Assembly (NCBI RefSeq): GCF_004124325.1
Contig: NZ_QBDT01000001.1
Span: 6,634,001 to 6,698,000 of the forward strand
Origin: Streptomyces sp. L2
Lineage (GTDB): Bacteria > Actinomycetota > Actinomycetes > Streptomycetales > Streptomycetaceae
Length of the DNA: 64,000 nucleotides
Direction of reading: 5' to 3'
The first letter of the stretch is position 1; every line of letters starts with the position of its first letter. Of the stretch, positions 1 through 64,000 are shown piece after piece. The position numbers and the translations under genes are program-made. The notes beneath the pieces were generated by a model, which was not told the DNA's origin, ran no database searches, and saw nothing but the letters and a program-made list of their open reading frames with translations.

Positions 1-125
1 ACGAGTACACGGTGCGAACCCCCGGCTCGCGCGACCGCGGAGCACGGCGCATCGTCACCGGGCAGGGCGGGGAGATCTACTACACCGACGACCACTACGA
101 CTCGTTCCGGGCGGTGCTGAGATGA
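1..125 (+). CDS. Guanyl-specific ribonuclease (RNase Sa-like), C-terminal part
   Basis: Gene cut by the window edge; the readable frame begins at base 3 and ends in TGA at 123-125, leaving 40 residues. They match the C-terminus of small secreted guanyl-specific RNases of the RNase Sa/barnase group: a TPGSR turn, the Arg-rich strand RRIVTG, and DDHYDSF, whose His corresponds to the general acid of RNase Sa. In this family the enzyme is exported and cleaves RNA after G. Its stop overlaps the start of the next gene in ATGA, and that gene encodes a barstar-type inhibitor, which supports the assignment. The signal peptide and catalytic Glu lie outside the window. Confidence 0.85.
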   Translation, partial: EYTVRTPGSRDRGARRIVTGQGGEIYYTDDHYDSFRAVLR

Positions 126-505
126 GCGACGGGCTGACCGGCAGGCACGTGGCCACGCTGGACCTGACCGGCGTCACGGACAAGGCGGGCCTGATGGACC
201 GGGTCGCACGGGACCTCGCGCTGCCCGCCTGGTTCGGCCGCAACTGGGACGCGCTGGCCGACTCGCTCGCCGACCCCGGCGTCTGGCCGGCGGAGGCCGT
301 GGACAGCGGACTCCTGCTCGTCGTCCTCGGCTGGCAGGGCTACGCCGCCGCGCGGCCCGAGGAGTGGGAGACCGCCCGGGACGTCTTCACCCAGGCCATG
401 GCGACGACCCAGACCATGGCGGCTACACAGGCCATGCGGACGACACGAGCAACAGGGACGAACCCGGGACTCACCGTCGCCCTCGCCCTTGGAGGTTCCT
501 CCTAG
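122..505 (+). CDS. Barstar-family ribonuclease inhibitor
   Basis: Predicted cytoplasmic inhibitor that protects the cell from the ribonuclease encoded just upstream. Of 127 residues, the barstar core is residues 8-95, with the family hallmark FGRNWDAL at 38-45 on the helix that plugs the RNase active site, followed by an acidic LADPGVWP segment. Barstars are usually about 90 residues; this one has a low-complexity Met/Thr/Ala/Gln tail after residue 95 that is unlikely to be part of the fold. ATG 122 overlaps the RNase stop by four bases, so the pair is translationally coupled. Confidence 0.88.
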   Translation: MSDGLTGRHVATLDLTGVTDKAGLMDRVARDLALPAWFGRNWDALADSLADPGVWPAEAVDSGLLLVVLGWQGYAAARPEEWETARDVFTQAMATTQTMAATQAMRTTRATGTNPGLTVALALGGSS

Positions 506-539
506 CCGGTCTCTGACCAGCCTGGATGTTCTGTCGGGG

Positions 540-560
540 CATGACGGGGCCGTCGTCATG
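540..560. promoter_or_regulatory. Inverted repeat upstream of guaB1
   Basis: CATGACG (540-546) and CGTCATG (554-560) form a perfect seven-base dyad with a seven-base spacer. GACAAT at 562-567 could be a -10 element just downstream. The position, about 80 bases before guaB1, fits an operator, but no cognate regulator is visible nearby. Confidence 0.35.
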
Positions 561-569
561 GGACAATGA

Positions 570-2081
<1,512 letters not shown>

Positions 2082-2151
2082 ACGCTTCGCTGTGAGTAGG
2101 GCCGCTTTTCGGGTTCCGGCGCGTTTTCGGGTGCGGGTGCGTGGGGGCTTG

Positions 2152-2264
2152 TCGCGCAGTTCCCCGCGCCCCTGACGGGGCGCTCGTGCGTGCCGGGGTA
2201 ATGAATGCGCGAGTTCCCCGCGCCCTTGGCGGGCGCTCGTGCGTGCCGGGGTAATGAATGCGCG
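2152..2264 (+). repeat. Dispersed Streptomyces repeat with a local tandem duplication
   Basis: Bases 2152-2181 carry the 30-base element that also occurs at 23880-23909 and 44501-44530 (one substitution here). It contains a GCCCC/GGGGC hairpin. From 2158 to 2211 and again from 2212 to 2264 a unit of about 53 bases is duplicated head to tail, starting AGTTCCCCGCGCCC and ending TAATGAATGCGCG. No convincing gene lies between guaB1 and the permease (2082-2451). Confidence 0.8.
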
Positions 2265-2278
2265 TCATGGGAACGGGA

Positions 2279-2295
2279 ACGCAAGGATCTTGCGT
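2279..2295. promoter_or_regulatory. Dyad operator upstream of the cationic amino acid permease
   Basis: ACGCAAG-GAT-CTTGCGT is a perfect 7-3-7 inverted repeat, and a related imperfect copy (CGCAAGGTTGCTGCA) starts at about 2301. Spaced dyads of this kind are typical of Lrp/AsnC sites. The nearest candidate regulator is the Lrp-family protein at 3980-4432. Confidence 0.5.
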
Positions 2296-2451
2296 GGGTG
2301 CGCAAGGTTGCTGCATTACGTGTGCGATGCTCCGGCTCATAGGGTCTCCGCTGTACGCAGTGTGGCGGGGACCCCGCTCGGCGGGTTCCTGCCTCGGTGG
2401 GTGCCGTCCGGTCTCCGCTCGCCCTGACCGGCAGCGAAAAGGAGCCAGCGC

Positions 2452-3942
2452 GTGCTCGACCAAGGCGCACCCCCACAGAGCCACAGAACGGCCGCCCCGG
2501 CGTCCCCGGGCGTCGCCGCGCGCCTGATGCGTCGCAAGCCCGTGGAACGCCTGGTCGCGGAGGGCGGCCACGGCGAGGGAGGGTCGCTGCGGCGATCCCT
2601 CGGACTGTGGCAGCTGACCATGATCAGCATCGGTGCCACCCTCGGCACCGGCATCTTCGTGGTGCTCGGCGAGGCCGTCCCCAAGGCCGGCCCGGCCGTC
2701 ACCCTCTCCTTCGTGATCGCCGGCCTCACCGCCCTCTTCTCGGCCCTGTCCTACGCCGAGCTGGCCGGTACCATCCCGGTCGCCGGCTCCTCGTACTCGT
2801 ACGCATACGCAACCATGGGCGAGCTGATCGCCTGGATCTGCGGCTGGTGCCTGCTGCTGGAGTACGGCGTCTCGGTCGCCGCCGTGGCCGTCGGCTGGGG
2901 CGAGTACCTCAACGAGCTGCTCAAGGGCACGATCGGCGTCACCCTGCCGGCGGCCCTGTCGTCCCCGCCCGGCGTCGACGGCGGCGTCTTCAACCTGCCG
3001 GCGCTGATCGTCGTCCTGCTCGCCATGGTGTTCCTGCTCGGCGGCGCCAAGGAGTCCGCGCGGGCCAACACGATCATGGTGTGCGTGAAGATCGCCGCGC
3101 TGGTGCTGTTCTGCGCCATCGGCTTCATGGGCTTCAAGTCCGGCAACTACGCCCACTTCATGCCGCTTGGCATGGCCGGTGTCAGCGCGGCCGGGGCCAC
3201 GCTGTTCTTCTCCTACATCGGTTTCGACGCGGCCTCCACCGCCGGCGAGGAGGCGAAGAACGCCCAGCGCGACCTGCCCCGCGCGATCATGCTGTCACTC
3301 GTCATCGTCACGGCCCTGTACGTGCTGGTCGCGGCGGTCGCCGTGGGCGCCAAGCCGTGGCGGACGTTCAACGACTCCGAGGCCGCCCTCGCCCAGATCA
3401 TGACGGACGTCACCGGCCAGAGCTTCTGGGGCACCCTGCTCGCCTTCTGCGCCGTCATCGCCATCGCCAGCGTCGTCCTGACCGTGCTCTACGGCCAGAC
3501 GCGCATCCTCTTCGCGATGTCCCGCGACGGCCTCGTCCCGAAGGTCTTCGCCAAGGTCCACCCGAAGACCGGCGCGCCGCGCGCCAACACGGTGATCGTC
3601 TCCCTGTTCTGCGGTGTCCTCGCCGCCGCCATCCCGCTCGGTCAGCTGGCCGACGCGACCAGCATCGGCACCCTGTTCGCCTTCGCGCTGGTCAACGTGG
3701 CCGTCGTGGTGCTGCGCCGGAGCCGCCCGCAGATGAAGCGCACGTTCCGGGTGCCGCTGTCGCCGCTGCTGCCCGCGCTGGGCTTCGCCTTCTGCGTGTG
3801 GATGATGGGCAGCCTGTCGGCCGTCACCTGGGTGGTCTTCGGTGTCTGGATGGCGGTCGGGCTCGTGTTCTACTTCGTGTACGGCTATCGCCGTTCCCGC
3901 CTCGCGACCGCTGAGGACGTCGCGCCGGCGGCAGAGAACTGA
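2452..3942 (+). CDS. APC-superfamily cationic amino acid permease
   Basis: Integral membrane transporter of 496 residues with about 12 to 14 hydrophobic segments. The start of the core, SIGATLGTGIFVVLGE near residue 65, is the consensus substrate-binding helix 1 of APC transporters; FSYIGFDAASTAGEEAKN near 250 is the conserved segment of the cationic amino acid transporter (CAT/YfnA) subfamily. The first 45 residues are hydrophilic. GTG 2452 follows a purine-rich AAAGGAG. An Lrp regulator follows directly and DavAB-like lysine/arginine catabolic enzymes lie nearby, so import of a basic amino acid is the best guess. The substrate is inferred. Confidence 0.85.
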   Translation: MLDQGAPPQSHRTAAPASPGVAARLMRRKPVERLVAEGGHGEGGSLRRSLGLWQLTMISIGATLGTGIFVVLGEAVPKAGPAVTLSFVIAGLTALFSALSYAELAGTIPVAGSSYSYAYATMGELIAWICGWCLLLEYGVSVAAVAVGWGEYLNELLKGTIGVTLPAALSSPPGVDGGVFNLPALIVVLLAMVFLLGGAKESARANTIMVCVKIAALVLFCAIGFMGFKSGNYAHFMPLGMAGVSAAGATLFFSYIGFDAASTAGEEAKNAQRDLPRAIMLSLVIVTALYVLVAAVAVGAKPWRTFNDSEAALAQIMTDVTGQSFWGTLLAFCAVIAIASVVLTVLYGQTRILFAMSRDGLVPKVFAKVHPKTGAPRANTVIVSLFCGVLAAAIPLGQLADATSIGTLFAFALVNVAVVVLRRSRPQMKRTFRVPLSPLLPALGFAFCVWMMGSLSAVTWVVFGVWMAVGLVFYFVYGYRRSRLATAEDVAPAAEN

Positions 3943-3979
3943 CGAGACCTGACCGAACCGAAGAAGTGAACCACCCCCA

Positions 3980-4432
3980 GTGCTGAACGATCTCGACGAA
4001 CGCATCGTGCACGCCCTCGCCGAGGACGCCCGCCGCTCCTACGCGGACATCGGGCAGCTCGTCGGCCTGTCCGCGCCCGCCGTCAAGCGGCGCGTGGACC
4101 GGCTGCGCGCCACCGGAGCCATCACCGGGTTCACCGTACGGGTGGACCCGGCGGCCCTCGGCTGGGAGACCGAGGGGTACATCGAGATCCACTGCCGGCG
4201 CAACACCTCGCCGGAGACCATCCAGCGGGGCCTGGAGCGCTACCAGGAGGTCGTGGCCGCGTCGACCGTCACCGGCGACGCGGACGCGATCGCCCAGGTC
4301 TTCGCCTCCGACATGCGCCACTTCGAACGGGTGCTGGAGCGGATCGCCGGCGAGCCGTTCGTGGAGCGCACGAAGTCGGTCCTGGTCCTGTCCCCGCTGC
4401 TGCGCCGCTTCTCGTCCGGCGCACCCGGCTAG
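3980..4432 (+). CDS. Lrp/AsnC-family transcriptional regulator
   Basis: 150 residues: N-terminal winged helix-turn-helix (residues 1-60, LDERIVHALAEDARRSYADI, then VGLSAPAVKRRVDRL) and C-terminal RAM/ligand-binding domain (65-145, with TVTGDADAIAQVFA). Such proteins are octameric feast/famine regulators that sense amino acids. GTG 3980 is chosen because it gives the standard LNDLDERI start. The gene sits 37 bases after the permease and upstream of the davAB-like genes, so it probably controls basic amino acid uptake and breakdown; candidate sites are the dyad at 2279 and the direct repeats at 5256-5317. Confidence 0.88.
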   Translation: MLNDLDERIVHALAEDARRSYADIGQLVGLSAPAVKRRVDRLRATGAITGFTVRVDPAALGWETEGYIEIHCRRNTSPETIQRGLERYQEVVAASTVTGDADAIAQVFASDMRHFERVLERIAGEPFVERTKSVLVLSPLLRRFSSGAPG

Positions 4433-4444
4433 GCCGGGTCACTG

Positions 4445-4466
4445 CCGGCCGGTCCCAGCCGGCCGG
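4445..4466. terminator. Bidirectional hairpin between convergent genes
   Basis: CCGGCCGG at 4445-4452 and again at 4459-4466, with a six-base loop, can pair on either strand. It lies exactly between the stop of the Lrp gene and the stop of the oppositely oriented secreted-protein gene. Confidence 0.6.
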
Positions 4467-5039
4467 TCACAGCGCCGGGTGCCACGGCACGACGTGGAAG
4501 TCGCCCGTGCCCGGCTTCACCTTCTCGAACGGCGCCGACGCGACGCACTTCGGCAGGTCCTTGACGTCGGCCGGGTTGCCCACGGCCGCCCAGCTGTAGC
4601 CCAGCCGGTCGTGCCGGCCGAGGTCGTGGACGCTCACCCCGACCCGGGTGCCCTTGGCGCCAGGCAGGTCCGAGTCCGTGATCACGCCGGACACGACGGC
4701 GACCTTCCCGCCGGTGAGCAGGCAGTCCACCGACGCCTCGGCCCAGGCGCCCCGCCCGTTCAGGTAGTGGCTGAAGCGGAAGGTGCCGGTGGCCTTCGTC
4801 GGGTCCTTGGTGTCCGCCGCGGCGAGGTGCGCGTCGAAGCTGAACGTGATGTCGTCCCCGGCCGAGCGGTACAGCTTGGCGGTGCCGGTGAGCGCGGCGG
4901 CCTCCCGCTGGTGAGGGTGCGCGGCCACGGCGGTTCCGGCCGCCCCGCCCCCCGAGGCGACCGCCGCCCCGGCCGATCCCGCGGTGATCAGCAGCGCGGC
5001 GGTCAGCGAGACAACGGCGATCTTCGTACGGCGCTTCAT
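4467..5039 (-). CDS. Secreted protein of unknown function
   Basis: 190 residues from ATG 5039, which is preceded by GGGGAAAGGG; an upstream in-frame start (5075) would put extra residues before the signal peptide. MKRRTK, a hydrophobic stretch (about 8-30) and VAS/VAA sites form a Sec signal peptide. The mature part is beta-rich with two Cys residues (CLLTGG and PKCVAS) that could form one disulfide, and it ends at VPWHPAL. I do not recognise the family. The gene is divergent from davA and separated from it by tandem repeats. Confidence 0.75.
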   Translation of the reverse strand: MKRRTKIAVVSLTAALLITAGSAGAAVASGGGAAGTAVAAHPHQREAAALTGTAKLYRSAGDDITFSFDAHLAAADTKDPTKATGTFRFSHYLNGRGAWAEASVDCLLTGGKVAVVSGVITDSDLPGAKGTRVGVSVHDLGRHDRLGYSWAAVGNPADVKDLPKCVASAPFEKVKPGTGDFHVVPWHPAL

Positions 5040-5060
5040 GGCGGCCCTTTCCCCAGGTCG

Positions 5061-5125
5061 AACGCGTCGGATCAACGCGTCGGATCAACGCGTCGGATCA
5101 ACACGTAGGACGAACGCGTCGGTGA
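5061..5125. repeat. Five-copy 13-bp tandem repeat
   Basis: Units of 13 bases: AACGCGTCGGATC three times exactly (5061-5073, 5074-5086, 5087-5099), then two degenerate copies (5100-5112, 5113-5125). They start 22 bases upstream of the secreted-protein start, in its presumed promoter. Confidence 0.9.
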
Positions 5126-5255
5126 ACGGGGACCACTCTCCCGGCGCCGGACCGCCCGCACATCGCCCCTCGGGTGGCCTCCCGCCTCCCCCGTGCGGCG
5201 GGGAGCCCTGACCCTCGCCTGCGCCCCGGGGAGGAGGCGGACCCCGCCCGGCGGC

Positions 5256-5317
5256 GCGCAACGAATCGCCACCGCCCCCCCGCTCCACGCAACGAACCGC
5301 GCACCGGCGCGCAACGG
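5256..5317. promoter_or_regulatory. Three CGCAACG direct repeats upstream of davA
   Basis: GCGCAACGAA at 5256-5265, ACGCAACGAA at 5287-5296 and GCGCAACGG at 5309-5317 lie in the same orientation with starts 31 and 22 bases apart, close to three and two helical turns. The array is 80-140 bases before the davA start, where activator sites would be expected. The regulator is unknown; the local Lrp protein is a candidate. Confidence 0.4.
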
Positions 5318-5395
5318 CTCCTTCTTGTCCGCCCGAGCGCGCCGACCGTACCGTCTTAGTGGCCCCCCAAACCCCCTTTCCGGTGAGGATCACGC

Positions 5396-6184
5396 ATGCG
5401 CACCGCCCTGCTCCAGAGCTCCGGCCGGCCCGGCTCGATCGCCGAGAACCTCAAGGTCCTCGACGAGGCCGCGGCCCGTGCCGCCGCCGGGGGCGCCGCG
5501 CTGCTGGCCGCGCCGGAGATGTTCCTGACCGGGTACGCGATCGGTGACGACATCGCCCGCCTCGCCGAGCCCGCCGACGGCGACTCCACCGACGCGATCG
5601 CCGAGATCGCGGCCCGGCACGGCGTGGCCGTCGCCTACGGCTACCCGGAGCGCGCCGGCGACAGCGTCCACAACGCGGCCCAGCTGATCTCCGCCGACGG
5701 CACCCGGCTCGCGAACTACCGCAAGACCCACCTCTTCGGCTGCTTCGAGCGCGAGCACTTCACGCCGGGCGAGCAGCTGATCGTCCAGGCCGAGCTGAAC
5801 GGCCTCACCGTCGGCCTCCTGGTCTGCTACGACATCGAATTCCCGGAGAACGTCCGCGCCCACGCCCTGGCCGGCACCGACCTCCTCGTGGTCCCGACCG
5901 CGCAGATGCACCCGTTCGAGTTCGTCGCCGAGTCGATGATCCCGGTGCGCGCCTTCGAGAACCAGATGTACGTCGCCTACGTCAACCGGGTCGGCCAGGA
6001 GGGGGAGTTCGAGTTCGTCGGGCTGTCCGCCCTCGCCGGGCCCGACGGGGTCGCCCGCGCCCGTGCCGGACGAGCGGAGCAGCTGGTGTTCGCCGACGCC
6101 GACCCCGCCTTCCTAGCCGCCTCCCGCGAGGCCAACCCGTACCTGAGGGACCGCCGCCCCGGCCTGTACCGGCCCCTGGTCTGA
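5396..6184 (+). CDS. davA: DavA-like amidase (5-aminovaleramidase / C-N hydrolase)
   Basis: 262-residue nitrilase-superfamily amidohydrolase. The catalytic triad is visible: Glu41 in APEMFLTGY, Lys110 in YRKTHLFG, Cys144 in VCYDIEFPE. Overall sequence and length closely resemble Pseudomonas DavA, which hydrolyses 5-aminovaleramide to 5-aminovalerate and ammonia. The related arginine route uses a 4-guanidinobutyramidase of the same family, so lysine and arginine both remain possible. ATG 5396 follows GTGAGGATC. The next gene is a DavB-like monooxygenase, which would make the amide substrate; the two are probably co-transcribed (49-base gap). Confidence 0.78.
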   Translation: MRTALLQSSGRPGSIAENLKVLDEAAARAAAGGAALLAAPEMFLTGYAIGDDIARLAEPADGDSTDAIAEIAARHGVAVAYGYPERAGDSVHNAAQLISADGTRLANYRKTHLFGCFEREHFTPGEQLIVQAELNGLTVGLLVCYDIEFPENVRAHALAGTDLLVVPTAQMHPFEFVAESMIPVRAFENQMYVAYVNRVGQEGEFEFVGLSALAGPDGVARARAGRAEQLVFADADPAFLAASREANPYLRDRRPGLYRPLV

Positions 6185-6233
6185 CCGTAACGAGCCCGCC
6201 CCGAACCACCCCCGCGCAAGGAGTCCGTACCCC

Positions 6234-7952
6234 ATGACGTCCACGGTGCCCAACGCCGTCGAGCACGCCGACGAGCAGCAGCCGCCGATCACCATGTTCG
6301 GCCCGGACTTTCCTTACGCGTACGACGACTTCCTGGCCCACCCGGCGGGCCTCGGCCAGGTCCCGGCGACCGAGCACGGCACCGAGGTCGCCGTCATCGG
6401 CGGCGGTCTGTCCGGTGTCGTCGCCGCCTACGAGCTGATGAAGATGGGCCTCAAGCCCGTCGTCTACGAGGCCGACCAGCTCGGCGGCCGGCTGCGCACG
6501 GTCGGCTTCGAGGGCGGCTCCCGGACGGAGGGGCTGACCGCGGAGATGGGCGCGATGCGCTTCCCGCCGTCCTCCACGGCCCTCCAGCACTACATCGACC
6601 TGGTCGGTCTCGAGACGCGGCCCTTCCCGAACCCGCTCGCCGAGGCCACCCCGTCGACGGTCGTCGACCTCAAGGGCGAGTCGCACTACGCCGAGACGAT
6701 CGACGACCTGCCCCAGGTGTACCGGGACGTCGCCGAGGCGTGGAACAAGTGCCTCGACGAGGGCGCGGACTTCTCCGACATGAACCGCGCCATGCGCGAG
6801 CGGGACGTGCCCCGCATCCGGGAGATCTGGGCCAAGCTCGTCGAGAAGCTCGACAACCAGACCTTCTACGGCTTCCTGTGCGACTCCGAGGCCTTCAAGT
6901 CCTTCCGGCACCGGGAGATCTTCGGCCAGGTCGGCTTCGGCACCGGCGGCTGGGACACCGACTTCCCGAACTCCATCCTGGAGATCCTCCGCGTCGTCTA
7001 CACCGAGGCCGACGACCACCACCGCGGCATCGTCGGCGGCTCCCAGCAGCTGCCGCTGCGCCTGTGGGAGCGCGAGCCGGAGAAGATCGTCCACTGGCCG
7101 TACGGCACCTCGCTGAAGTCCCTGCACCTGGACGGCGAGCCCAGGCCGGCCGTGACCCGGCTGCACCGCACCGCGGGCAACCAGATCACCGTGACCGACG
7201 CGAACGGCGACATCCGCACCTACCAGGCGGCGATCTTCACCGCCCAGTCCTGGATGCTGCTGTCCAAGATCGCCTGCGACGACTCGCTGTTCCCGATCGA
7301 CCACTGGACGGCGATCGAGCGCACCCACTACATGGAGTCCAGCAAGCTGTTCGTGCCCGTGGACCGGCCGTTCTGGCTGGACAAGGCCGTCGACGACAGG
7401 GGAAATCCGACGGGCCGGGACGTCATGTCGATGACGCTCACCGACCGCATGACCCGCGGCACCTACCTGCTCGACGACGGCCCGGACAAGCCGGCCGTCA
7501 TCTGCCTGTCGTACACCTGGTGCGACGACAGCCTGAAGTGGCTGCCGCTCTCCGCGAACGAGCGGATGGAGGTCATGCTGAAGTCGCTCGGCGAGATCTA
7601 CCCGAACGTCGACATCCGCAAGCACGTCATCGGCAACCCGGTGACGGTCTCCTGGGAGAACGAGCCCTACTTCATGGGCGCGTTCAAGGCGAACCTGCCC
7701 GGCCACTACCGCTACCAGCGGCGCCTGTTCACGCACTTCATGCAGGACCGGCTGCCCGAGGACAAGCGGGGCATCTTCCTCGCCGGTGACGACATCTCCT
7801 GGACGGCCGGCTGGGCCGAGGGCGCGATCCAGACCGCGCTGAACGCGGTCTGGGGCGTCATGCACCAGTTCGGCGGCGCGACCGACGCGACCAACCCGGG
7901 CCCCGGCGACGTCTACGACGACATCGCGCCCGTGGAACTCCCCGAGGACTGA
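6234..7952 (+). CDS. davB: DavB-like L-lysine (amino acid) 2-monooxygenase
   Basis: 572-residue flavin amine-oxidase-fold enzyme. The FAD-binding VAVIGGGLSG is at 53-62, followed by the acidic strand end VVYEAD and GGRLRT; the C-terminal FAD segment IFLAGDDISWTAGWAEGA is near 515-533. The N-terminal block ITMFGPDFPYAYDDF and the AHPAGLG motif are shared with Pseudomonas lysine 2-monooxygenase DavB, which oxidatively decarboxylates lysine to 5-aminovaleramide; arginine 2-monooxygenase and IaaM are relatives. AAGGAG lies 13 bases before ATG 6234. With davA upstream this gives amino acid to amide to acid; the later aminotransferase and dehydrogenase are not in the window. Confidence 0.8.
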   Translation: MTSTVPNAVEHADEQQPPITMFGPDFPYAYDDFLAHPAGLGQVPATEHGTEVAVIGGGLSGVVAAYELMKMGLKPVVYEADQLGGRLRTVGFEGGSRTEGLTAEMGAMRFPPSSTALQHYIDLVGLETRPFPNPLAEATPSTVVDLKGESHYAETIDDLPQVYRDVAEAWNKCLDEGADFSDMNRAMRERDVPRIREIWAKLVEKLDNQTFYGFLCDSEAFKSFRHREIFGQVGFGTGGWDTDFPNSILEILRVVYTEADDHHRGIVGGSQQLPLRLWEREPEKIVHWPYGTSLKSLHLDGEPRPAVTRLHRTAGNQITVTDANGDIRTYQAAIFTAQSWMLLSKIACDDSLFPIDHWTAIERTHYMESSKLFVPVDRPFWLDKAVDDRGNPTGRDVMSMTLTDRMTRGTYLLDDGPDKPAVICLSYTWCDDSLKWLPLSANERMEVMLKSLGEIYPNVDIRKHVIGNPVTVSWENEPYFMGAFKANLPGHYRYQRRLFTHFMQDRLPEDKRGIFLAGDDISWTAGWAEGAIQTALNAVWGVMHQFGGATDATNPGPGDVYDDIAPVELPED

Positions 7953-7980
7953 GCGCCCGGGAAAGCACCGCCGGACCGGC

Positions 7981-8910
7981 TCACACGCCGGCCGAACGGG
8001 CCGCCGCGTAGACCTCCGCCGCGACGTCCTTCAGTTCCTGGGCGTCGCGCGGGGTCGTCTGCAGGTCGATCAGGATCTCGTCCACGCCCAGCTCGGCGTG
8101 GCGGAGCAGGTCCCCGACGATCTGCTCGGTGCTGCCCTGGAAGGCGCGGCGGTCCTCGCCCGGGTACGGGCGCGCCGAGTGCGCGGCGTTGACCCGGACC
8201 GCGGTGCGCAGCGGCTCCTTGCGGCCGCGCTCGGCGGCCAGGTCCTGCAGCTCCGCCCATTGGGCCGCGATCTGCTCGGCGCCCTGGCTCACCGGGATCC
8301 AGCCGTCGGCGTGGTCCACCAGCCGGCGCAGGGCCTTCCTGCCGGAGCCGGCCAGCAGGATCGGGATCGGCCGGGCCGGCTTGGGGCCGACCACCGCCGG
8401 GGCGATCCTCGTGATCGAGCCCTCGTACGACACCGGGTCCGGGCCCCACACCGCCCGGCAGACGTCGAGCGTCTCGTCCAGCACCCGGCCGCGCTCCTCG
8501 AAGGGCCTGACGCCGGTCGCCGCGAACTCGTCGTGGGACCAGCCCGAGCCCAGGCCGGCGATCACCCGGCCGCCGCTGGCCGCGTCCAGCGAGGCCAGCG
8601 ACTTGGCCAGCCGGAACGGCTGGTGCAGCGGGGCGACCAGGATCGCCGTGCCCAGTCCGACCCGCTCGGTGGCGGCGGCCGCGAGGGTGAGCGTGACGAG
8701 CGGGTCGGCGACGTTCCGGTAGTCGTCGGGCCAGGGCAGGCCCGGAATGCCGTACAGGCCCTGGGTGGCGGGCTCCGGGAACAGGGCCCGTTCGTACACC
8801 CACAGGCTGTCGTACCCGGTCCGTTCGGCGGCGCGGGCCACGTCGGGCACGTCCGTACCGAGGTCGTACTGCCGATTCTGCGGGAGGCCGAGTCCGAGCC
8901 GGGTCGCCAT
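7981..8910 (-). CDS. LLM-class F420-dependent oxidoreductase
   Basis: 309 residues of luciferase-like TIM barrel. Typical features are the N-terminal LGLGLPQNRQYD, GYDSLWVYERAL, ATERVGLGTAILVAPLHQP and GLGSGWSHDEFAATG, which match the coenzyme F420-dependent LLM subfamily common in actinobacteria rather than true FMN luciferases. The substrate cannot be told from sequence. It ends convergently 28 bases from davB. Confidence 0.85.
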   Translation of the reverse strand: MATRLGLGLPQNRQYDLGTDVPDVARAAERTGYDSLWVYERALFPEPATQGLYGIPGLPWPDDYRNVADPLVTLTLAAAATERVGLGTAILVAPLHQPFRLAKSLASLDAASGGRVIAGLGSGWSHDEFAATGVRPFEERGRVLDETLDVCRAVWGPDPVSYEGSITRIAPAVVGPKPARPIPILLAGSGRKALRRLVDHADGWIPVSQGAEQIAAQWAELQDLAAERGRKEPLRTAVRVNAAHSARPYPGEDRRAFQGSTEQIVGDLLRHAELGVDEILIDLQTTPRDAQELKDVAAEVYAAARSAGV

Positions 8911-9035
8911 GTGCGTACTCCTTCGAGATCGGTTGCCCGTTCAACGTACAGAGATCGCCGGGGACGTCCAGGAGGCCGCGCGGAGGTTGGCCTGATCGGG
9001 GTGCCGGACGGCGGGTGGCCGCCCGGCCGACCGGC

Positions 9036-9722
9036 TCAGTCGGGCAGGGGGATGAGCAGCATCCGGCCCGCGAAGCCGACGGCCGAGTCCAGCCGCTCGG
9101 TGAACTCCTCGGCGACGTCCTCGAACCGGCGCAGCGCCCACAGCGCCCTCGCCGCCGACCAGGTCGCCTCCCGGGCCCGCTCCAGGCTCCAGGAGCCCAG
9201 CAGGTGGGTGAGCGGATCGGCGATCTGGAGCAGGTCGGGGCCCGGCATCAGATCCTCGCGGATGCGTTCCTCCAGCGAGGCGAGGAGATCGCCCACCCGG
9301 TCGAACTCGTCCTCCAGGTCGGCCGGTTCGCAGCCGAGCGCACGGCAGGTGTCCACCACCGCGAGCGCCAGGTCGTGCCCGATGTGGGCGTTGATGCCCG
9401 CGAGCGCGAACTGCAGCGGCCGTACACCCGGATGGCGGCGCAGCTGGAACAGGGGGCGCCAGCAGGCGGGCGGGCGGCGGTCGTCCGCGACGGCGTCCAC
9501 GGCGGCCAGATAGCGCTCGGCGAACCGCACGTCCAGGGTGGCCGCCGCCCGCGGGTCGGGGAACGCGCCCCTGGTCAGGCGCCGGCCGACCTCCCGGGTG
9601 ACGGCGAGGTAGACACGGTTGAACACGGCGATCCCGTCCCGCTCGGGCAGTGCCGCGTCGAGGGCACGCATCCGGGACACGACGGCGTCGACGGGGGTGG
9701 TGAACTGCTCCAACTGCGCCAT
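9036..9722 (-). CDS. DUF5995-family protein
   Basis: 228-residue cytoplasmic protein. The pattern LPERDGIAVFNRVYLAVTREV near the start, WRPLFQLRRHPGVRPLQFALAGINAHIGHDLALAV in the middle, and a helical C-terminus fit the actinobacterial DUF5995 family, which has no assigned function. The His/Asn-rich GINAHIGHD resembles a metal or active site, but that is a guess. It lies between an F420 enzyme and a permease, all on the minus strand, with gaps above 120 bases, so it is probably its own unit. Confidence 0.72.
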   Translation of the reverse strand: MAQLEQFTTPVDAVVSRMRALDAALPERDGIAVFNRVYLAVTREVGRRLTRGAFPDPRAAATLDVRFAERYLAAVDAVADDRRPPACWRPLFQLRRHPGVRPLQFALAGINAHIGHDLALAVVDTCRALGCEPADLEDEFDRVGDLLASLEERIREDLMPGPDLLQIADPLTHLLGSWSLERAREATWSAARALWALRRFEDVAEEFTERLDSAVGFAGRMLLIPLPD

Positions 9723-9818
9723 GGGGGAAGGGTCCCAGCCCCGGCCCGCCCCGCGCGCCGACCGGCCCGGCGCTTCGCCGGAACGGGGGAACCACGGACC
9801 GAACCGGGCACAGCGGGC

Positions 9819-9914
9819 GGTCGGGGCGCCTAGGGCTCGGGGTGCCCAGTGTTCGGGGTGCCTACGGCTCGGGGCGCCTACGGTTCGGGGTGCCTGCGGT
9901 TCACGGTGCTTACG
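9819..9914. repeat. Six-copy 16-bp tandem repeat
   Basis: Units begin at 9819, 9835, 9851, 9867, 9883 and 9899; the consensus is GTTCGGGGTGCCTACG with one to five differences per copy. The array fills the spacer after the uracil permease and its last unit contains that gene's stop codon (9910-9912). Confidence 0.85.
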
Positions 9915-11301
9915 GCTCGGTGCGGGGGGCCCGGTCGTCGTAGGAGGACGTCCCCTCGTCCAGCAGCGGCTGCCGTCCCTTCAGGTGCGGGGGCGCGAAG
10001 GCGCGCAGCACGTGGTAGCCGGTGATCACGACCAGCGTGCCGAGCGCGATGCCGCTGAGGGAGAAGGTGTCGGTGAACTTCATGGTCACGTTTCCGACGC
10101 CGATGATGATGCCCGCGGCGGCCGGGACCAGGTTCAGCGGGTTGCGCAGGTCCACCTTGGCGTTGAGCCAGATCTGGGCGCCGAGGAGCCCGATCATGCC
10201 GTACAGGATGACCGTGATGCCGCCGAGCACCCCGCCCGGGATCGCGGCCACCACCGCGCCGAACTTGGGGCAGACGCCGAAGAGGAGCGCGAAGCCGGCG
10301 GCGGCCCAGTAGGCGGCGGTGGAGTAGACGCGGGTCGCGGCCATCACGCCGATGTTCTCGGAGTACGTGGTGTTCGGCGGGCCGCCGACCGCGGTCGACA
10401 GCACCGAGGCGACGCCGTCCGCCGAGATCGCCGTACCGAGCTTGTCGTCCAGCGGGTCGCCGGTCATCTCGCCCACCGCCTTCACGTGCCCCGCGTTCTC
10501 GGCGACCAGGGCGATCACCACCGGCAGCGCGACCAGGACCGCCGACCACTGGAAGGACGGCCCGTGGAAGTGGGGCAGGCCGATCCAGTCGGCGTGCGAG
10601 ACGCCGGAGAGGTCCAGGCGCCAGTGGTCGGTGACCTTGCCGCCCGCGCCCATGGAGTGGATTTTGCCGAAGATCCGGTCGAAGGCCCAGGAGATGCCGT
10701 ACCCGAAGACCAGGCCGAGGAAGATGGCGACGCGGGACCAGAAGCCGCGCAGGCACACCACGGCGAGCCCGGTGAAGAGCATGACCAGCAGGGCGGTCCA
10801 CTGGTCCTGCGGCCAGTACGTGGAGGCGGTGACCGGGGCCAGGTTGAAGCCGATCAGCATGACGACGGCGCCGGTGACGATCGGCGGCATGGCCGCGTGG
10901 ATGATCCGCGCGCCGAACCGCTGCACCGCGAGCCCCACGAGGAACAGCACGGCGCCGACGACGAGGATCGCCCCGGTCACCGTCGCGCTCGTGCCGCCCT
11001 GGGCCCGGATCACGGCGGCCACGCCCACGAACGACAGTGAGCAGCCGAGGTAGCTGGGCACCCGGCCGCGCGTGGCGAGGAGGAAGATCACCGTCGCCAC
11101 GCCGGACATCATGATGGCGAGGTTCGGGTCGAGACCCATCAAGACGGGGGCGACGAACGACGCGCCGAACATCGCGACCACGTGCTGGGCGCCGAGCCCC
11201 ACGGTGCGGGGCCAGGAGAGCCGTTCGTCGGGGCGTACCACCGCTCCGGGCGCGGGAACGCGTCCGTCACCGTGCAGCTTCCAGCGCACGCCGAGATCCA
11301 T
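9910..11301 (-). CDS. Uracil-xanthine permease (NCS2 family)
   Basis: 463-residue transporter from ATG 11301 (MDLGVRWKLHGDG); a GTG at 11376 would add 25 polar residues. About 14 membrane segments are present. GLGAQHVVAMFGASFVAP in helix 1, GFNLAPVT, VALVAENAGH in helix 8 and TTYSENIGVMAATRVYS in helix 10 are NCS2 hallmarks, and the Glu in ENIGV with the upstream VAENAGH is typical of uracil-type (UraA) members. It is predicted to import uracil or xanthine with protons. Its C-terminus runs into the 16-bp tandem array. Confidence 0.88.
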   Translation of the reverse strand: MDLGVRWKLHGDGRVPAPGAVVRPDERLSWPRTVGLGAQHVVAMFGASFVAPVLMGLDPNLAIMMSGVATVIFLLATRGRVPSYLGCSLSFVGVAAVIRAQGGTSATVTGAILVVGAVLFLVGLAVQRFGARIIHAAMPPIVTGAVVMLIGFNLAPVTASTYWPQDQWTALLVMLFTGLAVVCLRGFWSRVAIFLGLVFGYGISWAFDRIFGKIHSMGAGGKVTDHWRLDLSGVSHADWIGLPHFHGPSFQWSAVLVALPVVIALVAENAGHVKAVGEMTGDPLDDKLGTAISADGVASVLSTAVGGPPNTTYSENIGVMAATRVYSTAAYWAAAGFALLFGVCPKFGAVVAAIPGGVLGGITVILYGMIGLLGAQIWLNAKVDLRNPLNLVPAAAGIIIGVGNVTMKFTDTFSLSGIALGTLVVITGYHVLRAFAPPHLKGRQPLLDEGTSSYDDRAPRTEP

Positions 11302-11382
11302 GGTGGGGTTTCGCTTTCTCTGTACGTGAAGACGTTCCGGACCATTGTCAGGGGTAGCTGGGGGCTCTACGCTCACACGGTC

Positions 11383-11404
11383 TCATTCATGAACATCATT
11401 CATA
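11383..11404. promoter_or_regulatory. AT-rich direct repeat in a divergent promoter region
   Basis: TCATTCAT occurs at 11383-11390 and 11397-11404 with GAACAT between. The whole segment 11380-11420 is strikingly AT-rich for this chromosome and lies between the divergent permease and alginate-lyase genes, so it probably holds a promoter and an operator. Confidence 0.45.
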
Positions 11405-11434
11405 TACATGTCTCATGACTCTCAGGAGTGTCCG

Positions 11435-12691
11435 ATGGGCGTCAGATCCCGAGTGGCCCTCGTCCTCGCCGCCGTGGTCGCGTGCGGAGCCGTACTCGTC
11501 CCCTCCGCGCACGCGGCACCGCGCACCCCGGCCACCGCCGTCCTCGACGGCGCCCGGCTCCAGCGGGCACGGGCCCGCCTGCCCCACGACCCCGCGCTGC
11601 GCCGTGCGGTCGCCGCGCTGACCGACCGCGCGGACGCCTGGCTCGGCCAGGGGCCCTGGACGGTCGTCGACAAGCCCCGGCCCGCGCCCGGCGGCGACGT
11701 CCACGAGTACCTCAGCCAGGCGCCCTACTGGTGGCCCACCACGGCCCCCACCGCCGGCAACCCGTGGGGCTGCCCGTACGTCCAGCGCGACGGACAGCGC
11801 AATCCCGAGGTCGACAGCGGCACCGACCGGCAGGACGCCGAGAAGGTCTTCGACTCGACGTACGACCTCGCGCTCGCCTGGTACTACACCGGCAGGCGGA
11901 GCTACGCCGAGAAGGCCGGGCAGATCCTGCGCACCTGGTTCCTGGACCCGGCCACCCGGATGAACCCCGACCTGGACCACGCCCAGTTCATCCCCTGCAA
12001 GTACGACGGCCGGGCCATCGGGGTCATCGACTTCTCGCAGTCGTACACGAGCGTGCTCGACGCGCAGGCCCTCCTCGCCACCGGCGCCCCCGGCTGGACC
12101 GCCGGCGACCGCGCCGCGATGCGCGGGTGGAACTCCCGCTTCCTGGACTGGCTGAAGAACAGCGCCTTCGGCAAGCAGGAGGGCGCCGCCGCCAACAACC
12201 ACGGCACGTTCTACGACATGCAGCTCGCCGCCCTCGCCTACGCCACCGGCGACCGGGCCCTGGCCCGGCGCACCGTGCTCGACGCGCGCGCGAAGCGGAT
12301 CGACCCGCAGATCGCGGGCGACGGCGGTCAGCCGCAGGAACTCGCCCGCACCCGCAGCTGGCACTACTCCACCTTCGACCTGGTCGCCTACACCCGGCTC
12401 GCGGCCATCGGCCGGCACGTGGGGGTGGACCTGTGGCACTACCGCGGCCCCGACGGGCAGAGCCTGTTCAAGGCGGTCGACTATCTGCTGCCCGCCGCGA
12501 CGGGAGCCGCGGCCTGGCCGCACCCGGAGCTGGAGTTCCACCGGTACGCGGCGAGCGACGTGGTGCACGCGGCGGCGGACGCGGGCGACCGGGCGGCGCG
12601 GGCGGCCGTACCGGACCTCCAGGCGCCTCCCGGCGGTGACCTGTGGGCCCTGCGGCCCGCCGCCGAGCAGCTGGACTCGATCGCGGGATGA
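11435..12691 (+). CDS. Secreted alginate-lyase-fold polysaccharide lyase
   Basis: 418 residues from ATG 11435, with AGGAG seven bases upstream (in-frame GTG 11408 gives an N-terminus unlike a signal peptide). Signal peptide 1-27 ends AHA. The rest matches the alginate lyase (PL5-like alpha/alpha barrel) domain: YWWPTTAPTAGNPWGCPYVQRDGQRNPE, HAQFIPCKYDGRAIGVIDF and the active-site region NNHGTFYDMQ near residue 255. The last is conserved in lyases that beta-eliminate uronic acid polymers. The natural substrate is unknown; soil Streptomyces use such enzymes on plant or microbial uronates. Confidence 0.85.
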   Translation: MGVRSRVALVLAAVVACGAVLVPSAHAAPRTPATAVLDGARLQRARARLPHDPALRRAVAALTDRADAWLGQGPWTVVDKPRPAPGGDVHEYLSQAPYWWPTTAPTAGNPWGCPYVQRDGQRNPEVDSGTDRQDAEKVFDSTYDLALAWYYTGRRSYAEKAGQILRTWFLDPATRMNPDLDHAQFIPCKYDGRAIGVIDFSQSYTSVLDAQALLATGAPGWTAGDRAAMRGWNSRFLDWLKNSAFGKQEGAAANNHGTFYDMQLAALAYATGDRALARRTVLDARAKRIDPQIAGDGGQPQELARTRSWHYSTFDLVAYTRLAAIGRHVGVDLWHYRGPDGQSLFKAVDYLLPAATGAAAWPHPELEFHRYAASDVVHAAADAGDRAARAAVPDLQAPPGGDLWALRPAAEQLDSIAG

Positions 12692-12819
12692 CCGCGCCGG
12701 GCCGTTGACCAGGGAGTTCCCCGGCCCGCCCGTCGCCTAGCGGTTGCTGAGCGGTCGCTTAGGGTGGAAGGGTCCGGGGGTGTCCCGCGCCCCGCCCGCC
12801 CTGTTCAGGAGTTCCACCC

Positions 12820-13278
12820 GTGACCGCCGAAGCCCCGCCCGCCCCCGTCGTCGCCCACGGCCGGCTGATCCCCGTCACCGTCCACTTCGACGACCTCGAC
12901 GCGCTGGGGCTCCTCCACAACGCCCGCTACCCGCTGATGGTCGAGCGCGCGTGGACCGAGCTGTGGAACGAGCACGGGGTGCGCTTCGACGGCGACTGGG
13001 TGGCGGCCGGGGACGCCTGCAACGCGGTCAGGGAACTCACCATCACCTATGAGGCACCGGTGACCCGCCCCGGTGGCTACGCCGTCCACCTCTGGCTGGA
13101 ACGGCTCGGCACCACCGGCCTGACCTACGGCTTCCGGTTCTGCTCCGCCGACGGGACCGAGACCTACGCGCGCGGCACCCGGGTCCTGGTCCGGCTGGAC
13201 GCGGCGACGCTGCGGCCGGCTCCCTGGAGCGAGGGCTTCAGGGCCGTGGGTCGGGGACTGCTGCGGCCCGTCGGCTGA
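12820..13278 (+). CDS. Acyl-CoA thioesterase (4-hydroxybenzoyl-CoA thioesterase type)
   Basis: 152-residue single hot-dog domain. VHFDDLDALGLLHNARYPLMVERA near residue 20-43 holds the Asp and the D(L)DALGxLHNxxY motif of the 4HBT/YbgC family, which hydrolyse acyl-CoA thioesters in the cytoplasm. GTG 12820 is preceded by TCAGGAG. A TAGGGT sequence about 60 bases upstream may be the -10 element. The 3' end overlaps the oppositely oriented MFS gene by 41 bases. Confidence 0.82.
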   Translation: MTAEAPPAPVVAHGRLIPVTVHFDDLDALGLLHNARYPLMVERAWTELWNEHGVRFDGDWVAAGDACNAVRELTITYEAPVTRPGGYAVHLWLERLGTTGLTYGFRFCSADGTETYARGTRVLVRLDAATLRPAPWSEGFRAVGRGLLRPVG

Positions 13279-14452
13279 CCTCGCCGGCGACGCCGCGCTC
13301 CGCGGTGCGCAGCACGCCCGCGAACAGGGCGAGACCGAAGGCCAGCGCGGACACCACGCAGAACGAGACCATCAGGCTGGTCGCCTGGGCTACCCCGCCG
13401 ATCAGGCTCGGCGCGATCAGCCCCGAGGTGTAGGTGATGGTCGCGACGCCCGCGATGGCCTGACTGGGGTTGGGCCCGGCGTGCCCCGCGGCGGCGAAGC
13501 ACAGCGGTACGACCACCGCGATGCCGAGCCCCATCAGCGCGAACCCCGCCATCGCCACCGCCGGGTGCCCCGCGACGACGATCAGCACGCCGCCGAGCAC
13601 GGCGAGGAAGCCGCCGGCCCGCACGGTGCGGACCGCGCCGAAGCGGTTCACCACCGCGTCCCCGGCGATCCGGGCCACCGCCATGGTCAGCATGAACCCG
13701 GTCGTCGTCGCGGCGGCCAGACCGGCCGAGGTGTCCAGTTGGTCGCGGAGGTAGACCGCCGACCAGTCCAGGCTCGCGCCCTCCGCGAACACCGCGCAGA
13801 AACCGACGGCGCCGATCAGCAGCGCCGAGCGGGGCGGCAGCGCGAACCGCGGCGGCGGCTCCTCGTCCTCGGCGGGCTGGACGTCGAGGACCCGGCCGGC
13901 GGCCAGCACGCCCAGCACGGTGAGGACGGCCGCGGCGAGCAGGAAGTGCACGCGCGCGTCCGCGCCGAGGTGCGCGGCGAGGGTGCCCCCGGCCGAGCCG
14001 ATCAGCGCGCCCGCGCTCCACATGCCGTGCAGCCCCGACATGATGGACTTGCCGAGCAGCCGCTCCACCTCGACCCCGAGCGCGTTCATCGCCACGTCGG
14101 CCATGCCCGCGCAGGCGCCGTAGGTGAACATCGCCAGGCAGAGCGTGTACAGGTTCGGCGCGAGGGCCGGCAGGACCAGCGACAGCGTCCACAGCGCGAT
14201 GAGGCCGCGCAGGGCCGTCCGGCTGCCGAAGGTGTGGCTGATCCGGCCGGCCAGCGGCATGGCGCACGAGGCACCGAGCGCGGTGAAGGCCAGCGCGAAT
14301 CCGAGCTGGCCGGCGCTGAGCGAGGCGTGTTCCTGGACCCAGGGCACGCGGGTGGCGAAGGAACCGGTCACGGCGCCGTGCACGGCGAAGACGGCCGCGA
14401 CCGCGTACCGGGCGCGCCGGACCTCCTCGCGTGTGTACTCCCCGTCGGCCAT
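13238..14452 (-). CDS. MFS transporter, probable ROK-controlled sugar/solute permease
   Basis: 404 residues with 12 membrane segments. The loop 2-3 motif is degenerate (GRISHTFGSRTALRG, residues 65-80) and a central hydrophilic loop (DVQPAEDEEPPPRFALP) separates the halves; the layout resembles fucose permease-like MFS members. It is divergent from a ROK-family regulator, and a perfect dyad (14511-14533) lies between them, so repression relieved by a sugar is likely. Whether it imports or exports is not visible. Its 3' end overlaps the thioesterase gene. Confidence 0.82.
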   Translation of the reverse strand: MADGEYTREEVRRARYAVAAVFAVHGAVTGSFATRVPWVQEHASLSAGQLGFALAFTALGASCAMPLAGRISHTFGSRTALRGLIALWTLSLVLPALAPNLYTLCLAMFTYGACAGMADVAMNALGVEVERLLGKSIMSGLHGMWSAGALIGSAGGTLAAHLGADARVHFLLAAAVLTVLGVLAAGRVLDVQPAEDEEPPPRFALPPRSALLIGAVGFCAVFAEGASLDWSAVYLRDQLDTSAGLAAATTTGFMLTMAVARIAGDAVVNRFGAVRTVRAGGFLAVLGGVLIVVAGHPAVAMAGFALMGLGIAVVVPLCFAAAGHAGPNPSQAIAGVATITYTSGLIAPSLIGGVAQATSLMVSFCVVSALAFGLALFAGVLRTAERGVAGEVSRRAAAVPDPRP

Positions 14453-14510
14453 GGCCCAGCCCCTCCCTCGTCCGGTGGCGTACCTCCCCGTCCAGTGGTA
14501 CCGCCGTAAA

Positions 14511-14533
14511 CTATCAGGGACCCTGCCTGATAG
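14511..14533. promoter_or_regulatory. Perfect dyad operator between MFS and ROK genes
   Basis: CTATCAGG (14511-14518) and CCTGATAG (14526-14533) are exact inverted repeats seven bases apart. They lie 59 bases before the MFS start and 43 before the ROK start, so one bound repressor could cover both promoters. Confidence 0.75.
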
Positions 14534-14575
14534 ATAGTGAGTATCGCGACGCCCGTGTCTGGGAGGATTCCGGTC

Positions 14576-15925
14576 ATGCCCGCATCACCCAGCACCGCCC
14601 GGGCCATCAACGACCGGCTCGCCCTACGTCTGCTCCAGCAGGAAGGCCCGCTGACCGCAGGGGAGTTGAAGAGGCTCACCGGACTGTCCCGGCCGACGGT
14701 CGCCGACCTCGTGGACCGGCTCACCGCGGCCGGCCTGATCACGGTGGTCGGCGAGTCCGGCGAGCAGCGCCGGGGGCCCAACGCCCGCCTCTACGGGATC
14801 GTCGCCGACCGCGCCCACCTCGCCGCGCTCGACGTGCGCACCGGGGGCGTCTCGGTGCTGGTGTCCGACCTGGTGGGGCGTGTGCTCGCCGAGGCGTCCG
14901 TGCCCATCGGCGGCGGCACCGGCACCGGAACGGCCGTCGAGCGGGCAGTGGCCGCGGTGGAGCGGGCCGCGAAGGAGGCCGGCGCCGGCCGGCTGCACAC
15001 CGTCGGCATCGGCGCGCCGGGCCTCATCGACCCTGCGAGCGGTGATCTGCGCGACTCCGGCGGACTGCCCGTCTGGCACCGCCGCCTGGTCGCCGCACTC
15101 CAGGAACGGCTGCCCGAGGCCCGGGTCACCGTCGAGAACGAGACCAACCTGGCCGCCCTGGCCGAACAGCGCGAGGGTGCCGCCCGGGACCGCGACACGT
15201 TCGTCCTGTTGTGGCTCGGCCACGGAGTCGGCGCGGCGGTCGTCCTGGACGGCGCCCTCCGCCGCGGCGCCTCCGGCGGCACCGGCGAGATCGGCTTCCT
15301 CCCCGTGCCGGGCACGACGTCCCTGCCCTCGCGCAGCGACTGCGACGGCGGCTTCCACTCCCTGGCCGGGGCGGCGGCGATCGGGGACCTGGCCCGCGAG
15401 TGCGGGCTCCACGCGCCGGGGGCGGCGGACGGTCCGGGCGCGGCAGACGGTCCGGCTGCGGCGGCCGTGGTTCGCGACGCGGTGGCGGCCGTGGCGGCCG
15501 TGGCGGACGCGGGGGCGGAGTCCGCGGGCGCGGAGGCGGGGCCGGCGCCCGTCGGCGAGGGCTCGGATTCGGCGTCCGAGGGCGGGGGGCCGGGGCCGGC
15601 GTCCGAAAGCGGGGATGCGGGCCCGGCGTCCGCCCGTTTCCTGGACGTCCTCGCCGACCGGATCGCCCTCGGTGTCGCGTCCGTGGTCGCCGTCCTGGAC
15701 CCGGGATGCGTGGTGCTCGGCGGGGAGATTGGCCGGGCCGGGGGAGCGGAACTGGCCGGACGGGTGGAGCGGCGGATCCGCCGGATGTCGCCGCTCGCCA
15801 CCGAGGTGCGGGCGAGTGGCCTGGGTGGGGCGGCCGTCCTGCGGGGTGCCCTGCTGACGGCGCGCGACCGAGCTCAGGACGAGTTGTTCGCACCCCCGGA
15901 GCGGGGGGCTGACGGCTGGCCCTGA
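14576..15925 (+). CDS. ROK-family transcriptional repressor with low-complexity insert
   Basis: 449 residues from ATG 14576 (GGGAGG nine bases upstream). An N-terminal MarR-like winged helix (5-75, LTGLSRPTVADLVDRLTAAGL) is followed by a ROK sugar-kinase-like domain (85 onward; VGIGAPGLIDPASG, ENETNLAALAE, GHGVGAAVVLDG, GGTGEIGF). The usual ROK zinc motif CxCGxxGCxE is not present; SDCDGGFHSLAG stands in its place. Residues about 278-355 are a Gly/Ala/Glu/Ser/Pro-rich insert made of imperfect repeats, absent from typical members (about 400 residues). It probably represses the divergent MFS gene and itself. Confidence 0.85.
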   Translation: MPASPSTARAINDRLALRLLQQEGPLTAGELKRLTGLSRPTVADLVDRLTAAGLITVVGESGEQRRGPNARLYGIVADRAHLAALDVRTGGVSVLVSDLVGRVLAEASVPIGGGTGTGTAVERAVAAVERAAKEAGAGRLHTVGIGAPGLIDPASGDLRDSGGLPVWHRRLVAALQERLPEARVTVENETNLAALAEQREGAARDRDTFVLLWLGHGVGAAVVLDGALRRGASGGTGEIGFLPVPGTTSLPSRSDCDGGFHSLAGAAAIGDLARECGLHAPGAADGPGAADGPAAAAVVRDAVAAVAAVADAGAESAGAEAGPAPVGEGSDSASEGGGPGPASESGDAGPASARFLDVLADRIALGVASVVAVLDPGCVVLGGEIGRAGGAELAGRVERRIRRMSPLATEVRASGLGGAAVLRGALLTARDRAQDELFAPPERGADGWP

Positions 15926-15943
15926 CCAGCGGCCCTGGTCGAC

Positions 15944-15985
15944 GGCCCGGCGGCGGGCAAGGGCCGTCGTCACCGCCGCCGGGCC
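15944..15985 (+). terminator. Strong hairpin after the ROK gene
   Basis: GGCCCGGCGGCGG (15944-15956) and CCGCCGCCGGGCC (15973-15985) are perfect 13-base inverted repeats with a 16-base loop, 19 bases after the ROK stop codon. No T-run follows, as is usual in Streptomyces. Confidence 0.75.
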
Positions 15986-15998
15986 CGCCCGCACCCTA

Positions 15999-16014
15999 AT
16001 TGGACTAGACCAGC
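15999..16014. promoter_or_regulatory. DasR-like (dre) site
   Basis: ATTGGACTAGACCAGC matches the 16-base DasR consensus (A, G/C, TGGTCTAGACCA, G/C, T) at 13 positions. DasR is the GlcNAc-sensing GntR regulator of Streptomyces. The site is about 190 bases before the FMN riboswitch, in the region that should hold the rib operon promoter. Confidence 0.35.
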
Positions 16015-16186
16015 ATGGTCAATGGGTTCGGGGTCGCGGGGCGGGTCAACGGCCCTTGACACTCAGGCCAGTTGAGCTGCCCGGTTTCGGTGCGCAAGTC
16101 CAGGGATACGTACTGTGAGTGAAGCCACACCGATCCCCTGTCTGGGTGAGTGCGAGGCGTGGCACACTGGCCTCGTACCAGAAGCA

Positions 16187-16313
16187 GCGCACTCCGGGGT
16201 CGGTGAAATTCCGAACCGGCGGTTACAGTCCGCGACCCGGTCGCTTCCAGCGGCCGGTTGACCAGGTGAAATTCCTGGACCGACGGTTAAAGTCCGGATG
16301 GGAGGCAGTGCGC
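16187..16313 (+). promoter_or_regulatory. FMN riboswitch (RFN element)
   Basis: Closing stem P1 pairs GCGCACT (16187-16193) with AGTGCGC (16307-16313). Between them are the conserved RFN blocks GGGGTCGGTGAAATTCCG, ACCGGCGGTTACAGTCC, GACCAGGTGAAATTCCTG, GACGGTTAAAGTCCGGATG and GGAGGCAG. RFN elements bind FMN and turn off riboflavin synthesis and transport genes. The first gene, ribE, starts 160 bases downstream; the expression platform must lie in 16314-16472, where I cannot decide between termination and masking of the AGGAGG at 16458. Confidence 0.96.
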
Positions 16314-16472
16314 GGCGGGCGGGCACGTGTATCCGTGCGCGTCGCCGTATTCGGGCTGGGTCCTGCGTGGACCGGCCTATCTCGGCGTCGTCCCGGTGTG
16401 CTCACCCGTTGATTCTGTCGTCATCGACAGGCCCCGGAGTCCGTGCCCGAATGAGGCAGGAGGACCCGGGAA

Positions 16473-17075
16473 GTGTTCACCGGAATCGTCGAAGAACTGG
16501 GTGAGGTCACCGCCGTCGAGACCCTCGGCGACGCCTCGCGCTTCCGTCTCCGCGGCCCCGTCGTGACCGAGGGCGCCCAGCACGGCGACTCCATCGCCGT
16601 GAACGGCGTCTGCCTCACCGTCGTCGAACACGAGGGCGACGAATTCACCGCCGACGTCATGGCCGAGACCCTGAACCGCTCCAGCCTGGGCGCGCTCACC
16701 GTCGGCTCCCGCGTCAACCTGGAGCGCCCCATGGCCGTCGGCGCGCGCCTCGGCGGGCACATCGTGCAGGGGCACGTCGACGGCACCGGCGAGGTGCTGG
16801 AGCGCAAGCCCTCGGAGAACTGGGAGATCGTCAAGGTCTCGCTCCCCGCGGACCTCGCGCGCTACGTCGTCGAGAAGGGCTCCATCACCGTCGACGGCAT
16901 CAGCCTCACCGTCGTCGACGCCGGCCAGGACTACTTCACCGTCAGCCTCATCCCGACCACGCTGGCCCTCACCACGCTCGGTGTGAAGCAGCCCGGCGAC
17001 CCGGTCAACCTCGAAGTGGACGTCATCGCCAAGTACGTCGAGCGGCTGATGGCCGGTCAGGGGGCCGGGCGGTGA
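16473..17075 (+). CDS. ribE: Riboflavin synthase, alpha chain
   Basis: 200 residues forming two repeated lumazine-binding barrels (1-95 and 96-195). It starts [12 protein letters not shown], the family signature, and the second repeat has [15 protein letters not shown]. It converts two 6,7-dimethyl-8-ribityllumazine molecules into riboflavin plus a pyrimidine. GTG 16473 has AGGAGG nine bases upstream. First gene of a riboswitch-controlled operon; its last four bases overlap ribM. Confidence 0.95.
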
Positions 17076-17713
17076 ACTGGCTCAACTCCGAGGCGTTCAC
17101 GCTGTTCGGCCAGCGCATCATCTGGTCCGACATGACCGGCAACATCCTGGGCCTGATCACCCTCGCGCTCGGCTGGCGCCGCTCCCTGTGGACCTGGCCC
17201 GTGCAGTTCCTCTCCGGCCTGGTCCTGTTCGCCGCCTTCTACGGCCACCTGACCGGCAGCGCCGGAAAGCAGGCCGTCGTCATGGCCGTCGCCCTGTACG
17301 GCTGGTGGCAGTGGCAGCGCGACAAGGGCCGCTCCGCCGACGGCCACATCACCCCCCGGTTCGCCACCTGGCGCGAACGCGGCGCCATGGTCGCGGCCGC
17401 CGCGGCCGGCACCGCCGCCGTGGCCCTCCTCTTCAAGGCCTACCCGTCCCTGTCCTGGGACCCCTGGCCGGACGCGTACATCTTCGTCGGCACCGTCGTC
17501 GCCATGTACGCCCAGGCGCGCGGCATGGTCGAGTTCTGGTTCGCCTGGCTCCTCGTCGATTTCGTCGGCGTCCCCCTCAACTTCGCCAACGGCTACGCCT
17601 TCTCCGGCTTCGTCTACGTCATCTACGGCGCACTCGTCCTGTGGGGCATGCGCGACTGGTGGCTGCGCTCCCGCAAGAGCCCGCAGCCCGTCCTGGAAGG
17701 AGCGCCGGCATGA
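17072..17713 (+). CDS. ribM: RibM riboflavin transporter (PnuC-like fold)
   Basis: 213 residues with about seven membrane segments, of the PnuC/PnuX family ([30 protein letters not shown] near the start; [20 protein letters not shown] near 150). PnuC proteins carry nicotinamide riboside, but members inside riboflavin operons, RibM of Streptomyces davawensis and PnuX of Corynebacterium, are riboflavin facilitators. Location behind an FMN riboswitch with four-base overlaps to ribE and ribBA strongly favours riboflavin or analogue uptake. Confidence 0.88.
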
Positions 17714-18999
17714 CCTCGGCACCGATCCTCTACAGCACGGACGACATCGAGGAGTTCCGCCTCGACCCCGTCGAACAGGCCGTCGCCGACATCGCGCTCG
17801 GCCGCCCCGTCGTCGTCGTCGACGACGAGGACCGCGAGAACGAGGGCGACCTCGTCATCGCCGCCGAGAAGGCGACCCCCGAGATCGTCGCCTTCATGAT
17901 GAGCGAGTGCCGCGGCCTGATCTGCGCCCCCATGGAGGGCGCGGAACTCGACCGGCTGCGACTGCCGCAGATGGTCGAGGACAACACCGAGTCCATGAAG
18001 ACCGCGTTCACCGTCTCCGTGGACGCCTCCGCCGCGCACGGCGTGAGCACCGGCATCTCGGCCGCCGACCGCGCCACCACGCTCCAGCTGCTGGCGAGCG
18101 GCACCGCCGAACCCACCGACCTCGTCCGCCCCGGCCACATCTTCCCGCTGCGCGCCCGCGACGGCGGCGTCCTGGTCCGCAACGGCCACACCGAGGCCGC
18201 CGTCGACCTCGCCCGGCTCGCCGGACTCCGCCCGGCCGGCGCCATCGTCGAGATCGCCGGCGAGGACGGCCGCATGCTCCGGCTGCCCGAGCTGATCCCG
18301 TTCGCCCGCAAGCACGGCCTGACGATCATCTCCATCGAGGACCTCATCGCCTACCGCCGTACCAGCGAGCCCACCGTCCGCCGCGAGGCCGAGACCCGCC
18401 TGCCCACCCGGTACGGCACCTTCACCGCCTACGGCTACCGGTCCACCGTCGACGGCGTCGAGCACGTCGCCCTCGTCCACGGCGAGATCGGCGACGGCGA
18501 GGACGTCCTGGTCCGCGTCCACTCCGAATGCCTCACCGGCGACATCTTCGCCTCCCTGCGCTGCGACTGCGGCCCCCAGCTGGACGCCTCCCTGGAACGC
18601 ATCCAGGCCGAGGGCCGGGGCGTCGTCGTCTACCTCCGCGGCCACGAGGGGCGCGGCATCGGCCTGCTGTCCAAACTGCGGGCGTACGAACTCCAGGAGC
18701 AGGGCCGCGACACCCTGGACGCCAACCTCGAACTCGGCCTGCCCGCCGACGCCCGGGACTACGGCGCCGGCGCGCGGATCCTCGCCGACCTCGGCGTCCG
18801 CGGCGTCCGCCTGATGACCAACAACCCCGACAAGACCGACGCGCTGCTGCGCCACGGCCTGAAGGTCACCGGCCGCGAGCCGATGCCCGTCCAGGCCGGC
18901 GAGCACAACCTGCGGTACCTGCGCACCAAGCGGGACCGGATGGGGCACGATCTGCCCTGGCTGGACACGCCGGCCGTGTCCACCTGCGGCAACCAGTAA
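17710..18999 (+). CDS. ribBA: Bifunctional DHBP synthase / GTP cyclohydrolase II
   Basis: 429 residues from ATG 17710, which overlaps the ribM stop in ATGA. Residues 15-215 are 3,4-dihydroxy-2-butanone-4-phosphate synthase ([29 protein letters not shown]). Residues 220-425 are GTP cyclohydrolase II with zinc Cys in [16 protein letters not shown] and the [11 protein letters not shown] loop. The enzyme makes both starting branches of riboflavin synthesis. The frame stays open far upstream to 17188, but that part is the shadow of ribM. Confidence 0.95.
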
Positions 19000-19020
19000 G
19001 AGAACGCACTGAGGAGAGAC

Positions 19021-19506
19021 GTGAGCGGCAAGGGTGCACCGGAGCTGTCCGTACGCAACGCGAGCGACCTGCGGGTCGCCGTCATCGCGGCGCAGTGGCA
19101 CGAGAAGGTGATGGACGGTCTGGTCAACGGCGCGATGCGCGCCCTGCACGAGCTGGGCATCGACGAGCCGACCCTGATCCGGGTGCCCGGCAGCTTCGAA
19201 CTGCCGGTCGCCGCCAAGGTCCTCGCGGGCCGCGGGTACGACGCGGTCGTCGCGCTCGGCGTCGTCATCCGCGGCGGCACCCCGCACTTCGACTACGTCT
19301 GCCAGGGCGTCACCCAGGGCCTGACCCAGGTGTCGATCGAGACCGGCGTGCCCGTCGGGTTCGGCGTGCTCACCTGCGACACCGAGGAGCAGGCCCTCGA
19401 CCGGGCCGGTATCGAGGGCTCGAACGAGGACAAGGGCCACGAGGCGGTGACCGCGGCGATCGCGACCGCCGCCACGCTGCGCTCAGTATCTGAACCCTGG
19501 CACTAG
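19021..19506 (+). CDS. ribH: 6,7-dimethyl-8-ribityllumazine synthase
   Basis: 161 residues, standard lumazine synthase size. The substrate segment [12 protein letters not shown] contains the catalytic His; [13 protein letters not shown] and [16 protein letters not shown] are family blocks. It condenses the ribityl-pyrimidine with DHBP, feeding RibE. GTG 19021 has GAGGAGAG just upstream, 21 bases after ribBA, so it closes the riboflavin operon. Confidence 0.95.
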
Positions 19507-19540
19507 GGAGTCGCCCGAACCGCGTAGGGTAAGGCTCACC

Positions 19541-19813
19541 ATGTCCAAGAAGACGTTCGAGGAGCTGTTCACCGAGCTCCAGCACAAGGCCGCCCACGGC
19601 GATCCCGCCACCTCCCGCACCGCTGAGCTGGTCGGCAAGGGCGTCCATGCCATCGGCAAGAAGGTCGTCGAGGAGGCCGCCGAGGTGTGGATGGCCGCCG
19701 AGCACGAGGGCAAGGAGGCGGCGGCCGAGGAGATCTCCCAGCTGCTGTACCACGTCCAGGTGATGATGGTCGCCCGCGGGATCTCCCTGGACGACGTCTA
19801 CGCCCACCTCTGA
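19541..19813 (+). CDS. hisE: Phosphoribosyl-ATP pyrophosphatase
   Basis: 90 residues of the MazG-like all-alpha HisE family: [15 protein letters not shown] at the start, then the acidic metal-binding helix [20 protein letters not shown] and [17 protein letters not shown]. Second step of histidine synthesis. It is separate from HisI, as usual in actinobacteria, starts 34 bases after ribH and precedes hisG. TAAGG lies upstream of ATG 19541. Confidence 0.93.
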
Positions 19814-19884
19814 GCCGTACGGCCGCGCCCTGCCCCACCCCGCCCCCGTCCCCGTAGAAGAACGAGCAAAGGAAGCCGAACCTC

Positions 19885-20748
19885 ATGCTGCGCATCGCCG
19901 TCCCCAACAAGGGTTCCCTGTCCGGCCCTGCGGCGGAGATGCTGCATGAGGCCGGCTACCAGCAGCGCCGCGAGTCCAAGGAACTGCGGATCGTCGACCC
20001 CGAGAACGACGTCGAGTTCTTCTACCTCCGCCCCCGCGACATCGCGATCTACGTCTCCTCCGGCCGCCTCGACATCGGGGTGACCGGCCGGGACCTGCTC
20101 GTCGACTCCGGTGCCGACGCCGAGGAGATCCTCCCGCTCGGCTTCGCCCGCTCCACCTTCCGCTTCGCCGCCAAGCCCGGCACCGCGCAGGGCATCGAGG
20201 ACCTCAAGGGCAGGACGGTCGCCACCTCCTACGAGGGGATCGTCGCCGGACACCTCGCCGACCGCGGCGTCGACGCCTCCGTCGTCCACCTCGACGGCGC
20301 CGTCGAGACCGCGATCGAACTGGGCGTCGCCGAGGTCATCGCCGACGTCGTCGAGACCGGCACCTCGCTGCGCAACGCCGGACTGGAGGTCTTCGGCGAG
20401 CCCATCATGAAGTCCGAGGCCGTCGTCATCCGCCGCACCGGCGCCGCCGCCGAGGCCGACGACGCCGACGAGGCCAAGGTCCAGCAGTTCCTGCGCCGCC
20501 TGCAGGGCGTCCTCGTCGCCCGGACGTACGTGATGATGGACTACGACTGCCGTGTCGAGCAGCTGGAGCGGGCCGTCGCCCTGACCCCCGGCCTGGAGTC
20601 GCCGACCGTCTCCCCCCTGCACAACGAGGGCTGGGTCGCCGTCCGCGCCATGGTCCCGTCCCGGGAGGCCCAGCGCATCATGGACGACCTGTACGAGATC
20701 GGCGCCCGTGCCATCCTGACCACGGCCATTCACGCCTGCCGCCTCTGA
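19885..20748 (+). CDS. hisG: ATP phosphoribosyltransferase, long form
   Basis: 287 residues: periplasmic-binding-like catalytic domain (1-210; MLRIAVPNKGSL, VTGRDLLVDSGADAEE, DVVETGTSLRNAGL) and the C-terminal ACT-like regulatory domain (215-287), so a HisZ-independent hexameric enzyme inhibited by histidine. It commits ATP and PRPP to histidine synthesis. AAAGGAAG precedes ATG 19885. Located after hisE, apart from the main his cluster. Confidence 0.95.
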   Translation: MLRIAVPNKGSLSGPAAEMLHEAGYQQRRESKELRIVDPENDVEFFYLRPRDIAIYVSSGRLDIGVTGRDLLVDSGADAEEILPLGFARSTFRFAAKPGTAQGIEDLKGRTVATSYEGIVAGHLADRGVDASVVHLDGAVETAIELGVAEVIADVVETGTSLRNAGLEVFGEPIMKSEAVVIRRTGAAAEADDADEAKVQQFLRRLQGVLVARTYVMMDYDCRVEQLERAVALTPGLESPTVSPLHNEGWVAVRAMVPSREAQRIMDDLYEIGARAILTTAIHACRL

Positions 20749-20762
20749 GGGACCGCTCGACC

Positions 20763-21227
20763 ATGTCCGACACGTCCGGCCTCCCCGCCCTGCCCGTCAC
20801 CTTCCGCCCGGGCCACACCCGCGTGATCCTGCTCACCGCGGGCCTGGCGATCTTCCTGGTCATCACCTGGATCGCCCTGCTGCTGGAGCAGCTCGGCCCG
20901 GGGGAGCGGCTCACCTTCATCCTCACCGGCGCGCTCCTCTTCTGGGTGCTCGCCCAGCTCGCCCGGGTGAAGGTCGTCGCCGACGAGACCGGTGTCACCG
21001 TCGTCAACATCGTCAGCAGAAGGCGTCTGGACTGGGCGGAGATCCTCCAGGTGAACCTCCGCCCGGGCGACCCCTGGGTGTTCCTCAACCTCAGCGACGG
21101 CACCAGCCTGCCCGCCCTCGGCATCCAGCCGGGCCTCGCCCGGAAGCGGGCCATCGCCGACGCGCAGGCGCTCCGCGCACTCGCCTGCGCCCACGCGACG
21201 GCCCATACGGCGGAAGATCAGGGCTGA
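20763..21227 (+). CDS. Membrane-anchored PH-domain protein
   Basis: 154 residues. Two adjacent hydrophobic helices (about 20-62) are followed by a bacterial PH-like domain (65-130; VVADETGVTVVNIVSRRRLDWAEILQVNL, LNLSDGTSLPALGI). This architecture is common in actinobacteria, always of unknown function. It begins 14 bases after hisG and may be read through from it. Confidence 0.8.
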   Translation: MSDTSGLPALPVTFRPGHTRVILLTAGLAIFLVITWIALLLEQLGPGERLTFILTGALLFWVLAQLARVKVVADETGVTVVNIVSRRRLDWAEILQVNLRPGDPWVFLNLSDGTSLPALGIQPGLARKRAIADAQALRALACAHATAHTAEDQG

Positions 21228-21279
21228 GTCGGGGGCGTCCACCCTGCCGTACCGGGCCCGGTCTTGACTAATCTGTTGG

Positions 21280-21304
21280 CGGAGGCTTTTTCGTCGCGCC
21301 TCCG
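21280..21304 (+). terminator. Hairpin in the leader before the CNNM pair
   Basis: CGGAGGC (21280-21286) pairs with GCCTCCG (21298-21304) around a T-rich loop, 53 bases after the PH-domain gene. It may end that transcript. The rest of 21305-21452 contains a TAGTAT hexamer at about 21383, a possible -10 for the next gene; no gene is seen. Confidence 0.4.
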
Positions 21305-21452
21305 TCCCTGCTGCGCCACCCGGCGCACGGGGCTTCCTGCTACCCGAGGAGTGACCCTCTCCGGCGATGGACGGATCGTCCTGTAGTATCTGCGCCGCCC
21401 CCTCCCGACATACCGCGGACCGCGTCCGTGAGACCTCGGAGGCGGCGGCATC

Positions 21453-22787
21453 ATGACCATCCCCCTGCTGCTCCTGGCAGCGGCGTTCCTGCTCATCCTC
21501 GCCAACGGCTTCTTCGTCGCCGCCGAGTTCGGGCTCGTCACCGTCGAGCGCCCGGAGGCCGAGAAGGCGGCCGCCGACGGCGACAGGCGGGCCCGCACGG
21601 TCGTCGAATCGCTCAAGGAGCTGTCCTTCCAGCTCTCCGGCACCCAGCTCGGCATCACCATCACCTCCCTCGTCGTCGGCATGCTCGCCGAACCGGCCCT
21701 CGCCGCCCTCCTGCGCGGCCCGTTCGCCGCGACCGGCCTCCCCGGCGGCGCCGTCTCCGGCATCGCCGTGGTCGTCGGCATGCTGCTCGCCTCCGCGATC
21801 CAGATGGTGATCGGCGAACTCGTGCCCAAGAACTGGGCGGTGTCCAAGCCGCTGCAGGTCGCCCGGTTCGTGGCCGGCCCGCAGCACCGCTTCGCCCTGC
21901 TGTTCCGCCCGGTGATCGCCATGCTCAACACGGTCGCCAACCGGCTCGTGCGGGCCCTGGGCGTCGAACCCGCGCACGAGCTGGCCTCCGCCCGCACCCC
22001 CGGCGAACTGGTGTCCCTGGCCCGGCACTCCGCGCGGGCGGGCGCCCTGGAGCAGGACACCGCAGACCTGTTCGTGCGCACCCTGTCGCTGGGCGAGCTG
22101 ACCGCGCAGCACGTGATGACCCCGCGCGTGAAGGTCAGCGCCCTGCAGGCGTCGGCGACCGCCGAGGACGTCGTCAACCTCACCCGCGCCACCGGCCTGT
22201 CCCGCTTCCCCGTCTACCGGGAGAAGATCGACGAGATCGTCGGCATGGCCCACCTCAAGGACGCCCTCGCCGTCCCCGTGCACGAGCGGCTGCGGACCCC
22301 GGTGAGCCGGATCGCCCGCAAGGCGCTCCTCGTTCCCGAGACCCTGCCCGTCCAGCCGCTCCTCGCCCGGCTGCGCAGCGAGCAGCCCATCGCCGTCGTC
22401 GTCGACGAGTACGGCGGCACGGCCGGTGTCGTCACCCTGGAGGACATCGTCGAGGAACTCGTCGGCGAGGTCCGCGACGAGCACGACGCCAAGGACATGC
22501 CCGAGCTGGCCGCCGCCCCGCCCGAGGACGGCAGGCCCGCGTGGGACGTGGACGGCAGCTGCCGCGTCGACATCCTGCAGCGCATAGGCCTCGACGTGCC
22601 GGAGGGGCCGTACGAGACGGTCGCCGGCCTCGTCGCCGACCGGCTCGGCCGTATCCCGGCCCCCGGTGACCGGGCCGAACTGCCCGGCTGGCGGCTGTCC
22701 GTCCGCCAGGTCGGCCACTACCGCGCCGAACGGGTCCGCCTGGTCCGCACCGCCCCCGCGGTGAACGTGATGGAGGCCGTCCGATGA
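21453..22787 (+). CDS. CNNM/CorC-type membrane protein (DUF21-CBS)
   Basis: 444 residues. The DUF21/CNNM membrane domain (1-190) has three to four helices with NGFFVAAEFGLVTVERP near residue 16, the GTQLGITITSL strand and IGELVPKNWAV. Two CBS domains (about 205-330) follow, including the MTPR motif and VVDEYGGTAGVVTLEDIVEELVGEV, then a CorC_HlyC transporter-associated domain (350-430). Family members are linked to Mg2+/Co2+ export or homeostasis; the older name hemolysin is misleading. It overlaps the next gene in ATGA. Confidence 0.88.
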   Translation: MTIPLLLLAAAFLLILANGFFVAAEFGLVTVERPEAEKAAADGDRRARTVVESLKELSFQLSGTQLGITITSLVVGMLAEPALAALLRGPFAATGLPGGAVSGIAVVVGMLLASAIQMVIGELVPKNWAVSKPLQVARFVAGPQHRFALLFRPVIAMLNTVANRLVRALGVEPAHELASARTPGELVSLARHSARAGALEQDTADLFVRTLSLGELTAQHVMTPRVKVSALQASATAEDVVNLTRATGLSRFPVYREKIDEIVGMAHLKDALAVPVHERLRTPVSRIARKALLVPETLPVQPLLARLRSEQPIAVVVDEYGGTAGVVTLEDIVEELVGEVRDEHDAKDMPELAAAPPEDGRPAWDVDGSCRVDILQRIGLDVPEGPYETVAGLVADRLGRIPAPGDRAELPGWRLSVRQVGHYRAERVRLVRTAPAVNVMEAVR

Positions 22788-23839
22788 GCGTCCTCCAACT
22801 GGTCTTCGCCGGACTGCTCGTGCTCGCCAACGGCTTCTTCGTCGGCGCCGAGTTCTCCTTGGTCTCCGTCCGCCGCAGCCAGATCGAACCGCTCGGCACC
22901 GCGCGGGCCCGGCAGGTGCTGTACGGGCTGGAGCGGCTGCCGCAGATGATGGCGGCGGCGCAGTTCGGCATCACCGTCTGCTCCCTGACGCTGGGCGCGG
23001 TCGCCGAGCCGACGGTGGCGCATCTGCTGGAGCCGGTGTTCGCGGCGGTCCACCTGCCCGACGGCATGGTGCACCCGCTGGGCTACGTCATCGCCCTCGC
23101 CGCCGTGGTCTTCTTCCACCTCGTCATCGGCGAGATGGTGCCGAAGAACCTCGCGATGGCCGCGCCCGAGAAGGCCGCGCTGTGGTTGAGCCCCGGGCTC
23201 GTCGCCTTCGCCCGGCTGTGCAGGCCGATCACCGTCGCGCTCGGCGCCTGCGCGCAGGGCATCCTGCGGCTGTTCCGGGTCGAGCCGAAGGACGAGGTCG
23301 AGGCGGTCGTCACCAGCGAACAGCTCAACCGGCTCCTGGAGGACTCCGGTCAGGCGGGGCTGCTCGGGCCGGAGGAGCGGGAACGCCTGGAGGACGCCCT
23401 GGAGCTGGGCTCACGCCCGGTCACCGACGTCCTCCTCACCCGCGAGTCCCTGGTCACGGTGCCGCCGTCGGTCACCCCGGGCGAGATCGTCGCCCTCACC
23501 GCCCGCACGGGCTACTCCCGCTTCCCGGTGGCCGCGGAGAAGGGGGCGTTCATGGGGTACGTGCACGTCAAGGACGTCCTGGACCTGGAGGACTCCGACC
23601 GCGCGGTGCCGCAGCACGTGTGGCGGCCCATGACCACGCTCCGGGCGGAACTGCCGCTCGACGACGCGCTCACGGTGATGCGCCGGGCCGCGACCCACCT
23701 GGCCCAGGTCGCCGACCCCTCCGGCCGTGTCCTCGGCCTCGTCGCCCTCGAGGACGCCCTCGAACTCCTCGTCGGCGAGGTCCGAGACCCGGCCCACAGG
23801 GTGGCTCCGCCGGAACCCGAGCAAGTCCTGGCGACGTAG
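22784..23839 (+). CDS. CNNM-type membrane protein, shorter partner
   Basis: 351 residues, paralogue of the preceding gene: CNNM domain (1-185; ANGFFVGAEFSLVSVRRSQIEP, AAQFGITVCSLTLGAVAEP, IGEMVPKNLAMA) and a CBS pair (200-330), but no CorC_HlyC domain at the end. The second CBS has LGLVALEDALELLVGEVRD. The two are translationally coupled and probably form a heteromeric membrane complex acting on divalent metal ions. Confidence 0.86.
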   Translation: MSVLQLVFAGLLVLANGFFVGAEFSLVSVRRSQIEPLGTARARQVLYGLERLPQMMAAAQFGITVCSLTLGAVAEPTVAHLLEPVFAAVHLPDGMVHPLGYVIALAAVVFFHLVIGEMVPKNLAMAAPEKAALWLSPGLVAFARLCRPITVALGACAQGILRLFRVEPKDEVEAVVTSEQLNRLLEDSGQAGLLGPEERERLEDALELGSRPVTDVLLTRESLVTVPPSVTPGEIVALTARTGYSRFPVAAEKGAFMGYVHVKDVLDLEDSDRAVPQHVWRPMTTLRAELPLDDALTVMRRAATHLAQVADPSGRVLGLVALEDALELLVGEVRDPAHRVAPPEPEQVLAT

Positions 23840-23879
23840 CCCCGGGCGCCGTCCCTCGGCGCGGGTACGTGGTGACCTC

Positions 23880-24028
23880 TCGCGCAGTTCCCCGCGCCCC
23901 TTACGGGGCACGTCGCAGCTCTGTCGGCTGCGCAGCCGCAGCCGCAGCCGCAGCCGCAGCCGCGCGCCGCCGTACGTAGCTGCGGGCATGCGTGCCGCTG
24001 GGGGCGGCACGGGTGGGCGCAGCGGCAC
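23880..24028. repeat. Dispersed two-module repeat between convergent genes
   Basis: Module 1 (23880-23909, 30 bases, with a GCCCC-TTAC-GGGGC hairpin) and module 2 (23978-24028, 51 bases) are both identical to copies at 44501-44530 and 44536-44586. Between them here is a GCAGCC hexamer run (about 23930-23962). The unit lies between the ends of the CNNM gene and the EccA-like gene and may end transcription from both sides. Confidence 0.85.
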
Positions 24029-24080
24029 CCTGCCAGCGCGGGTGAGTGGAACCCACCCCCGGCCGCCGCCCGCAACCGCG

Positions 24081-25943
24081 TCACAGCGCCGACGGGTCGG
24101 AAGGGCCTCGCCCCGAGAGGACCTCGCCGTAGGCCTGCATCAGGTCGGGGAGGCGGAGCGTGGCGAGGTCGTCACGGGACAGCGCCCCGAGATATCCCGA
24201 CAGGCGAAGATCCCGGTACGCACAGCTCTTCTCGTACAGCGTCCGCAGAAACCGCCCGTTCCCGAGCTCGTCGATCCACCCCTGCTCCACCACATGCCCG
24301 GCGATGGACCCCAGTTCCTCCAGCGCCTCCTCGTCCCACCCGTCCCCGTTATCCGCCGCGAGCACCTCCCCGATCGAGGTGAGTTCACCCGGCCGGTACG
24401 ACGGGAAGTCCACCCGCGTGGTGAACCGCGACGACAACCCGGGGTTGGCCGCGAGCAGCCGGTCCATGCCCTCCGGGTAGCCCGCCAGGATCACCACCAG
24501 GTGGTCCCGGTTGTCCTCGGCCCGCTTCAGCAGCACCTGCAACGCCTCGTCCCCGTACGCGTCCCCCTTGCCGTACCCCGAGTTGGACAGCGAGTACGCC
24601 TCGTCCACGAACAGCACCCCGCCGATCGCGGAGTCGATCAGCTCGTTCGCCTTCACGGCGGTCTGCCCCAGGTACTCGCCGACCAGATCGGCCCGCTGCG
24701 CCTCCACCAGATGGTCCCCGCCCAGCAGCCCGAGCGCGTAGAACACCCGGCCCAGGATCCGCGCGACCGTGGTCTTCCCCGTCCCGGACGGCCCCGAGAA
24801 CACGAAGTGCCGTTTCGGCGGCTGCACCGGCAACCCCTGCCCGGCCCGCAGCCGCGCCATGTTCAGCTGCGCCGACAGCGCCTTGACCTGGCGCTTGACC
24901 GGTTCCAGCCCCACCATCCGCTCCAGCTCCGCCAGCGCCTCCTCCAGCAGCGCGGGATCGGTCGGCCCGGCGGGCAGCTCCGAGGACGGCGCGACGGTCT
25001 TCGCCCGCACCGCCGGGTCGCCCACCGACGGCAGCGGCCCGGTCGGCAGGTCGGGCTCGGGCAGCCGCAGGTCCCGCCCCTCGGTGCCGAACAGCGGATC
25101 GAAGAGGTCCTGCCCGTCCACCACGTCCTGCCCGGCCCCGGTGAGGGTGATCGCGGCGAAACCGGCTGCGTCCTCGTACCCGTCGCCCTCGGCGATCGCG
25201 GCCAGCCGGGCCGAGGTGTCCATGAAGGCCGGGTCGACGCGGTGCACCGCCCGGTACAGGGGGAGCGCGGCGGCACTGCGGCCGGTGCCCTCGTGCGCCC
25301 GCGCCAGCCAGTAGCGCAGCTCCTTGCGCTGCGGCTGCTCACTGCGGCACCGCATCAGCGCCGCCGACAGCAGCGGCTCGGCGTGCCCGTACATCTCCAG
25401 CCGGACCCGGGCCATGCCACCGAACAGGCCGGCCTCGATACCGAGCAGCGCGTCGTCGAGCAGGGGATCGGTGTGCCGTACGAGCTGGTCCCAGTCCTTG
25501 ACCAGATAGGCGCGGCACGCGTGCAGGAACCGGACCTGCGGGTCGGTGTCCACCGGGGGGAGGCCCGCGAGCGCCCGGTCCAGCTCGGGCACGTGCCGGC
25601 CGTCCAGCCAGTGCGAGGCGTGCGCGAGCAGCAGATCGCGCGGGCTCTCCAGCACCGGCTGCACCCACCAGCCCAGCCAGTACCAGGAGTTGAGGGTGCG
25701 CCGGTGCCGGCCGCGCTGCTCCCCGAAGCGTTCTCGGTGCCGGAACATCCTGAGCAGTGCGGTGGTGGTGTCTACGCGCAGCGCGTGCAGCCCGAGCCAG
25801 GCGTCGGCCATGCCGGGATCCATCCGCACCGCGGCGCGGAACTCCTCCTCCGCCTGCGGATAGGCGCCCATCGTGTAGGCGTCCACACCCCGCAGCCAGG
25901 CGAGGCCGGCCGGGGCCTCGGGGCCCTGCGTGCCGAAGTCCAT
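24081..25943 (-). CDS. EccA/CbxX-like AAA+ ATPase with N-terminal TPR region
   Basis: 620 residues from ATG 25943 (GGGGGA upstream); the frame stays open to 26360 but that part is leader. Residues 1-270 are helical, TPR-like (GVDAYTMGAYPQAEEEFRAAVRMDP). The AAA+ domain (about 340-600) has Walker A SGPSGTGKTTVAR near 380, Walker B VLFVDEAYSL and LSSRFTTRVDF. This is the layout of EccA of type VII secretion and of CbxX. No ecc or esx genes are near, so it is an orphan with unknown clients. Its promoter and a hairpin leader lie at 26222-26324. Confidence 0.85.
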   Translation of the reverse strand: MDFGTQGPEAPAGLAWLRGVDAYTMGAYPQAEEEFRAAVRMDPGMADAWLGLHALRVDTTTALLRMFRHRERFGEQRGRHRRTLNSWYWLGWWVQPVLESPRDLLLAHASHWLDGRHVPELDRALAGLPPVDTDPQVRFLHACRAYLVKDWDQLVRHTDPLLDDALLGIEAGLFGGMARVRLEMYGHAEPLLSAALMRCRSEQPQRKELRYWLARAHEGTGRSAAALPLYRAVHRVDPAFMDTSARLAAIAEGDGYEDAAGFAAITLTGAGQDVVDGQDLFDPLFGTEGRDLRLPEPDLPTGPLPSVGDPAVRAKTVAPSSELPAGPTDPALLEEALAELERMVGLEPVKRQVKALSAQLNMARLRAGQGLPVQPPKRHFVFSGPSGTGKTTVARILGRVFYALGLLGGDHLVEAQRADLVGEYLGQTAVKANELIDSAIGGVLFVDEAYSLSNSGYGKGDAYGDEALQVLLKRAEDNRDHLVVILAGYPEGMDRLLAANPGLSSRFTTRVDFPSYRPGELTSIGEVLAADNGDGWDEEALEELGSIAGHVVEQGWIDELGNGRFLRTLYEKSCAYRDLRLSGYLGALSRDDLATLRLPDLMQAYGEVLSGRGPSDPSAL

Positions 25944-26221
25944 CACGTCCCCCACAGACCGTGCCCCCGTAGGTTCGCCACCGGGCGGTGGCCCGGCGGC
26001 CCGCCGCGGTCGAACCGCCCTGCCGCGGACCGGAGTTGCGGTGCGCGAGGCAGCTGCTCGAAGGTCGCACCGAGGGCATCGTACCCGCGGCACGACCGCG
26101 CGCCGTAGGGTGCCGCACCGGCCGTTCGGCGAGGTGGGAGCAGACGGGGCGCACGGGGAGCGGTGACCGAGGGTGAGCGGCGCGGTGCGCGGGGAGGGCG
26201 CGAAAGTGGCTGCGGGCAGAA

Positions 26222-26259
26222 CGAAGCCCCCGATCACGGGGGAACAACCGGGGGCTTCG
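26222..26259 (-). terminator. Hairpin in the 5' leader of the EccA-like gene
   Basis: CGAAGCCCCCG (26222-26232) and CGGGGGCTTCG (26249-26259) are perfect 11-base inverted repeats. On the minus strand the hairpin is about 35 bases downstream of a good promoter and about 280 bases before the EccA-like start, so it could be an attenuator, or the end of a roughly 70-base RNA. It could also end transcripts from the kinase gene. Confidence 0.6.
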
Positions 26260-26290
26260 CGCATGCGGGCGGCTCCGAATGGCCGCACAT
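26234..26290 (-). CDS. Possible 18-residue leader peptide, Pro-rich
   Basis: ATG 26290 lies four bases after the -10 element on the minus strand and opens an 18-codon frame with six Pro codons (EPP, KPP, PP before the stop) whose TGA falls in the loop of the 26222-26259 hairpin. That geometry is what ribosome-controlled attenuation looks like. It is too short to show coding bias, so it may be chance. Confidence 0.3.
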   Translation of the reverse strand: MCGHSEPPACAKPPVVPP

Positions 26291-26294
26291 TGAG

Positions 26295-26324
26295 AACGTA
26301 AGTCCTGTACGGCCCCCGGGTCAA
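26295..26324 (-). promoter_or_regulatory. HrdB-type promoter for the EccA-like gene leader
   Basis: On the minus strand TTGACC (26324-26319) and TACGTT (26300-26295) are separated by 18 bases, a close match to vegetative promoters of Streptomyces. The start site would be at about 26288. Confidence 0.6.
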
Positions 26325-26406
26325 GCGTAGTTGGGGCTCTCGGAGAAGTTGCCCGGACAAGGGTCTTCACAAGTTCAGCACATTGCCGACAGTCCGTCAC
26401 CGTGGG

Positions 26407-27041
26407 TCACATCTGGTCCGGTCCAACCGTCGCGCCAGGCCCGGAACGCACCTCGTACCCCAGGGGAGACCGCAGCACCAGAAGGTCGGCGTACGGCCGT
26501 GAGGGGTCGTCGGCGAAGTGCGCCCGCTCCGCCCTGACCCACCCGTCCCAGAACTCCCGCTGTTCCGCTCCGTCCCGCGCCCGGCCCCGCGCCCAGGACT
26601 CCTCGGGGGACACCTCCATCCACAGCAGCCGCGCCAGATGCGGCCGCAGCGCCCGGCGCCCCGCGCCGACGCCCTCGACGAGGACCACGGGGGCCGGCGG
26701 CAGCGTGCGGGGTGGGCCGAAGCGCCGGGCCCGCCAGTCGTAGGGGGTGCAGAGCGCGCTCTCCCCGCGGGTGAACGGGTCGATCACCTGGGTCAGCAGT
26801 CGCTCCGTCCACGAGAACAACTGCTCGTGGCTCGCGATGTCGTCCAGGTGCAGCACCGGCGCCCCGCCGAGGGCGGCGGCCAGCCGTCCGGCGAAGGTGG
26901 ACTTCCCGGACCCGGCGTGCCCGTCGACGCCGACCAGCCGGACCGGCCCGCAGGACGGGGGGAGCCCGCTCAGCCGGGCGGCGAGGTGGTGAATGGTGAT
27001 TCCCGAGGTGTGGTGCGGTGTGGGGGGTTTTCCGGAAACAT
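26407..27041 (-). CDS. Uridine kinase-like P-loop protein, frameshifted near its start
   Basis: Walker A VDGHAGSGKSTFAGRLA is followed by HLDDIASHEQLFSW, CTPYDWRARRFG, PVVLVEGVGAGRR and LWMEVSPEESWARGRARD, the layout of uridine kinase-like P-loop kinases (about 210 residues). The frame containing Walker A has no ATG, GTG or TTG before an in-frame TAG at about 27044. ATG 27041 in another frame would join it if the G run at 27022-27027 had seven bases instead of six, giving MFPENPPTPHHTSGITIHHLAARL. Either the sequence has a one-base error, the gene is broken, or it starts at a rare codon such as CTG 26973. Confidence 0.7.
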
Positions 27042-27246
27042 TCTAGTAGAAGCCCATAGCGGGTGGACCTGTGGGCCGGAAAAACGTCACACCTTGAACC
27101 AACGGCTGACCATCGGTCAATCGCCCCGGAATAACATTCCGAATCCGCTGACCGATATGTCGAATTCGGCGTTCCTGTTGTGCTCCCCGCTGAGTAAGGT
27201 GCTCCTGCGCAAGTGCGACGCGTCGTACGGGGACGGACAGGGGAAC

Positions 27247-28203
27247 ATGGCCGCGGGGTTATTCGAAGGGCACTACGTATGGCATCCGGCGGCCGACGAC
27301 CGCACCCTGGCGGGCGTATGCGTCGACGTGCGGGCCGGACGTTATCGGAGCGCGTACGAAGCTCTCGCCGAGACGCGTTCCGACTTCGGGCTGCGCGCCC
27401 ACCGCTCGCTGGTGCTGGCGTCCGAGGCGGCCGGCTCCGACCTGGTCGAGCGCTGGCTGGACGAGGAGCCGTCGCCCGAGGCCGCGCTGATGTGGGCCCG
27501 GGTGGCGGTGCAGCGCGCGGTCCGCGCCGCCGACGGCCGGGACGAGCGCGCCGAGGCGCTGGAACGGATAGCGCTGGCGGCCTGTGACCGGGCCGGCGCG
27601 CTGGCCCCCGGCGACCCCACGCCCTGGGCGGCCAAGCTGGCCATGGCCCGGCTGCACCGGCTGCGCGACCCCGCCCCGCAGGGCCTGCTGACCGCGCCGC
27701 CCGGCCCCTGGCGGCTGTTCGCGCACATCCTGTCCCTCGACCCGTGGCACCGCGAGGCCCACCACCGCTTCCTGTCGTTCTTCTTCTCGCGCCACGGCGG
27801 CTCGGTCAATGCGGCCTGGGACGTGGCCGCCTTCCTCAGCCAGCGGGCGCCCGCCGACTCCGCCCTCCGGCTGCTGCCCCTGGTGGCCCTCGTGGAGAGC
27901 TACAACCCGAGCCAGCTGCTCGCCGACCGCGTCTGGGAACAGCCGCAGTGGCGCTCCACCGCGCTGGCCATCTACCACAACTGGCTGCCCGCGGTGGCCG
28001 GTTACCGCTTCACCCCGGTGCTCGACCTGGCCTACCTCGCACACGCGCTGGTCATGGCCCAGCGCGAGTTCGAGGCCCGGGCGGTGTTCGCGGCGATGGG
28101 GCCGTACGCCTCGCGCATGCCCTGGAGCGTCTTCGGCGACCCCGCCGAGCAGCTCTCCCGGGCCCGGCGCGCATGCGGCCTGCCCGTCCCCGGACCCGCC
28201 TGA
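27247..28203 (+). CDS. Helical-repeat protein of unknown function
   Basis: 318 residues from ATG 27247 (CAGGGGAAC upstream); ATG 27157 would add 30 residues and the frame is open much further by shadow. No signal peptide or membrane segment. The protein is helix-rich with TPR-like pairs (YEALAETRSDFGLRAHRSLVLA, LDPWHREAHHRFLSFFFSRHGG, LAHALVMAQREFEARAVFAAMG). I do not recognise the family. It precedes an amino acid permease by 41 bases and may be co-transcribed with it. Confidence 0.72.
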   Translation: MAAGLFEGHYVWHPAADDRTLAGVCVDVRAGRYRSAYEALAETRSDFGLRAHRSLVLASEAAGSDLVERWLDEEPSPEAALMWARVAVQRAVRAADGRDERAEALERIALAACDRAGALAPGDPTPWAAKLAMARLHRLRDPAPQGLLTAPPGPWRLFAHILSLDPWHREAHHRFLSFFFSRHGGSVNAAWDVAAFLSQRAPADSALRLLPLVALVESYNPSQLLADRVWEQPQWRSTALAIYHNWLPAVAGYRFTPVLDLAYLAHALVMAQREFEARAVFAAMGPYASRMPWSVFGDPAEQLSRARRACGLPVPGPA

Positions 28204-28244
28204 CCCCGCACGTGCCCTGCCCCACCGAGAAGAAAGGCCGATCA

Positions 28245-29786
28245 GTGTCGGAACGGACATCGAGACCCCGGGCCACGTCCCCCACCGGTAAGGAACCGGA
28301 GCTGCTCGACGATGACGCCACTCTGCACGCGATGGGTTATCCGCGGAAACTGACCCGGCGCTTCAAGGCGTTCGACAACTTCGCGATCTCGTTCACCATC
28401 ATCAATATCCTCTCGGGTATTTTCTCGTCCTTCGGATACGGTATGAACGCGGGCGGCCCCCGTATTCTCGTATTCGGTTGGATAGGTGTTTCCATCATGG
28501 TGCTGCTCATCGGCGCCGCCATGGCGGAAGTCGCCTCGGCCTATCCGACGAGCGGTGCGCTCTATTTCTCCGCCGGTAAACTCGCCAAGCGGCACAAGGG
28601 CGCCTGGTCCTGGTTCACGGGCTGGCTGAACTTCGTCGGCCAGATCGGCGGGACCGCCGCGACCGGCTACGCGGCGGCCACCTTCATCCAGGCGTTCATC
28701 GCCCTGCAGTGGTCGTCGTACCAGCCCACCACCCACCAGACGGTGCTGATCACGGCCTTGATCATCGTGCTGCAGGGGCTGGCCAACACCTACACCGTCC
28801 AGCTCGTCGCCGTACTCAACCGCATTTCCGTATGGTGGCTGATCATCGGACTCGTGGTGATCGTGAGCACACTCATCGTGATGCCCGACCATCACCAGTC
28901 GGCGTCCTTCGTCACGCATTTCGTGAACAACACCGGCTTCACCAACGGACTTTACGGCGGCATGCTCGGTCTGCTCGTCACCAGCTGGACCTTCACCGGG
29001 TTCGACGGCAGCTTCCACATGTCCGAGGAAACGGTCCAGGCGACGGTCAACGCCCCCAAGGGGATCACGCGGGCGATCGGCTATTCCGCGATCACTGGCC
29101 TGATCCTGATGCTGGCACTGGTCTACAGCATTAACGACTACGCCAAGGTGGCGAGTTCGGGCGCCCCGCCCGTCCAGATTCTCATCGACGGCCTCGGCCT
29201 CGGCACCGCCAAGGTGATGCTCCTCATCGTCATCGGCGCGATGCTCTTCTGCGGCCTCGCCAACCTCACCAGCAACACCCGGCAGATCTTCGCCTTCTCC
29301 CGGGACGGTGCCATGCCCGGCTCGCGCTGGTGGCACTCGGTCTCGCCGCGCACCCGGACGCCCGTCAAGGCGGTCTGGCTCGCGGTGGGCTGCTCGCTCG
29401 CCCTGGTGATCCCGGGCTGGTGGTCGCACACGGCCTTCACCGCCATCGTCAGTGTCAACGTCGTCGGTCTCTTCCTGGCCTACGCCGTGCCGATCTTCCT
29501 GCGGCTGCGGCTGGGCGACGCGTTCCAGGCCGGCCCCTGGCACCTGGGCCGCTGGGGCAAGCCGGTCGGCTGGCTCGCGGTGGTCTGGATCCTGCTCAGC
29601 AGCGTGTTGTTCATGCTGCCGCAGGCCTCGCCGATCACCGTCGACTCCTTCAACTACGCGCCGATCGCCCTGGCCGTCGTCCTGCTCGTGGCCACGGTGT
29701 GGTGGTTCGCCACCGCCCGCCGCCGCTTCCAGGGCCCGGTGAGCTACGGCCGGCCGGACGAGGTCGCCGCGATGGACCTCATCTGA
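28245..29786 (+). CDS. APC-family amino acid permease
   Basis: 513 residues from GTG 28245 (AGAAAGG upstream); the upstream extension of the frame is a shadow. A 45-residue hydrophilic N-terminus ends in MGYPRKLTRRFKAFDNFAISFTIINILSGIF, typical of the GABA/choline-type (ACT/BAT) branch of the APC superfamily, followed by 12 membrane segments. TGFDGSFHMSEETVQATVNAPKG is the conserved helix 6 to 7 region. Substrate unknown; amino acids, GABA or amines are likely. Confidence 0.86.
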   Translation: MSERTSRPRATSPTGKEPELLDDDATLHAMGYPRKLTRRFKAFDNFAISFTIINILSGIFSSFGYGMNAGGPRILVFGWIGVSIMVLLIGAAMAEVASAYPTSGALYFSAGKLAKRHKGAWSWFTGWLNFVGQIGGTAATGYAAATFIQAFIALQWSSYQPTTHQTVLITALIIVLQGLANTYTVQLVAVLNRISVWWLIIGLVVIVSTLIVMPDHHQSASFVTHFVNNTGFTNGLYGGMLGLLVTSWTFTGFDGSFHMSEETVQATVNAPKGITRAIGYSAITGLILMLALVYSINDYAKVASSGAPPVQILIDGLGLGTAKVMLLIVIGAMLFCGLANLTSNTRQIFAFSRDGAMPGSRWWHSVSPRTRTPVKAVWLAVGCSLALVIPGWWSHTAFTAIVSVNVVGLFLAYAVPIFLRLRLGDAFQAGPWHLGRWGKPVGWLAVVWILLSSVLFMLPQASPITVDSFNYAPIALAVVLLVATVWWFATARRRFQGPVSYGRPDEVAAMDLI

Positions 29787-29834
29787 GCGAACCGGACCAC
29801 TGAGCGAACCGGACCACTGAGCGGACCGGACCAC
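29784..29834. repeat. Three-copy 17-bp tandem repeat at a stop codon
   Basis: TGAGCGAACCGGACCAC occurs at 29784-29800 and 29801-29817, with a one-base variant at 29818-29834. The first copy begins with the stop codon of the permease. Confidence 0.9.
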
Positions 29835-29871
29835 GGCCCCGGCGCACGGCTCGCCCGCCCGCGCCGGGGCC
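29835..29871 (+). terminator. Terminator hairpin after the permease
   Basis: GGCCCCGGCGC (29835-29845) and GCGCCGGGGCC (29861-29871) are perfect 11-base inverted repeats with a 15-base loop, directly after the 17-bp tandem repeat. Confidence 0.75.
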
Positions 29872-29915
29872 GTCCCATGCCGGGGGAACGGGCGCCCCGG
29901 TCCGGTGGAGCCGCC

Positions 29916-29931
29916 AGTGGACGAGACCAAT
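29916..29931. promoter_or_regulatory. DasR-like (dre) site upstream of a secreted peptidase
   Basis: AGTGGACGAGACCAAT agrees with the DasR consensus at 13 of 16 positions. It is 116 bases before the C39-like peptidase start, a plausible promoter position. It shares TGGAC-N-AGACCA with the site at 15999. Confidence 0.35.
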
Positions 29932-30046
29932 ATTGATGGCGTGGCGTGCGTCGAAGTGCTGGCAGGGCCCTGCCCGCTGCTCCATAGTTGGCGCACAACG
30001 TGCACCGGACCAGCCCCGACTCGCACCCCTGGGGGTACTCGCGCCC

Positions 30047-31423
30047 ATGAGCAGAGCCGAACAGCCGTCCCGCAGAACCGTCCTCGCCGCCGCGGTCGTC
30101 GCCGCGGTGACCGCGGGAGCCGCGGCGGCCACGCCCGCGGCCGCCACCACGCAGGAGCCCGCCGACCACGACGACCCCGGCCGGGCCACCGCCCGCCCCG
30201 TCGACTACCACGCCTGGACGACCGTCCGGGACTGGCGCCGCGGCACCGCCGAGGGCGTCCGGGTCGTCGCCGGACACCGGCCCGGCGTCGTCATCGGCGC
30301 CGCGGCGGGCCGAACCGACTACACCGACCCGCACACCGGCACCACCGCCACCTGGGAGTACGCCACCTGGACCTCTCCCGAGCACCGGCTGAGCGTTCCC
30401 GCCACCGAGACGATCGCCTCCTGGAACGCGCACACCCCGGCCGGCACCTGGATCCAGGTCGAACTGCAGGGCTCGTACTCCGACCACACCGCCACTCCCT
30501 GGTACGTGATGGGCCGCTGGGCGGCCGGCGACCAGGACATCAAGCGGACCTCCGTCGACGGCCAGAGCGACGGAAAGAGCAGCATCTGGACCGACACCTT
30601 CGCCATCGACGACGCGAGCACCGGGCTGCGCCTCACCTCGTACCGGCTGCGGCTGACCCTCTACCGCACCCCGGGCACCCGCCTCACGCCGACCGTCTGG
30701 CGGCTCGGCGCCATGGGCTCCGACATCCCCGACCGCTTCACGGTCCCCGCCTCCACGCCCGGCCTCGCCCAGGAACTGGCCGTCCCGCGCTACTCGCAGG
30801 AGATCCACAAGGGCCAGTACCCGCAGTACGACGGTGGCGGCGAGGCCTGGTGCAGCCCCACCTCCTCGCAGATGATCATCGAGTACTGGGGCGGCCGGCT
30901 CACTCTCGAACAGCTGGCCTGGGTGGACCCTTCCTACGCCGACCCGCAGGTCGACAACGCGGCCCGTTTCACCTACGACTACCAGTACGAGGGCTGCGGC
31001 AACTGGCCGTTCAACGCCGCCTACGCGGCCACGTACGAGGGCGTCCAGGGCGTGGTCACCCGGCTCGTCTCGCTCACCGACCTGGAGACGCTGATCGCGG
31101 CCGGCATCCCGGCCATAACGTCCCAGTCCTTCCTCAGCACCGAGCTGACCGGCGCCGGATACGGCACCTCGGGCCATCTGATGACGGTGATCGGCTTCAC
31201 GGCCGACGGTGACGTGATCGCCAATGACCCGGCCTCCCCGGGCGACCAGGCGGTCCGGCGCGTGTACCTGCGGCGGGAGTTCGAGAACATCTGGCTGCGC
31301 ACCAAGCGGTACAACGCCTCCGGCAAGGTGGCCTCGGGCACGGGTGGCGTCTGCTACCTGTACTTCCCGGCCCACCCCAGCCCGCACCAGCGGATGGCGC
31401 TCGCGGCGGTGGGCGTGCGCTGA
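30047..31423 (+). CDS. Secreted peptidase C39-like protein
   Basis: 458 residues from ATG 30047. The N-terminus has SRRTVLAAAVVAAV, a probable Tat signal, ending in PAAA near 30. Residues 45-220 are a beta-rich accessory domain; 235-440 are a C39-like papain fold with catalytic Cys in GGGEAWCSPTSSQMI, His in GHLMTVIGF and Asp/Asn in VIANDPAS. Bacterial C39_2 proteins of this type are extracellular and mostly uncharacterised cysteine peptidases. Monocistronic, behind a DasR-like site. Confidence 0.85.
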   Translation: MSRAEQPSRRTVLAAAVVAAVTAGAAAATPAAATTQEPADHDDPGRATARPVDYHAWTTVRDWRRGTAEGVRVVAGHRPGVVIGAAAGRTDYTDPHTGTTATWEYATWTSPEHRLSVPATETIASWNAHTPAGTWIQVELQGSYSDHTATPWYVMGRWAAGDQDIKRTSVDGQSDGKSSIWTDTFAIDDASTGLRLTSYRLRLTLYRTPGTRLTPTVWRLGAMGSDIPDRFTVPASTPGLAQELAVPRYSQEIHKGQYPQYDGGGEAWCSPTSSQMIIEYWGGRLTLEQLAWVDPSYADPQVDNAARFTYDYQYEGCGNWPFNAAYAATYEGVQGVVTRLVSLTDLETLIAAGIPAITSQSFLSTELTGAGYGTSGHLMTVIGFTADGDVIANDPASPGDQAVRRVYLRREFENIWLRTKRYNASGKVASGTGGVCYLYFPAHPSPHQRMALAAVGVR

Positions 31424-31522
31424 CCGTGTGACCAACCTCTCCGCCGCACGGGCCGTCGCGGGTGGCAAGGTGGATGGACCCGTGGGGGATTCCCCCGATA
31501 CGTCCGACCTCTGTGAGCGACC

Positions 31523-31663
31523 ATGACCGCACACCCGGCCACCGCCACCCGCGTCCGCACGGGCGGGCCCCAGGAAGACGGGCCCGCGATCCTCGAGCAC
31601 GTGATGGGCTGGGTCCTCGTCGTGGTGACCGCGCTGCTCGTCACCCGGCTCGGACTGCTCTGA
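31523..31663 (+). CDS. 46-residue single-span membrane protein
   Basis: Small ORF between the peptidase and the TetR gene. The N-terminal 28 residues are polar (Thr/Arg/Gly-rich, then GPQEDGPAILEHV); residues 29-46 (MGWVLVVVTALLVTRLGLL) are one membrane helix at the C-terminus. Third codon positions are almost all G or C, as in real genes here. GTGAGCGA precedes ATG 31523. Tail-anchored small proteins of this sort are often missed; function unknown. Confidence 0.6.
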   Translation: MTAHPATATRVRTGGPQEDGPAILEHVMGWVLVVVTALLVTRLGLL

Positions 31664-31733
31664 TCCCGGCCGGCCCCGGTCCGCTCGGCCCGACACCCGC
31701 TCTACGGGCGGGAGTTGTTCTGACATACTGCGG

Positions 31734-32426
31734 ATGTCCCGCCGACCGACTGGACCAGGGTCGAAATTGCCTACGAGTCCCCAGCGTGCCGCCGTCCACC
31801 ACCGGGCGCGCGGCACGGAGCGCTCCGTGGCGCGTCGTGCCGAACTCATCGCCATCGGGCGGAAGCTGTTCGCCGACACGTCCTACGACGCGCTGTCCAT
31901 GGACGACATCGCGCGGCAGGCGCATGTCGCCAAGGGGCTGATCTACTACTACTTCCGCTCCAAGCGCGGCTATTACCTGGCGATCATCCAGGACGCCGTC
32001 GCCGACCTGGTCACCTCCGCCGCGAGCGGCCTGGAACTGCCCGCCGTGGACCGCGTCCACCGCACGGTCGACAGCTACCTCCGCTACGCCGAGGGCCACC
32101 AGGCCGCCTATCGCACGATCACCAGCGGCGGCGTCGGCTTCGACACCGAGGTGCAGGCCATCCGGGACGGTGTGCGCGAGGCGATCGTGGCCACCATCGC
32201 CGAGGGCGCCTACGGCCGCAGTGACATCGCCCCGCTCGCGCGCATGGGCCTGCTGTCCTGGCTGTGCAGCGTCGAGGGAGCCACCCTGGACTGGATCGAC
32301 CGCCCCGGCCTGTCCCGCGACACCATGCGGGAACTGCTGGTCAAGACGCTGGGCGGCACCCTGCGGGCCATCGAGGAGATGGACCCCTCCTATCCGGCGC
32401 CGCCACCGGCCCGTCGCGACGCCTGA
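31734..32426 (+). CDS. TetR-family transcriptional regulator
   Basis: 230 residues. The first 35 are a polar extension; the HTH is at about 36-85 (ELIAIGRKLFADTSYDALSMDDIARQAHVAKGLIYYYFRSK, the TetR_N signature). The C-terminal helical domain has no recognised ligand. A later start would remove the extension; CATACT at 31724-31729 just before ATG 31734 suggests a very short or absent leader. An acyl-CoA dehydrogenase follows, so a fatty-acyl ligand is possible. Confidence 0.82.
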   Translation: MSRRPTGPGSKLPTSPQRAAVHHRARGTERSVARRAELIAIGRKLFADTSYDALSMDDIARQAHVAKGLIYYYFRSKRGYYLAIIQDAVADLVTSAASGLELPAVDRVHRTVDSYLRYAEGHQAAYRTITSGGVGFDTEVQAIRDGVREAIVATIAEGAYGRSDIAPLARMGLLSWLCSVEGATLDWIDRPGLSRDTMRELLVKTLGGTLRAIEEMDPSYPAPPPARRDA

Positions 32427-32455
32427 GGGCCGGAAGCGGGCCTTCGGACGGCGCC

Positions 32456-32517
32456 GAGGCGACCGCGCATACGGCCCCGGGGCGCCCGCGCATTCCGCCG
32501 CGAGGCGACCGCGCATA
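32456..32517. repeat. Direct repeat pair after the TetR gene
   Basis: GAGGCGACCGCGCATA occurs at 32456-32471 and 32502-32517, starts 46 bases apart. It is in the 343-base spacer between tetR and the acyl-CoA dehydrogenase; I see no gene in that spacer. Confidence 0.7.
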
Positions 32518-32589
32518 TGGCATGAACGCGCCGAACATCCCCCCCGTAGCGGTGCGACCCCGGAAAGTCAGGGGTGGCTTCTCGAAGTA

Positions 32590-32620
32590 AGCGACCGTTA
32601 ACTGGTGACGGGAGGTCGCT
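32590..32620. promoter_or_regulatory. Inverted repeat before the acyl-CoA dehydrogenase
   Basis: AGCGACC (32590-32596) and GGTCGCT (32614-32620) form a spaced dyad 150 bases upstream of the dehydrogenase start. It is a candidate site for the neighbouring TetR protein. Confidence 0.35.
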
Positions 32621-32769
32621 GATCGGGCATACTCACAGCGCAGCCGCTGGTCAGCCGCCTCCGAGACCCGGGAGCGAGCGCCGCGGCCGGAACCGGAACG
32701 ATCAGGCGGAGCCGCCCCACCCAAGGCGCACGTCCGCCGATGTGCCCGAACAGGGAGGAGACCGACGCC

Positions 32770-33942
32770 ATGTCCGACCGCGACCCGCAGCCGGTGGAGC
32801 GTCAACTGCCCACGGAAGAGGCGAGGGATCTGCTCGCGCTCGTCCGTGAGATCGCTCAGCGCGAGATCGCGCCGAACGCGGCCGAGGAGGAGGACGCCGG
32901 ACGCTTCCCGCGCGAGGTCTTCACCCTGCTCTCGGAATCGGGCCTGCTGGGCCTGCCGTACGGCTCGGAGTACGGGGGCGGCGACCAGCCGTACGAGGTC
33001 TACCTCCAGGTCCTGGAGGAGCTCGCGGCGGCCCGCCTCACCGTCGGCCTTGGCGTCAGCGTGCACACGCTCGCCTCCTACGGCCTCGCCGCGTACGGCA
33101 CCAAGCAGCAGCAGGTCGAGCACCTGCCCGCGATGCTCGGCGGTGGCCTGCTCGGCGCCTACTGCCTCTCCGAACCGGCCTCCGGCTCCGACGCGGCCTC
33201 CCTGCGCACCAAGGCCGTCCGCGAGGGCGACCACTGGGTGCTCGACGGCACGAAGGCGTGGATCACCCACGGTGGCATCGCCGACTTCTACACGGTGATG
33301 GCCCGCACCGGCGAGGACGGCCCGCGCGGGATCACCGCCTTCCTGGTGCCCGGCGACGCCGAGGGGCTGAGCGGTGCGGCGCCCGAGAAGAAGATGGGCA
33401 TGAAGGGCTCGCCCACCGCCCAGGTCCACTTCGACGGCGTCCGCGTCTCCGACGACCGGCGGCTCGGCGAGGAGGGCCAGGGCTTCGCCATCGCCCTGTC
33501 CGCGCTCGACTCCGGACGGCTCGGCATCGCCGCCTGCGCCATCGGCGTGGCCCAGGCTGCTCTGGACGCGGCCGTCGCGTACGCCACCGACCGCCGCCAG
33601 TTCGGCCGGCCCATCTCCGACTTCCAGGGCCTGCGGTTCATGATCGCCGACATGGCGACCCAGATCGAGGCCGGCCGCGCGCTCTACCTCGCGGCGGCCC
33701 GCCTGCGCGACGCGGGCAGGCCGTTCGCCAAGCAGGCCGCCATGGCCAAGCTGCACTGCACGGACGCGGCCATGAAGGTCACGACGGACGCCGTGCAGAT
33801 ACTCGGCGGCTACGGCTACACCGCCGACTTCCCCGTCGAGCGCTTCATGCGCGAGGCCAAGGTCCTGCAGATCGTCGAGGGCACCAACCAGATCCAGCGG
33901 ATGGTCATCGCCCGTCATGTGGCGGGACCAGAGGGTCGCTGA
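32770..33942 (+). CDS. Acyl-CoA dehydrogenase
   Basis: 390-residue FAD flavoenzyme with the three canonical parts: N-terminal helices (1-120), middle beta domain (125-220; YCLSEPASGSDAASL, signature 1) and C-terminal helices (230-390; QILGGYGYTADFPVERFMRE, signature 2). The Glu of VEGTNQIQRM near residue 370 is the usual catalytic base. ATG 32770 has AGGAG upstream. It oxidises an acyl-CoA to the enoyl-CoA; chain specificity (short or branched) is not clear. Its end overlaps a minus-strand ORF by 38 bases. Confidence 0.9.
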   Translation: MSDRDPQPVERQLPTEEARDLLALVREIAQREIAPNAAEEEDAGRFPREVFTLLSESGLLGLPYGSEYGGGDQPYEVYLQVLEELAAARLTVGLGVSVHTLASYGLAAYGTKQQQVEHLPAMLGGGLLGAYCLSEPASGSDAASLRTKAVREGDHWVLDGTKAWITHGGIADFYTVMARTGEDGPRGITAFLVPGDAEGLSGAAPEKKMGMKGSPTAQVHFDGVRVSDDRRLGEEGQGFAIALSALDSGRLGIAACAIGVAQAALDAAVAYATDRRQFGRPISDFQGLRFMIADMATQIEAGRALYLAAARLRDAGRPFAKQAAMAKLHCTDAAMKVTTDAVQILGGYGYTADFPVERFMREAKVLQIVEGTNQIQRMVIARHVAGPEGR

Positions 33943-34150
33943 ACTGCCCCCTGAGGACCGTCGGGGCCGCCAGCCTGACCCACTCCGGGTCGTGGCGGCC
34001 CGGCAGGGTGCGGCCCCGGTCGGCCCAGGCGCGCAGCAGATCACGGTAGATCGGCGGGTCCGGGGCGGGCGGGGGCGGCGGAACCGATTCTGCGGGCCGG
34101 GGGACGAAGATGCGGCGCTGACGCCCGGTGACGGAGTTCATGGGGGTCAT
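33905..34150 (-). CDS. Small conserved-looking protein of unknown function
   Basis: 81 residues: a Pro-rich N-terminus (VPRPAESVPPPPPAPDPP) followed by IYRDLLRAWADRGRTLPGRHDPEWVRLAA. Third-base GC is very high in this frame, and the amino acid composition looks like a folded helix pair, so I think it is a real gene although the start has a weak ribosome site. It overlaps the acyl-CoA dehydrogenase 3' end in the opposite direction. No family recognised. Confidence 0.55.
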   Translation of the reverse strand: MTPMNSVTGRQRRIFVPRPAESVPPPPPAPDPPIYRDLLRAWADRGRTLPGRHDPEWVRLAAPTVLRGQFSDPLVPPHDGR

Positions 34151-34270
34151 GCCTGGGCAACGCGACCGCGGCCGGACAGGTCACCGCCCGGCGGAATCGG
34201 GCGTGCGTTCAACCGCGTCCCGCCGCGCCGGGTGGGCTGACGCGACGTCAACCCACCCCCGTACGGCGGC

Positions 34271-34702
34271 TCAGGCGGCCTCGCCGCGCATCACCGGGAC
34301 GCGCAGCGGGCGCGAGCCCGGGCCGCCGGCGTGCGAGAAGGGCTGCGTCCGCCAGTCCAGCCCCTGAGGGAGCGTCAGCAGCAGGGCGGTGTCCTGTTCC
34401 TGCGGCAGGACGGACTCGTCCGCCGGGCGGGCGTCCGCCGCCGCACGGCCCGTCCCCGCGCACACCGTGAGGCCGAACGGATTCCACGGCGAGGCGCACA
34501 GCGCGTGCTCCGGCAGCGCCTCCTCGTCGGCCAGCAGCGCGATGGGCTGCGCGCAGTCCGGGCAGATCACCCGGTACATCTCGAAGGTGTCGTACGGGTC
34601 GTCGGCGTCCACGAGGTCGCGTTCGACGCCCTCCGGATCGGGCTCGACGACCGACTGCTGCCGCTTGGGCGTGGAACGACCAGGGCGCTTGACACTCTGC
34701 AT
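34271..34702 (-). CDS. Hypothetical protein with a CxxC pair
   Basis: 143 residues from ATG 34702, preceded by GGGGGAG. A basic N-terminus (KRPGRSTPKRQQ) leads into DPYDTFEMYRVICPDCAQPIALLADEEALPEHALCASPW, a CPDC pair plus a further Cys that may bind zinc. The C-terminus is variable. Function unknown; no operon partner is evident apart from the small downstream gene on the same strand. The 267 bases up to the Lrp gene hold nothing else I can identify. Confidence 0.7.
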   Translation of the reverse strand: MQSVKRPGRSTPKRQQSVVEPDPEGVERDLVDADDPYDTFEMYRVICPDCAQPIALLADEEALPEHALCASPWNPFGLTVCAGTGRAAADARPADESVLPQEQDTALLLTLPQGLDWRTQPFSHAGGPGSRPLRVPVMRGEAA

Positions 34703-34969
34703 GGGTTTCTCCCCCTAAGGCTGGGCCGTCAACGGCACTGCGGCCTCGACCACAGCAAGCACTTCCCGCCCGCTCTCGGCGGTAATCGCGCGGGCGGCAT
34801 GCAGACCGTCCGGCCGCTGTGGCGTTCGTCACATGCCTGGGGCGGGTGCCGCCGGCGGCGGTCCGCGTCCCCCGGTCGGCCCACCGCCCGCCCCGGACAT
34901 CACGAACCGGGCATGACCTGCGCCGCTGAGGTATCCGAGGAGATCAACCGCACGGTAGGTTCTTGCGCC

Positions 34970-35410
34970 ATGGAGGAGCTGGACCGTCAAATCGTGCAGC
35001 TGCTCGTCAAGGACGGGCGGATGAGCTACACAGACCTGGGCAAGGCCACGGGCCTGTCCACGTCGGCCGTGCACCAGCGGGTGCGTCGGCTCGAACAGCG
35101 TGGCGTCATCCGCGGCTACGCCGCGGTCGTCGACGCCGAGGCGGTGGGGCTGCCCATGACCGCCTTCATCTCGGTCAAACCGTTCGACCCCAGCGCCCCC
35201 GACGACATCGCGGACCGCCTCGCCGGCGTGCCCGAGATCGAGGCCTGCCACAGCGTCGCCGGCGACGAGAACTACATCCTCAAGGTGCGCGTGGCCACCC
35301 CGCACGAACTGGAGGAACTGCTGGCCCGGGTCCGCACCCTCGCCGGCGTCTCCACCCGCACCACGGTGGTCCTGTCGACCCCGTACGAGGCCCGCCCGCC
35401 GAAGATCTGA
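34970..35410 (+). CDS. Lrp/AsnC-family transcriptional regulator
   Basis: 146 residues from ATG 34970 (MEELDRQIVQLLVKDGRMSYTDL), so the longer open frame from 34331 is shadow. Helix-turn-helix at 20-45 (TGLSTSAVHQRVRRLEQRGV); RAM domain at 65-140 with SVAGDENYILKVRV, the ligand loop. Distinct from the Lrp protein at 3980. No neighbouring target gene is obvious; the amidohydrolase downstream is a candidate. Confidence 0.87.
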   Translation: MEELDRQIVQLLVKDGRMSYTDLGKATGLSTSAVHQRVRRLEQRGVIRGYAAVVDAEAVGLPMTAFISVKPFDPSAPDDIADRLAGVPEIEACHSVAGDENYILKVRVATPHELEELLARVRTLAGVSTRTTVVLSTPYEARPPKI

Positions 35411-35433
35411 ACGGCGCCGGGGAACGGGACCGG

Positions 35434-35481
35434 CCGGAATGCCGGAATGCCGGAATGCCGGAATGCCGGAATGCCGGGAGG
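35434..35481. repeat. 8-bp tandem repeat (CCGGAATG)n
   Basis: Five exact copies of CCGGAATG (35434-35473) and a sixth degenerate copy (35474-35481). It lies 114 bases before the amidohydrolase start and 24 after the Lrp stop; copy number changes by slippage would alter promoter spacing. Confidence 0.92.
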
Positions 35482-35594
35482 TCCGGCCCGATCCCGGCGC
35501 CGGGCGCGGTCCTACGGGATACGCGGCTGCCCAAGAGGATGAGGCGGACGCCCCGGTGCCGCGCGCGCCCCGCGCGCGCGAGAGACTGTGGGGC

Positions 35595-37232
35595 ATGAGT
35601 GAGCTGTCCGCCGACCACCCGAGCGACCCCCGGACCACCCCGCACACCGTGCTGCTGCGCCGCGGAGAGGTCCACAGTCCCGCCGATCCCTTCGCCACCG
35701 CCATGGTGGTGGAACGCGGGCAGGTCGCCTGGGTCGGCTCCGAGGGTGCCGCCGACGCCTTCACCGACGGCGTCGACGAGGTGGTCGACCTCGACGGCGC
35801 CCTGGTCACCCCGGCCTTCACGGACGCCCACGTGCACACCACGTCCACCGGTCTCGCACTGACCGGCCTGGACCTGTCCGCCGCCCCGAGCCTGGAGGCG
35901 GCCCTCGGCCTCGTCCGGGAGTTCGCCGCCGCCCGCCCCGGCGACCGCGTCCTGCTCGGCCACGGCTGGGACGCCGCCCGCTGGCCCGGCGGCCGCCCGC
36001 CGACCCGCGCGGAACTGGACGCGGCCACCGGCGGGCGCCCCCTGTACCTGTCCCGGATCGACGTCCACTCGGCCGTCGTCACCACCGCTCTCCTCGACCA
36101 GGTCCCGGGCGTGACCGCCCGCGACGACGCCCCGCTCACCCGCGACGCCCACCACGCCGTGCGCGCCGCCGCCTTCGGCGCCGTCACCCCCGCCCAGCGC
36201 GACGAAGCCCAGCGCGCCGCACTCGCCCGTGCCGCCTCCCTGGGCATCGGCACCGTCCACGAGTGCGGCGGCCCGCAGATCTCCTCCGAGGACGACTTCA
36301 CCGGCCTGCTGCGGCTCGCCGGAGGACTGCCCGGGCCGCGCGTCGTCGGCTACTGGGCGGAACAGGGCGACGAGGGCGTGGCGAAGGCGAGGGAACTGGG
36401 CGCGCTCGGCGCCGCGGGCGACCTGTTCGTCGACGGCGCCCTCGGCTCGCACACCGCCTGCCTGCACCAGCCGTACGCCGACGCCGGCCACACCGGCACC
36501 GCCTACCTGGACGCCGACGCCGTCGCCCGCCATGTCCTCGCCTGCACCGAGGCGGGCCTCCAGGCGGGCTTCCACGCCATCGGCGACGCCGCCGTGACCG
36601 CCGTCGTCGACGGGGTCCGCGCCGCCGCCGAGAAGACCGGCCTCGCCCGCGTCCGCGCCGCCCGGCATCGCATCGAGCACGCCGAGATGCTCACCCCCGA
36701 GGCCGTCGCCGCCTTCGCCGAACTGGGCCTGATCGCTTCCGTCCAGCCCGCCTTCGACGCCCTCTGGGGCGGCGAGGACGGCATGTACGCCCAGCGCCTG
36801 GGCGCCGAGCGGGCCCGCACCCTCAACCCCTTCTCGGCCCTGCTGCGCGTCGGCGTGCCCCTCGCCTTCGGCTCCGACAGCCCCGTCACCCCGCTCGACC
36901 CGTGGGGCACGGTCCGCGCCGCCGCCTTCCACCACACGCCCGAGCACCGGGTCTCGGTGCGTGCCGCGTTCACCGCGCACACGCGGGGCGGCTGGCGGGC
37001 CGTGGGGCGCGACGACGCGGGCGTCCTGGTGCCCGGCGCGCCCGCCGACTACGCCGTGTGGCGCACCGACGAGCTGGTCGTCCAGGCCCCCGACGACCGC
37101 GTAGCCCGCTGGTCGACCGATCCGCGTTCGGGCACGCCGGGCCTGCCCGACCTCTCGCCGGGCCGTGACCTGCCGGTCTGCCTGCGGACCGTCGTCGGCG
37201 GCCGGACCGTGTTCGTAGGGCCGGGCGAGTGA
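35595..37232 (+). CDS. Amidohydrolase family 3 (YtcJ-like) metal hydrolase
   Basis: 545 residues from ATG 35595; the frame upstream is open only through repeats. Metal ligands are visible: HVHTT near 77 (HxH), the FVDGALGSH turn near 280, a His in FHAIGDAAV near 330, HRIEHAEML near 360 and the Asp of FGSDSPVTPLDPW near 433. Family 3 amidohydrolases cleave amides or ureas by a one or two zinc mechanism; the substrate is not predictable. The N-terminal beta sandwich is completed by C-terminal strands (GAPADYAVW). Confidence 0.86.
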   Translation: MSELSADHPSDPRTTPHTVLLRRGEVHSPADPFATAMVVERGQVAWVGSEGAADAFTDGVDEVVDLDGALVTPAFTDAHVHTTSTGLALTGLDLSAAPSLEAALGLVREFAAARPGDRVLLGHGWDAARWPGGRPPTRAELDAATGGRPLYLSRIDVHSAVVTTALLDQVPGVTARDDAPLTRDAHHAVRAAAFGAVTPAQRDEAQRAALARAASLGIGTVHECGGPQISSEDDFTGLLRLAGGLPGPRVVGYWAEQGDEGVAKARELGALGAAGDLFVDGALGSHTACLHQPYADAGHTGTAYLDADAVARHVLACTEAGLQAGFHAIGDAAVTAVVDGVRAAAEKTGLARVRAARHRIEHAEMLTPEAVAAFAELGLIASVQPAFDALWGGEDGMYAQRLGAERARTLNPFSALLRVGVPLAFGSDSPVTPLDPWGTVRAAAFHHTPEHRVSVRAAFTAHTRGGWRAVGRDDAGVLVPGAPADYAVWRTDELVVQAPDDRVARWSTDPRSGTPGLPDLSPGRDLPVCLRTVVGGRTVFVGPGE

Positions 37233-37341
37233 TCTCCCGGGGTGGCGCGGCGAAGATCGTCCGCCGCCGCTGTGTCGCCCGACCTGCGCATCCTCGCCGG
37301 TCAGCGCGTACCGCAGCACGTCTGCGCAGGTCAGGAGGCTG

Positions 37342-37372
37342 TTGACAGTCGACTGCCGGGGGCCGGTAGGTT
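37342..37372 (+). promoter_or_regulatory. Consensus-like promoter far upstream of ppm1
   Basis: TTGACA (37342-37347) and TAGGTT (37367-37372) are 19 bases apart. Transcription would begin near 37379, leaving a leader of about 400 bases before ppm1. Region 37373-37781 has several GC-rich hairpins (for example GACGGTG / CACCGTC around 37441-37468) but no frame with Streptomyces-like codon use, so a long leader or a noncoding RNA is possible. Confidence 0.5.
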
Positions 37373-37781
37373 CGGCCGAGTCCACCACCGGACGCCCGAC
37401 CGGGGAGTGTTCGCCACTCGTCGCAGCGCCGCTGGGTCAGGGACGGTGTGCCGCACCGGGGCACCGTCACTGGGAGCCAGGCTCAGCGCCCGCGCCGACG
37501 AGGGAACGTTCCGGCCGGTCGGCAAGGTGTGACCCGGGTGGGGCCCGGACGCTCAGTAGACAACGGCCTTCGGCGGACCCGCAGCCAGCGGGTGCCAGGT
37601 CGGCCCGAAGGGCACCGGGCCCCCATCCGCCGCACCGGTCGCGTCCGTCGGACGAACATGCCGAAACGGGGGCTCTTACCCCACTCTTGTGGAATCGACA
37701 CCCCTGTATGAACCCGATGTCACGTCATCGCAGGCCGCGGCCACTATGGTGGACATCTGCGTACGACATGAAGGGGCAGCA

Positions 37782-38591
37782 GTGAACGACGGCGACGGGA
37801 CCCTCGCGGCGAAGGCCCAGGGGAGGCAGTTCGGTCCGCTCGGCACGGCCTTGGTGATCATCCCCACCTACAATGAGGCGGAGAACATCAAGACCATCGT
37901 GGGCCGGGTGCGCACGGCCGTCCCCGAGGCCCACGTCCTGGTGGCGGACGACAACAGCCCGGACGGCACCGGCAAACTCGCCGACGAGCTGGCCGCCCAG
38001 GACGACCACGTCCAGGTCCTGCACCGCAAGGGCAAGGAAGGGCTCGGCGCCGCCTACCTCGCCGGTTTCCGCTGGGGGATGGAGCACGGCTACGGCGTGC
38101 TCGTCGAGATGGACGCCGACGGCTCCCACCAGCCCGAGGAACTGCCCCGGCTGCTCACCGCCCTCAAGGGCGCGGACCTGGTGCTCGGCTCCCGCTGGGT
38201 GCCCGGCGGTCGGGTCGTCAACTGGCCCAAGTCCCGCGAATTCATCTCCCGCGGCGGCAGCCTCTACTCCCGCCTCGCCCTCGATCTGCCGCTGCGTGAC
38301 ATCACCGGCGGCTACCGCGCCTTCCGTCGCGAGACGCTGGAAGGGCTGGGCCTGACCGAGGTCGCCTCGCAGGGCTACTGCTTCCAGGTCGACCTGGCCC
38401 GCCGCGCGGTCAAGGCCGGCTACCACGTCGTCGAGGTCCCCATCACCTTCGTGGAGCGCGAACTCGGCGACTCCAAGATGAGCAAGGACATCCTGGTCGA
38501 GGCGCTGTGGCGGGTCACCGCCTGGGGCGTGGGGGACCGGGTCGGAAAGATCACCGGCAAGGCCAGGGGCAAGGGCGCACAGCAGGCCTAG
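37782..38591 (+). CDS. ppm1: Polyprenol monophosphomannose synthase
   Basis: 269-residue GT2 glycosyltransferase. VIIPTYNEAENI near residue 25, VADDNSPDGTG, the metal motif EMDADGSHQPEELP and DITGGYRAFRRETLE match dolichol-phosphate-mannose synthases. It moves mannose from GDP-mannose to polyprenyl phosphate at the inner membrane face, supplying protein O-mannosylation and cell wall mannosyl transfer. No Lnt-like domain is fused, unlike Mycobacterium tuberculosis Ppm1. GTG 37782 follows AAGGGGC; the C-terminus is Lys/Gly-rich (KITGKARGKGAQ). Confidence 0.9.
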   Translation: MNDGDGTLAAKAQGRQFGPLGTALVIIPTYNEAENIKTIVGRVRTAVPEAHVLVADDNSPDGTGKLADELAAQDDHVQVLHRKGKEGLGAAYLAGFRWGMEHGYGVLVEMDADGSHQPEELPRLLTALKGADLVLGSRWVPGGRVVNWPKSREFISRGGSLYSRLALDLPLRDITGGYRAFRRETLEGLGLTEVASQGYCFQVDLARRAVKAGYHVVEVPITFVERELGDSKMSKDILVEALWRVTAWGVGDRVGKITGKARGKGAQQA

Positions 38592-38646
38592 TGCCCGCTT
38601 CCTCCCCCTTATCCCGCACTGAGCCGGACCCAGGCACACTGGGAGC

Positions 38647-39204
38647 ATGACGACTGGTGCTCCGACCTCCTCATCCACCGCACCGGCCCGCCGTTCCCGG
38701 CTGCGCAGGTATCTGCCGCTGGGACTCGCCGCGTGGCTGGTGCTGGAGATCTGGCTGCTGACCCTGGTCGCCGGAGCCGCGGGCGGGCTGACCGTGTTCC
38801 TGCTGCTGGTGGCCGGCGTCGTGGCCGGTTCCGTGGTCATCAAGCGAGCCGGCCGCCGCGCCTTCCAGAGCCTCAACGAAGCCGTGCAGCGTGGGGGTTC
38901 GCCCGAGCGGGGCGGTGGCAACGGCCTGATGATGCTGGGCGGCCTGCTGCTGATCATCCCGGGGATGATCTCGGACGCGATGGGCCTGCTCCTGCTGCTC
39001 CCGCCGGTCCAGAAGGCCGTGAGCCGCTGGACCGAGAGCGCCCTGGAGCGCAGGCTCCGCCGGGCCGCCCCGGGCAGCCTGGGCGACGTCTTCCAGCAGG
39101 CCCGCATCCACCGCCCCGACGGCAAGGTGGTGCAGGGCGAGGTCGTGCGTGACGACCGCCCCGGGCCGGGGGAGCAGGACCGGCGCCCGCCGCTGGCGCG
39201 GTAG
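38647..39204 (+). CDS. fxsA: FxsA-family membrane protein
   Basis: 185 residues. Two hydrophobic hairpins (about 18-60 and 92-118) enclose a short loop; LEIWLLTLVAGAAGG, VIKRAGRRAFQSLNEAV and GGLLLIIPGMISDAMGLLLLLPPV are FxsA hallmarks. E. coli FxsA reduces F-exclusion of phage T7; its normal role is unknown. The C-terminal 60 residues are hydrophilic. It follows ppm1 by 55 bases and shares a terminator with rbpA. Confidence 0.85.
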   Translation: MTTGAPTSSSTAPARRSRLRRYLPLGLAAWLVLEIWLLTLVAGAAGGLTVFLLLVAGVVAGSVVIKRAGRRAFQSLNEAVQRGGSPERGGGNGLMMLGGLLLIIPGMISDAMGLLLLLPPVQKAVSRWTESALERRLRRAAPGSLGDVFQQARIHRPDGKVVQGEVVRDDRPGPGEQDRRPPLAR

Positions 39205-39260
39205 GCACCGCCGGGCACAGAGTGGTCGGACCCCGGGCACACCCTCGGGCAGAGAGGCGC

Positions 39261-39316
39261 AACGCGAAAACCGCGGGCGCCGTACATGATGTACGGCGCC
39301 CGCGGTTACTCGCGTT
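39261..39316. terminator. Bidirectional terminator between fxsA and rbpA
   Basis: A perfect 15-base inverted repeat (39271-39285 CCGCGGGCGCCGTAC with 39291-39305) and five-base loop, extended by AACGCG (39261-39266) with CGCGTT (39311-39316) and flanking A/T bases. It lies between two convergent genes and should stop transcription both ways. Confidence 0.9.
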
Positions 39317-39336
39317 GATCAGCCTCGCGGCTCCCG

Positions 39337-39711
39337 CTAGGCGGACTTGCGGCTGTCCCGGGGGTGAACGGCGATGTTCATCGCCCCCGAGCGCAGGACC
39401 GCCAGACGCTCCTCGAGGACCTCTTCGAGTTCCTCACGTGTCCGGCGCTCCATCAGCATGTCCCAATGGGTACGCGCGGGCTTGGCCTTCTTTTCCTCAG
39501 GGCCGTCGCCGTCCACCAGGAGTGCCTGGGCCCCACAGACCTTGCACTCCCACTCCGGCGGGATCTCCGCCTCGACCGAGAAGGGCATCTCGAAGCGATG
39601 CCCCTTCTCACATGCGTACTCCACGGCCTGGCGCGGAGCCAGGTCGATACCGCGGTCCGTCTCGTAGCTGGTCACCACGAGGCGCGTACCGCGAAGAGCT
39701 CGCTCACTCAT
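39337..39711 (-). CDS. rbpA: RNA polymerase-binding protein RbpA
   Basis: 124 residues, the actinobacterial RbpA length. SERALRGTRLVVTSYETDRGIDLAPRQ is the N-terminal tail, CEKGHRFEMPFSVEAEIPPEWECKVCG the core with its Cys pairs, and RTHWDMLMERRTREELEEVLEERLAVLR the sigma-interacting domain. RbpA binds RNA polymerase holoenzyme with HrdB, stabilises open complexes and raises basal rifampicin tolerance. ATG 39711 has GGGAGG. In S. coelicolor the gene belongs to the sigma-R thiol-stress regulon, and a perfect sigma-R promoter is present here. Confidence 0.97.
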   Translation of the reverse strand: MSERALRGTRLVVTSYETDRGIDLAPRQAVEYACEKGHRFEMPFSVEAEIPPEWECKVCGAQALLVDGDGPEEKKAKPARTHWDMLMERRTREELEEVLEERLAVLRSGAMNIAVHPRDSRKSA

Positions 39712-39772
39712 GAATCGTGCCTCCCGGGCTTGTCGCCCACAGGACAGGTGTCGCTGTCGTCGTCATCCGGTC

Positions 39773-39798
39773 AACGTCCGGTCGGCGGTAAAGATTCC
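39773..39798 (-). promoter_or_regulatory. Sigma-R promoter of rbpA
   Basis: On the minus strand GGAAT (39798-39794) and GTT (39775-39773) are separated by exactly 18 bases, the sigma-R consensus GGAAT-N18-GTT. It lies about 65 bases before rbpA, giving disulfide-stress induction. Confidence 0.88.
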
Positions 39799-39886
39799 CG
39801 TCCCGAGTCCCGATCCGGGGCCATGCGTCGCCGTCGTAGCCGCAGCCTTGCTGACCAATGTCGTACCCACCGGCGCCCGGTTTGTC

Positions 39887-39904
39887 ACATCTGCTAGCAG
39901 ATGT
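39887..39904. promoter_or_regulatory. Perfect 18-bp palindrome upstream of rbpA
   Basis: ACATCTGCTAGCAGATGT reads the same on both strands and has no loop, so it is more like a protein site than a terminator. It is about 90 bases upstream of the sigma-R promoter and next to GTGACA, which could be a second -35 on the minus strand. Confidence 0.6.
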
Positions 39905-39990
39905 CACCCAGCGTTTCGGCTTCTTTGACGCGCAGTAACGGTACGCCTGGCAGGCCAAAGGCGTACACTACCGCCCTTTCGTGTTGAGTG

Positions 39991-41346
39991 CTAAATCTTC
40001 TCGGGCACCGGGTTCCCGGCCGCCGCGACGGCACGCCGTACCGGAACCCGGGCGAGCAGGGCGAAACCGATGACAAAGAACGCCACCAGAGAGATGATCG
40101 CGGACCGGTAGCTTCCGCTGATCTGGTACGTCAGCCCGAACAGCAGCGGACCGAGCCAGCTCATGCCGCGGTCGCTCAGCTCGTACGCCGAGAAGTACTC
40201 GGCCTCCTTCCCGGGCGGCACCAGGTGCGAGAACAGCGACCGGGACAGCGCCTGGCTGCCGCCCAGGACCAGCCCGATACCGCAGGCCAGCACGAAGAAG
40301 AACACCGGCTCTTTCGCCGGCAGGAAGTACCCGGCCGCCAGCGTCGCGGTCCACGCCACCAGCGACCCGAGGATCGTTCGCTTCGCGCCGTACGTCCGGG
40401 CCAGCCGGCCCATCGCGAGCGCACCGGCCACCGCCAGGACCTGTACCAGCAGCACCGCCGTGATCAGCGTGGACTGCCCGAGCCCCAGTTCCTCGGAGCC
40501 GTAGACCGAGGCCTGGGTGATGACCGTCTGGATGCCGTCGTTGTAGATCAGGTACGCCAGCAGGAAGGCGAGCGTCAGCGGATGCCGGCGCATGTCCCGC
40601 ACCGTCGCCGCCAGCTGCCGCAGGCCGGGGGAGGCGGCGCCGGCCGCGCGCTCTCCACGCGCGTGGCGGTCGCGCAGCCGCCGTAGCGGCACCAGCGTGA
40701 AGGCGCCCCACCACAGACCGGCGGAGGCCAGGCAGATCCGGACCGCCGCCGTCTCGGACAGTCCGAAGGAGCCGTGTGCCGAGTACAGGACCAGGTCGGC
40801 GACGAGCACCAGGGAGCCCGCCGCGTAGCCGAACGCCCAGCCGCGGGAGGAGACGGCGTCACGGTCCTCCGGCGGGGCGATCTGCGGCAGATAGGAGTTG
40901 TAGAGCATCGACGCCACGGACTGCGCCGCGTTGGCGACGACCAGCAGCACCCCGCCGAGCAGATAGCGGTCGCCGTCCAGGAAGAACATGCCCGTCGTCG
41001 CGGCGGCGCCGGTGTACGCCGCGGCCCCGAGCAGCGGCTTCTTGCGGCCGCCGCGGTCCGCCGCCGCCCCCACCAGGGGCATCAGCACGACCGCCACGAT
41101 CACCGACAGCGACACGGAGTAGGCGAAGAACGAGCCCGCCCGCACCGGCAGACCCAGGGGGTGCACATAGCCGTCGGCGTCCGCCGCCGACTCGGCGACC
41201 GAGGTCAGGTAGGGGCCGAGGAACACGGTGAGGACGCTCGTCGAATAGACCGAGCACGCCCAGTCGTAGAAGTACCAGCCGCGCTGTTCGCGCCGCAGTC
41301 CGGCGGCCTCGTCGGCCGCCTGTGCCCGCACGGTTTTGGTGTCCAC
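39991..41346 (-). CDS. UMF1-type MFS transporter (Atg22-like)
   Basis: 451 residues, about 12 membrane segments. WYFYDWACSVYSTSVLTVFLGPYLT near residue 25 and AFLLAYLIYNDGIQTVITQASVYG near 270 are the UMF1 family marks (the YDWA and YNDG motifs); yeast Atg22, a vacuolar amino acid effluxer, is a distant relative. Bacterial substrates are unknown. GTG 41346 start. The GDPD and yczE genes lie upstream on the same strand, 60 bases away, so the three may form one transcript. Confidence 0.84.
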   Translation of the reverse strand: MDTKTVRAQAADEAAGLRREQRGWYFYDWACSVYSTSVLTVFLGPYLTSVAESAADADGYVHPLGLPVRAGSFFAYSVSLSVIVAVVLMPLVGAAADRGGRKKPLLGAAAYTGAAATTGMFFLDGDRYLLGGVLLVVANAAQSVASMLYNSYLPQIAPPEDRDAVSSRGWAFGYAAGSLVLVADLVLYSAHGSFGLSETAAVRICLASAGLWWGAFTLVPLRRLRDRHARGERAAGAASPGLRQLAATVRDMRRHPLTLAFLLAYLIYNDGIQTVITQASVYGSEELGLGQSTLITAVLLVQVLAVAGALAMGRLARTYGAKRTILGSLVAWTATLAAGYFLPAKEPVFFFVLACGIGLVLGGSQALSRSLFSHLVPPGKEAEYFSAYELSDRGMSWLGPLLFGLTYQISGSYRSAIISLVAFFVIGFALLARVPVRRAVAAAGNPVPEKI

Positions 41347-41406
41347 CCGTGCCCTCGCTTCCCCGCATGTGTGCCGTGCGAAGGCGCGGCCCCGGGTCCT
41401 GGGCGG

Positions 41407-42177
41407 TCAGACCCAGACGCCGCGGTCCTCCATGACCTCGCGCAACGTGTCGATGTGATCGGTCATGATGCCATCGACTCCCAGGTCCAGGAGCCGGTGC
41501 ATCCGCTCCGGTTCGTTGACCGTCCACACGTGCACCTGCAGCCCGCGCGCGTGGGCCGCGCGCACGAAGCGGTGGTCGACCACGGGCACGCCCGACTGCG
41601 CCTCCGGCACCTGCGCGGCCACGGCGGACCGGCGCACCGCGGCCGGCAGCCCCCAGGACCGCAGCCGCAGTCCGAGCACGCCCCGGCTGCCGAACGACGT
41701 GGCCAGACGCGGTCCGGCCAGCCGCTGCGCCCGCAGCACACGCGCCTCCGAGAACGAGCCGACACAGATCCGGTCCCAGGCGTCCCTGCGCTCGACCAGC
41801 TCCAGCAGGGGCCGCAGCGCCGGCTCCGCCTTCACGTCCACGTTCCAGCGCACCGAGGGGAAGGCCTCCAGCAGCTCCTCGAAGAGCGGCACGGGCTCCT
41901 CGCCGCGCACGCGCGCGTGCCGTACGACGTCCCACGTCAGGTCGGCGATACGGCCCGCGCCGTCGGTCACCCGGTCCAGGGTGGCGTCGTGGAAGGCGAC
42001 GAGCCGCCCGTCCGCCGTGGCGTGCACATCGGTCTCGATGTACCGGTAGCCGAGCGCCACCGCGCGCCGGAACTGCGCCGCCGTGTTCTCCAGCCCGTCG
42101 GCCGCACCGCCCCGGTGTGCGAAGGCGATCGGACCGGGATGGTCGAGGTACGGGTGGCGTATGAGGGTCGTCGTCAC
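41407..42177 (-). CDS. Glycerophosphodiester phosphodiesterase
   Basis: 256 residues from GTG 42177. GDPD TIM barrel with FAHRGGAADGLENT (catalytic His-Arg), YIETDVHATADGRLVAFHDATLDR (metal Glu, Asp and second His) and VDVKAEP. It hydrolyses glycerophosphodiesters to glycerol-3-phosphate and an alcohol; without a signal peptide it should act in the cytoplasm. Its start overlaps the yczE stop in GTGA, so it is translationally coupled to it. Confidence 0.88.
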   Translation of the reverse strand: MTTTLIRHPYLDHPGPIAFAHRGGAADGLENTAAQFRRAVALGYRYIETDVHATADGRLVAFHDATLDRVTDGAGRIADLTWDVVRHARVRGEEPVPLFEELLEAFPSVRWNVDVKAEPALRPLLELVERRDAWDRICVGSFSEARVLRAQRLAGPRLATSFGSRGVLGLRLRSWGLPAAVRRSAVAAQVPEAQSGVPVVDHRFVRAAHARGLQVHVWTVNEPERMHRLLDLGVDGIMTDHIDTLREVMEDRGVWV

Positions 42178-42827
42178 CGACGCAGTATCGCGCGCGCCGG
42201 GGTCCGCGCCGCAACGACCGTGCCTCCCGCCCCGGCCGCCGTCGCGGCGAACACCCGCAGGAACAGCTGGGCCAGCGGGCCGATCGACAGCGCGTACAGC
42301 AGCGTGCCGACACCGATGGTGCCGCCCAGGAGGAAGCCCGTGACCACCACGACGACCTCGATGCTCGTGCGCATCAGCCGGATCGACCGGCCGGTGCGCC
42401 GGTGCAGCCCCGTCATCAGACCGTCCCGTGGGCCCGGACCGAAGCTCGCCGCGATGTACAGGCCGGTCGCCGCACCGTTCAGCACGATGCCCGCCAGCAG
42501 CAGCGGGATCCGGACGGCGAATCCGTGCGCGTCCGGGACGAGGGCGAGGGTGCCGTCCATGGAGAGGCCGACCGCGAACACGTTGGAGACCGTGCCGAGG
42601 CCGGGGCGCTGCCGCAGCGGGATCCACAGGAGCAGCACGGCCGCCCCCACGACGATGGAGACGACCCCGATCGTCAGGCCGGTCAGCTTCGCGAGCCCCT
42701 GATGCAGCACGTTCCAGGGCTCCAGACCCAGGCCCGCCCTGACGAGAAGGGCCGAACTGGCGCCGTACAGCGCGAGCCCGGCGTACAGCTGGATCAACCG
42801 TCGTCCGATGTGGCCCTGCGTGGACAC
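42174..42827 (-). CDS. yczE: YczE-family membrane protein
   Basis: 217 residues, about five membrane segments. LYAGLALYGASSALLVRAGLGLEPWNVLHQGLA near the start and ASFGPGPRDGLMTGLHRRTG near 120 are the YczE/YitT-like blocks. In Bacillus YczE is a membrane protein needed for lipopeptide/polyketide production by an unknown mechanism. GTG 42827 with GGGGGG upstream. It is divergent from a MocR regulator, the arrangement known as yczR-yczE. Confidence 0.82.
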   Translation of the reverse strand: MSTQGHIGRRLIQLYAGLALYGASSALLVRAGLGLEPWNVLHQGLAKLTGLTIGVVSIVVGAAVLLLWIPLRQRPGLGTVSNVFAVGLSMDGTLALVPDAHGFAVRIPLLLAGIVLNGAATGLYIAASFGPGPRDGLMTGLHRRTGRSIRLMRTSIEVVVVVTGFLLGGTIGVGTLLYALSIGPLAQLFLRVFAATAAGAGGTVVAARTPARAILRR

Positions 42828-42929
42828 GACGTACCCCCCTGGGTGGTGGCGGTGGCCTGACGCATGACACTCTGTGGCTTGGGATGCGATGCCATCCATG
42901 GCCAATTCGGGGAAGGTGGACTGATCGTC

Positions 42930-44438
42930 ATGGCGCAGTGGACCTCTGCGGTGGGTGCCGCGCAGCTCGCCCGGCTGCTCAACTCCCAGCAGGACCGTCC
43001 GGCCGGCCCGGGCACGCGCCGCCCGCCGGCCTACCGCGCGCTCGCCGACGGCATCCGGCTGCTGGTCCTCGAAGGGCGCGTCCCGGTGGCCGCCCGGCTG
43101 CCCGCCGAACGCGAGCTGGCTCTGGGGCTCTCCGTCAGCCGTACGACCGTCGCCGCCGCCTACGAGGCGCTGCGCACCGAGGGCTTCCTGGAGTCCCGGC
43201 GCGGCGCGGGCAGCTGGACCGCCGTGCCGGCCGGGAACCCGGTCCCGGCCCGCGGCCTCGAACCGCTGCCCCCGGAGGCGCTCGGTTCGATGATCGACCT
43301 GGGCTGCGCGGCCCTCCCGGCGCCCGAACCGTGGCTGACCCGTGCCGTGCAGGGGGCGCTGGAGGAGCTGCCGCCGTACGCCCACACGCACGGCGACTAC
43401 CCGGCCGGGCTGCCCGCGCTGCGCGCGATGATCGCCGAGCGCTACACCGCGCGCGGCATCCCCACCATGCCCGAGCAGATCATGGTGACGACCGGGGCGA
43501 TGGGCGCGATCGACGCGATCTGCCACCTGTTCGGGGGCCGCGGCGAGCGCATCGCCGTCGAGTCGCCGTCCTACGCCAACATCCTGCAGCTCATGCGGGA
43601 GGCGGGCGCGCGGCTCGTGCCCGTCGCGATGGCGGAGGGGCTCACCGGCTGGGACATGGACCGCTGGCGCCAGGTGCTGCGCGAGGCCGCGCCCCGGATC
43701 GCGTACGTCGTCGCCGACTTCCACAATCCCACCGGCGCCCTCGCCGACGAGGACCAGCGGCGCCGGCTCGTGGACGCGGCCCGCTCGGCGGGCACGGTAC
43801 TGGTCGCCGACGAGACGATGACCGAGCTGTGGCTGGACGACGAGATCGGGCCCACGGGGATGCCCCGTCCGGTGTGCGGGTTCGATCCGGCCGGGTCCAC
43901 GGTGATCACGGTCGGCTCGGCCAGCAAGGCGTTCTGGGCGGGCATGCGGATCGGCTGGGTGCGGGCGGCGCCGGACGTCATCCGCAGCCTGGTCGCCGCG
44001 CGTGCCTACGCCGACCTGGGCACCCCGGTGCTGGAGCAGCTGGCCGTGACCTGGCTGCTGAGCACGGGAGGCTGGGAACAGGCGCTGGAGCTGCGGCGCG
44101 GTCAGGCCCGCGAGAACCGGGACGCCCTGGTGACGGCGCTCCGCCGCGAGCTGCCCGGCTGGGAGTTCGAGGTCCCCCAGGGGGGTCTCACCCTCTGGGT
44201 CCGCGCCGGGGGGCTGTCCGGCTCCCGACTCGCCGAGGCCGGCGAACGCGTGGGCGTCCGCGTCCCCTCCGGGCCCCGCTTCGGCGTGGACGGCGCCTTC
44301 GAGGGGTACGTGCGGCTGCCGTTCACCGTCGGCGGCGCCGTCGCCGACGAGGCCGCGGCCCGCTTGGCCGCCGCGGCCCACCTGGTCGAACAGGGCGCCT
44401 CCCCTTCCACCGAGTCCCCCCGCACGTTCGTGGCATAA
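42930..44438 (+). CDS. MocR-family (GntR + aminotransferase) regulator, YczR type
   Basis: 502 residues from ATG 42930; GTG/ATG at 42864 would add 22 residues not seen in the family. GntR winged helix (20-95; LPAERELALGLSVSRTTVAAAYEALRTEGFLE) is joined to a fold-type I aminotransferase domain (115-490) with HNPTGAL and the PLP Lys in SASKAFWAGMRIGW near residue 333. MocR proteins use PLP as effector. The divergent yczE is the expected target, with GGATG / CATCC at 42882-42897 as a weak candidate site. Confidence 0.88.
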   Translation: MAQWTSAVGAAQLARLLNSQQDRPAGPGTRRPPAYRALADGIRLLVLEGRVPVAARLPAERELALGLSVSRTTVAAAYEALRTEGFLESRRGAGSWTAVPAGNPVPARGLEPLPPEALGSMIDLGCAALPAPEPWLTRAVQGALEELPPYAHTHGDYPAGLPALRAMIAERYTARGIPTMPEQIMVTTGAMGAIDAICHLFGGRGERIAVESPSYANILQLMREAGARLVPVAMAEGLTGWDMDRWRQVLREAAPRIAYVVADFHNPTGALADEDQRRRLVDAARSAGTVLVADETMTELWLDDEIGPTGMPRPVCGFDPAGSTVITVGSASKAFWAGMRIGWVRAAPDVIRSLVAARAYADLGTPVLEQLAVTWLLSTGGWEQALELRRGQARENRDALVTALRRELPGWEFEVPQGGLTLWVRAGGLSGSRLAEAGERVGVRVPSGPRFGVDGAFEGYVRLPFTVGGAVADEAAARLAAAAHLVEQGASPSTESPRTFVA

Positions 44439-44500
44439 GGCGGCCGCCGGCCCCGGGCCCTCGTCCGCCGTCGGGTACGGTGCGGGTGCGCTGTGGCTGG

Positions 44501-44586
44501 TCGCGCAGTTCCCCGCGCCCCTTACGGGGCTACCCAGCTGCGGGCATGCGTGCCGCTGGGGGCGGCACGGGTGGGCGCAGCGGCAC
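44501..44586. repeat. Dispersed two-module repeat, second copy
   Basis: Module 1 (44501-44530) and module 2 (44536-44586) are identical to 23880-23909 and 23978-24028, but here only five bases separate them against 68 there. It again sits between convergent genes (MocR and the FtsK-like gene). Confidence 0.9.
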
Positions 44587-44638
44587 TGTGGCAGCGCCGG
44601 GAGGAGAAGCCCACCCCCGGCCCACCACGGCGGCAGCG

Positions 44639-46261
44639 CTATGCGGGTTCCGCGGCCACCGCTTCCGCAGGAACCGCTTCCGTGGCAACCGCCTCCGTAG
44701 TGACCGGCGTCGACTCCACCCCCTCCGCGTCCGCCGGCGTCGTGCGCGAAGGCAGCAGCGCCTCCACCGCCTGCCGGTCGGCCTCGCTGGTCGCGTCGTC
44801 GTAGGGGTCAGGTGTGCGCGGCACCTGCAGCCGGTGCACGGCCCCGCTGCCCAGCCGCGCGTACCCCCGCCCCGGCGGAACCTGGTCGAGCGGCGTCGTG
44901 TGCGGCCGCACCCCCAGCACGGCCCGCACCTGCGCGGCCGCCGCCGGCCCGAGCACGACACGCGCGCGCGTGTGCTGCCGTACCGCCTCGCTCAGCGCCT
45001 CCGCGCTGTCGAACTGCTCGGCCACCACCACGGTCACGTTCGCGGCGCGGCCGTGCCGCAGCGGCACCTGCAGCAGCGCCTGCGGATCCTTGCGCCCGTC
45101 CGCCGCCGCGAGGTGGGCGAACGCGGTCGGCCGGTCCAGCAGGAGCCACAGCGGTCGTCTGGTGTCCTCGGGCGGCGGATCGCCCGCCTGCCGGGCCTTG
45201 TTGACGGCGACGAGCCGGCGCTCGGTCTCGTGCGCGGCCCACTCCAGGCTGGCCACCGCCCCGGCCAGCCCGCACTCGACGGCCAGGACGCCGTCCCGGC
45301 CGGTCAGGCACGCGTACTCGCCGGTGCCGCCGCCGTCGACGATCAGCACGTCGCCGTGGTGGAGGGCCTGCAGGGCGATGGAGCGCAGCAGCGTCGAGGT
45401 GCCGCTGCCCGGCTGCCCCATGGCCAGCAGATGCGGTTCCGTGGAGCGGATGCCGGTCCGCCAGACCACCGGCGGCACGTCGCGCTGCTCCTCCCCGTAG
45501 GCGAGGGGAAGCGTGCGCGGCATCTCGGTGGGGTCGGTGAAGCCGAGCACCGTCTCGCCCGGCGCCGTCACGAAGCGCTGGGCGGCGATGTCGGTGGGCA
45601 GCGGGTCGAGGACGGTCACCGTGAGCTGGTTGCCCTCCTCGTCCCACGCGTAGTGGTACTCGCGGCCCCGGCCCGCCTTGGCGGCGAGCAGCTGCTCGAC
45701 CCGCGCGCGGGCCTCGGGCTCGCCGTCCGGGAAGTACGCCGGGTAGCGGATCACGAGCCGCCCGACGCGCCCGGCGTCGTCGAACTCGTGCTCGGCGAAC
45801 GCCTTTTCCCACTCCCCGCCGTGCGCGTACACCGGAGCCGGGTCCTCGGCGGTCGAGAAGTACGGGACGAGGGCCTCGTACAGGGACTGGAGCCGCTGGG
45901 CCTGCGACTCGTCGGGCCCGTCGGGTTCCGGCGGGGTGCGATCACGCCCCTGCCAGGCCGCCGCGCCCATCACCGTGACGGCGGCGAGCAGCGGACCGTA
46001 CGGCACCAGTGCCACCACCAGGACCAGCGAGGCCACCAGGAACAGCAGCGGCCCGCGCTTGTCCTTGGGCGTCTCGGCCCATCTGCGCCGCCCGGCCGAG
46101 GCCAGTTGGCGCAGCCCGCGCGTGATGGTGATCAGCGGGTGGAGGACGTCGGTGGCGCTGTCGGCCGCCGTCCGGGCCAGCTCCCGGCTCCGGGCGATCT
46201 GCGTGCGGGCGGTCTGCGCGCTGCCGTTGCTCAGAATGCGGGGGAGAGGGCGGCGGGCCAC
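44639..46261 (-). CDS. Orphan FtsK/TraB-like membrane protein with degenerate ATPase motifs
   Basis: 540 residues from GTG 46261 (AGGAGA upstream). Two membrane helices (about 70-108) are followed by a soluble domain and an FtsK/SpoIIIE-like RecA fold. Walker A is MGQPGSGTSTLLR near 282: the normally essential Lys is Thr. The Walker B region is LWLLLDRPTAF, with Arg after the Asp. The C-terminus is a Thr/Ala/Glu tail. Thus FtsK-shaped but probably not a normal ATPase. It follows a 64-residue membrane protein by 40 bases; plasmid-transfer proteins are a possible origin. Confidence 0.72.
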   Translation of the reverse strand: MARRPLPRILSNGSAQTARTQIARSRELARTAADSATDVLHPLITITRGLRQLASAGRRRWAETPKDKRGPLLFLVASLVLVVALVPYGPLLAAVTVMGAAAWQGRDRTPPEPDGPDESQAQRLQSLYEALVPYFSTAEDPAPVYAHGGEWEKAFAEHEFDDAGRVGRLVIRYPAYFPDGEPEARARVEQLLAAKAGRGREYHYAWDEEGNQLTVTVLDPLPTDIAAQRFVTAPGETVLGFTDPTEMPRTLPLAYGEEQRDVPPVVWRTGIRSTEPHLLAMGQPGSGTSTLLRSIALQALHHGDVLIVDGGGTGEYACLTGRDGVLAVECGLAGAVASLEWAAHETERRLVAVNKARQAGDPPPEDTRRPLWLLLDRPTAFAHLAAADGRKDPQALLQVPLRHGRAANVTVVVAEQFDSAEALSEAVRQHTRARVVLGPAAAAQVRAVLGVRPHTTPLDQVPPGRGYARLGSGAVHRLQVPRTPDPYDDATSEADRQAVEALLPSRTTPADAEGVESTPVTTEAVATEAVPAEAVAAEPA

Positions 46262-46301
46262 GGCTGTCTCCTGTCGGTGGGTACGGGCAGGACGGGCGGT
46301 G

Positions 46302-46496
46302 TCAGAACTTGATTCCGCCGAGGAGGCTCGCCAGGCTCTCGCCTCCGGCCTTGATGCTCGGCGCGATGGCCGTACTCGCCAGATAGAAGCCGAACAGTGC
46401 CGAGACCATGGCGTGGGATGCCTTGAGGCCGTCCTTTCTGAAGAAGAGGAAGACGATGATGCCGAGCAGGACGACGCCTGAGATGGAGAGGATCAT
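46302..46496 (-). CDS. 64-residue two-helix membrane protein
   Basis: MILSISGVVLLGIIVFLFFR (first helix), KDGLKASHAMVSALFGFYLASTAIAP (second helix) and a Gly/Ser-rich end. ATG 46496 has AGGAGATC. Size and layout resemble SpdD/SpdA-like spread proteins of Streptomyces plasmids, but the match is loose. Paired with the FtsK-like gene downstream. The 264 bases upstream (46497-46760) are AT-richer and hold the divergent promoters. Confidence 0.75.
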   Translation of the reverse strand: MILSISGVVLLGIIVFLFFRKDGLKASHAMVSALFGFYLASTAIAPSIKAGGESLASLLGGIKF

Positions 46497-46760
46497 TTGC
46501 GATCTCCTGGTGTCGAGGGGGGACAGTCACCATGAGTTCTTCCAGGATCACAGAATGTATCTATACGACAAAAGGTGCAACTGGGTGATTTCTGCAGGTT
46601 TTCCCCCGGTCGGCGCAGTCGTGCGTGGGCCGGTTGAGCAGGGCACTTGCGCCCGGTGGCGTCTGAAGTGATCTTTACCTCCGGCACTTCGGCTCATGTA
46701 CGACGCGAGCCAGTACCCTGGCGATTCACCCGAACGGTTGTAAGAGAGGCGGACCGGCCG

Positions 46761-47153
46761 ATGAGCGAAGCCCCCGACCCCGAGGTCGTGGAGCTGGCGA
46801 CCAAGATCTTCGACCTGGCCCGGCGGGGTCAGACCGAGGCGCTCGTGGCGTACGTCGACGCGGGTGTGCCGGCCGGCCTCACGAACGACCGCGGCGACTC
46901 CCTGGTGATGCTCGCCGCCTACCACGGCCACGCCGACGCGGTCCGTGCCCTGCTCGCCCGGGGCGCCGCGGCGGACCAGGTCAACGACCGGGGCCAGACC
47001 CCGCTCGCGGGGGCCGTCTTCAAGGGTGAGACGGACGTGATCAAAGCCCTCCTGGAGGGCGGGGCCGATCCCGGTGAGGGCACCCCCTCGGCTACGGACA
47101 CGGCACGCATGTTCGGCAGGACGGAACTCCTGGAATTGTTCGGCGCACACTGA
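46761..47153 (+). CDS. Ankyrin-repeat protein
   Basis: 130 residues from ATG 46761 (AGAGAGGCGG upstream); the frame before it is shadow. Three to four ankyrin repeats: NDRGDSLVMLAAYHGHADAVRALLARGA, VNDRGQTPLAGAVFKGETDVIKALLEGGADP, then a degenerate DTARMFGRTELLELFG cap. It is a soluble single-domain protein likely to bind a partner protein; the partner is unknown. Confidence 0.85.
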   Translation: MSEAPDPEVVELATKIFDLARRGQTEALVAYVDAGVPAGLTNDRGDSLVMLAAYHGHADAVRALLARGAAADQVNDRGQTPLAGAVFKGETDVIKALLEGGADPGEGTPSATDTARMFGRTELLELFGAH

Positions 47154-47347
47154 TCCGAACGTTCCTACCAGGTACGACACGGAAAACGGGGGAGGCGGTA
47201 AAAGGCCGCCGGAAATACGGTCGCGGCAGCGGAAAGCGCCGGTCATCATGGCGATGTGATTCACGGACGCGATGGCTGGGCAGGTGTTGCCGCACCGCGC
47301 GGGCCGTGATGCGGTCCGCGAGGGCCACCGACGAGAGGCAGAGGAAG

Positions 47348-47407
47348 ATGGTCTACAGCAAGCAAGAGACGGCGGGCGCCCCGACGTTGTGTCACGCGGC
47401 CAGGTAG
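47348..47407 (+). CDS. 19-residue small ORF with strong ribosome site
   Basis: ATG 47348 preceded by GAGAGGCAGAGGAAG opens 19 codons, MVYSKQETAGAPTLCHAAR, ending TAG at 47405-47407, 46 bases before the HEAT-repeat gene. The ribosome site is much better than that of the HEAT gene itself. It may be a leader or a small protein, or chance. The remainder of 47154-47453 shows nothing else. Confidence 0.4.
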   Translation: MVYSKQETAGAPTLCHAAR

Positions 47408-47453
47408 TGCGTGGTCCCCGGTTGCGTCGACGCTTGATGTGAGGCTGTTTCCC

Positions 47454-48872
47454 ATGTTCGATCCGGTCATAGCGCCCAGCGGAACGCTGCTCGGCCTGCT
47501 TCAGCGCGGCCGCGGCGACGGCACGCTGCACGCGCTCACCGCCCCCCGCGCGGAAGCCCTGGCGGCCCTGAACCACTGTGTGCTCCACGATCCACGCCAC
47601 GACTGGCACGTGGAGAACCGCTCCCTGTACTGCGCGCGGCTCTACCTCGACCTGGACGGCGAGCTGGACGCCATCGAGGCGCACCTCTTCGACGCCGAGG
47701 ACGTCCTCGACACCGACGAGTCCCGTACCGGCCTCGCCCTCGCCGTTCTCGGGCACCTCGCCTCCTACGGCCGGCGGGACGCGCTCGAACTGCTGCGCAG
47801 GTACGCCGCCCATGGCTCCAACTGGGCCTGGGCCCTGGACGAGCTGGCCCTGAGGGACGACGACGCCGCCCTGCGCGCCCTCGCGGCGCCGGTGCTGGCC
47901 CGCTTCCCCGCCGATCCCGAGGGCGAGGCCGAACTGGCCGCGGCCGTCCGCGACGCCTTCGAGCCCCGCCCCTGGCGGCTGTGGGCCGACGATCCCCGCG
48001 AATCGGTCGCCACGCGCGTGCGTGCCGCCCAGGAGACGGGCAATTTCGACCGCTGGCAGCGTCAGATGCGGCCCACCGGACCGCGCCCTGGCTGGAGCGT
48101 GAACGCCGTCTTCGAGTGGGCTCAGCAGGGCGTCGAACGCGGCGCCGCACTGCATGTCCCCGCCGCCCGCTGCCTGGTCGCCGTCGCCGGCCCCGAGGAC
48201 CGGCCGGAGATCGTCCGGGCCGCCCGGGACGGCAGCGAGGGCGCCCGCTGCACCGCGCTGCGCTACCTCGCCGACAGCAACGACCCCGACGCCCTCGATC
48301 TCATCGAGGCCGCCGCGACCAGCGGACCGGCCGGCGTGGTCGAGGCCGCCGTCGACGCCTTCGAACGGATGCGCTGCGTCGCCGCCGTCGACCGCGCGCG
48401 CGGGTGGGCCCACCGGCCCGACGCCCTCGGCGCCGCCGCCGGACGCGTGCTCGCCTGCCGCGGCGGAGCCCGGGACAAGGACCTCGTCCTCGCCGCCCTC
48501 CGCGAGGCCGTACGGGGCGAGGGCCCCGACGCGCCGACCCTGTGGACCCTCGTCGACGGCGCCGGACGACTCGGCATCGCCTGCGCGGCCCCCGTGCTGC
48601 GCCACATCTACCGCGAGACGGCCTCCTCCCACCTCCGCGGCCGCGCCGCCCGCGCCCTGGCCGCCACCGATCCCTCCTTCGCCACCGGCTTCGCCGTCGA
48701 ATGCCTCTGGGACTGCGAGGAGACCACCCGCGAACTCGCCGCCCGGCACGCCGAGACCGGCGACACCCGCGTCGTCGAACGCCTCCGCCGCCTCGCCGCC
48801 GACCCGGCCGAGGAAGCAGAGGTACAGACGGCCGTACGGAGCCGCATCACCCCGGAGGGCCCGGTGTCCTGA
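47454..48872 (+). CDS. HEAT-repeat protein
   Basis: 472 residues from ATG 47454. Helical repeats run over the whole length (for example FERMRCVAAVDRARGWAHR, LRGRAARALAATDPSFATGFAVE), with LYCARLYLDLDGELDAIEAHLFDAEDVLDTDESRTGLAL near residue 60. No signal peptide or membrane helix. HEAT/PBS-lyase-type repeats are scaffolds; the partner is unknown. Related Streptomyces proteins occur as singletons. Confidence 0.8.
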   Translation: MFDPVIAPSGTLLGLLQRGRGDGTLHALTAPRAEALAALNHCVLHDPRHDWHVENRSLYCARLYLDLDGELDAIEAHLFDAEDVLDTDESRTGLALAVLGHLASYGRRDALELLRRYAAHGSNWAWALDELALRDDDAALRALAAPVLARFPADPEGEAELAAAVRDAFEPRPWRLWADDPRESVATRVRAAQETGNFDRWQRQMRPTGPRPGWSVNAVFEWAQQGVERGAALHVPAARCLVAVAGPEDRPEIVRAARDGSEGARCTALRYLADSNDPDALDLIEAAATSGPAGVVEAAVDAFERMRCVAAVDRARGWAHRPDALGAAAGRVLACRGGARDKDLVLAALREAVRGEGPDAPTLWTLVDGAGRLGIACAAPVLRHIYRETASSHLRGRAARALAATDPSFATGFAVECLWDCEETTRELAARHAETGDTRVVERLRRLAADPAEEAEVQTAVRSRITPEGPVS

Positions 48873-49243
48873 CTCCGGGAAGCCGCGTGCCGGTCCGCCG
48901 TCAGACGCACCGCCGCCCGGCCCGGTCCCGCCGGGCGCTCCGCGGCCCCGGGCCCCGCCCTTACCGGACCCTACGGCGGAGCCGCTCACGAGACGCGTCA
49001 GCGCGCGGAGCGGCCCGGCTCCCGTGCGAGCGGCGGCTGCCTCGACGAGGGGCCTTGTCGCCCCGACCGGGCCCAGCGGGGACGCGAAACAGCAGCCAGA
49101 CGTGACAGCGGGCGAAGGCGGCCCTCGGCCGTATGACGGCCGGGGCGCCGATGCCGCCGGTCGAGCGCGTGCGGCTGAGAACACCGCTCAGCGGTTGCGT
49201 CCCGGCCGGATCCGCCACCGTCGGTGAGAGGCCGGGTACGCGC
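48873..49243. other. 371-base spacer between convergent genes, no gene seen
   Basis: Very GC-rich sequence between the HEAT gene and pxpC. Open frames exist on both strands but none has a ribosome site or natural-looking composition. No clear terminator dyad was identified. Confidence 0.5.
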
Positions 49244-50113
49244 TCAGCGGTGGCGTGCCGCCACGAAGCGGACCGGCGTGCCGGGCACCGCCTGGGCAGC
49301 GGCCGCGAGGTCGGCGGGCCGGACCACGGCGATCACCGGGTAGCCCCCGGTGGTCGGATGGTCGGCCAGGAAGACCACGGGGCGGCCGTCCGGCGGCACC
49401 TGGACCGCACCGAGCACCATGCCCTCACTCTCCAGTTCACCGGGCCGGGCCCGCTCCAGCGCGGGCCCCTCCGTCCGCAGGCCGATGCGGTTGCTCGCCG
49501 ACGAGACCCGGTACCCACGCCCGGTGAACCCCCGTACGGCTTCCGGTGTGAACCAGTCGTCGCGCGGCCCCAGGGCGACCCGCAGCACCAGCTCGGCCGG
49601 CGGACGCGGCTGCGGCGCGGCGTCCACGCGCGCGGGCGGTCCGGACGGCCTGCCGAGCGGCAGCACCATGCCCTCGGCGAGCGGTGGCGGGCCGAGCCCG
49701 GACAGCAGATCGGTGGCCCGGCTGCCGAGAACCGGCTCCACGGCGACGCCACCGGAGACGGCCACATAGGCGCGCGCTCCCGCCGTGGCCGGTCCCACGT
49801 CGAGCACCTCACCGGCCGGGACGACGACCGGGGCGCCCCAGGCGGCGGGGCGGCCCCCCACCGTGACGGCACAGGGCGCGCCCCCGACCGCGACGGTCAC
49901 CGTGGACCGGGGCCGCAGCGCGCACCCGGTGAGTGTCGTCTCCAGCACGGCCGCGTCCCGCGGATTGCCGACGAGCCGGTTCACGAGCGCCGCGGCGGCG
50001 GCGTCTAGCGCCCCGGAACGCGGCACGCCGAGGTGCGCGTACCCCGGCCGCCCGCGGTCCTGCACCGTGGTCAGCACCCCCGCCCGTACGACGACGAGCG
50101 CGCGGTCGGTCAT
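49244..50113 (-). CDS. pxpC: 5-oxoprolinase subunit C (biotin-dependent carboxyltransferase family)
   Basis: 289 residues. KipA/PxpC signature TTVQDRGRPGYAHLGVPRSGALD near residue 15-37, LVGNPRDAAVLETTLTG, and FLADHPTTGGYPVIAVV near the end. With PxpA and PxpB it forms the ATP-dependent 5-oxoprolinase that opens pyroglutamate to glutamate. It lies last in a five-gene minus-strand operon, 31 bases after pxpB. Confidence 0.9.
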   Translation of the reverse strand: MTDRALVVVRAGVLTTVQDRGRPGYAHLGVPRSGALDAAAAALVNRLVGNPRDAAVLETTLTGCALRPRSTVTVAVGGAPCAVTVGGRPAAWGAPVVVPAGEVLDVGPATAGARAYVAVSGGVAVEPVLGSRATDLLSGLGPPPLAEGMVLPLGRPSGPPARVDAAPQPRPPAELVLRVALGPRDDWFTPEAVRGFTGRGYRVSSASNRIGLRTEGPALERARPGELESEGMVLGAVQVPPDGRPVVFLADHPTTGGYPVIAVVRPADLAAAAQAVPGTPVRFVAARHR

Positions 50114-50144
50114 GCGATCACCACCGCGACCGTGGACCGGCCGG

Positions 50145-50762
50145 TCATGTCGTCCCCACCGTCACGAACCGCACCCGGGTGCCGGGGGAGAGCAGGGCGG
50201 CCGGGGTGCGGGCGGGGTCCCACAGGGGTGCGTCCGTCGTGCCGATCAGCTGCCAGCCGCCCGGGGACGAGCGCGGGTACACGCCCGTGTACGGGCCCGC
50301 CAGGGCCACGGCGCCCGCCGGGACCGCCGTACGCGGGGTGGCCCTGCGCGGGACGTCGTACCGCGCGGGCAGGCCGGTGAGGTAGCCGAAACCGGGCGAG
50401 AAGCCGCAGAAGGCGACCGTGAACTCGGTCCCCGCGTGGATACCGGCGACCTCGTGCCCGGCCACCTTCCAGTGCGCTGCGACCGCGGCGAGGTCCGGGC
50501 CGTCGTAGCGCACCGGGAGTTCGACCAGCTCCCGCGCGCGCGGGGGAGCGGCCGGAACGGGGGAGTCGGTCAGTTCGGTTGTCCAACGGAGCAGGTCGTC
50601 GAGGCCGTCGAGCAGCACCGTACGGGCCGCCGGGACGATCTCGCGCACCCTCAGCGAGCCCTCGGCGCGGCGGCGCAGCAGCTCCGCGTGCAGGGCGCGC
50701 GCCTCCTCGGCGGTGGCGAGCTCCACGAGCAGCGCGTCGTCGCCGACCGGCAGCGTCCTCAT
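50145..50762 (-). CDS. pxpB: 5-oxoprolinase subunit B (KipI family)
   Basis: 205 residues from ATG 50762. LPVRYDGPDLAAVAAH, FCGFSPGFGYLTGLP, PRTAVPAGAVALAGPYTGVYPRSSPGGWQLIG are the allophanate hydrolase subunit 1 / KipI blocks. Its start overlaps the pxpA stop by four bases. In Bacillus the homologue was first found as KipI, an inhibitor of the sporulation kinase KinA, but the enzymatic role is general. Confidence 0.9.
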   Translation of the reverse strand: MRTLPVGDDALLVELATAEEARALHAELLRRRAEGSLRVREIVPAARTVLLDGLDDLLRWTTELTDSPVPAAPPRARELVELPVRYDGPDLAAVAAHWKVAGHEVAGIHAGTEFTVAFCGFSPGFGYLTGLPARYDVPRRATPRTAVPAGAVALAGPYTGVYPRSSPGGWQLIGTTDAPLWDPARTPAALLSPGTRVRFVTVGTT

Positions 50763-51517
50763 GCGAACGCCTCCACCGTCACGCCCGCCGCCACCAGGTG
50801 CTCCCGCACGCGGCGGGCCAGCCGCACCGCGCCCGGGGTGTCCCCGTGCAGGCACAGCGAACGGGCGCGCACCGCGATGGACGCGCCGGAGTGCGCGGTG
50901 ACCGTGCCGCCTCGCGCGAGCCCCACCGAGCGCTCCACGACGGCCTCGGGATCGCTCACCACGGCACCGTGCCGGCCGCGCGGCACCAGCGTGCCCTCGT
51001 CCGTGTAGGCGCGGTCCGCGAACGCCTCCGGCACGGCCGGCAGGCCCGCCTCACCGGCCAGCGCCAGCAGACGCGAGCCGGGCAGCCCCAGCACGGGCAG
51101 GCCGGCGTCCGCCAGGCGCACGCCGTCGACCACAGCACGTGCCTGCTCCTCGTCGTGCACCACCCGGTTGTAGAGCGCCCCGTGCGGCTTGACGTACGCC
51201 ACGCGCGCGCCCGCCGCCCGCGCGAAGACCTCCAGGGCGCCGACCTGGTAGGCCACCTCGGCGGCCAGCTCGGCGGGCGGCACGTCCATCGAGCGGCGCC
51301 CGAAGCCGGCGAGGTCCCGGTAGGAGACCTGGGCGCCGATCGTCACCCCGCGTTCCACGGCCAGCTCGCACACCCGGCGCATGGTGGCCGCGTCCCCGGC
51401 GTGGAAGCCGCAGGCCACGTTGGCGCTGGTGACGACGGACAGCAGCTGTTCGTCGTCGGTCAGCCGCCAGCGGCCGAAGCCCTCGCCGAGGTCGGCGTTC
51501 AGATCGATCGTGCTCAT
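50759..51517 (-). CDS. pxpA: 5-oxoprolinase subunit A (LamB/YcsF family)
   Basis: 252 residues, standard length. IDLNADLGEGFGRW at the start, SANVACGFHAGDAATM, SYRDLAGFGRRSMDV and YVKPHGALYN are the LamB/YcsF family signature. It is the catalytic partner of PxpBC in 5-oxoproline hydrolysis. ATG 51517 is preceded by GGAAAGA. Gap of 65 bases to the hydro-lyase gene. Confidence 0.93.
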   Translation of the reverse strand: MSTIDLNADLGEGFGRWRLTDDEQLLSVVTSANVACGFHAGDAATMRRVCELAVERGVTIGAQVSYRDLAGFGRRSMDVPPAELAAEVAYQVGALEVFARAAGARVAYVKPHGALYNRVVHDEEQARAVVDGVRLADAGLPVLGLPGSRLLALAGEAGLPAVPEAFADRAYTDEGTLVPRGRHGAVVSDPEAVVERSVGLARGGTVTAHSGASIAVRARSLCLHGDTPGAVRLARRVREHLVAAGVTVEAFA

Positions 51518-51582
51518 CGGTCTTTCCGTGTCTCCATGAGTCGTGGTCCGTGGTCGTACGGGGGTGACGGCGCCGGCCGGGG

Positions 51583-52422
51583 TCAGTCCACGCCGACCAC
51601 CCGGTACTGCTCGTCCCGGGCGTCGGTCAGGAACATCTGGCCCGGCCCGTGGGTGATCGCGAACGGCGGCCGGGAGGCCGTCACCGCCGCCTGCGGGGTC
51701 ACCCCGCACGCCCAGAACACCGGGATGTCGTCCGGCCCCACGTCCACCGCGTCGCCGAAGTCCGGCCGGCCGAGGTCCGCGATGCCCAGGGCCGAGGGGT
51801 CGCCGCAGTGCACGGGGCCGCCGTGCACGGCCGGCAGCAGGCCGCTCTCCCGGATCGCCGCCCGCAGGTGCTCCGGCGGCACCGGGCGCATCGACACCAC
51901 CATGGGCCCGCTCAGCCGGCCCGCCGGCCGGCACGGCCGGCCGGTCACGTACATCGGCACGTTGCGGCCCTGCTCCACATGACGGATGGGGACGCCCGCC
52001 CGGGCCAGCGCCCACTCGAAGGTGAAGCTGCAGCCCAGCAGGAACGACACCAGGTCGCCGCGCCAGTGCGCCCGGACGTCCGTCGGCTCCTCGACGAGCT
52101 CGCCGTCCCGCCACACCCGGTAGCGCGGCAGGTCGGTGCGCAGGTCGGCGCCGGGGGCGAGGACGGTCGTGACCGAACCCGCGTCCGTGACGTCGAGGAC
52201 CGGGCAGGGGCGGGGGTTGCGCTGGCAGAACAGCAGCATGTCGTACGCCCAGTCCGCCGGGACCGCGATCAGGTTGGCCTGGGTGTGGCCCGCCGAGACG
52301 CCGGCCGTGGGGCCGGCCAGGCCCGCCCGGAAACGGGCCCGGGCAGTCTGCGGGCTCCACGCGCGCGCGTGCGGGTCGGCGAGGGTCACCGGACGGTCGT
52401 CGGTACGGTTCACCCGCGTCAC
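51583..52422 (-). CDS. Putative hydro-lyase (DUF1445 / YcsI family)
   Basis: 279 residues from GTG 52422, which overlaps the MFS stop in GTGA (GTG 52413 is an alternative). Family blocks: [69 protein letters not shown] and [12 protein letters not shown]. Related to the D-glutamate cyclase domain, which dehydrates D-glutamate to 5-oxo-D-proline, so it fits a pyroglutamate pathway. The Bacillus kip operon has the same partner (ycsI). Confidence 0.88.
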
Positions 52423-53738
52423 GCCAGTTCCTTCCCGCGCGTCTCCGGCAGCCCGAGCAGCGCCAGGGCCGCGATGCCGTAGCCGATCGCGCCGAAGACG
52501 AGCGCGCCGCCCACGCCCCAGCTGTCGGCCAGGAAGCCGACCAGGGTGGGGAACACGGCGCCCACCGCGCGCCCCGTGTTGTAGGTGAAGCCCTGCCCCG
52601 TGCCGCGCACCTCGGTCGGGTACAGCTCGCTCAGGTAGGAGCCGAACCCGCTGAAGATGGCCGACATGCAGAAACCGAGCGGGAAGCCGAGCACCAGCAG
52701 CAGGGTGTCGGCGCCCTGCGGGATGTTCGCGTACACCAGGACGCAGATCGCCGAGAGCAGGGCGAACAGCCAGATGGTGCGGCGCCGGCCCAGCCGGTCG
52801 GTGAGGTGACCGCCGGTCAGATAGCCGAGGAAGGCGCCGGAGATCAGGAAGGTCAGGTAGCCGCCGGTGCCGACGACGGACAGGCCGCGGTCGGTCTTGA
52901 GATACGTCGGCACCCAGGTGGCCAGCGTGTAGTAGCCGCCCTGCACGCCCGTGGACAGCAGGCTCGCGAAGACCGTGGTGCGCAGCAGTCCCCGGGCGCC
53001 GTCCCGGCCGGGCCGGAAGATCGCGGTGAACGAGCCGCGCCGCGGGCTGTGTTCGCGGGCCGCCGTCGCCTCCGGGGCGTCGTGCACGCGGCGGCGCAGC
53101 CACAGCACGAGCAGCGCGGGGAGCGCGCCGGTCCAGAACATGACGCGCCAGGCCAGGTCGTCACCGGTGAAGGAGAAGACCAGCGTGTAGACGACGGCCG
53201 CGAGTGCCCAGCCGACCGCCCAGGAACTCTGGACCGCGCCCAGGGTGCGGCCCCGGTGGCGCGCGCTCGCGTACTCGGCGACCAGGACCGCGCCGACCGC
53301 CCACTCACCGCCGAAGCCGAGGCCCTGCAGGGCGCGGCAGACCAGCAGCGTTCCGTAGTCGGGCGCGAAACCGCAGGCCACGGTGAAGACGGCGTAGGTG
53401 CTCACCGTGATCATCAGCGCCCGGACCCGGCCCACCCGGTCCGCGAGCACGCCGGCCAGGGCACCGCCGACAGCGGAGACCACCAGCGTGACGGTGGTGA
53501 GCAGCCCGGTCTGGCCGCTGTCCAGGCCGAAGTAGGCGGAGAGCGCCACCATGCTCAGCGGCAGGGCGAAGTAGTCGTAGGAATCCAGGGCGTACCCGCC
53601 GAAAGCGCCGGCGAACGCGCGTCGGCCGCCCGGGCCGAGGGCGCGCAGCCAGCCGAAGGCGCGGTCCTGGTCGGCGCCTTCACCGTGCGCCGGGCGCACG
53701 CCGGAGGCCACGGGCGGGGGTGACGGGGTCATGCTCAT
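52419..53738 (-). CDS. MFS transporter of the oxoproline operon
   Basis: 439 residues from ATG 53738 (GAGGTG upstream), 12 membrane segments. [11 protein letters not shown] (motif between helices 2 and 3), [20 protein letters not shown] and [20 protein letters not shown] are typical of the metabolite:H+ symporter / sialate-type MFS group (ShiA, NanT-like). First gene of the pxp operon; probably imports 5-oxoproline or a related acid, the role filled by the NRAMP-like YcsG in Bacillus. Confidence 0.85.
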
Positions 53739-53798
53739 GGGCACCTCGCAGAGGGGGACGGAGGGTGCTGGGAAACGAGCCGTGCGGAGCACCGTAGA

Positions 53799-53815
53799 GG
53801 ATCGTTCAACGATCC
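53799..53815. promoter_or_regulatory. 17-bp palindromic operator between MFS and GntR genes
   Basis: GGATCGTT-C-AACGATCC is a perfect dyad with one central base, 61 bases before the MFS start and 49 before the GntR start. FCD-type GntR proteins bind short dyads of this form. Confidence 0.8.
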
Positions 53816-53864
53816 TTCAATACCCCTGTTGTTTCGTTCCCGGGTCTGCGCTTGAATTCCGGGC

Positions 53865-54560
53865 ATGGCAGAGCAGTTGACGGAACTGGCCGACGACCGG
53901 GCGCTCCTGGGGCGCACCAGCACCGCCGAGCGGGTCTCGGACATCCTCAGGAGCCGGATCGCCGAGGGCTTCTTCCCGCCGGGCACCCGCCTGTCGGAGG
54001 ACAGCATCGGCGGGGCGCTCGGCGTCTCCCGCAACACCCTGCGCGAGGCGTTCCGGCTGCTCACCCACGAGCGCCTGCTGGTCCACGAGCTCAACCGCGG
54101 CGTCTTCGTCCGGGTCCCCACCGTCGAGGACGTCGAGGACATCTACCGCACCCGGGCCCTGGTCGAGTGCGCCGTCGTCCGGGGCCTCGGCGACCCGCCG
54201 TACCCGCTGGAGGAGCTGGCCGCCGCCGTCACCGACGGCCAGGTGGCGGCCGCCGAGAATGACTGGAAAGCGCTGGGCACGGCCAACATCCACTTCCACC
54301 GCGAGCTGGTCGCCCTCGCCGGCAGCGAGCGCACCGACGAGCTGATGCGCAGCGTCTTCGCCGAACTGCGCCTCGCCTTCCACGTCGTGGACCACCCGCG
54401 CCGGCTGCACGAGCCCTACCTCGTCCGCAACCGCCGGCTGCTCGAGGCCCTGGAGGCGGGCGACCGCCGGGAGGCGGAGCGGCTGCTGGAGACCTATCTC
54501 GCCGACTCCCTCCAGCGGGTCGTCGAGGTGTACCGGCGCCGGGTGGACGGCACCCCGTAG
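53865..54560 (+). CDS. GntR-family (FCD) regulator of the oxoproline operon
   Basis: 231 residues: winged HTH (15-85; RIAEGFFPPGTRLSEDSIGGALGVSRNTLREAFRLL) and FCD ligand domain (90-220) with metal ligands in the pattern of DWKALGTANIHFHREL and LVRNRRLLEALEAGDRREAERLLETYL. FCD regulators usually sense small carboxylates. Divergent from the pxp operon and sharing a perfect dyad, so it very likely represses that operon until pyroglutamate or a related acid is present. Confidence 0.88.
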   Translation: MAEQLTELADDRALLGRTSTAERVSDILRSRIAEGFFPPGTRLSEDSIGGALGVSRNTLREAFRLLTHERLLVHELNRGVFVRVPTVEDVEDIYRTRALVECAVVRGLGDPPYPLEELAAAVTDGQVAAAENDWKALGTANIHFHRELVALAGSERTDELMRSVFAELRLAFHVVDHPRRLHEPYLVRNRRLLEALEAGDRREAERLLETYLADSLQRVVEVYRRRVDGTP

Positions 54561-54602
54561 CGGCACCGGGACGTCGTTTGGGCCGTTGTCAGACCGAGGA
54601 CC

Positions 54603-54608
54603 TAATCT
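54603..54608 (+). promoter_or_regulatory. -10 element for leaderless transcription of the SMC operon
   Basis: TAATCT (54603-54608) matches TANNNT and lies seven bases before GTG 54616, the spacing that makes the start codon the transcription start. TTGGGC at 54578-54583 is a weak -35 with a 19-base spacer. No ribosome site precedes the GTG. Confidence 0.5.
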
Positions 54609-54615
54609 GTGCACC

Positions 54616-56142
54616 GTGACTTCGCCTGCACCGACGGACCGTGTTCCGCCCCAGCTCAGCGCGGGGCCGCGCCCCGCTCCGGGGCCGGCCGCCGACGAGA
54701 GGCTGGCGCGGCGGCTGCGCGCGCTCGCCTGTACCGCGCCGCTGCACGACCTCGATCAGCGCAAGGCCAACCTCGCCGGTGAGTACTCGGTCTACGGCAT
54801 GGCCGAGGTGGCCCTGGCCGCCATCGACCTGGTCACGCTGAACATGGACTTCGACACGGGCGCCGACCACGAGCAGATCGTCGCCCGGCTCATCCCGCGC
54901 ATCGCCGCCCAGGCCCCGCGGCGGCCCGTCGCCGAGCACGAGCGCGTGGCCCGCTGGGTCCTGGAGAACCTGATCAACGTCGGCAGCGTGGACCGCGGCT
55001 TCCGCGCGGTGTACGGCACGTTCGCCCCCGACGGCACCTACGTCCGCCGGGACTACGACTTCAAGCTGATCGAGGAGGTCCCCGGCCCCGGCGGCACGGT
55101 CTACCTCCGCACCACCGACGAGGCCGTCAACGTGCTGGTGGGCGCCCTCGACACCGACGTCACCAGCGCCCAGATCGCCGCCGAGGTCAAGCTGGAGGTG
55201 CTGATCAGCCGCGGCCGCCTCGCCGACGCCCAGCTCGCCGCCGAACAGGCCCGCTACCGCACCGTGCAGTACTCCGAGACCTTGCGCCGGGCCCTGGACG
55301 CCACCCGGCGCAACGTGCGCGCGGTGGACTGGCTCAGCGCCGTCCCCGACATGATCGCCGAGGCCCTGGAACACGTCGCCGACCGGTACCGGCACGAGAA
55401 CGCGATCCTCACCAACATCCGCAAGGCGCGCGACGAGACGGAGGACCCCGAGCACAAGCGGCGGGCCGCCGAGCTGGTCGACATCGTCAAGGACTGCATC
55501 CGCCGCCACACCCAGCTCCAGTCCCGCCTGCTGGAGGCGGGCCCCCTCTTCCGCGCCGAACAGGACCGGCAGGCCTTCGCCACACCCGCCGCGACCTCCG
55601 GCATCGACCTGTACGGCCATCTCGTCGCGCCGGCCCTGCCGTTGCCCCTGGAACAGGCGGTCCGGGTCACCGACGCCTTCTTCGCGCGCGGAACCGGGCC
55701 GCGCACGCCGGTGTCGGTCAGGGTGAGTGACCTGGTCGGGATACTGCTGACGCCGCCCCAGGAACGGGAGCACCTGGGCGCGGAGATGCCCGAGCCCGAC
55801 CTCATCGCCACGCCGGACGACAGCCGGTTCAGCGAGGAGCAGCTGGCGTCCGCCATGGAACTGCTGGACCTGCCCGCCGACGCGCCGCGCAGACTGTCCG
55901 GGCTGCTCGCCGACGCCCGCGCGCAGGATCCCGACCTGCCCTATCTCGTCGCGCTGCTGGCCGTGCACGCGGCCAGCCCCCCGGTCGGCACCGCCTACCG
56001 GCAGGGCGAGGAGAAGCTGCTGTTCGCCGTGGACGACGGCACGGAACTGGACGACCCCGAGTTCGGCGGGGCCGACCTGATCGTCGGCACGGCCCTGCTG
56101 GACGCGGCGGGCATGGCGGCCGACCGGACGGAGGCCGCGTGA
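54616..56142 (+). CDS. Kleisin-like (MukF/MksF/JetA-type) subunit of an SMC complex
   Basis: 508 residues from GTG 54616; a TTG at 54586 is less likely. After a Pro/Ala tail (1-30) comes a conserved helical block DLDQRKANLAGEYSVYGMAEVALAAIDLV, a winged-helix-like segment (100-150; VARWVLENLINVGSVDRGFRAVY), a beta pair (YVRRDYDFKLIEEV), then a long helical region (180-320; ARYRTVQYSETLRRALDATRRNVRAVDW). This order matches the MukF/JetA architecture. Assignment rests mainly on the gene order with a KITE-like and an SMC-like gene. The C-terminal 150 residues would contact the SMC head. Confidence 0.65.
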   Translation: MTSPAPTDRVPPQLSAGPRPAPGPAADERLARRLRALACTAPLHDLDQRKANLAGEYSVYGMAEVALAAIDLVTLNMDFDTGADHEQIVARLIPRIAAQAPRRPVAEHERVARWVLENLINVGSVDRGFRAVYGTFAPDGTYVRRDYDFKLIEEVPGPGGTVYLRTTDEAVNVLVGALDTDVTSAQIAAEVKLEVLISRGRLADAQLAAEQARYRTVQYSETLRRALDATRRNVRAVDWLSAVPDMIAEALEHVADRYRHENAILTNIRKARDETEDPEHKRRAAELVDIVKDCIRRHTQLQSRLLEAGPLFRAEQDRQAFATPAATSGIDLYGHLVAPALPLPLEQAVRVTDAFFARGTGPRTPVSVRVSDLVGILLTPPQEREHLGAEMPEPDLIATPDDSRFSEEQLASAMELLDLPADAPRRLSGLLADARAQDPDLPYLVALLAVHAASPPVGTAYRQGEEKLLFAVDDGTELDDPEFGGADLIVGTALLDAAGMAADRTEAA

Positions 56143-56327
56143 GGGACCTACCGGCGGCGCCCCCATCCGGCGCCGTACTCAAGACCGCCGCGCCCGCAGC
56201 CGGCGCCGTTCCCAAGGCTGCCGCGCCCGCGCCGCGCGCCGTTCCCAAGACCGCCGCGCCCGCGCCCGGCGCCGTACTCAACACCGTTCCGAACACTGTT
56301 CTGAAGACCAAGGAGCCCCGGCCGTGA
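56139..56327 (+). CDS. 62-residue repeat ORF bridging two operon genes
   Basis: GTG 56139 overlaps the stop of the upstream gene in GTGA, and its own stop (56325-56327) overlaps GTG 56324 of the next gene in GTGA. The protein is four 11-residue repeats (GAVLKTAAPAA, GAVPKAAAPAP, RAVPKTAAPAP, GAVLNTVPNTV) encoded by 33-base DNA units at 56169, 56202, 56235 and 56268, then LKTKEPRP. It resembles a Lys/Ala/Pro histone H1-like tail. It may be a real small basic protein or a translated spacer that keeps ribosomes coupled. Confidence 0.55.
   Translation: MRDLPAAPPSGAVLKTAAPAAGAVPKAAAPAPRAVPKTAAPAPGAVLNTVPNTVLKTKEPRP
56169..56300 (+). repeat. Four-copy 33-bp tandem repeat inside the SMC operon
   Basis: Units 56169-56201, 56202-56234, 56235-56267 and 56268-56300 begin GGCGCCGT or CGCGCCGT; the first three are the most alike and the fourth is degenerate in its second half. 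All are in the same reading frame, so copy number changes would keep the bridge ORF open. Confidence 0.9.
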
Positions 56328-57202
56328 GCGAGCATGTCGAGTGGACTGACACGGAGACGCCGGCGCCGTCGGTGTCCGCCGCCGTCACCCCCGCCGACGC
56401 CGCCGACGCGGCCCGGCTCGTCGCCTTCGGACTGCAGCCCAAACTGCAGCCCGCCCGCGACCAGGAGTACACCGAACTGCTCCGCCGCTACCGGGACGAC
56501 CCCCCGTTCGCGCGGCTCGCCGACGCCGTCGCCGCCGGCCTGGGCCTCGTCGTACTGGAGGTGTCCCCGCGCGCGGGAATGGCCGTGACCGCCGCCGAGG
56601 ACTCGGTGTTCGCCGTCCGCATGGGCGACTACGCGCGTCGCACCGCCGCCGACTCCGGAGACCGCTTCCTGCACGGCCTGGCCCATCTCGCGGTCGCCGC
56701 GCTGGCCTTCCCGCGCCCCGAGGACCTGGCCGACGACGCCTACATCGGCCGTATCACCGTCAACGGCGTCGACGCCTTCGTCCGGCAGGCCTGCCGCCGC
56801 CTGGAGGAACGCGCCGAGCAACAGGGCGAGAACACCGACCCCGCCACCGACGCGCCCGGCCTGGAAGCGGCCTGGCGGATCTGGGCGAGACGCAGCGCGA
56901 CCGGTGCCACCAAGGACGCGCGCCGGCCCGCCGCCTCCACCACCGGCATCGTCGCCAAGGCCGCGGCCTTCCTCACCGACTCCGGCTTCCTGCAGCGCAC
57001 CGGCGACGACAACGGCGGCACCTACCGCACCACCGCCCGCTACCAGCTCCAGGTCCGCGACATGGCCGGGGCCGCCGCCATGGCCGAACTGCTGGACCTC
57101 GGCGTCGTCCCGGTCACCGACGGCACCGCCAGCCTGCTGCCCGGCGAGGACTCCGACGACCTGGACCTGGTGGCCGGCGCCGGACTGCCGTTCCACTCCT
57201 GA
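56324..57202 (+). CDS. KITE-like winged-helix (MukE/MksE/JetB-type) subunit
   Basis: 292 residues from GTG 56324. The first 60 are polar, then a helical block (LARLADAVAAGLGLVVLEVSPRAGMAVTAAEDSVFAVRMGDYAR) and HLAVAALAFPRP. The C-terminal winged helix at about 205-250 reads TTGIVAKAAAFLTDSGFLQR, then GTYRTTARYQLQVRDMA, the wing. This is the layout of MukE/KITE proteins that bind the kleisin and SMC head. Function inferred from position between the kleisin-like and SMC-like genes. Confidence 0.66.
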   Translation: MSEHVEWTDTETPAPSVSAAVTPADAADAARLVAFGLQPKLQPARDQEYTELLRRYRDDPPFARLADAVAAGLGLVVLEVSPRAGMAVTAAEDSVFAVRMGDYARRTAADSGDRFLHGLAHLAVAALAFPRPEDLADDAYIGRITVNGVDAFVRQACRRLEERAEQQGENTDPATDAPGLEAAWRIWARRSATGATKDARRPAASTTGIVAKAAAFLTDSGFLQRTGDDNGGTYRTTARYQLQVRDMAGAAAMAELLDLGVVPVTDGTASLLPGEDSDDLDLVAGAGLPFHS

Positions 57203-57240
57203 CCCACCGAACGTTTCGACCACACTGACGAGAGTCCGCC

Positions 57241-60200
57241 ATGTACGAGCTGTCCCGGGTCCGCCTCTACTCCATCGGGCCCGCCGGCGCGCGCTACGCC
57301 GACACCGTGCTCGACCTGCGCGGGGTCGGCCAACCCGTGCCCGACCCCGCCCCCACCCAGGCGGAGTTCTTCGAGGAGGAGCCGGCCGGCCCGCCGCGCC
57401 GCCCCGCGCCCGCGGGCGTGCTGTTCCTGGAGAACGGCGGCGGCAAGTCAGTCCTGCTCAAGCTGATCTTCTCGGTGATGCTGCCGGGCCACCGCAACAC
57501 CCTCGGCGGCGCCAGCTCCGGCGTGCTGCGCAAGTTCCTGCTGGCCGACGACTGCGGGCACGTGGCCCTGGAATGGCAGCACGTGCAGACCGGCGAGTGC
57601 GTCGTCGTAGGCAAGGTCAGCGAGTGGCGCGGGCGCCAGGTCTCGGGCGACCCGCGCAAGTTCGCCGAGGCCTGGTACTCCTTCCGGCCCGGCCCCGGCC
57701 TGAGCCTGGACAACCTGCCGGTCGCCGAGTCCACCGCCGTACGGCCGCCCGTCGAGGGCCAGTCGGGCGCCCAGGGCCGGCGGCGCACCATGAAGGGCTT
57801 CCGGGACGCCCTCACCGAGGCCGGCAAGGCCTACCCGCACCTGGAGGCGCACTGGGAGGAGATCCACGACCGCTGGATCGAGCACCTCGGCGACCTCGGC
57901 CTCGACCCCGAACTCTTCCGCTACCAGCGCGAGATGAACGCCGACGAGGGCGAGGCCGCCGGCCTCTTCGCGGTCAAGAAGGACTCCGACTTCACCGACC
58001 TGCTGCTGCGCGCCGTCACCGACACCCGCGACACGGACGGCCTCGCCGACCTGGTCAGCGGCTTCGGCGACAAGTTGGGCCGCCGGGCCGAGCTGATCGC
58101 CGAACGCGACTTCACCGCCGGCTCCGCAGATCTCCTAGGCCGGATCGTCGAGGCCGCCGAGACGCGGTCCCGCGCGCGTGACATCCACGCCGGGGCCGAG
58201 CGCCGCACCCGCACCCTGGCCCGCAGACTCTCCGCGCGTGCCGTGCGGGAACGGGTGCGGGCCGCCGACCTCGCCCAGCGGGTCACGGCCGCCGCCTACG
58301 CCGTCACCCACTCCGAGGGCGCCCGCGAGCGCAGTGCCCTGATCGCCGCCGAACTCGCCTACCGCCACGCCTCCCTGGCGCTGGCCGGCGCCGAGAAGTC
58401 CGCCGCCGCGCAGAAGCGGGAACTGGCCGACGCGCGCACCCTGCACGCCGCCTGGCAGGCCGCCGAGGCCGTACTGCGTCACCGCGCCGCCGCCGACCGC
58501 GTCGCGCGCGTGTCCGCCGCCATCCAGGAGGCCGAACGCGACGCCGCACCCGCGCTCGCCGCCCGCGCCAAGGCCGCCGTGGACCTCGTACGGGCCCTGC
58601 ACGCGGCCGCGGAGGGCGCCGAGGCCCTCGCCGACGAGGACGAGGAGCGCTCCGCCGCGCTCCAGGAGGTCAGCGACGCCGCGTACCGCGACTCCACCGC
58701 CGCCGCCACCGAGGCGCAGCGCGCCCGCAGCGAGGCCGGGCACCTGCGCCAGCGCCTCACCGAGGTCGAGCAGGAGACGGCGGAGGCGGTCCGCGCGGGC
58801 TGGCTCGACGACAGCGCCCCGGACGCCGACCCCGCGCGCGCGGCGCTCGCCGCGAGCGACGCCGAGAAGAGCGCCGTGGCCGCCTGGGACACCGCCCGTG
58901 AAGCCGCCCGCAGGGCCACCGAGCACGCGCGTGAGGCGGCCGCCGCCGAGTCCCGCGCGGAGCTGACGGCGGCCCGCGCGTCGGACGCGGCTACGGCCGC
59001 CGAGCGGGCCCACGAGGCCGAGCGGCGGCTCGCCGAGGTCCTGGCGGCCGAGGAGCGCCTCGCGGAGCTGCTGAGCCTGCCGGGCGCCCCCGTGGCCGGC
59101 CGGGCAGGAGTGCCGGGCCCCCGGACGGCCGGCGACGGCGGCGCGGACCGGGGAACCACAGAGCAGGGCACCGCAGAACTCGATGCCCCGCGTGGAGGGG
59201 ACGCGGGCGAACCGGCCCCGCGCGCACACGCGAACGCCACGGCCGCCCACGCGCGCGGAGACGCCGGAGCTCAGGGCGGCCCCGCCGCGGACGGCAGCCC
59301 GTACGGATCCACCGACGCGGCCCTCGGCGACGGCCCGCTCACCCCCGAGCAGTTGGACCGCTTCGCCGATGAGCTGCGCGACCTGCTCGACGCCGCCGTC
59401 ACCTCGGCCGAGCGGCACCTGTTCGAGTTGCGTACGGCCGCCGCCGACGACGCCCGCATCCTCGGCGCCCTGGGCGACGGCGGGCTGCTGCCGCCCGGCC
59501 CCGACGTGCTGGCCACCGTCGAGTTCCTCGGCGAGCACGGCATTCCCGCGCTGCCCGGCTGGCGCTACCTCGCCCAGGCGGTGGACCCCGCCGACCACGC
59601 GCGCGTGCTCGCCGCCCGGCCCGAACTCGTCGACGGCGTCATCATCACCGACCCCGGCACGCACGCGCGTGCCCGCGACGCGCTCAGCGCCGCCGCCCTG
59701 CTGCCCCGCTCGGCCGTGGCCGTCGGCACGTCCGCCGCCCTGCTCGCCCCCACCCCGGCACCCGGCAGCGCTCCCGAGGACGTCTTCCTGGTGCCGCCGA
59801 ACCCGGCCATGCACGACGAGCACGCCGCCGACGAGGAACGACAGGCCCTGCGCGTGCGGGCCGCCGACCGGGACGAGGAGATCCGCACCCTCGCCGCCCG
59901 GCTCGGCAAGGACCGCGAGCTGACCGCCCGGCTCACCTCATGGCGCACCGGCTGCCCCGCCGGCCGGCTCGCCGAACTCGCCGAGACCGCCCGCCAGGCC
60001 CGCGCGTTCGCCGAGGAGTCCGAGGCCGAACTCGCCGAGGCCCGCACCGCGCGGACCGAGGCCGACGAGGCCGGTGGCGAGGCCGTGCGGATCCGGGACG
60101 AGCGCCAGGAAGCCGCGCAGAAGGCCCGCCGCGCCGCCGACGCCCTCGCCGGACTCGCCTTCCGGCTCCGCGAACGGGCCGCTTGGCAGGTCCGGCTCCG

Positions 60201-62061
60201 TGAACTGGCCGACGAGGCCGCCGAGTCCGAGGACCGCGCCCAGACCTGCCTGGACCGCGCCCGCACCGCCGACGAGGACCGCCGCGCCGCCCAGCGTGCC
60301 GCCGACGACGCCCGCCGCACCGCCCGTGCGCTGCGCGCCGAGCGCTCCGAGATCGCCGGCGCCCCCGACGACGTGCCCGACGACGTGCCCGACGACGCCA
60401 CGGACGCCCCGAAGGCCGCCCTCCCCGCCCTCCGCGAGGCCTACCGGGCCGCCTCCCAGGTGTACGAGAAGGTCGGCGTCGGTGCCGACCTGCGCGCCGA
60501 GCAGGCCCGCGCGGAGAGCGACGAGAGCGCCGCCCACGCGGAACTGGACCGGCTCAGCAACAAGGTCCGCGCCCGCGCCGAGCAGCTGCTGCGGTCCCCG
60601 GACGGCTCCGACGGCCCCTCCCGGCAGGCGGCGGCCGCGCGCGCCGAGGAACTGGTCCAGCTGTTGGAGACCCGCATGTCCTCCGCGAGCGAACAACTCG
60701 GCCGGCTGCGCGGCGAGGCCGAACGGCACGCCCCCGCGGCCGGCGAGGCACACACCGAACTGCCCGACGAACTCCTCCCGCGCGACGCCGAGCACGCCCA
60801 GGCCCTCCTGCGCACCGCCACCGCCGAACTCACCGCCCGCACCGAGGCGCTGACCGAGGCCCGCGCCGCCCACACCGAGCTGCTCCAGGCGCACCGGGCC
60901 GCCGAGGACGCGGCCGGCGGCTTCGACGAGATCGCCGCCATGCTCCGCGACCTGCTGCGCGAGCACGGCCCCGAGGAGGAGCAGGAGGAGACCGAGCCCT
61001 ACCCCGGCAGCCCGGAGGAGGCACGGCACTCCGCCGCCGAGGCCCGCCGCTCGCTGCGCGGCTGCGCCGCCGACCTGTCCGCCGCCGAGACGGCCGTGCG
61101 CGAGGCGAGCGACGTCCTCGTCCGGCACGCCAACTCCACGCGCTACGAGCAGGTGCGCACCCCCGCCCGGCAGCAGATCCGCGAACTGCCCGCCTCCGCG
61201 CTGCCGGAACACGCGCAGAAGTGGGCCGACGCCTTCGCGCCCCGGCTGCGCGTCCTCACCGACGAACTGGCGCAGCTGGAACGCAACCGTGACTCGATCG
61301 TGGACCGGCTCCGGGGCCTCGTCGAGTCGGCCCTCGCCACCCTGCGCTCCGCCCAGCGCCTCTCCCGCCTCCCCGAAGGGCTCGGCGAATGGTCCGGGCA
61401 GGAGTTCCTGCGCATCCGCTTCGAGGAACCCGACCAGGCGACCCTCGCCGAACGTCTCGGCGAGGTCATCGACGACGCGACCCGCGCCGCGGTGAAGAAG
61501 AACTCCGACCTGCGCCGCGACGGCATGTCCCTGCTGCTGCGGGGTGTCGCGGCGGCGCTGCAGCCCAAGGGCGTGGCCGTGGAGATCCTCAAGCCGGACG
61601 CCGTGCTGCGCGCCGAGCGGGTGCCCGTCGGCCAGATGGGCGACGTCTTCTCCGGCGGCCAGCTGCTCACTGCGGCCATCGCCCTGTACTGCACGATGGC
61701 CGCCCTGCGCTCCAACGACCGCGGCCGCGACAAGCACCGGCACGCCGGAACCCTGTTCCTGGACAACCCGATCGGCCGCGCCAACGCGACGTATCTGCTG
61801 GAGCTTCAGCGGGCCGTGTCCGACGCGCTCGGCGTCCAGCTGCTCTACACCACCGGCCTCTTCGACACGACCGCGCTGGCAGAGTTTCCGCTGGTCATCC
61901 GCCTGCGCAACGACGCCGACCTCAGGGCGGGCCTGAAGTACATCAGCGTGGAGGAACACCTCAGGCCGGGGCTGCCGCGCGAGGCTTCCACGGAGGAGGC
62001 CGCGCACAGCGAGATCACGGCGACGCGGATGTACAGACGACCGGCACCGGGCGCCTCGTAG
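57241..62061 (+). CDS. SMC/MukB/JetC-like coiled-coil ATPase
   Basis: 1606 residues. N-terminal ATPase half (1-280) with Walker A LENGGGKSVLL at 63-73. Coiled coil from about 290 to 610, a Gly/Ala-rich insert (616-696), a globular hinge-like domain (730-855; GLLPPGPDVLATVEFLGEHGIPALPGWRYLAQ, GVIITDPG), returning coiled coil to about 1410, and the C-terminal ATPase half with signature FSGGQLLTAAIALYCTM near 1470 and Walker B TLFLDNPIGRAN near 1504. Asn replaces the usual catalytic Glu. ATG 57241 has GAGAG upstream. Expected to form a DNA-loading or loop-extruding condensin with the two upstream proteins. Confidence 0.8.
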   Translation: MYELSRVRLYSIGPAGARYADTVLDLRGVGQPVPDPAPTQAEFFEEEPAGPPRRPAPAGVLFLENGGGKSVLLKLIFSVMLPGHRNTLGGASSGVLRKFLLADDCGHVALEWQHVQTGECVVVGKVSEWRGRQVSGDPRKFAEAWYSFRPGPGLSLDNLPVAESTAVRPPVEGQSGAQGRRRTMKGFRDALTEAGKAYPHLEAHWEEIHDRWIEHLGDLGLDPELFRYQREMNADEGEAAGLFAVKKDSDFTDLLLRAVTDTRDTDGLADLVSGFGDKLGRRAELIAERDFTAGSADLLGRIVEAAETRSRARDIHAGAERRTRTLARRLSARAVRERVRAADLAQRVTAAAYAVTHSEGARERSALIAAELAYRHASLALAGAEKSAAAQKRELADARTLHAAWQAAEAVLRHRAAADRVARVSAAIQEAERDAAPALAARAKAAVDLVRALHAAAEGAEALADEDEERSAALQEVSDAAYRDSTAAATEAQRARSEAGHLRQRLTEVEQETAEAVRAGWLDDSAPDADPARAALAASDAEKSAVAAWDTAREAARRATEHAREAAAAESRAELTAARASDAATAAERAHEAERRLAEVLAAEERLAELLSLPGAPVAGRAGVPGPRTAGDGGADRGTTEQGTAELDAPRGGDAGEPAPRAHANATAAHARGDAGAQGGPAADGSPYGSTDAALGDGPLTPEQLDRFADELRDLLDAAVTSAERHLFELRTAAADDARILGALGDGGLLPPGPDVLATVEFLGEHGIPALPGWRYLAQAVDPADHARVLAARPELVDGVIITDPGTHARARDALSAAALLPRSAVAVGTSAALLAPTPAPGSAPEDVFLVPPNPAMHDEHAADEERQALRVRAADRDEEIRTLAARLGKDRELTARLTSWRTGCPAGRLAELAETARQARAFAEESEAELAEARTARTEADEAGGEAVRIRDERQEAAQKARRAADALAGLAFRLRERAAWQVRLRELADEAAESEDRAQTCLDRARTADEDRRAAQRAADDARRTARALRAERSEIAGAPDDVPDDVPDDATDAPKAALPALREAYRAASQVYEKVGVGADLRAEQARAESDESAAHAELDRLSNKVRARAEQLLRSPDGSDGPSRQAAAARAEELVQLLETRMSSASEQLGRLRGEAERHAPAAGEAHTELPDELLPRDAEHAQALLRTATAELTARTEALTEARAAHTELLQAHRAAEDAAGGFDEIAAMLRDLLREHGPEEEQEETEPYPGSPEEARHSAAEARRSLRGCAADLSAAETAVREASDVLVRHANSTRYEQVRTPARQQIRELPASALPEHAQKWADAFAPRLRVLTDELAQLERNRDSIVDRLRGLVESALATLRSAQRLSRLPEGLGEWSGQEFLRIRFEEPDQATLAERLGEVIDDATRAAVKKNSDLRRDGMSLLLRGVAAALQPKGVAVEILKPDAVLRAERVPVGQMGDVFSGGQLLTAAIALYCTMAALRSNDRGRDKHRHAGTLFLDNPIGRANATYLLELQRAVSDALGVQLLYTTGLFDTTALAEFPLVIRLRNDADLRAGLKYISVEEHLRPGLPREASTEEAAHSEITATRMYRRPAPGAS

Positions 62062-62095
62062 CGGCGGGGCGCGGCGGGGCGCGGCGGGCGGGTTG

Positions 62096-62118
62096 GGCCG
62101 CGGCGGCCTGCCGCGGCC
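62096..62118. terminator. Hairpin between the SMC gene and a convergent gene
   Basis: GGCCGCGG (62096-62103) pairs with CCGCGGCC (62111-62118) around a seven-base loop, 35 bases after the SMC stop and 31 before the end of the next minus-strand gene. A GGCGGGGCGC repeat precedes it. Confidence 0.65.
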
Positions 62119-62148
62119 TCCCGCAGCGGGCCGCGGGGCGCGCCCGTC

Positions 62149-62682
62149 TCAGGAGTGAGACAGCTGCCCGGAGCCGCCCCGGCGGCGTATCCGCTCCTGC
62201 TCCCGCAGAGCGGCCCGCTCCCGGCGGCGGGCGGCGCGCCGCTCCCGGCGCAGCGCGCGGGCCGTGCTGCTCGGCTCGGAGACCACCCCGTACCGCTGGT
62301 GCCACACCTGACGGGTCACCCACACGTCGACCGCGGCCCAGGTGGCCACCACCGTGCTGGCCACACCGCTGATCACCATGGGGAACGCCAGCCAGGACCC
62401 GGCCATCGTGCACAGGAAGGCCACCACGGCCTGGATGAGCGTCACCGCGGTGATCAGGACGGCCCGCACCGCCGCCGTACGCACCGGATCGGGCATCCGG
62501 TACCGCCGCGCCGGCTCCTCCACCCACAACGGCCGGTACCGCTCCCGCTGTTGCTCCCCAAAAGCCCGCTCGGCGGGCTCACACGCCGGAATCTCGCGAT
62601 CCGGCACCCCCTGGGCCCACCGCACCGTCGAGCGCGCGGCCCCTCCGTCCTCGGGCGCCTCGTGCCGCTGAGCCGTGCCCAT
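62149..62682 (-). CDS. Two-helix membrane protein of unknown function
   Basis: 177 residues from ATG 62682; the frame is open upstream to 62895 but that part looks non-natural. A polar N-terminus with RERYRPLWVEEPARRYRMPDP leads to two membrane helices (about 72-125; AVRAVLITAVTLIQAVVAFLCTMAGSWLAFPMVISGVASTVVATWAAVDVWV), then a very basic Arg-rich C-terminus (ALRRERRAARRRERAALREQERIRRR). No family recognised. It is divergent from the histidine kinase; 62683-63100 holds the promoters and nothing else I can name. Confidence 0.7.
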   Translation of the reverse strand: MGTAQRHEAPEDGGAARSTVRWAQGVPDREIPACEPAERAFGEQQRERYRPLWVEEPARRYRMPDPVRTAAVRAVLITAVTLIQAVVAFLCTMAGSWLAFPMVISGVASTVVATWAAVDVWVTRQVWHQRYGVVSEPSSTARALRRERRAARRRERAALREQERIRRRGGSGQLSHS

Positions 62683-63100
62683 CACCTTGTCACTCCCCAC
62701 CGCCGGAAGACCGCTCGCCCCGGTGTCCGAAGACCCCGACACCCACTGGCTGCCCGGCTTGCGCTGTTTTACGCCGCCGGGATGCGGGATGCGGCTCATG
62801 TGGCCGATTCCGCCCCCATTTCCCACAGAGAAGGACGAACGGCACCGTCTGAAGATTCCCGATCGGCGAAAGAATTCAGCCAACTGGCTTTCCATATCAG
62901 ACCGTCCGGCCGTTTCCAGCCGCCGGTTTCACGGTGACCATCTCCCGCAATGCCCGGACAACTCGCCATCTCTCGCCGCTGTCAAGGACGTTCGCCCGTC
63001 GAGCGTGTCTTCGAGATAGCTGTGAGGCGGTAGTAGGCTCGCGCCGTTTGTTGACGAACATGTGCGCCCCCGGCCGGCGGGGGTCGAGCTGGGGGAGGCC

Positions 63101-64000
63101 ATGCGCTTTCGCGGGAAGTCGATCCGCCGGAAGATCGTGGCGCTGCTTCTCGTGCCGCTGGTGTCCCTGACCGCCATCTGGGCCTTCACCACGGTACTGA
63201 CAGGGCGTGAGGTCACCCAGCTCTTTCACGTCAACCACATCGTCCAGGACATCGGGTACCCCACCGAGGACACCGTTCGCGTCCTGCAGCAGGAACGCCG
63301 CCAGACCCTCGTGTACCTGGCCGACCCGCGCGCCGCCGACGCCCTCACCGCCCTGCACCGGACCCGCACGGCCACCGACCGGGCCATCGCCAGGGTCCGC
63401 GTGAACGCCAAGGACCACGATGTCCTCGACGGCATGGACGCGGACGACACCGAACGCCTCACCGCCGTGCTGGACGGCTTCGGCGGCCTCGACGCACTGC
63501 GCCACAGCGTCGAGCAGGGAACCGTCACCCGCGCCCAGGCCCTCGACCAGTACAACCGCCTCGTCGACCCCTGCTTCACCCTGCTCGCCGCACTCGACGG
63601 CGTCGACGACATCGACCTCAACCAGCAGTCCCGCGCCCTGGTCAACATCAGCCGCGCCCGCGACCTGCTCTCCCGTGAGGACGCCCTGCTCGGCTCCGCC
63701 CTCGTGGTCGGCCGGCTCTCCCGCGCCGAGACCCGCGACGTGTCCGACCTCGTCGCCCAGCGCCGCCTCCTGTACCGCATCAGCCTTCCGCTGCTGCCGG
63801 ACACCGAGAGCGAACGCTACGAACGCTTCTGGCGCAATGCCACCAGCACCCAGCTGAGGGCCGCCGAACAGGACGTCATCGGCATCACGTCCGGCACTCC
63901 GCACGGCATCACCGCCAAGGACTGGGACACCGCCGCGGCGGCCGTGCTCGACGACCTCGGCACCCTCGACGACCAGGCCGGAGACCGCTTCCAGGACCGG
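63101..64000 (+). CDS. Nitrate/nitrite-sensing (NIT) sensor histidine kinase, N-terminal part
   Basis: 300 residues seen, running off the window. ATG 63101 has GGGGGAGG upstream. MRFRGKSIRRKIVALLLVPLVSLTAIWAFTT is a cytoplasmic start plus first membrane helix; residues 40-290 are an extracellular helical domain with VLQQERRQTLVYLADPRAADAL and NISRARDLLSREDALLG, the NIT domain pattern. In Streptomyces such kinases often head conservons (kinase, roadblock protein, DUF742, GTPase). The kinase core is outside the window. Confidence 0.85.
   Translation, partial: MRFRGKSIRRKIVALLLVPLVSLTAIWAFTTVLTGREVTQLFHVNHIVQDIGYPTEDTVRVLQQERRQTLVYLADPRAADALTALHRTRTATDRAIARVRVNAKDHDVLDGMDADDTERLTAVLDGFGGLDALRHSVEQGTVTRAQALDQYNRLVDPCFTLLAALDGVDDIDLNQQSRALVNISRARDLLSREDALLGSALVVGRLSRAETRDVSDLVAQRRLLYRISLPLLPDTESERYERFWRNATSTQLRAAEQDVIGITSGTPHGITAKDWDTAAAAVLDDLGTLDDQAGDRFQDR

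Follow-up and report, generated by a model that had tools for sequence, protein, structure and literature searches.

The question whether chromosomal condensins such as MukBEF and MksBEF were once defence systems is posed as an open one in the available part of PMC10586767, according to which MksBEF of Pseudomonas aeruginosa, likely a JetABCD system minus JetD, contributes to chromosome organisation. A different role is assigned to MksBEFG of Corynebacterium glutamicum, which, in the accessible sections of two papers, serves plasmid maintenance and not chromosome folding (PMC7083940; PMC10123090). For Streptomyces, the accessible portions of chromosome-folding papers speak of one condensin, SMC-ScpAB (PMC8410768, PMC13121528), and an S. 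venezuelae strain mutated in both smc and hupS is called 'rather mild' there (PMC8410768). Here we describe a three-gene locus in the window, that is, the whole stretch of 64,000 nucleotides of Streptomyces sp. L2 DNA that was analysed, which contains the following features.

53865..54560, + strand: GntR/FCD regulator (Pfam FCD, GntR), upstream neighbour of jetA
54616..56142, + strand: jetA-like gene, MukF/JetA-type kleisin, 508 aa from GTG (alternative in-frame TTG start at 54586)
56157..56286, no strand: tandem repeat between jetA and jetB (imperfect, 33-bp unit, 3.9 copies; TRF score 167)
56324..57202, + strand: jetB-like gene, MukE/JetB-type KITE (winged-helix) subunit, 292 aa
57241..62061, + strand: jetC-like gene, SMC/MukB-type ATPase, 1606 aa
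57430..57450, + strand: JetC Walker A (ENGGGKS), the same in 25/25 Streptomycetaceae loci
61648..61662, + strand: JetC ABC signature (FSGGQ), the same in 25/25 Streptomycetaceae loci
61753..61767, + strand: JetC Walker B (LFLDN), LFLDNPIGRA in 25/25 core loci
62149..62895, - strand: convergent small membrane-type ORF, no Pfam match, at the operon end and outside the system

The operon is real, with all three open reading frames, including that of the 1606-residue SMC-like ATPase, at the predicted position and on the predicted strand. The tight spacing claimed in the original prediction holds between jetB and jetC (38 nt) but not between jetA and jetB, where in the window 181 nt separate the end of jetA from the first in-frame jetB start; across 22 loci this spacer ranges from -4 to 355 nt. 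The 'bridge ORF' (56139-56327), once suggested as the complex's own partner, originates from the 33-bp tandem repeat within this spacer of variable length, and was rejected in that role. The next gene was rightly described as convergent, and two hydrophobic stretches are seen by eye in its translation; as a partner it too was rejected, given its opposite strand, the fact that a relative was called in only 13 of the genus's 20 core loci, and the presence of other kinds of genes after jetC at Frankiaceae loci. The recurrent gene after jetC in the genus is a histidine kinase, lying as a rule beyond this ORF, and in Frankiaceae the next called gene after jetC is on the other strand in 7/8 distinct genomes. 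Upstream, the GntR/FCD family was called in 9/20 core loci, all neighbours being taken from a simple composition-based gene caller.

The family call of kleisin-like, KITE-like and SMC-like subunits is borne out by matches of the jetA-like product to PADLOC JetA3 (PDLC00567; 618 bits, E 3.4e-186) and of the jetC-like product to JetC3 (PDLC00588; 1409 bits, E 0), and by an identity of 39-58% between the jetB-like product and JetB of nine JetD-bearing type III Wadjet operons. The jetB-like product has no PADLOC JetB3 match, and neither has the JetB of L066, which comes from a JetD-bearing operon. In structure searches the jetA-like and jetB-like products fell in with MukF and with MukE/JetB, respectively, and not with unrelated folds: the best Foldseek match of the JetA AlphaFold model is a 440-residue MukBEF chain (E 7e-4, probability 0.99), presumably MukF, and for the predicted fold of JetB MukE ranks first in Foldseek and JetB first in VIA-align. 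For JetC there was no PDB sequence match, PDB sequence searches of the complex gave nothing meaningful, and a search of the jetC-like product against NCBIfam gave no family at E <= 1, SMC_prok_B (TIGR02168) included; the profile sets compared with this protein were those of PADLOC, Pfam and NCBIfam. In the 19 other core loci JetA identity is 83-94%, and JetC identity is 77.5-87% over ~1600 columns in 14, the remaining five matching in pieces. Among 120 listed relatives of the KITE subunit, those with names carry only 'hypothetical' or 'uncharacterized protein'. SCO1631-1634, considered as the S. coelicolor locus, was dropped, because the accessible parts of papers place helicase and Tat genes there.

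With type III Wadjet (JetABCD) the locus shares the JetA3 and JetC3 matches, JetB homology, the A-B-C order and the DNP Walker B motif, one difference being JetD, of which none was found here in locus or genome. JetC also tends to be longer, with 1521-1608 aa in 10 Streptomycetaceae copies as against 1481-1535 in eight unbroken JetD-bearing copies, ranges that overlap and were measured by profile limits. A kleisin, a KITE and an SMC subunit in a single operon without a nuclease is the composition of the MksBEF/MukBEF type. P. aeruginosa MksBEF has the same kleisin-KITE-SMC make-up, co-exists with SMC-ScpAB and acts without MksG, but belongs with type I Wadjet and MukBEF, whereas the complex here matches type III models. 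Enterobacterial MukBEF, in which the operon follows the same F-E-B logic, provides the best Foldseek matches of the predicted JetA and JetB folds, yet shows no sequence similarity to this complex in PDB searches; moreover, its hosts are to our knowledge without SMC-ScpAB, whereas a normal SMC is present in the genome here (923 bits, at C1:1.93 Mb), as in 20/20 core genomes. MksBEFG of C. glutamicum is likewise a second condensin-type complex of an actinomycete, but has the nuclease MksG where the complex here is without JetD.

Most SMC proteins have Glu at the Walker B position where JetC here has Asn, and the rate of hydrolysis is for this reason uncertain. That the Asn denotes a dead ATPase, or marks the loss of JetD, was rejected, since it is common to type III JetC with JetD, the DNP motif being present in 13/15 JetD-bearing JetC examined. 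A broken JetC frame was seen in a Frankia copy, L134.

The call of an operon without a JetD nuclease held in searches that covered the locus, the rest of the genome and other genomes of the genus. Neither JetD_C (PF09983) nor type III JetD (searched by profile, E up to 0.01) was found in the organism's own genome, and JetD/MksG adjoins no conserved version of the locus, being present in 0/22 core loci of the genus and in 0/62 named loci that extend more than 1.5 kb beyond JetC, the latter drawn from 80 chosen by likeness to JetD-free JetA and partly overlapping the former in genomes. Since JetD is missing, the complex is by membership not a Wadjet system. A Wadjet completed in trans, by a JetD encoded elsewhere or by an unrelated nuclease, could still be envisaged, as JetD_C-family proteins occur in 24/199 Streptomyces genomes and cross-talk is therefore conceivable in those. 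We regard this as very unlikely, given the empty searches of the own genome, the at least 167/199 genomes of the genus without JetD by either search (a union in which weak matches were scored as present), and the fact that no recurrent same-strand gene was seen directly after jetC. Clear type III JetD is patchy (14/199 genomes of the genus) and goes with extra JetA matches, being found in 13/17 genomes where JetA matched more than once vs 1/176 with a single match; G128, G141, G171 and G174, each with two matches, are without a clear type III JetD. This is the unbiased comparison, for the JetD count of 10/10 in the divergent copies L066-L075 is biased by nine having been fetched through a JetD_C match, L070 alone being taken for its second JetA.

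How often JetD was lost depends on which JetD-bearing rows are compared. In the first tree (50 rows) 37/38 JetD-free rows grouped with support 81/82; the exception was L143, which may or may not carry JetD, as its contig ends inside jetC (L308 is also cut by a contig end). One single loss is nevertheless not favoured, because the grouping broke once other JetD-bearing rows were used: it was kept in 26% of bootstrap trees in a 35-row tree with such rows and in 44% in a 21-row tree, and it is contradicted by branches of 98/97 and 99/98 in a 22-row tree with L304 and a 21-row tree without it, the rows of these four trees having been picked for completeness and thinned by hand. By the AU test a single JetD-free clade is rejected with L304 (22 rows, p 4e-6), but not without L304 (p 0.059), nor in the other 21-row tree (p 0.497). 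JetD thus appears to have been lost repeatedly, and two or three losses are favoured by these sequence trees, though not proven, on a root placed by choice on L066/L068; the JetD-free lineage of Frankiaceae is probably an independent loss.

In the genus Streptomyces itself the complex is close to universal. JetA was found in 193/199 genomes (192/194 good ones) and JetC in four of the six without a JetA match, such that 197/199 have one or the other, the two with neither being assemblies 78% and 81% complete; in a second Streptomycetaceae genus JetA is present in 14/14 genomes. Purifying selection acts on the core proteins, with dN/dS of 0.07-0.26 over 18 pairwise comparisons. Their mean pairwise distances are 0.121 (JetA), 0.126 (JetB) and 0.177 (JetC), and that of the N-half of SMC is 0.163, JetC thus diverging slightly faster. 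The descent of all three tracks that of SMC (Mantel r 0.68 for JetA, 0.49 for JetB and 0.68 for JetC; 0/2000 permutations as high). No phage record holds a JetA relative, and only five plasmid records do, all less than 60% identical.

These data bear on the possibility that JetABC remains a defence without a nuclease of its own, which sequesters, silences or destabilises small circular or foreign DNA, or passes it to a general nuclease. Close JetD-bearing relatives look anti-plasmid by gene content, and an eroded JetD interface was looked for and not found: residues common only to both JetD-bearing groups number four in JetA, one in JetB and seven in JetC, numbers that control pairings give as well (1-5, 0-7 and 6-17, respectively), and, as changes linked to JetD loss are not enriched, the sensing core may be unchanged. 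However, defence systems are usually patchy, as type III JetD is, in contrast to the near-universal and SMC-like descent of JetABC here, and small circular plasmids are maintained stably in laboratory strains of Streptomyces; we therefore think such a defence unlikely, if less so than a nuclease in trans. As a separate lead only, two positions of JetA, 181 (Glu to Thr) and 231 (Asp to Asn), cleanly separate JetD-bearing from JetD-free copies.

Outside Streptomyces the distribution is narrow. The JetD-free form occurs mainly in two families, Streptomycetaceae and Frankiaceae, the latter with JetA in only 19/35 genomes, and both are mycelial and spore-forming, which could point to a specialised maintenance factor acting, for example, in septation of multigenomic hyphae, spore compaction, DNA repair or at chromosome arms; the location of the locus 0.5-1.8 Mb from a contig end in 16/17 genomes with long contigs can be read in the same sense. 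However, JetA was found in only 6/137 genera sampled in the class, in searches that list matches and not every non-matching genome (unlisted Streptomyces without a match being possible there), and other mycelial, spore-forming actinomycetes presumably manage without the complex. Frankia chromosomes are circular, making a link with linear chromosome ends unlikely, and a specialised role of this kind appears to us very unlikely.

That the locus represents JetABC without JetD, core and vertically inherited, we hold to be nearly certain. The fuller statement, that this type III Wadjet-derived JetABC minus JetD is a condensin-like chromosomal loop extruder, we consider somewhat more probable than its negation. 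A type III Wadjet (JetABCD) ancestor would have lost the nuclease JetD, and the resulting kleisin-KITE-SMC complex would have become fixed as a vertically inherited core complex of Streptomycetaceae. Like Wadjet and MukBEF, JetABC would still load on DNA and extrude loops with ATP, but in the absence of JetD loop extrusion would no longer finish in cleavage, so that the complex would act on the chromosome, probably that of its own cell, where it may serve alongside SMC-ScpAB, and in part redundantly with it, as a further condensin-like factor for folding or segregation, comparable to P. aeruginosa MksBEF. Among the three options originally offered, the housekeeping condensin is the best supported, the nuclease in trans is weakened and a bridge ORF partner falls away. 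A second condensin would explain the mild smc hupS phenotype in S. venezuelae. The wider proposal that Streptomycetaceae and Frankiaceae independently made a type III Wadjet into a resident chromosomal condensin by shedding JetD, such that all of Streptomyces would have two loop extruders, the second explaining mild smc mutants, is more tentative, and we rate it as possible but slightly less probable than not.

No description of a nuclease-free Streptomyces complex was found in the open-access literature searched. If the preferred reading is true, the presence of a second SMC complex, conserved to about the same degree as SMC, changes the reading of smc mutants. It also bears on the question, raised in the available part of PMC10586767, whether MukBEF/MksBEF-like chromosomal condensins have a defence-system past, for here the nuclease-free form and its nuclease-bearing relatives still exist side by side within one genus.

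The 8.07-Mb genome of Streptomyces sp. L2 (two contigs, completeness 100) gave no match to the JetD_C domain (PF09983) in a whole-genome profile search and, because PF09983 scores type III JetD proteins weakly, a second profile (A2) was built from seven of these, again without a match in this genome. Across the genus, JetD_C was present in 24 of 199 Streptomyces genomes and the type III JetD profile matched 17 (14 at E < 1e-40 and three as short weak pieces), such that either search was positive in 32 genomes and neither in 167. The original prediction, that the operon lacks a nuclease partner, agrees with this survey at the level of gene neighbourhoods: jetABC is found in all 22 core loci, that is, those holding the copy typical of the genus (20 from Streptomyces plus two more; L046-L065, L142, L144), and jetD in none of them. 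Nor was jetD found in any of the 62 named loci reaching more than 1.5 kb past jetC, a subset of 80 that were picked by likeness to the JetD-free JetA and partly overlap the other locus set.

JetA3 itself occurs in 193 of 199 Streptomyces genomes, and in 192 of the 194 with at least 90% completeness and at most 5% contamination. Among the six negative genomes, JetC was found in four (G050, G073, G152, G168), three of which are assemblies of more than 1000 contigs; the two with neither JetA nor JetC are 78% and 81% complete. A second genus of Streptomycetaceae has JetA in 14/14 genomes, and Kitasatospora, Actinacidiphila and Streptantibioticus are represented among the named loci. Class-wide, the PADLOC model detected JetA in 43 of 296 genomes and our own profile in 60 of 394, falling in 6 of 137 genera: 40 Streptomyces, 19 Frankiaceae (f20; present in 19 of 35 genomes) and one elsewhere.

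A clear type III JetD goes mostly with an additional JetA match in the genome. The JetA of 19 other core loci is 83-94% identical to that of the window, and nine divergent copies read in Streptomyces are 33-52% identical to it. All ten divergent loci fetched from the genus (L066-L075) carry jetD, a count biased by nine of them having been fetched for their JetD match; the unbiased comparison is by genome, and here a clear type III JetD was found in 13 of the 17 that hold multiple JetA matches, as against 1 of 176 with a single match (G191, in which the operon lies on a short contig). The other four of the 17 (G128, G141, G171, G174) have two JetA matches and no clear type III JetD; the second match in each may be either a divergent copy without JetD or part of a split frame. 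PADLOC JetD3 matched the accessory JetD in 3/3 tested. Relatives bearing JetD also reside on plasmids, among them a linear one of 77 kb from Rhodococcus, whose JetA is 51.6% identical and whose record annotates JetD, and a linear one of 429 kb from Streptomyces, with JetA at 29.9% identity and JetD recognised by the profile; no JetA relatives were found in phage records. The second contig of the window's genome (C2, about 295 kb as the genome total less C1) may be a plasmid.

The strongest JetD_C matches in the genus (168-186 bits; L031-L037, L081-L084) include four loci, L081-L084, where the JetD_C protein is the last in a run of genes of approximately 490-519, 205-241, 1138-1453 and 393-414 aa (the second not called in L083), which gene size and order suggest to be a different Wadjet type. 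More distant JetD proteins occur in four genomes that hold multiple JetA matches (G151, G090, G094, G022); the first two have JetD matches close to either end of the chromosome, as though these belonged to terminal inverted repeats. G009, G129 and G049 (L038-L040, L085) also have JetD_C-like open frames of 394-533 aa no more than about 51 kb from a chromosome end, with one at each end in the latter two; no type III JetABC was found at L085.

The core complex is evidently under constraint. For JetA, JetB and JetC of the window compared with six relatives (18 comparisons) dN/dS is 0.07-0.26, and for two pairs of JetD-bearing copies 0.15-0.30. The JetC Walker A (ENGGGKS), signature (FSGGQ) and Walker B (LFLDNPIGRA) motifs are invariant in 25/25 sequences; since the Asn following the Walker B Asp is common to JetD-bearing JetC (DNP in 13 of 15), it is a type III trait. 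Nor does any residue pattern characteristic of JetD loss emerge. Over 20 genomes, all of which also possess SMC (in the window's genome at 1.93 Mb, 923 bits), mean pairwise distances are 0.121 for JetA, 0.126 for JetB and 0.177 for JetC, compared to 0.163 for the SMC N-half, with which the distance matrices correlate (r 0.68, 0.49 and 0.68, respectively; 0/2000 permutations as high). By these measures the complex behaves as core genes do.

In the 20 core loci of the genus, the convergent ORF family downstream of the operon is called in 13, followed by a conservon-like set: a nitrate-sensing histidine kinase (15/20), a roadblock protein (13/20) and a DUF742 protein (14/20). In a conservon a small GTPase gene would be expected to follow these; in the window (63062 onward) and in L046 (14063-19901) the kinase, roadblock and DUF742 genes precede a 5-oxoprolinase-like gene instead. 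In several Frankiaceae the operon is convergent with lycopene cyclase genes, and the gene called next lies on the opposite strand in seven of eight distinct JetD-free genomes with JetC called, the exception (L131) being followed by a 104-residue ORF. As judged from sequence, no candidate stand-in for jetD was seen among the neighbours of jetABC loci.

Twelve Frankiaceae loci reaching at least 1.2 kb past jetC (L125-L129, L131-L134, L141, L307, L310) have no jetD, and contig ends truncate the remaining JetD-free ones. In three others, L136, L137 and L306, jetD is present. JetC is split over two frames in Frankia sp. QA3 (L134, L146) and short in L128 (open frame about 1190 aa), where all three ATPase motifs are kept. 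How often was JetD lost? In the trees with the best sampling (JetA, JetB and JetC heads), with the root chosen on JetD-bearing L066/L068, the JetD-bearing L072/L233 branch off first, then the Streptomycetaceae JetD-free clade (support 100/100). The JetD-free clade of Frankiaceae (100/100) falls together with the JetD-bearing L306, L137, L070, L073 and L075 (98/97 and 99/98), so that under this rooting JetD was lost at least twice. A single JetD-free clade is rejected by the AU test with L304 included (p 4e-6) but not without it (p 0.059), and earlier, thinner trees did not separate the main clades; two losses, one per main clade, are therefore favoured rather than proven. L304 (G700, family f48; 4934-14242), a lone JetD-free jetABC outside both families with gap- and pgk-like genes directly downstream by reading of translations, is possibly a third independent loss.

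Among the titles and abstract beginnings of the open-access papers searched, none describes a Wadjet core lacking JetD, or a second condensin, for Streptomyces or Frankia. An actinobacterial defence survey describes Wadjet as being enriched in Actinobacteria and, within Streptomyces, as frequently lying close to chromosome ends; neither 'JetD' nor 'incomplete' occurs in it, so the JetD-free set is undiscussed there under those words (PMC10482375). Similarly, in the portions seen, neither the study of the S. venezuelae smc hupS double mutant, whose phenotype its authors call 'rather mild' (PMC8410768), nor, for Streptomyces, a 2026 paper on SMC in germination (PMC13121528) names a second condensin.

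In Wadjet, sensing and loop extrusion fall to JetABC and cutting to JetD, and in B. subtilis all four Jet proteins are required against plasmids (PMC10586767). C. glutamicum MksBEFG, which has the nuclease, affects plasmids and not chromosome folding (PMC7083940), whereas the MksBEF of P. aeruginosa, likely a JetABCD without its JetD, contributes to chromosome organisation (PMC10586767). Streptomyces JetABC would be a type III counterpart of MksBEF, differing in being near-universal across a model genus. Given this pattern of precedents, a near-universal, vertically inherited and selected JetABC without JetD should act on the chromosome. Together with the mild smc hupS phenotype, the precedents suggest, as the best reading of what this complex may do in Streptomyces, a condensin-like role on the chromosome that overlaps in part with that of SMC.
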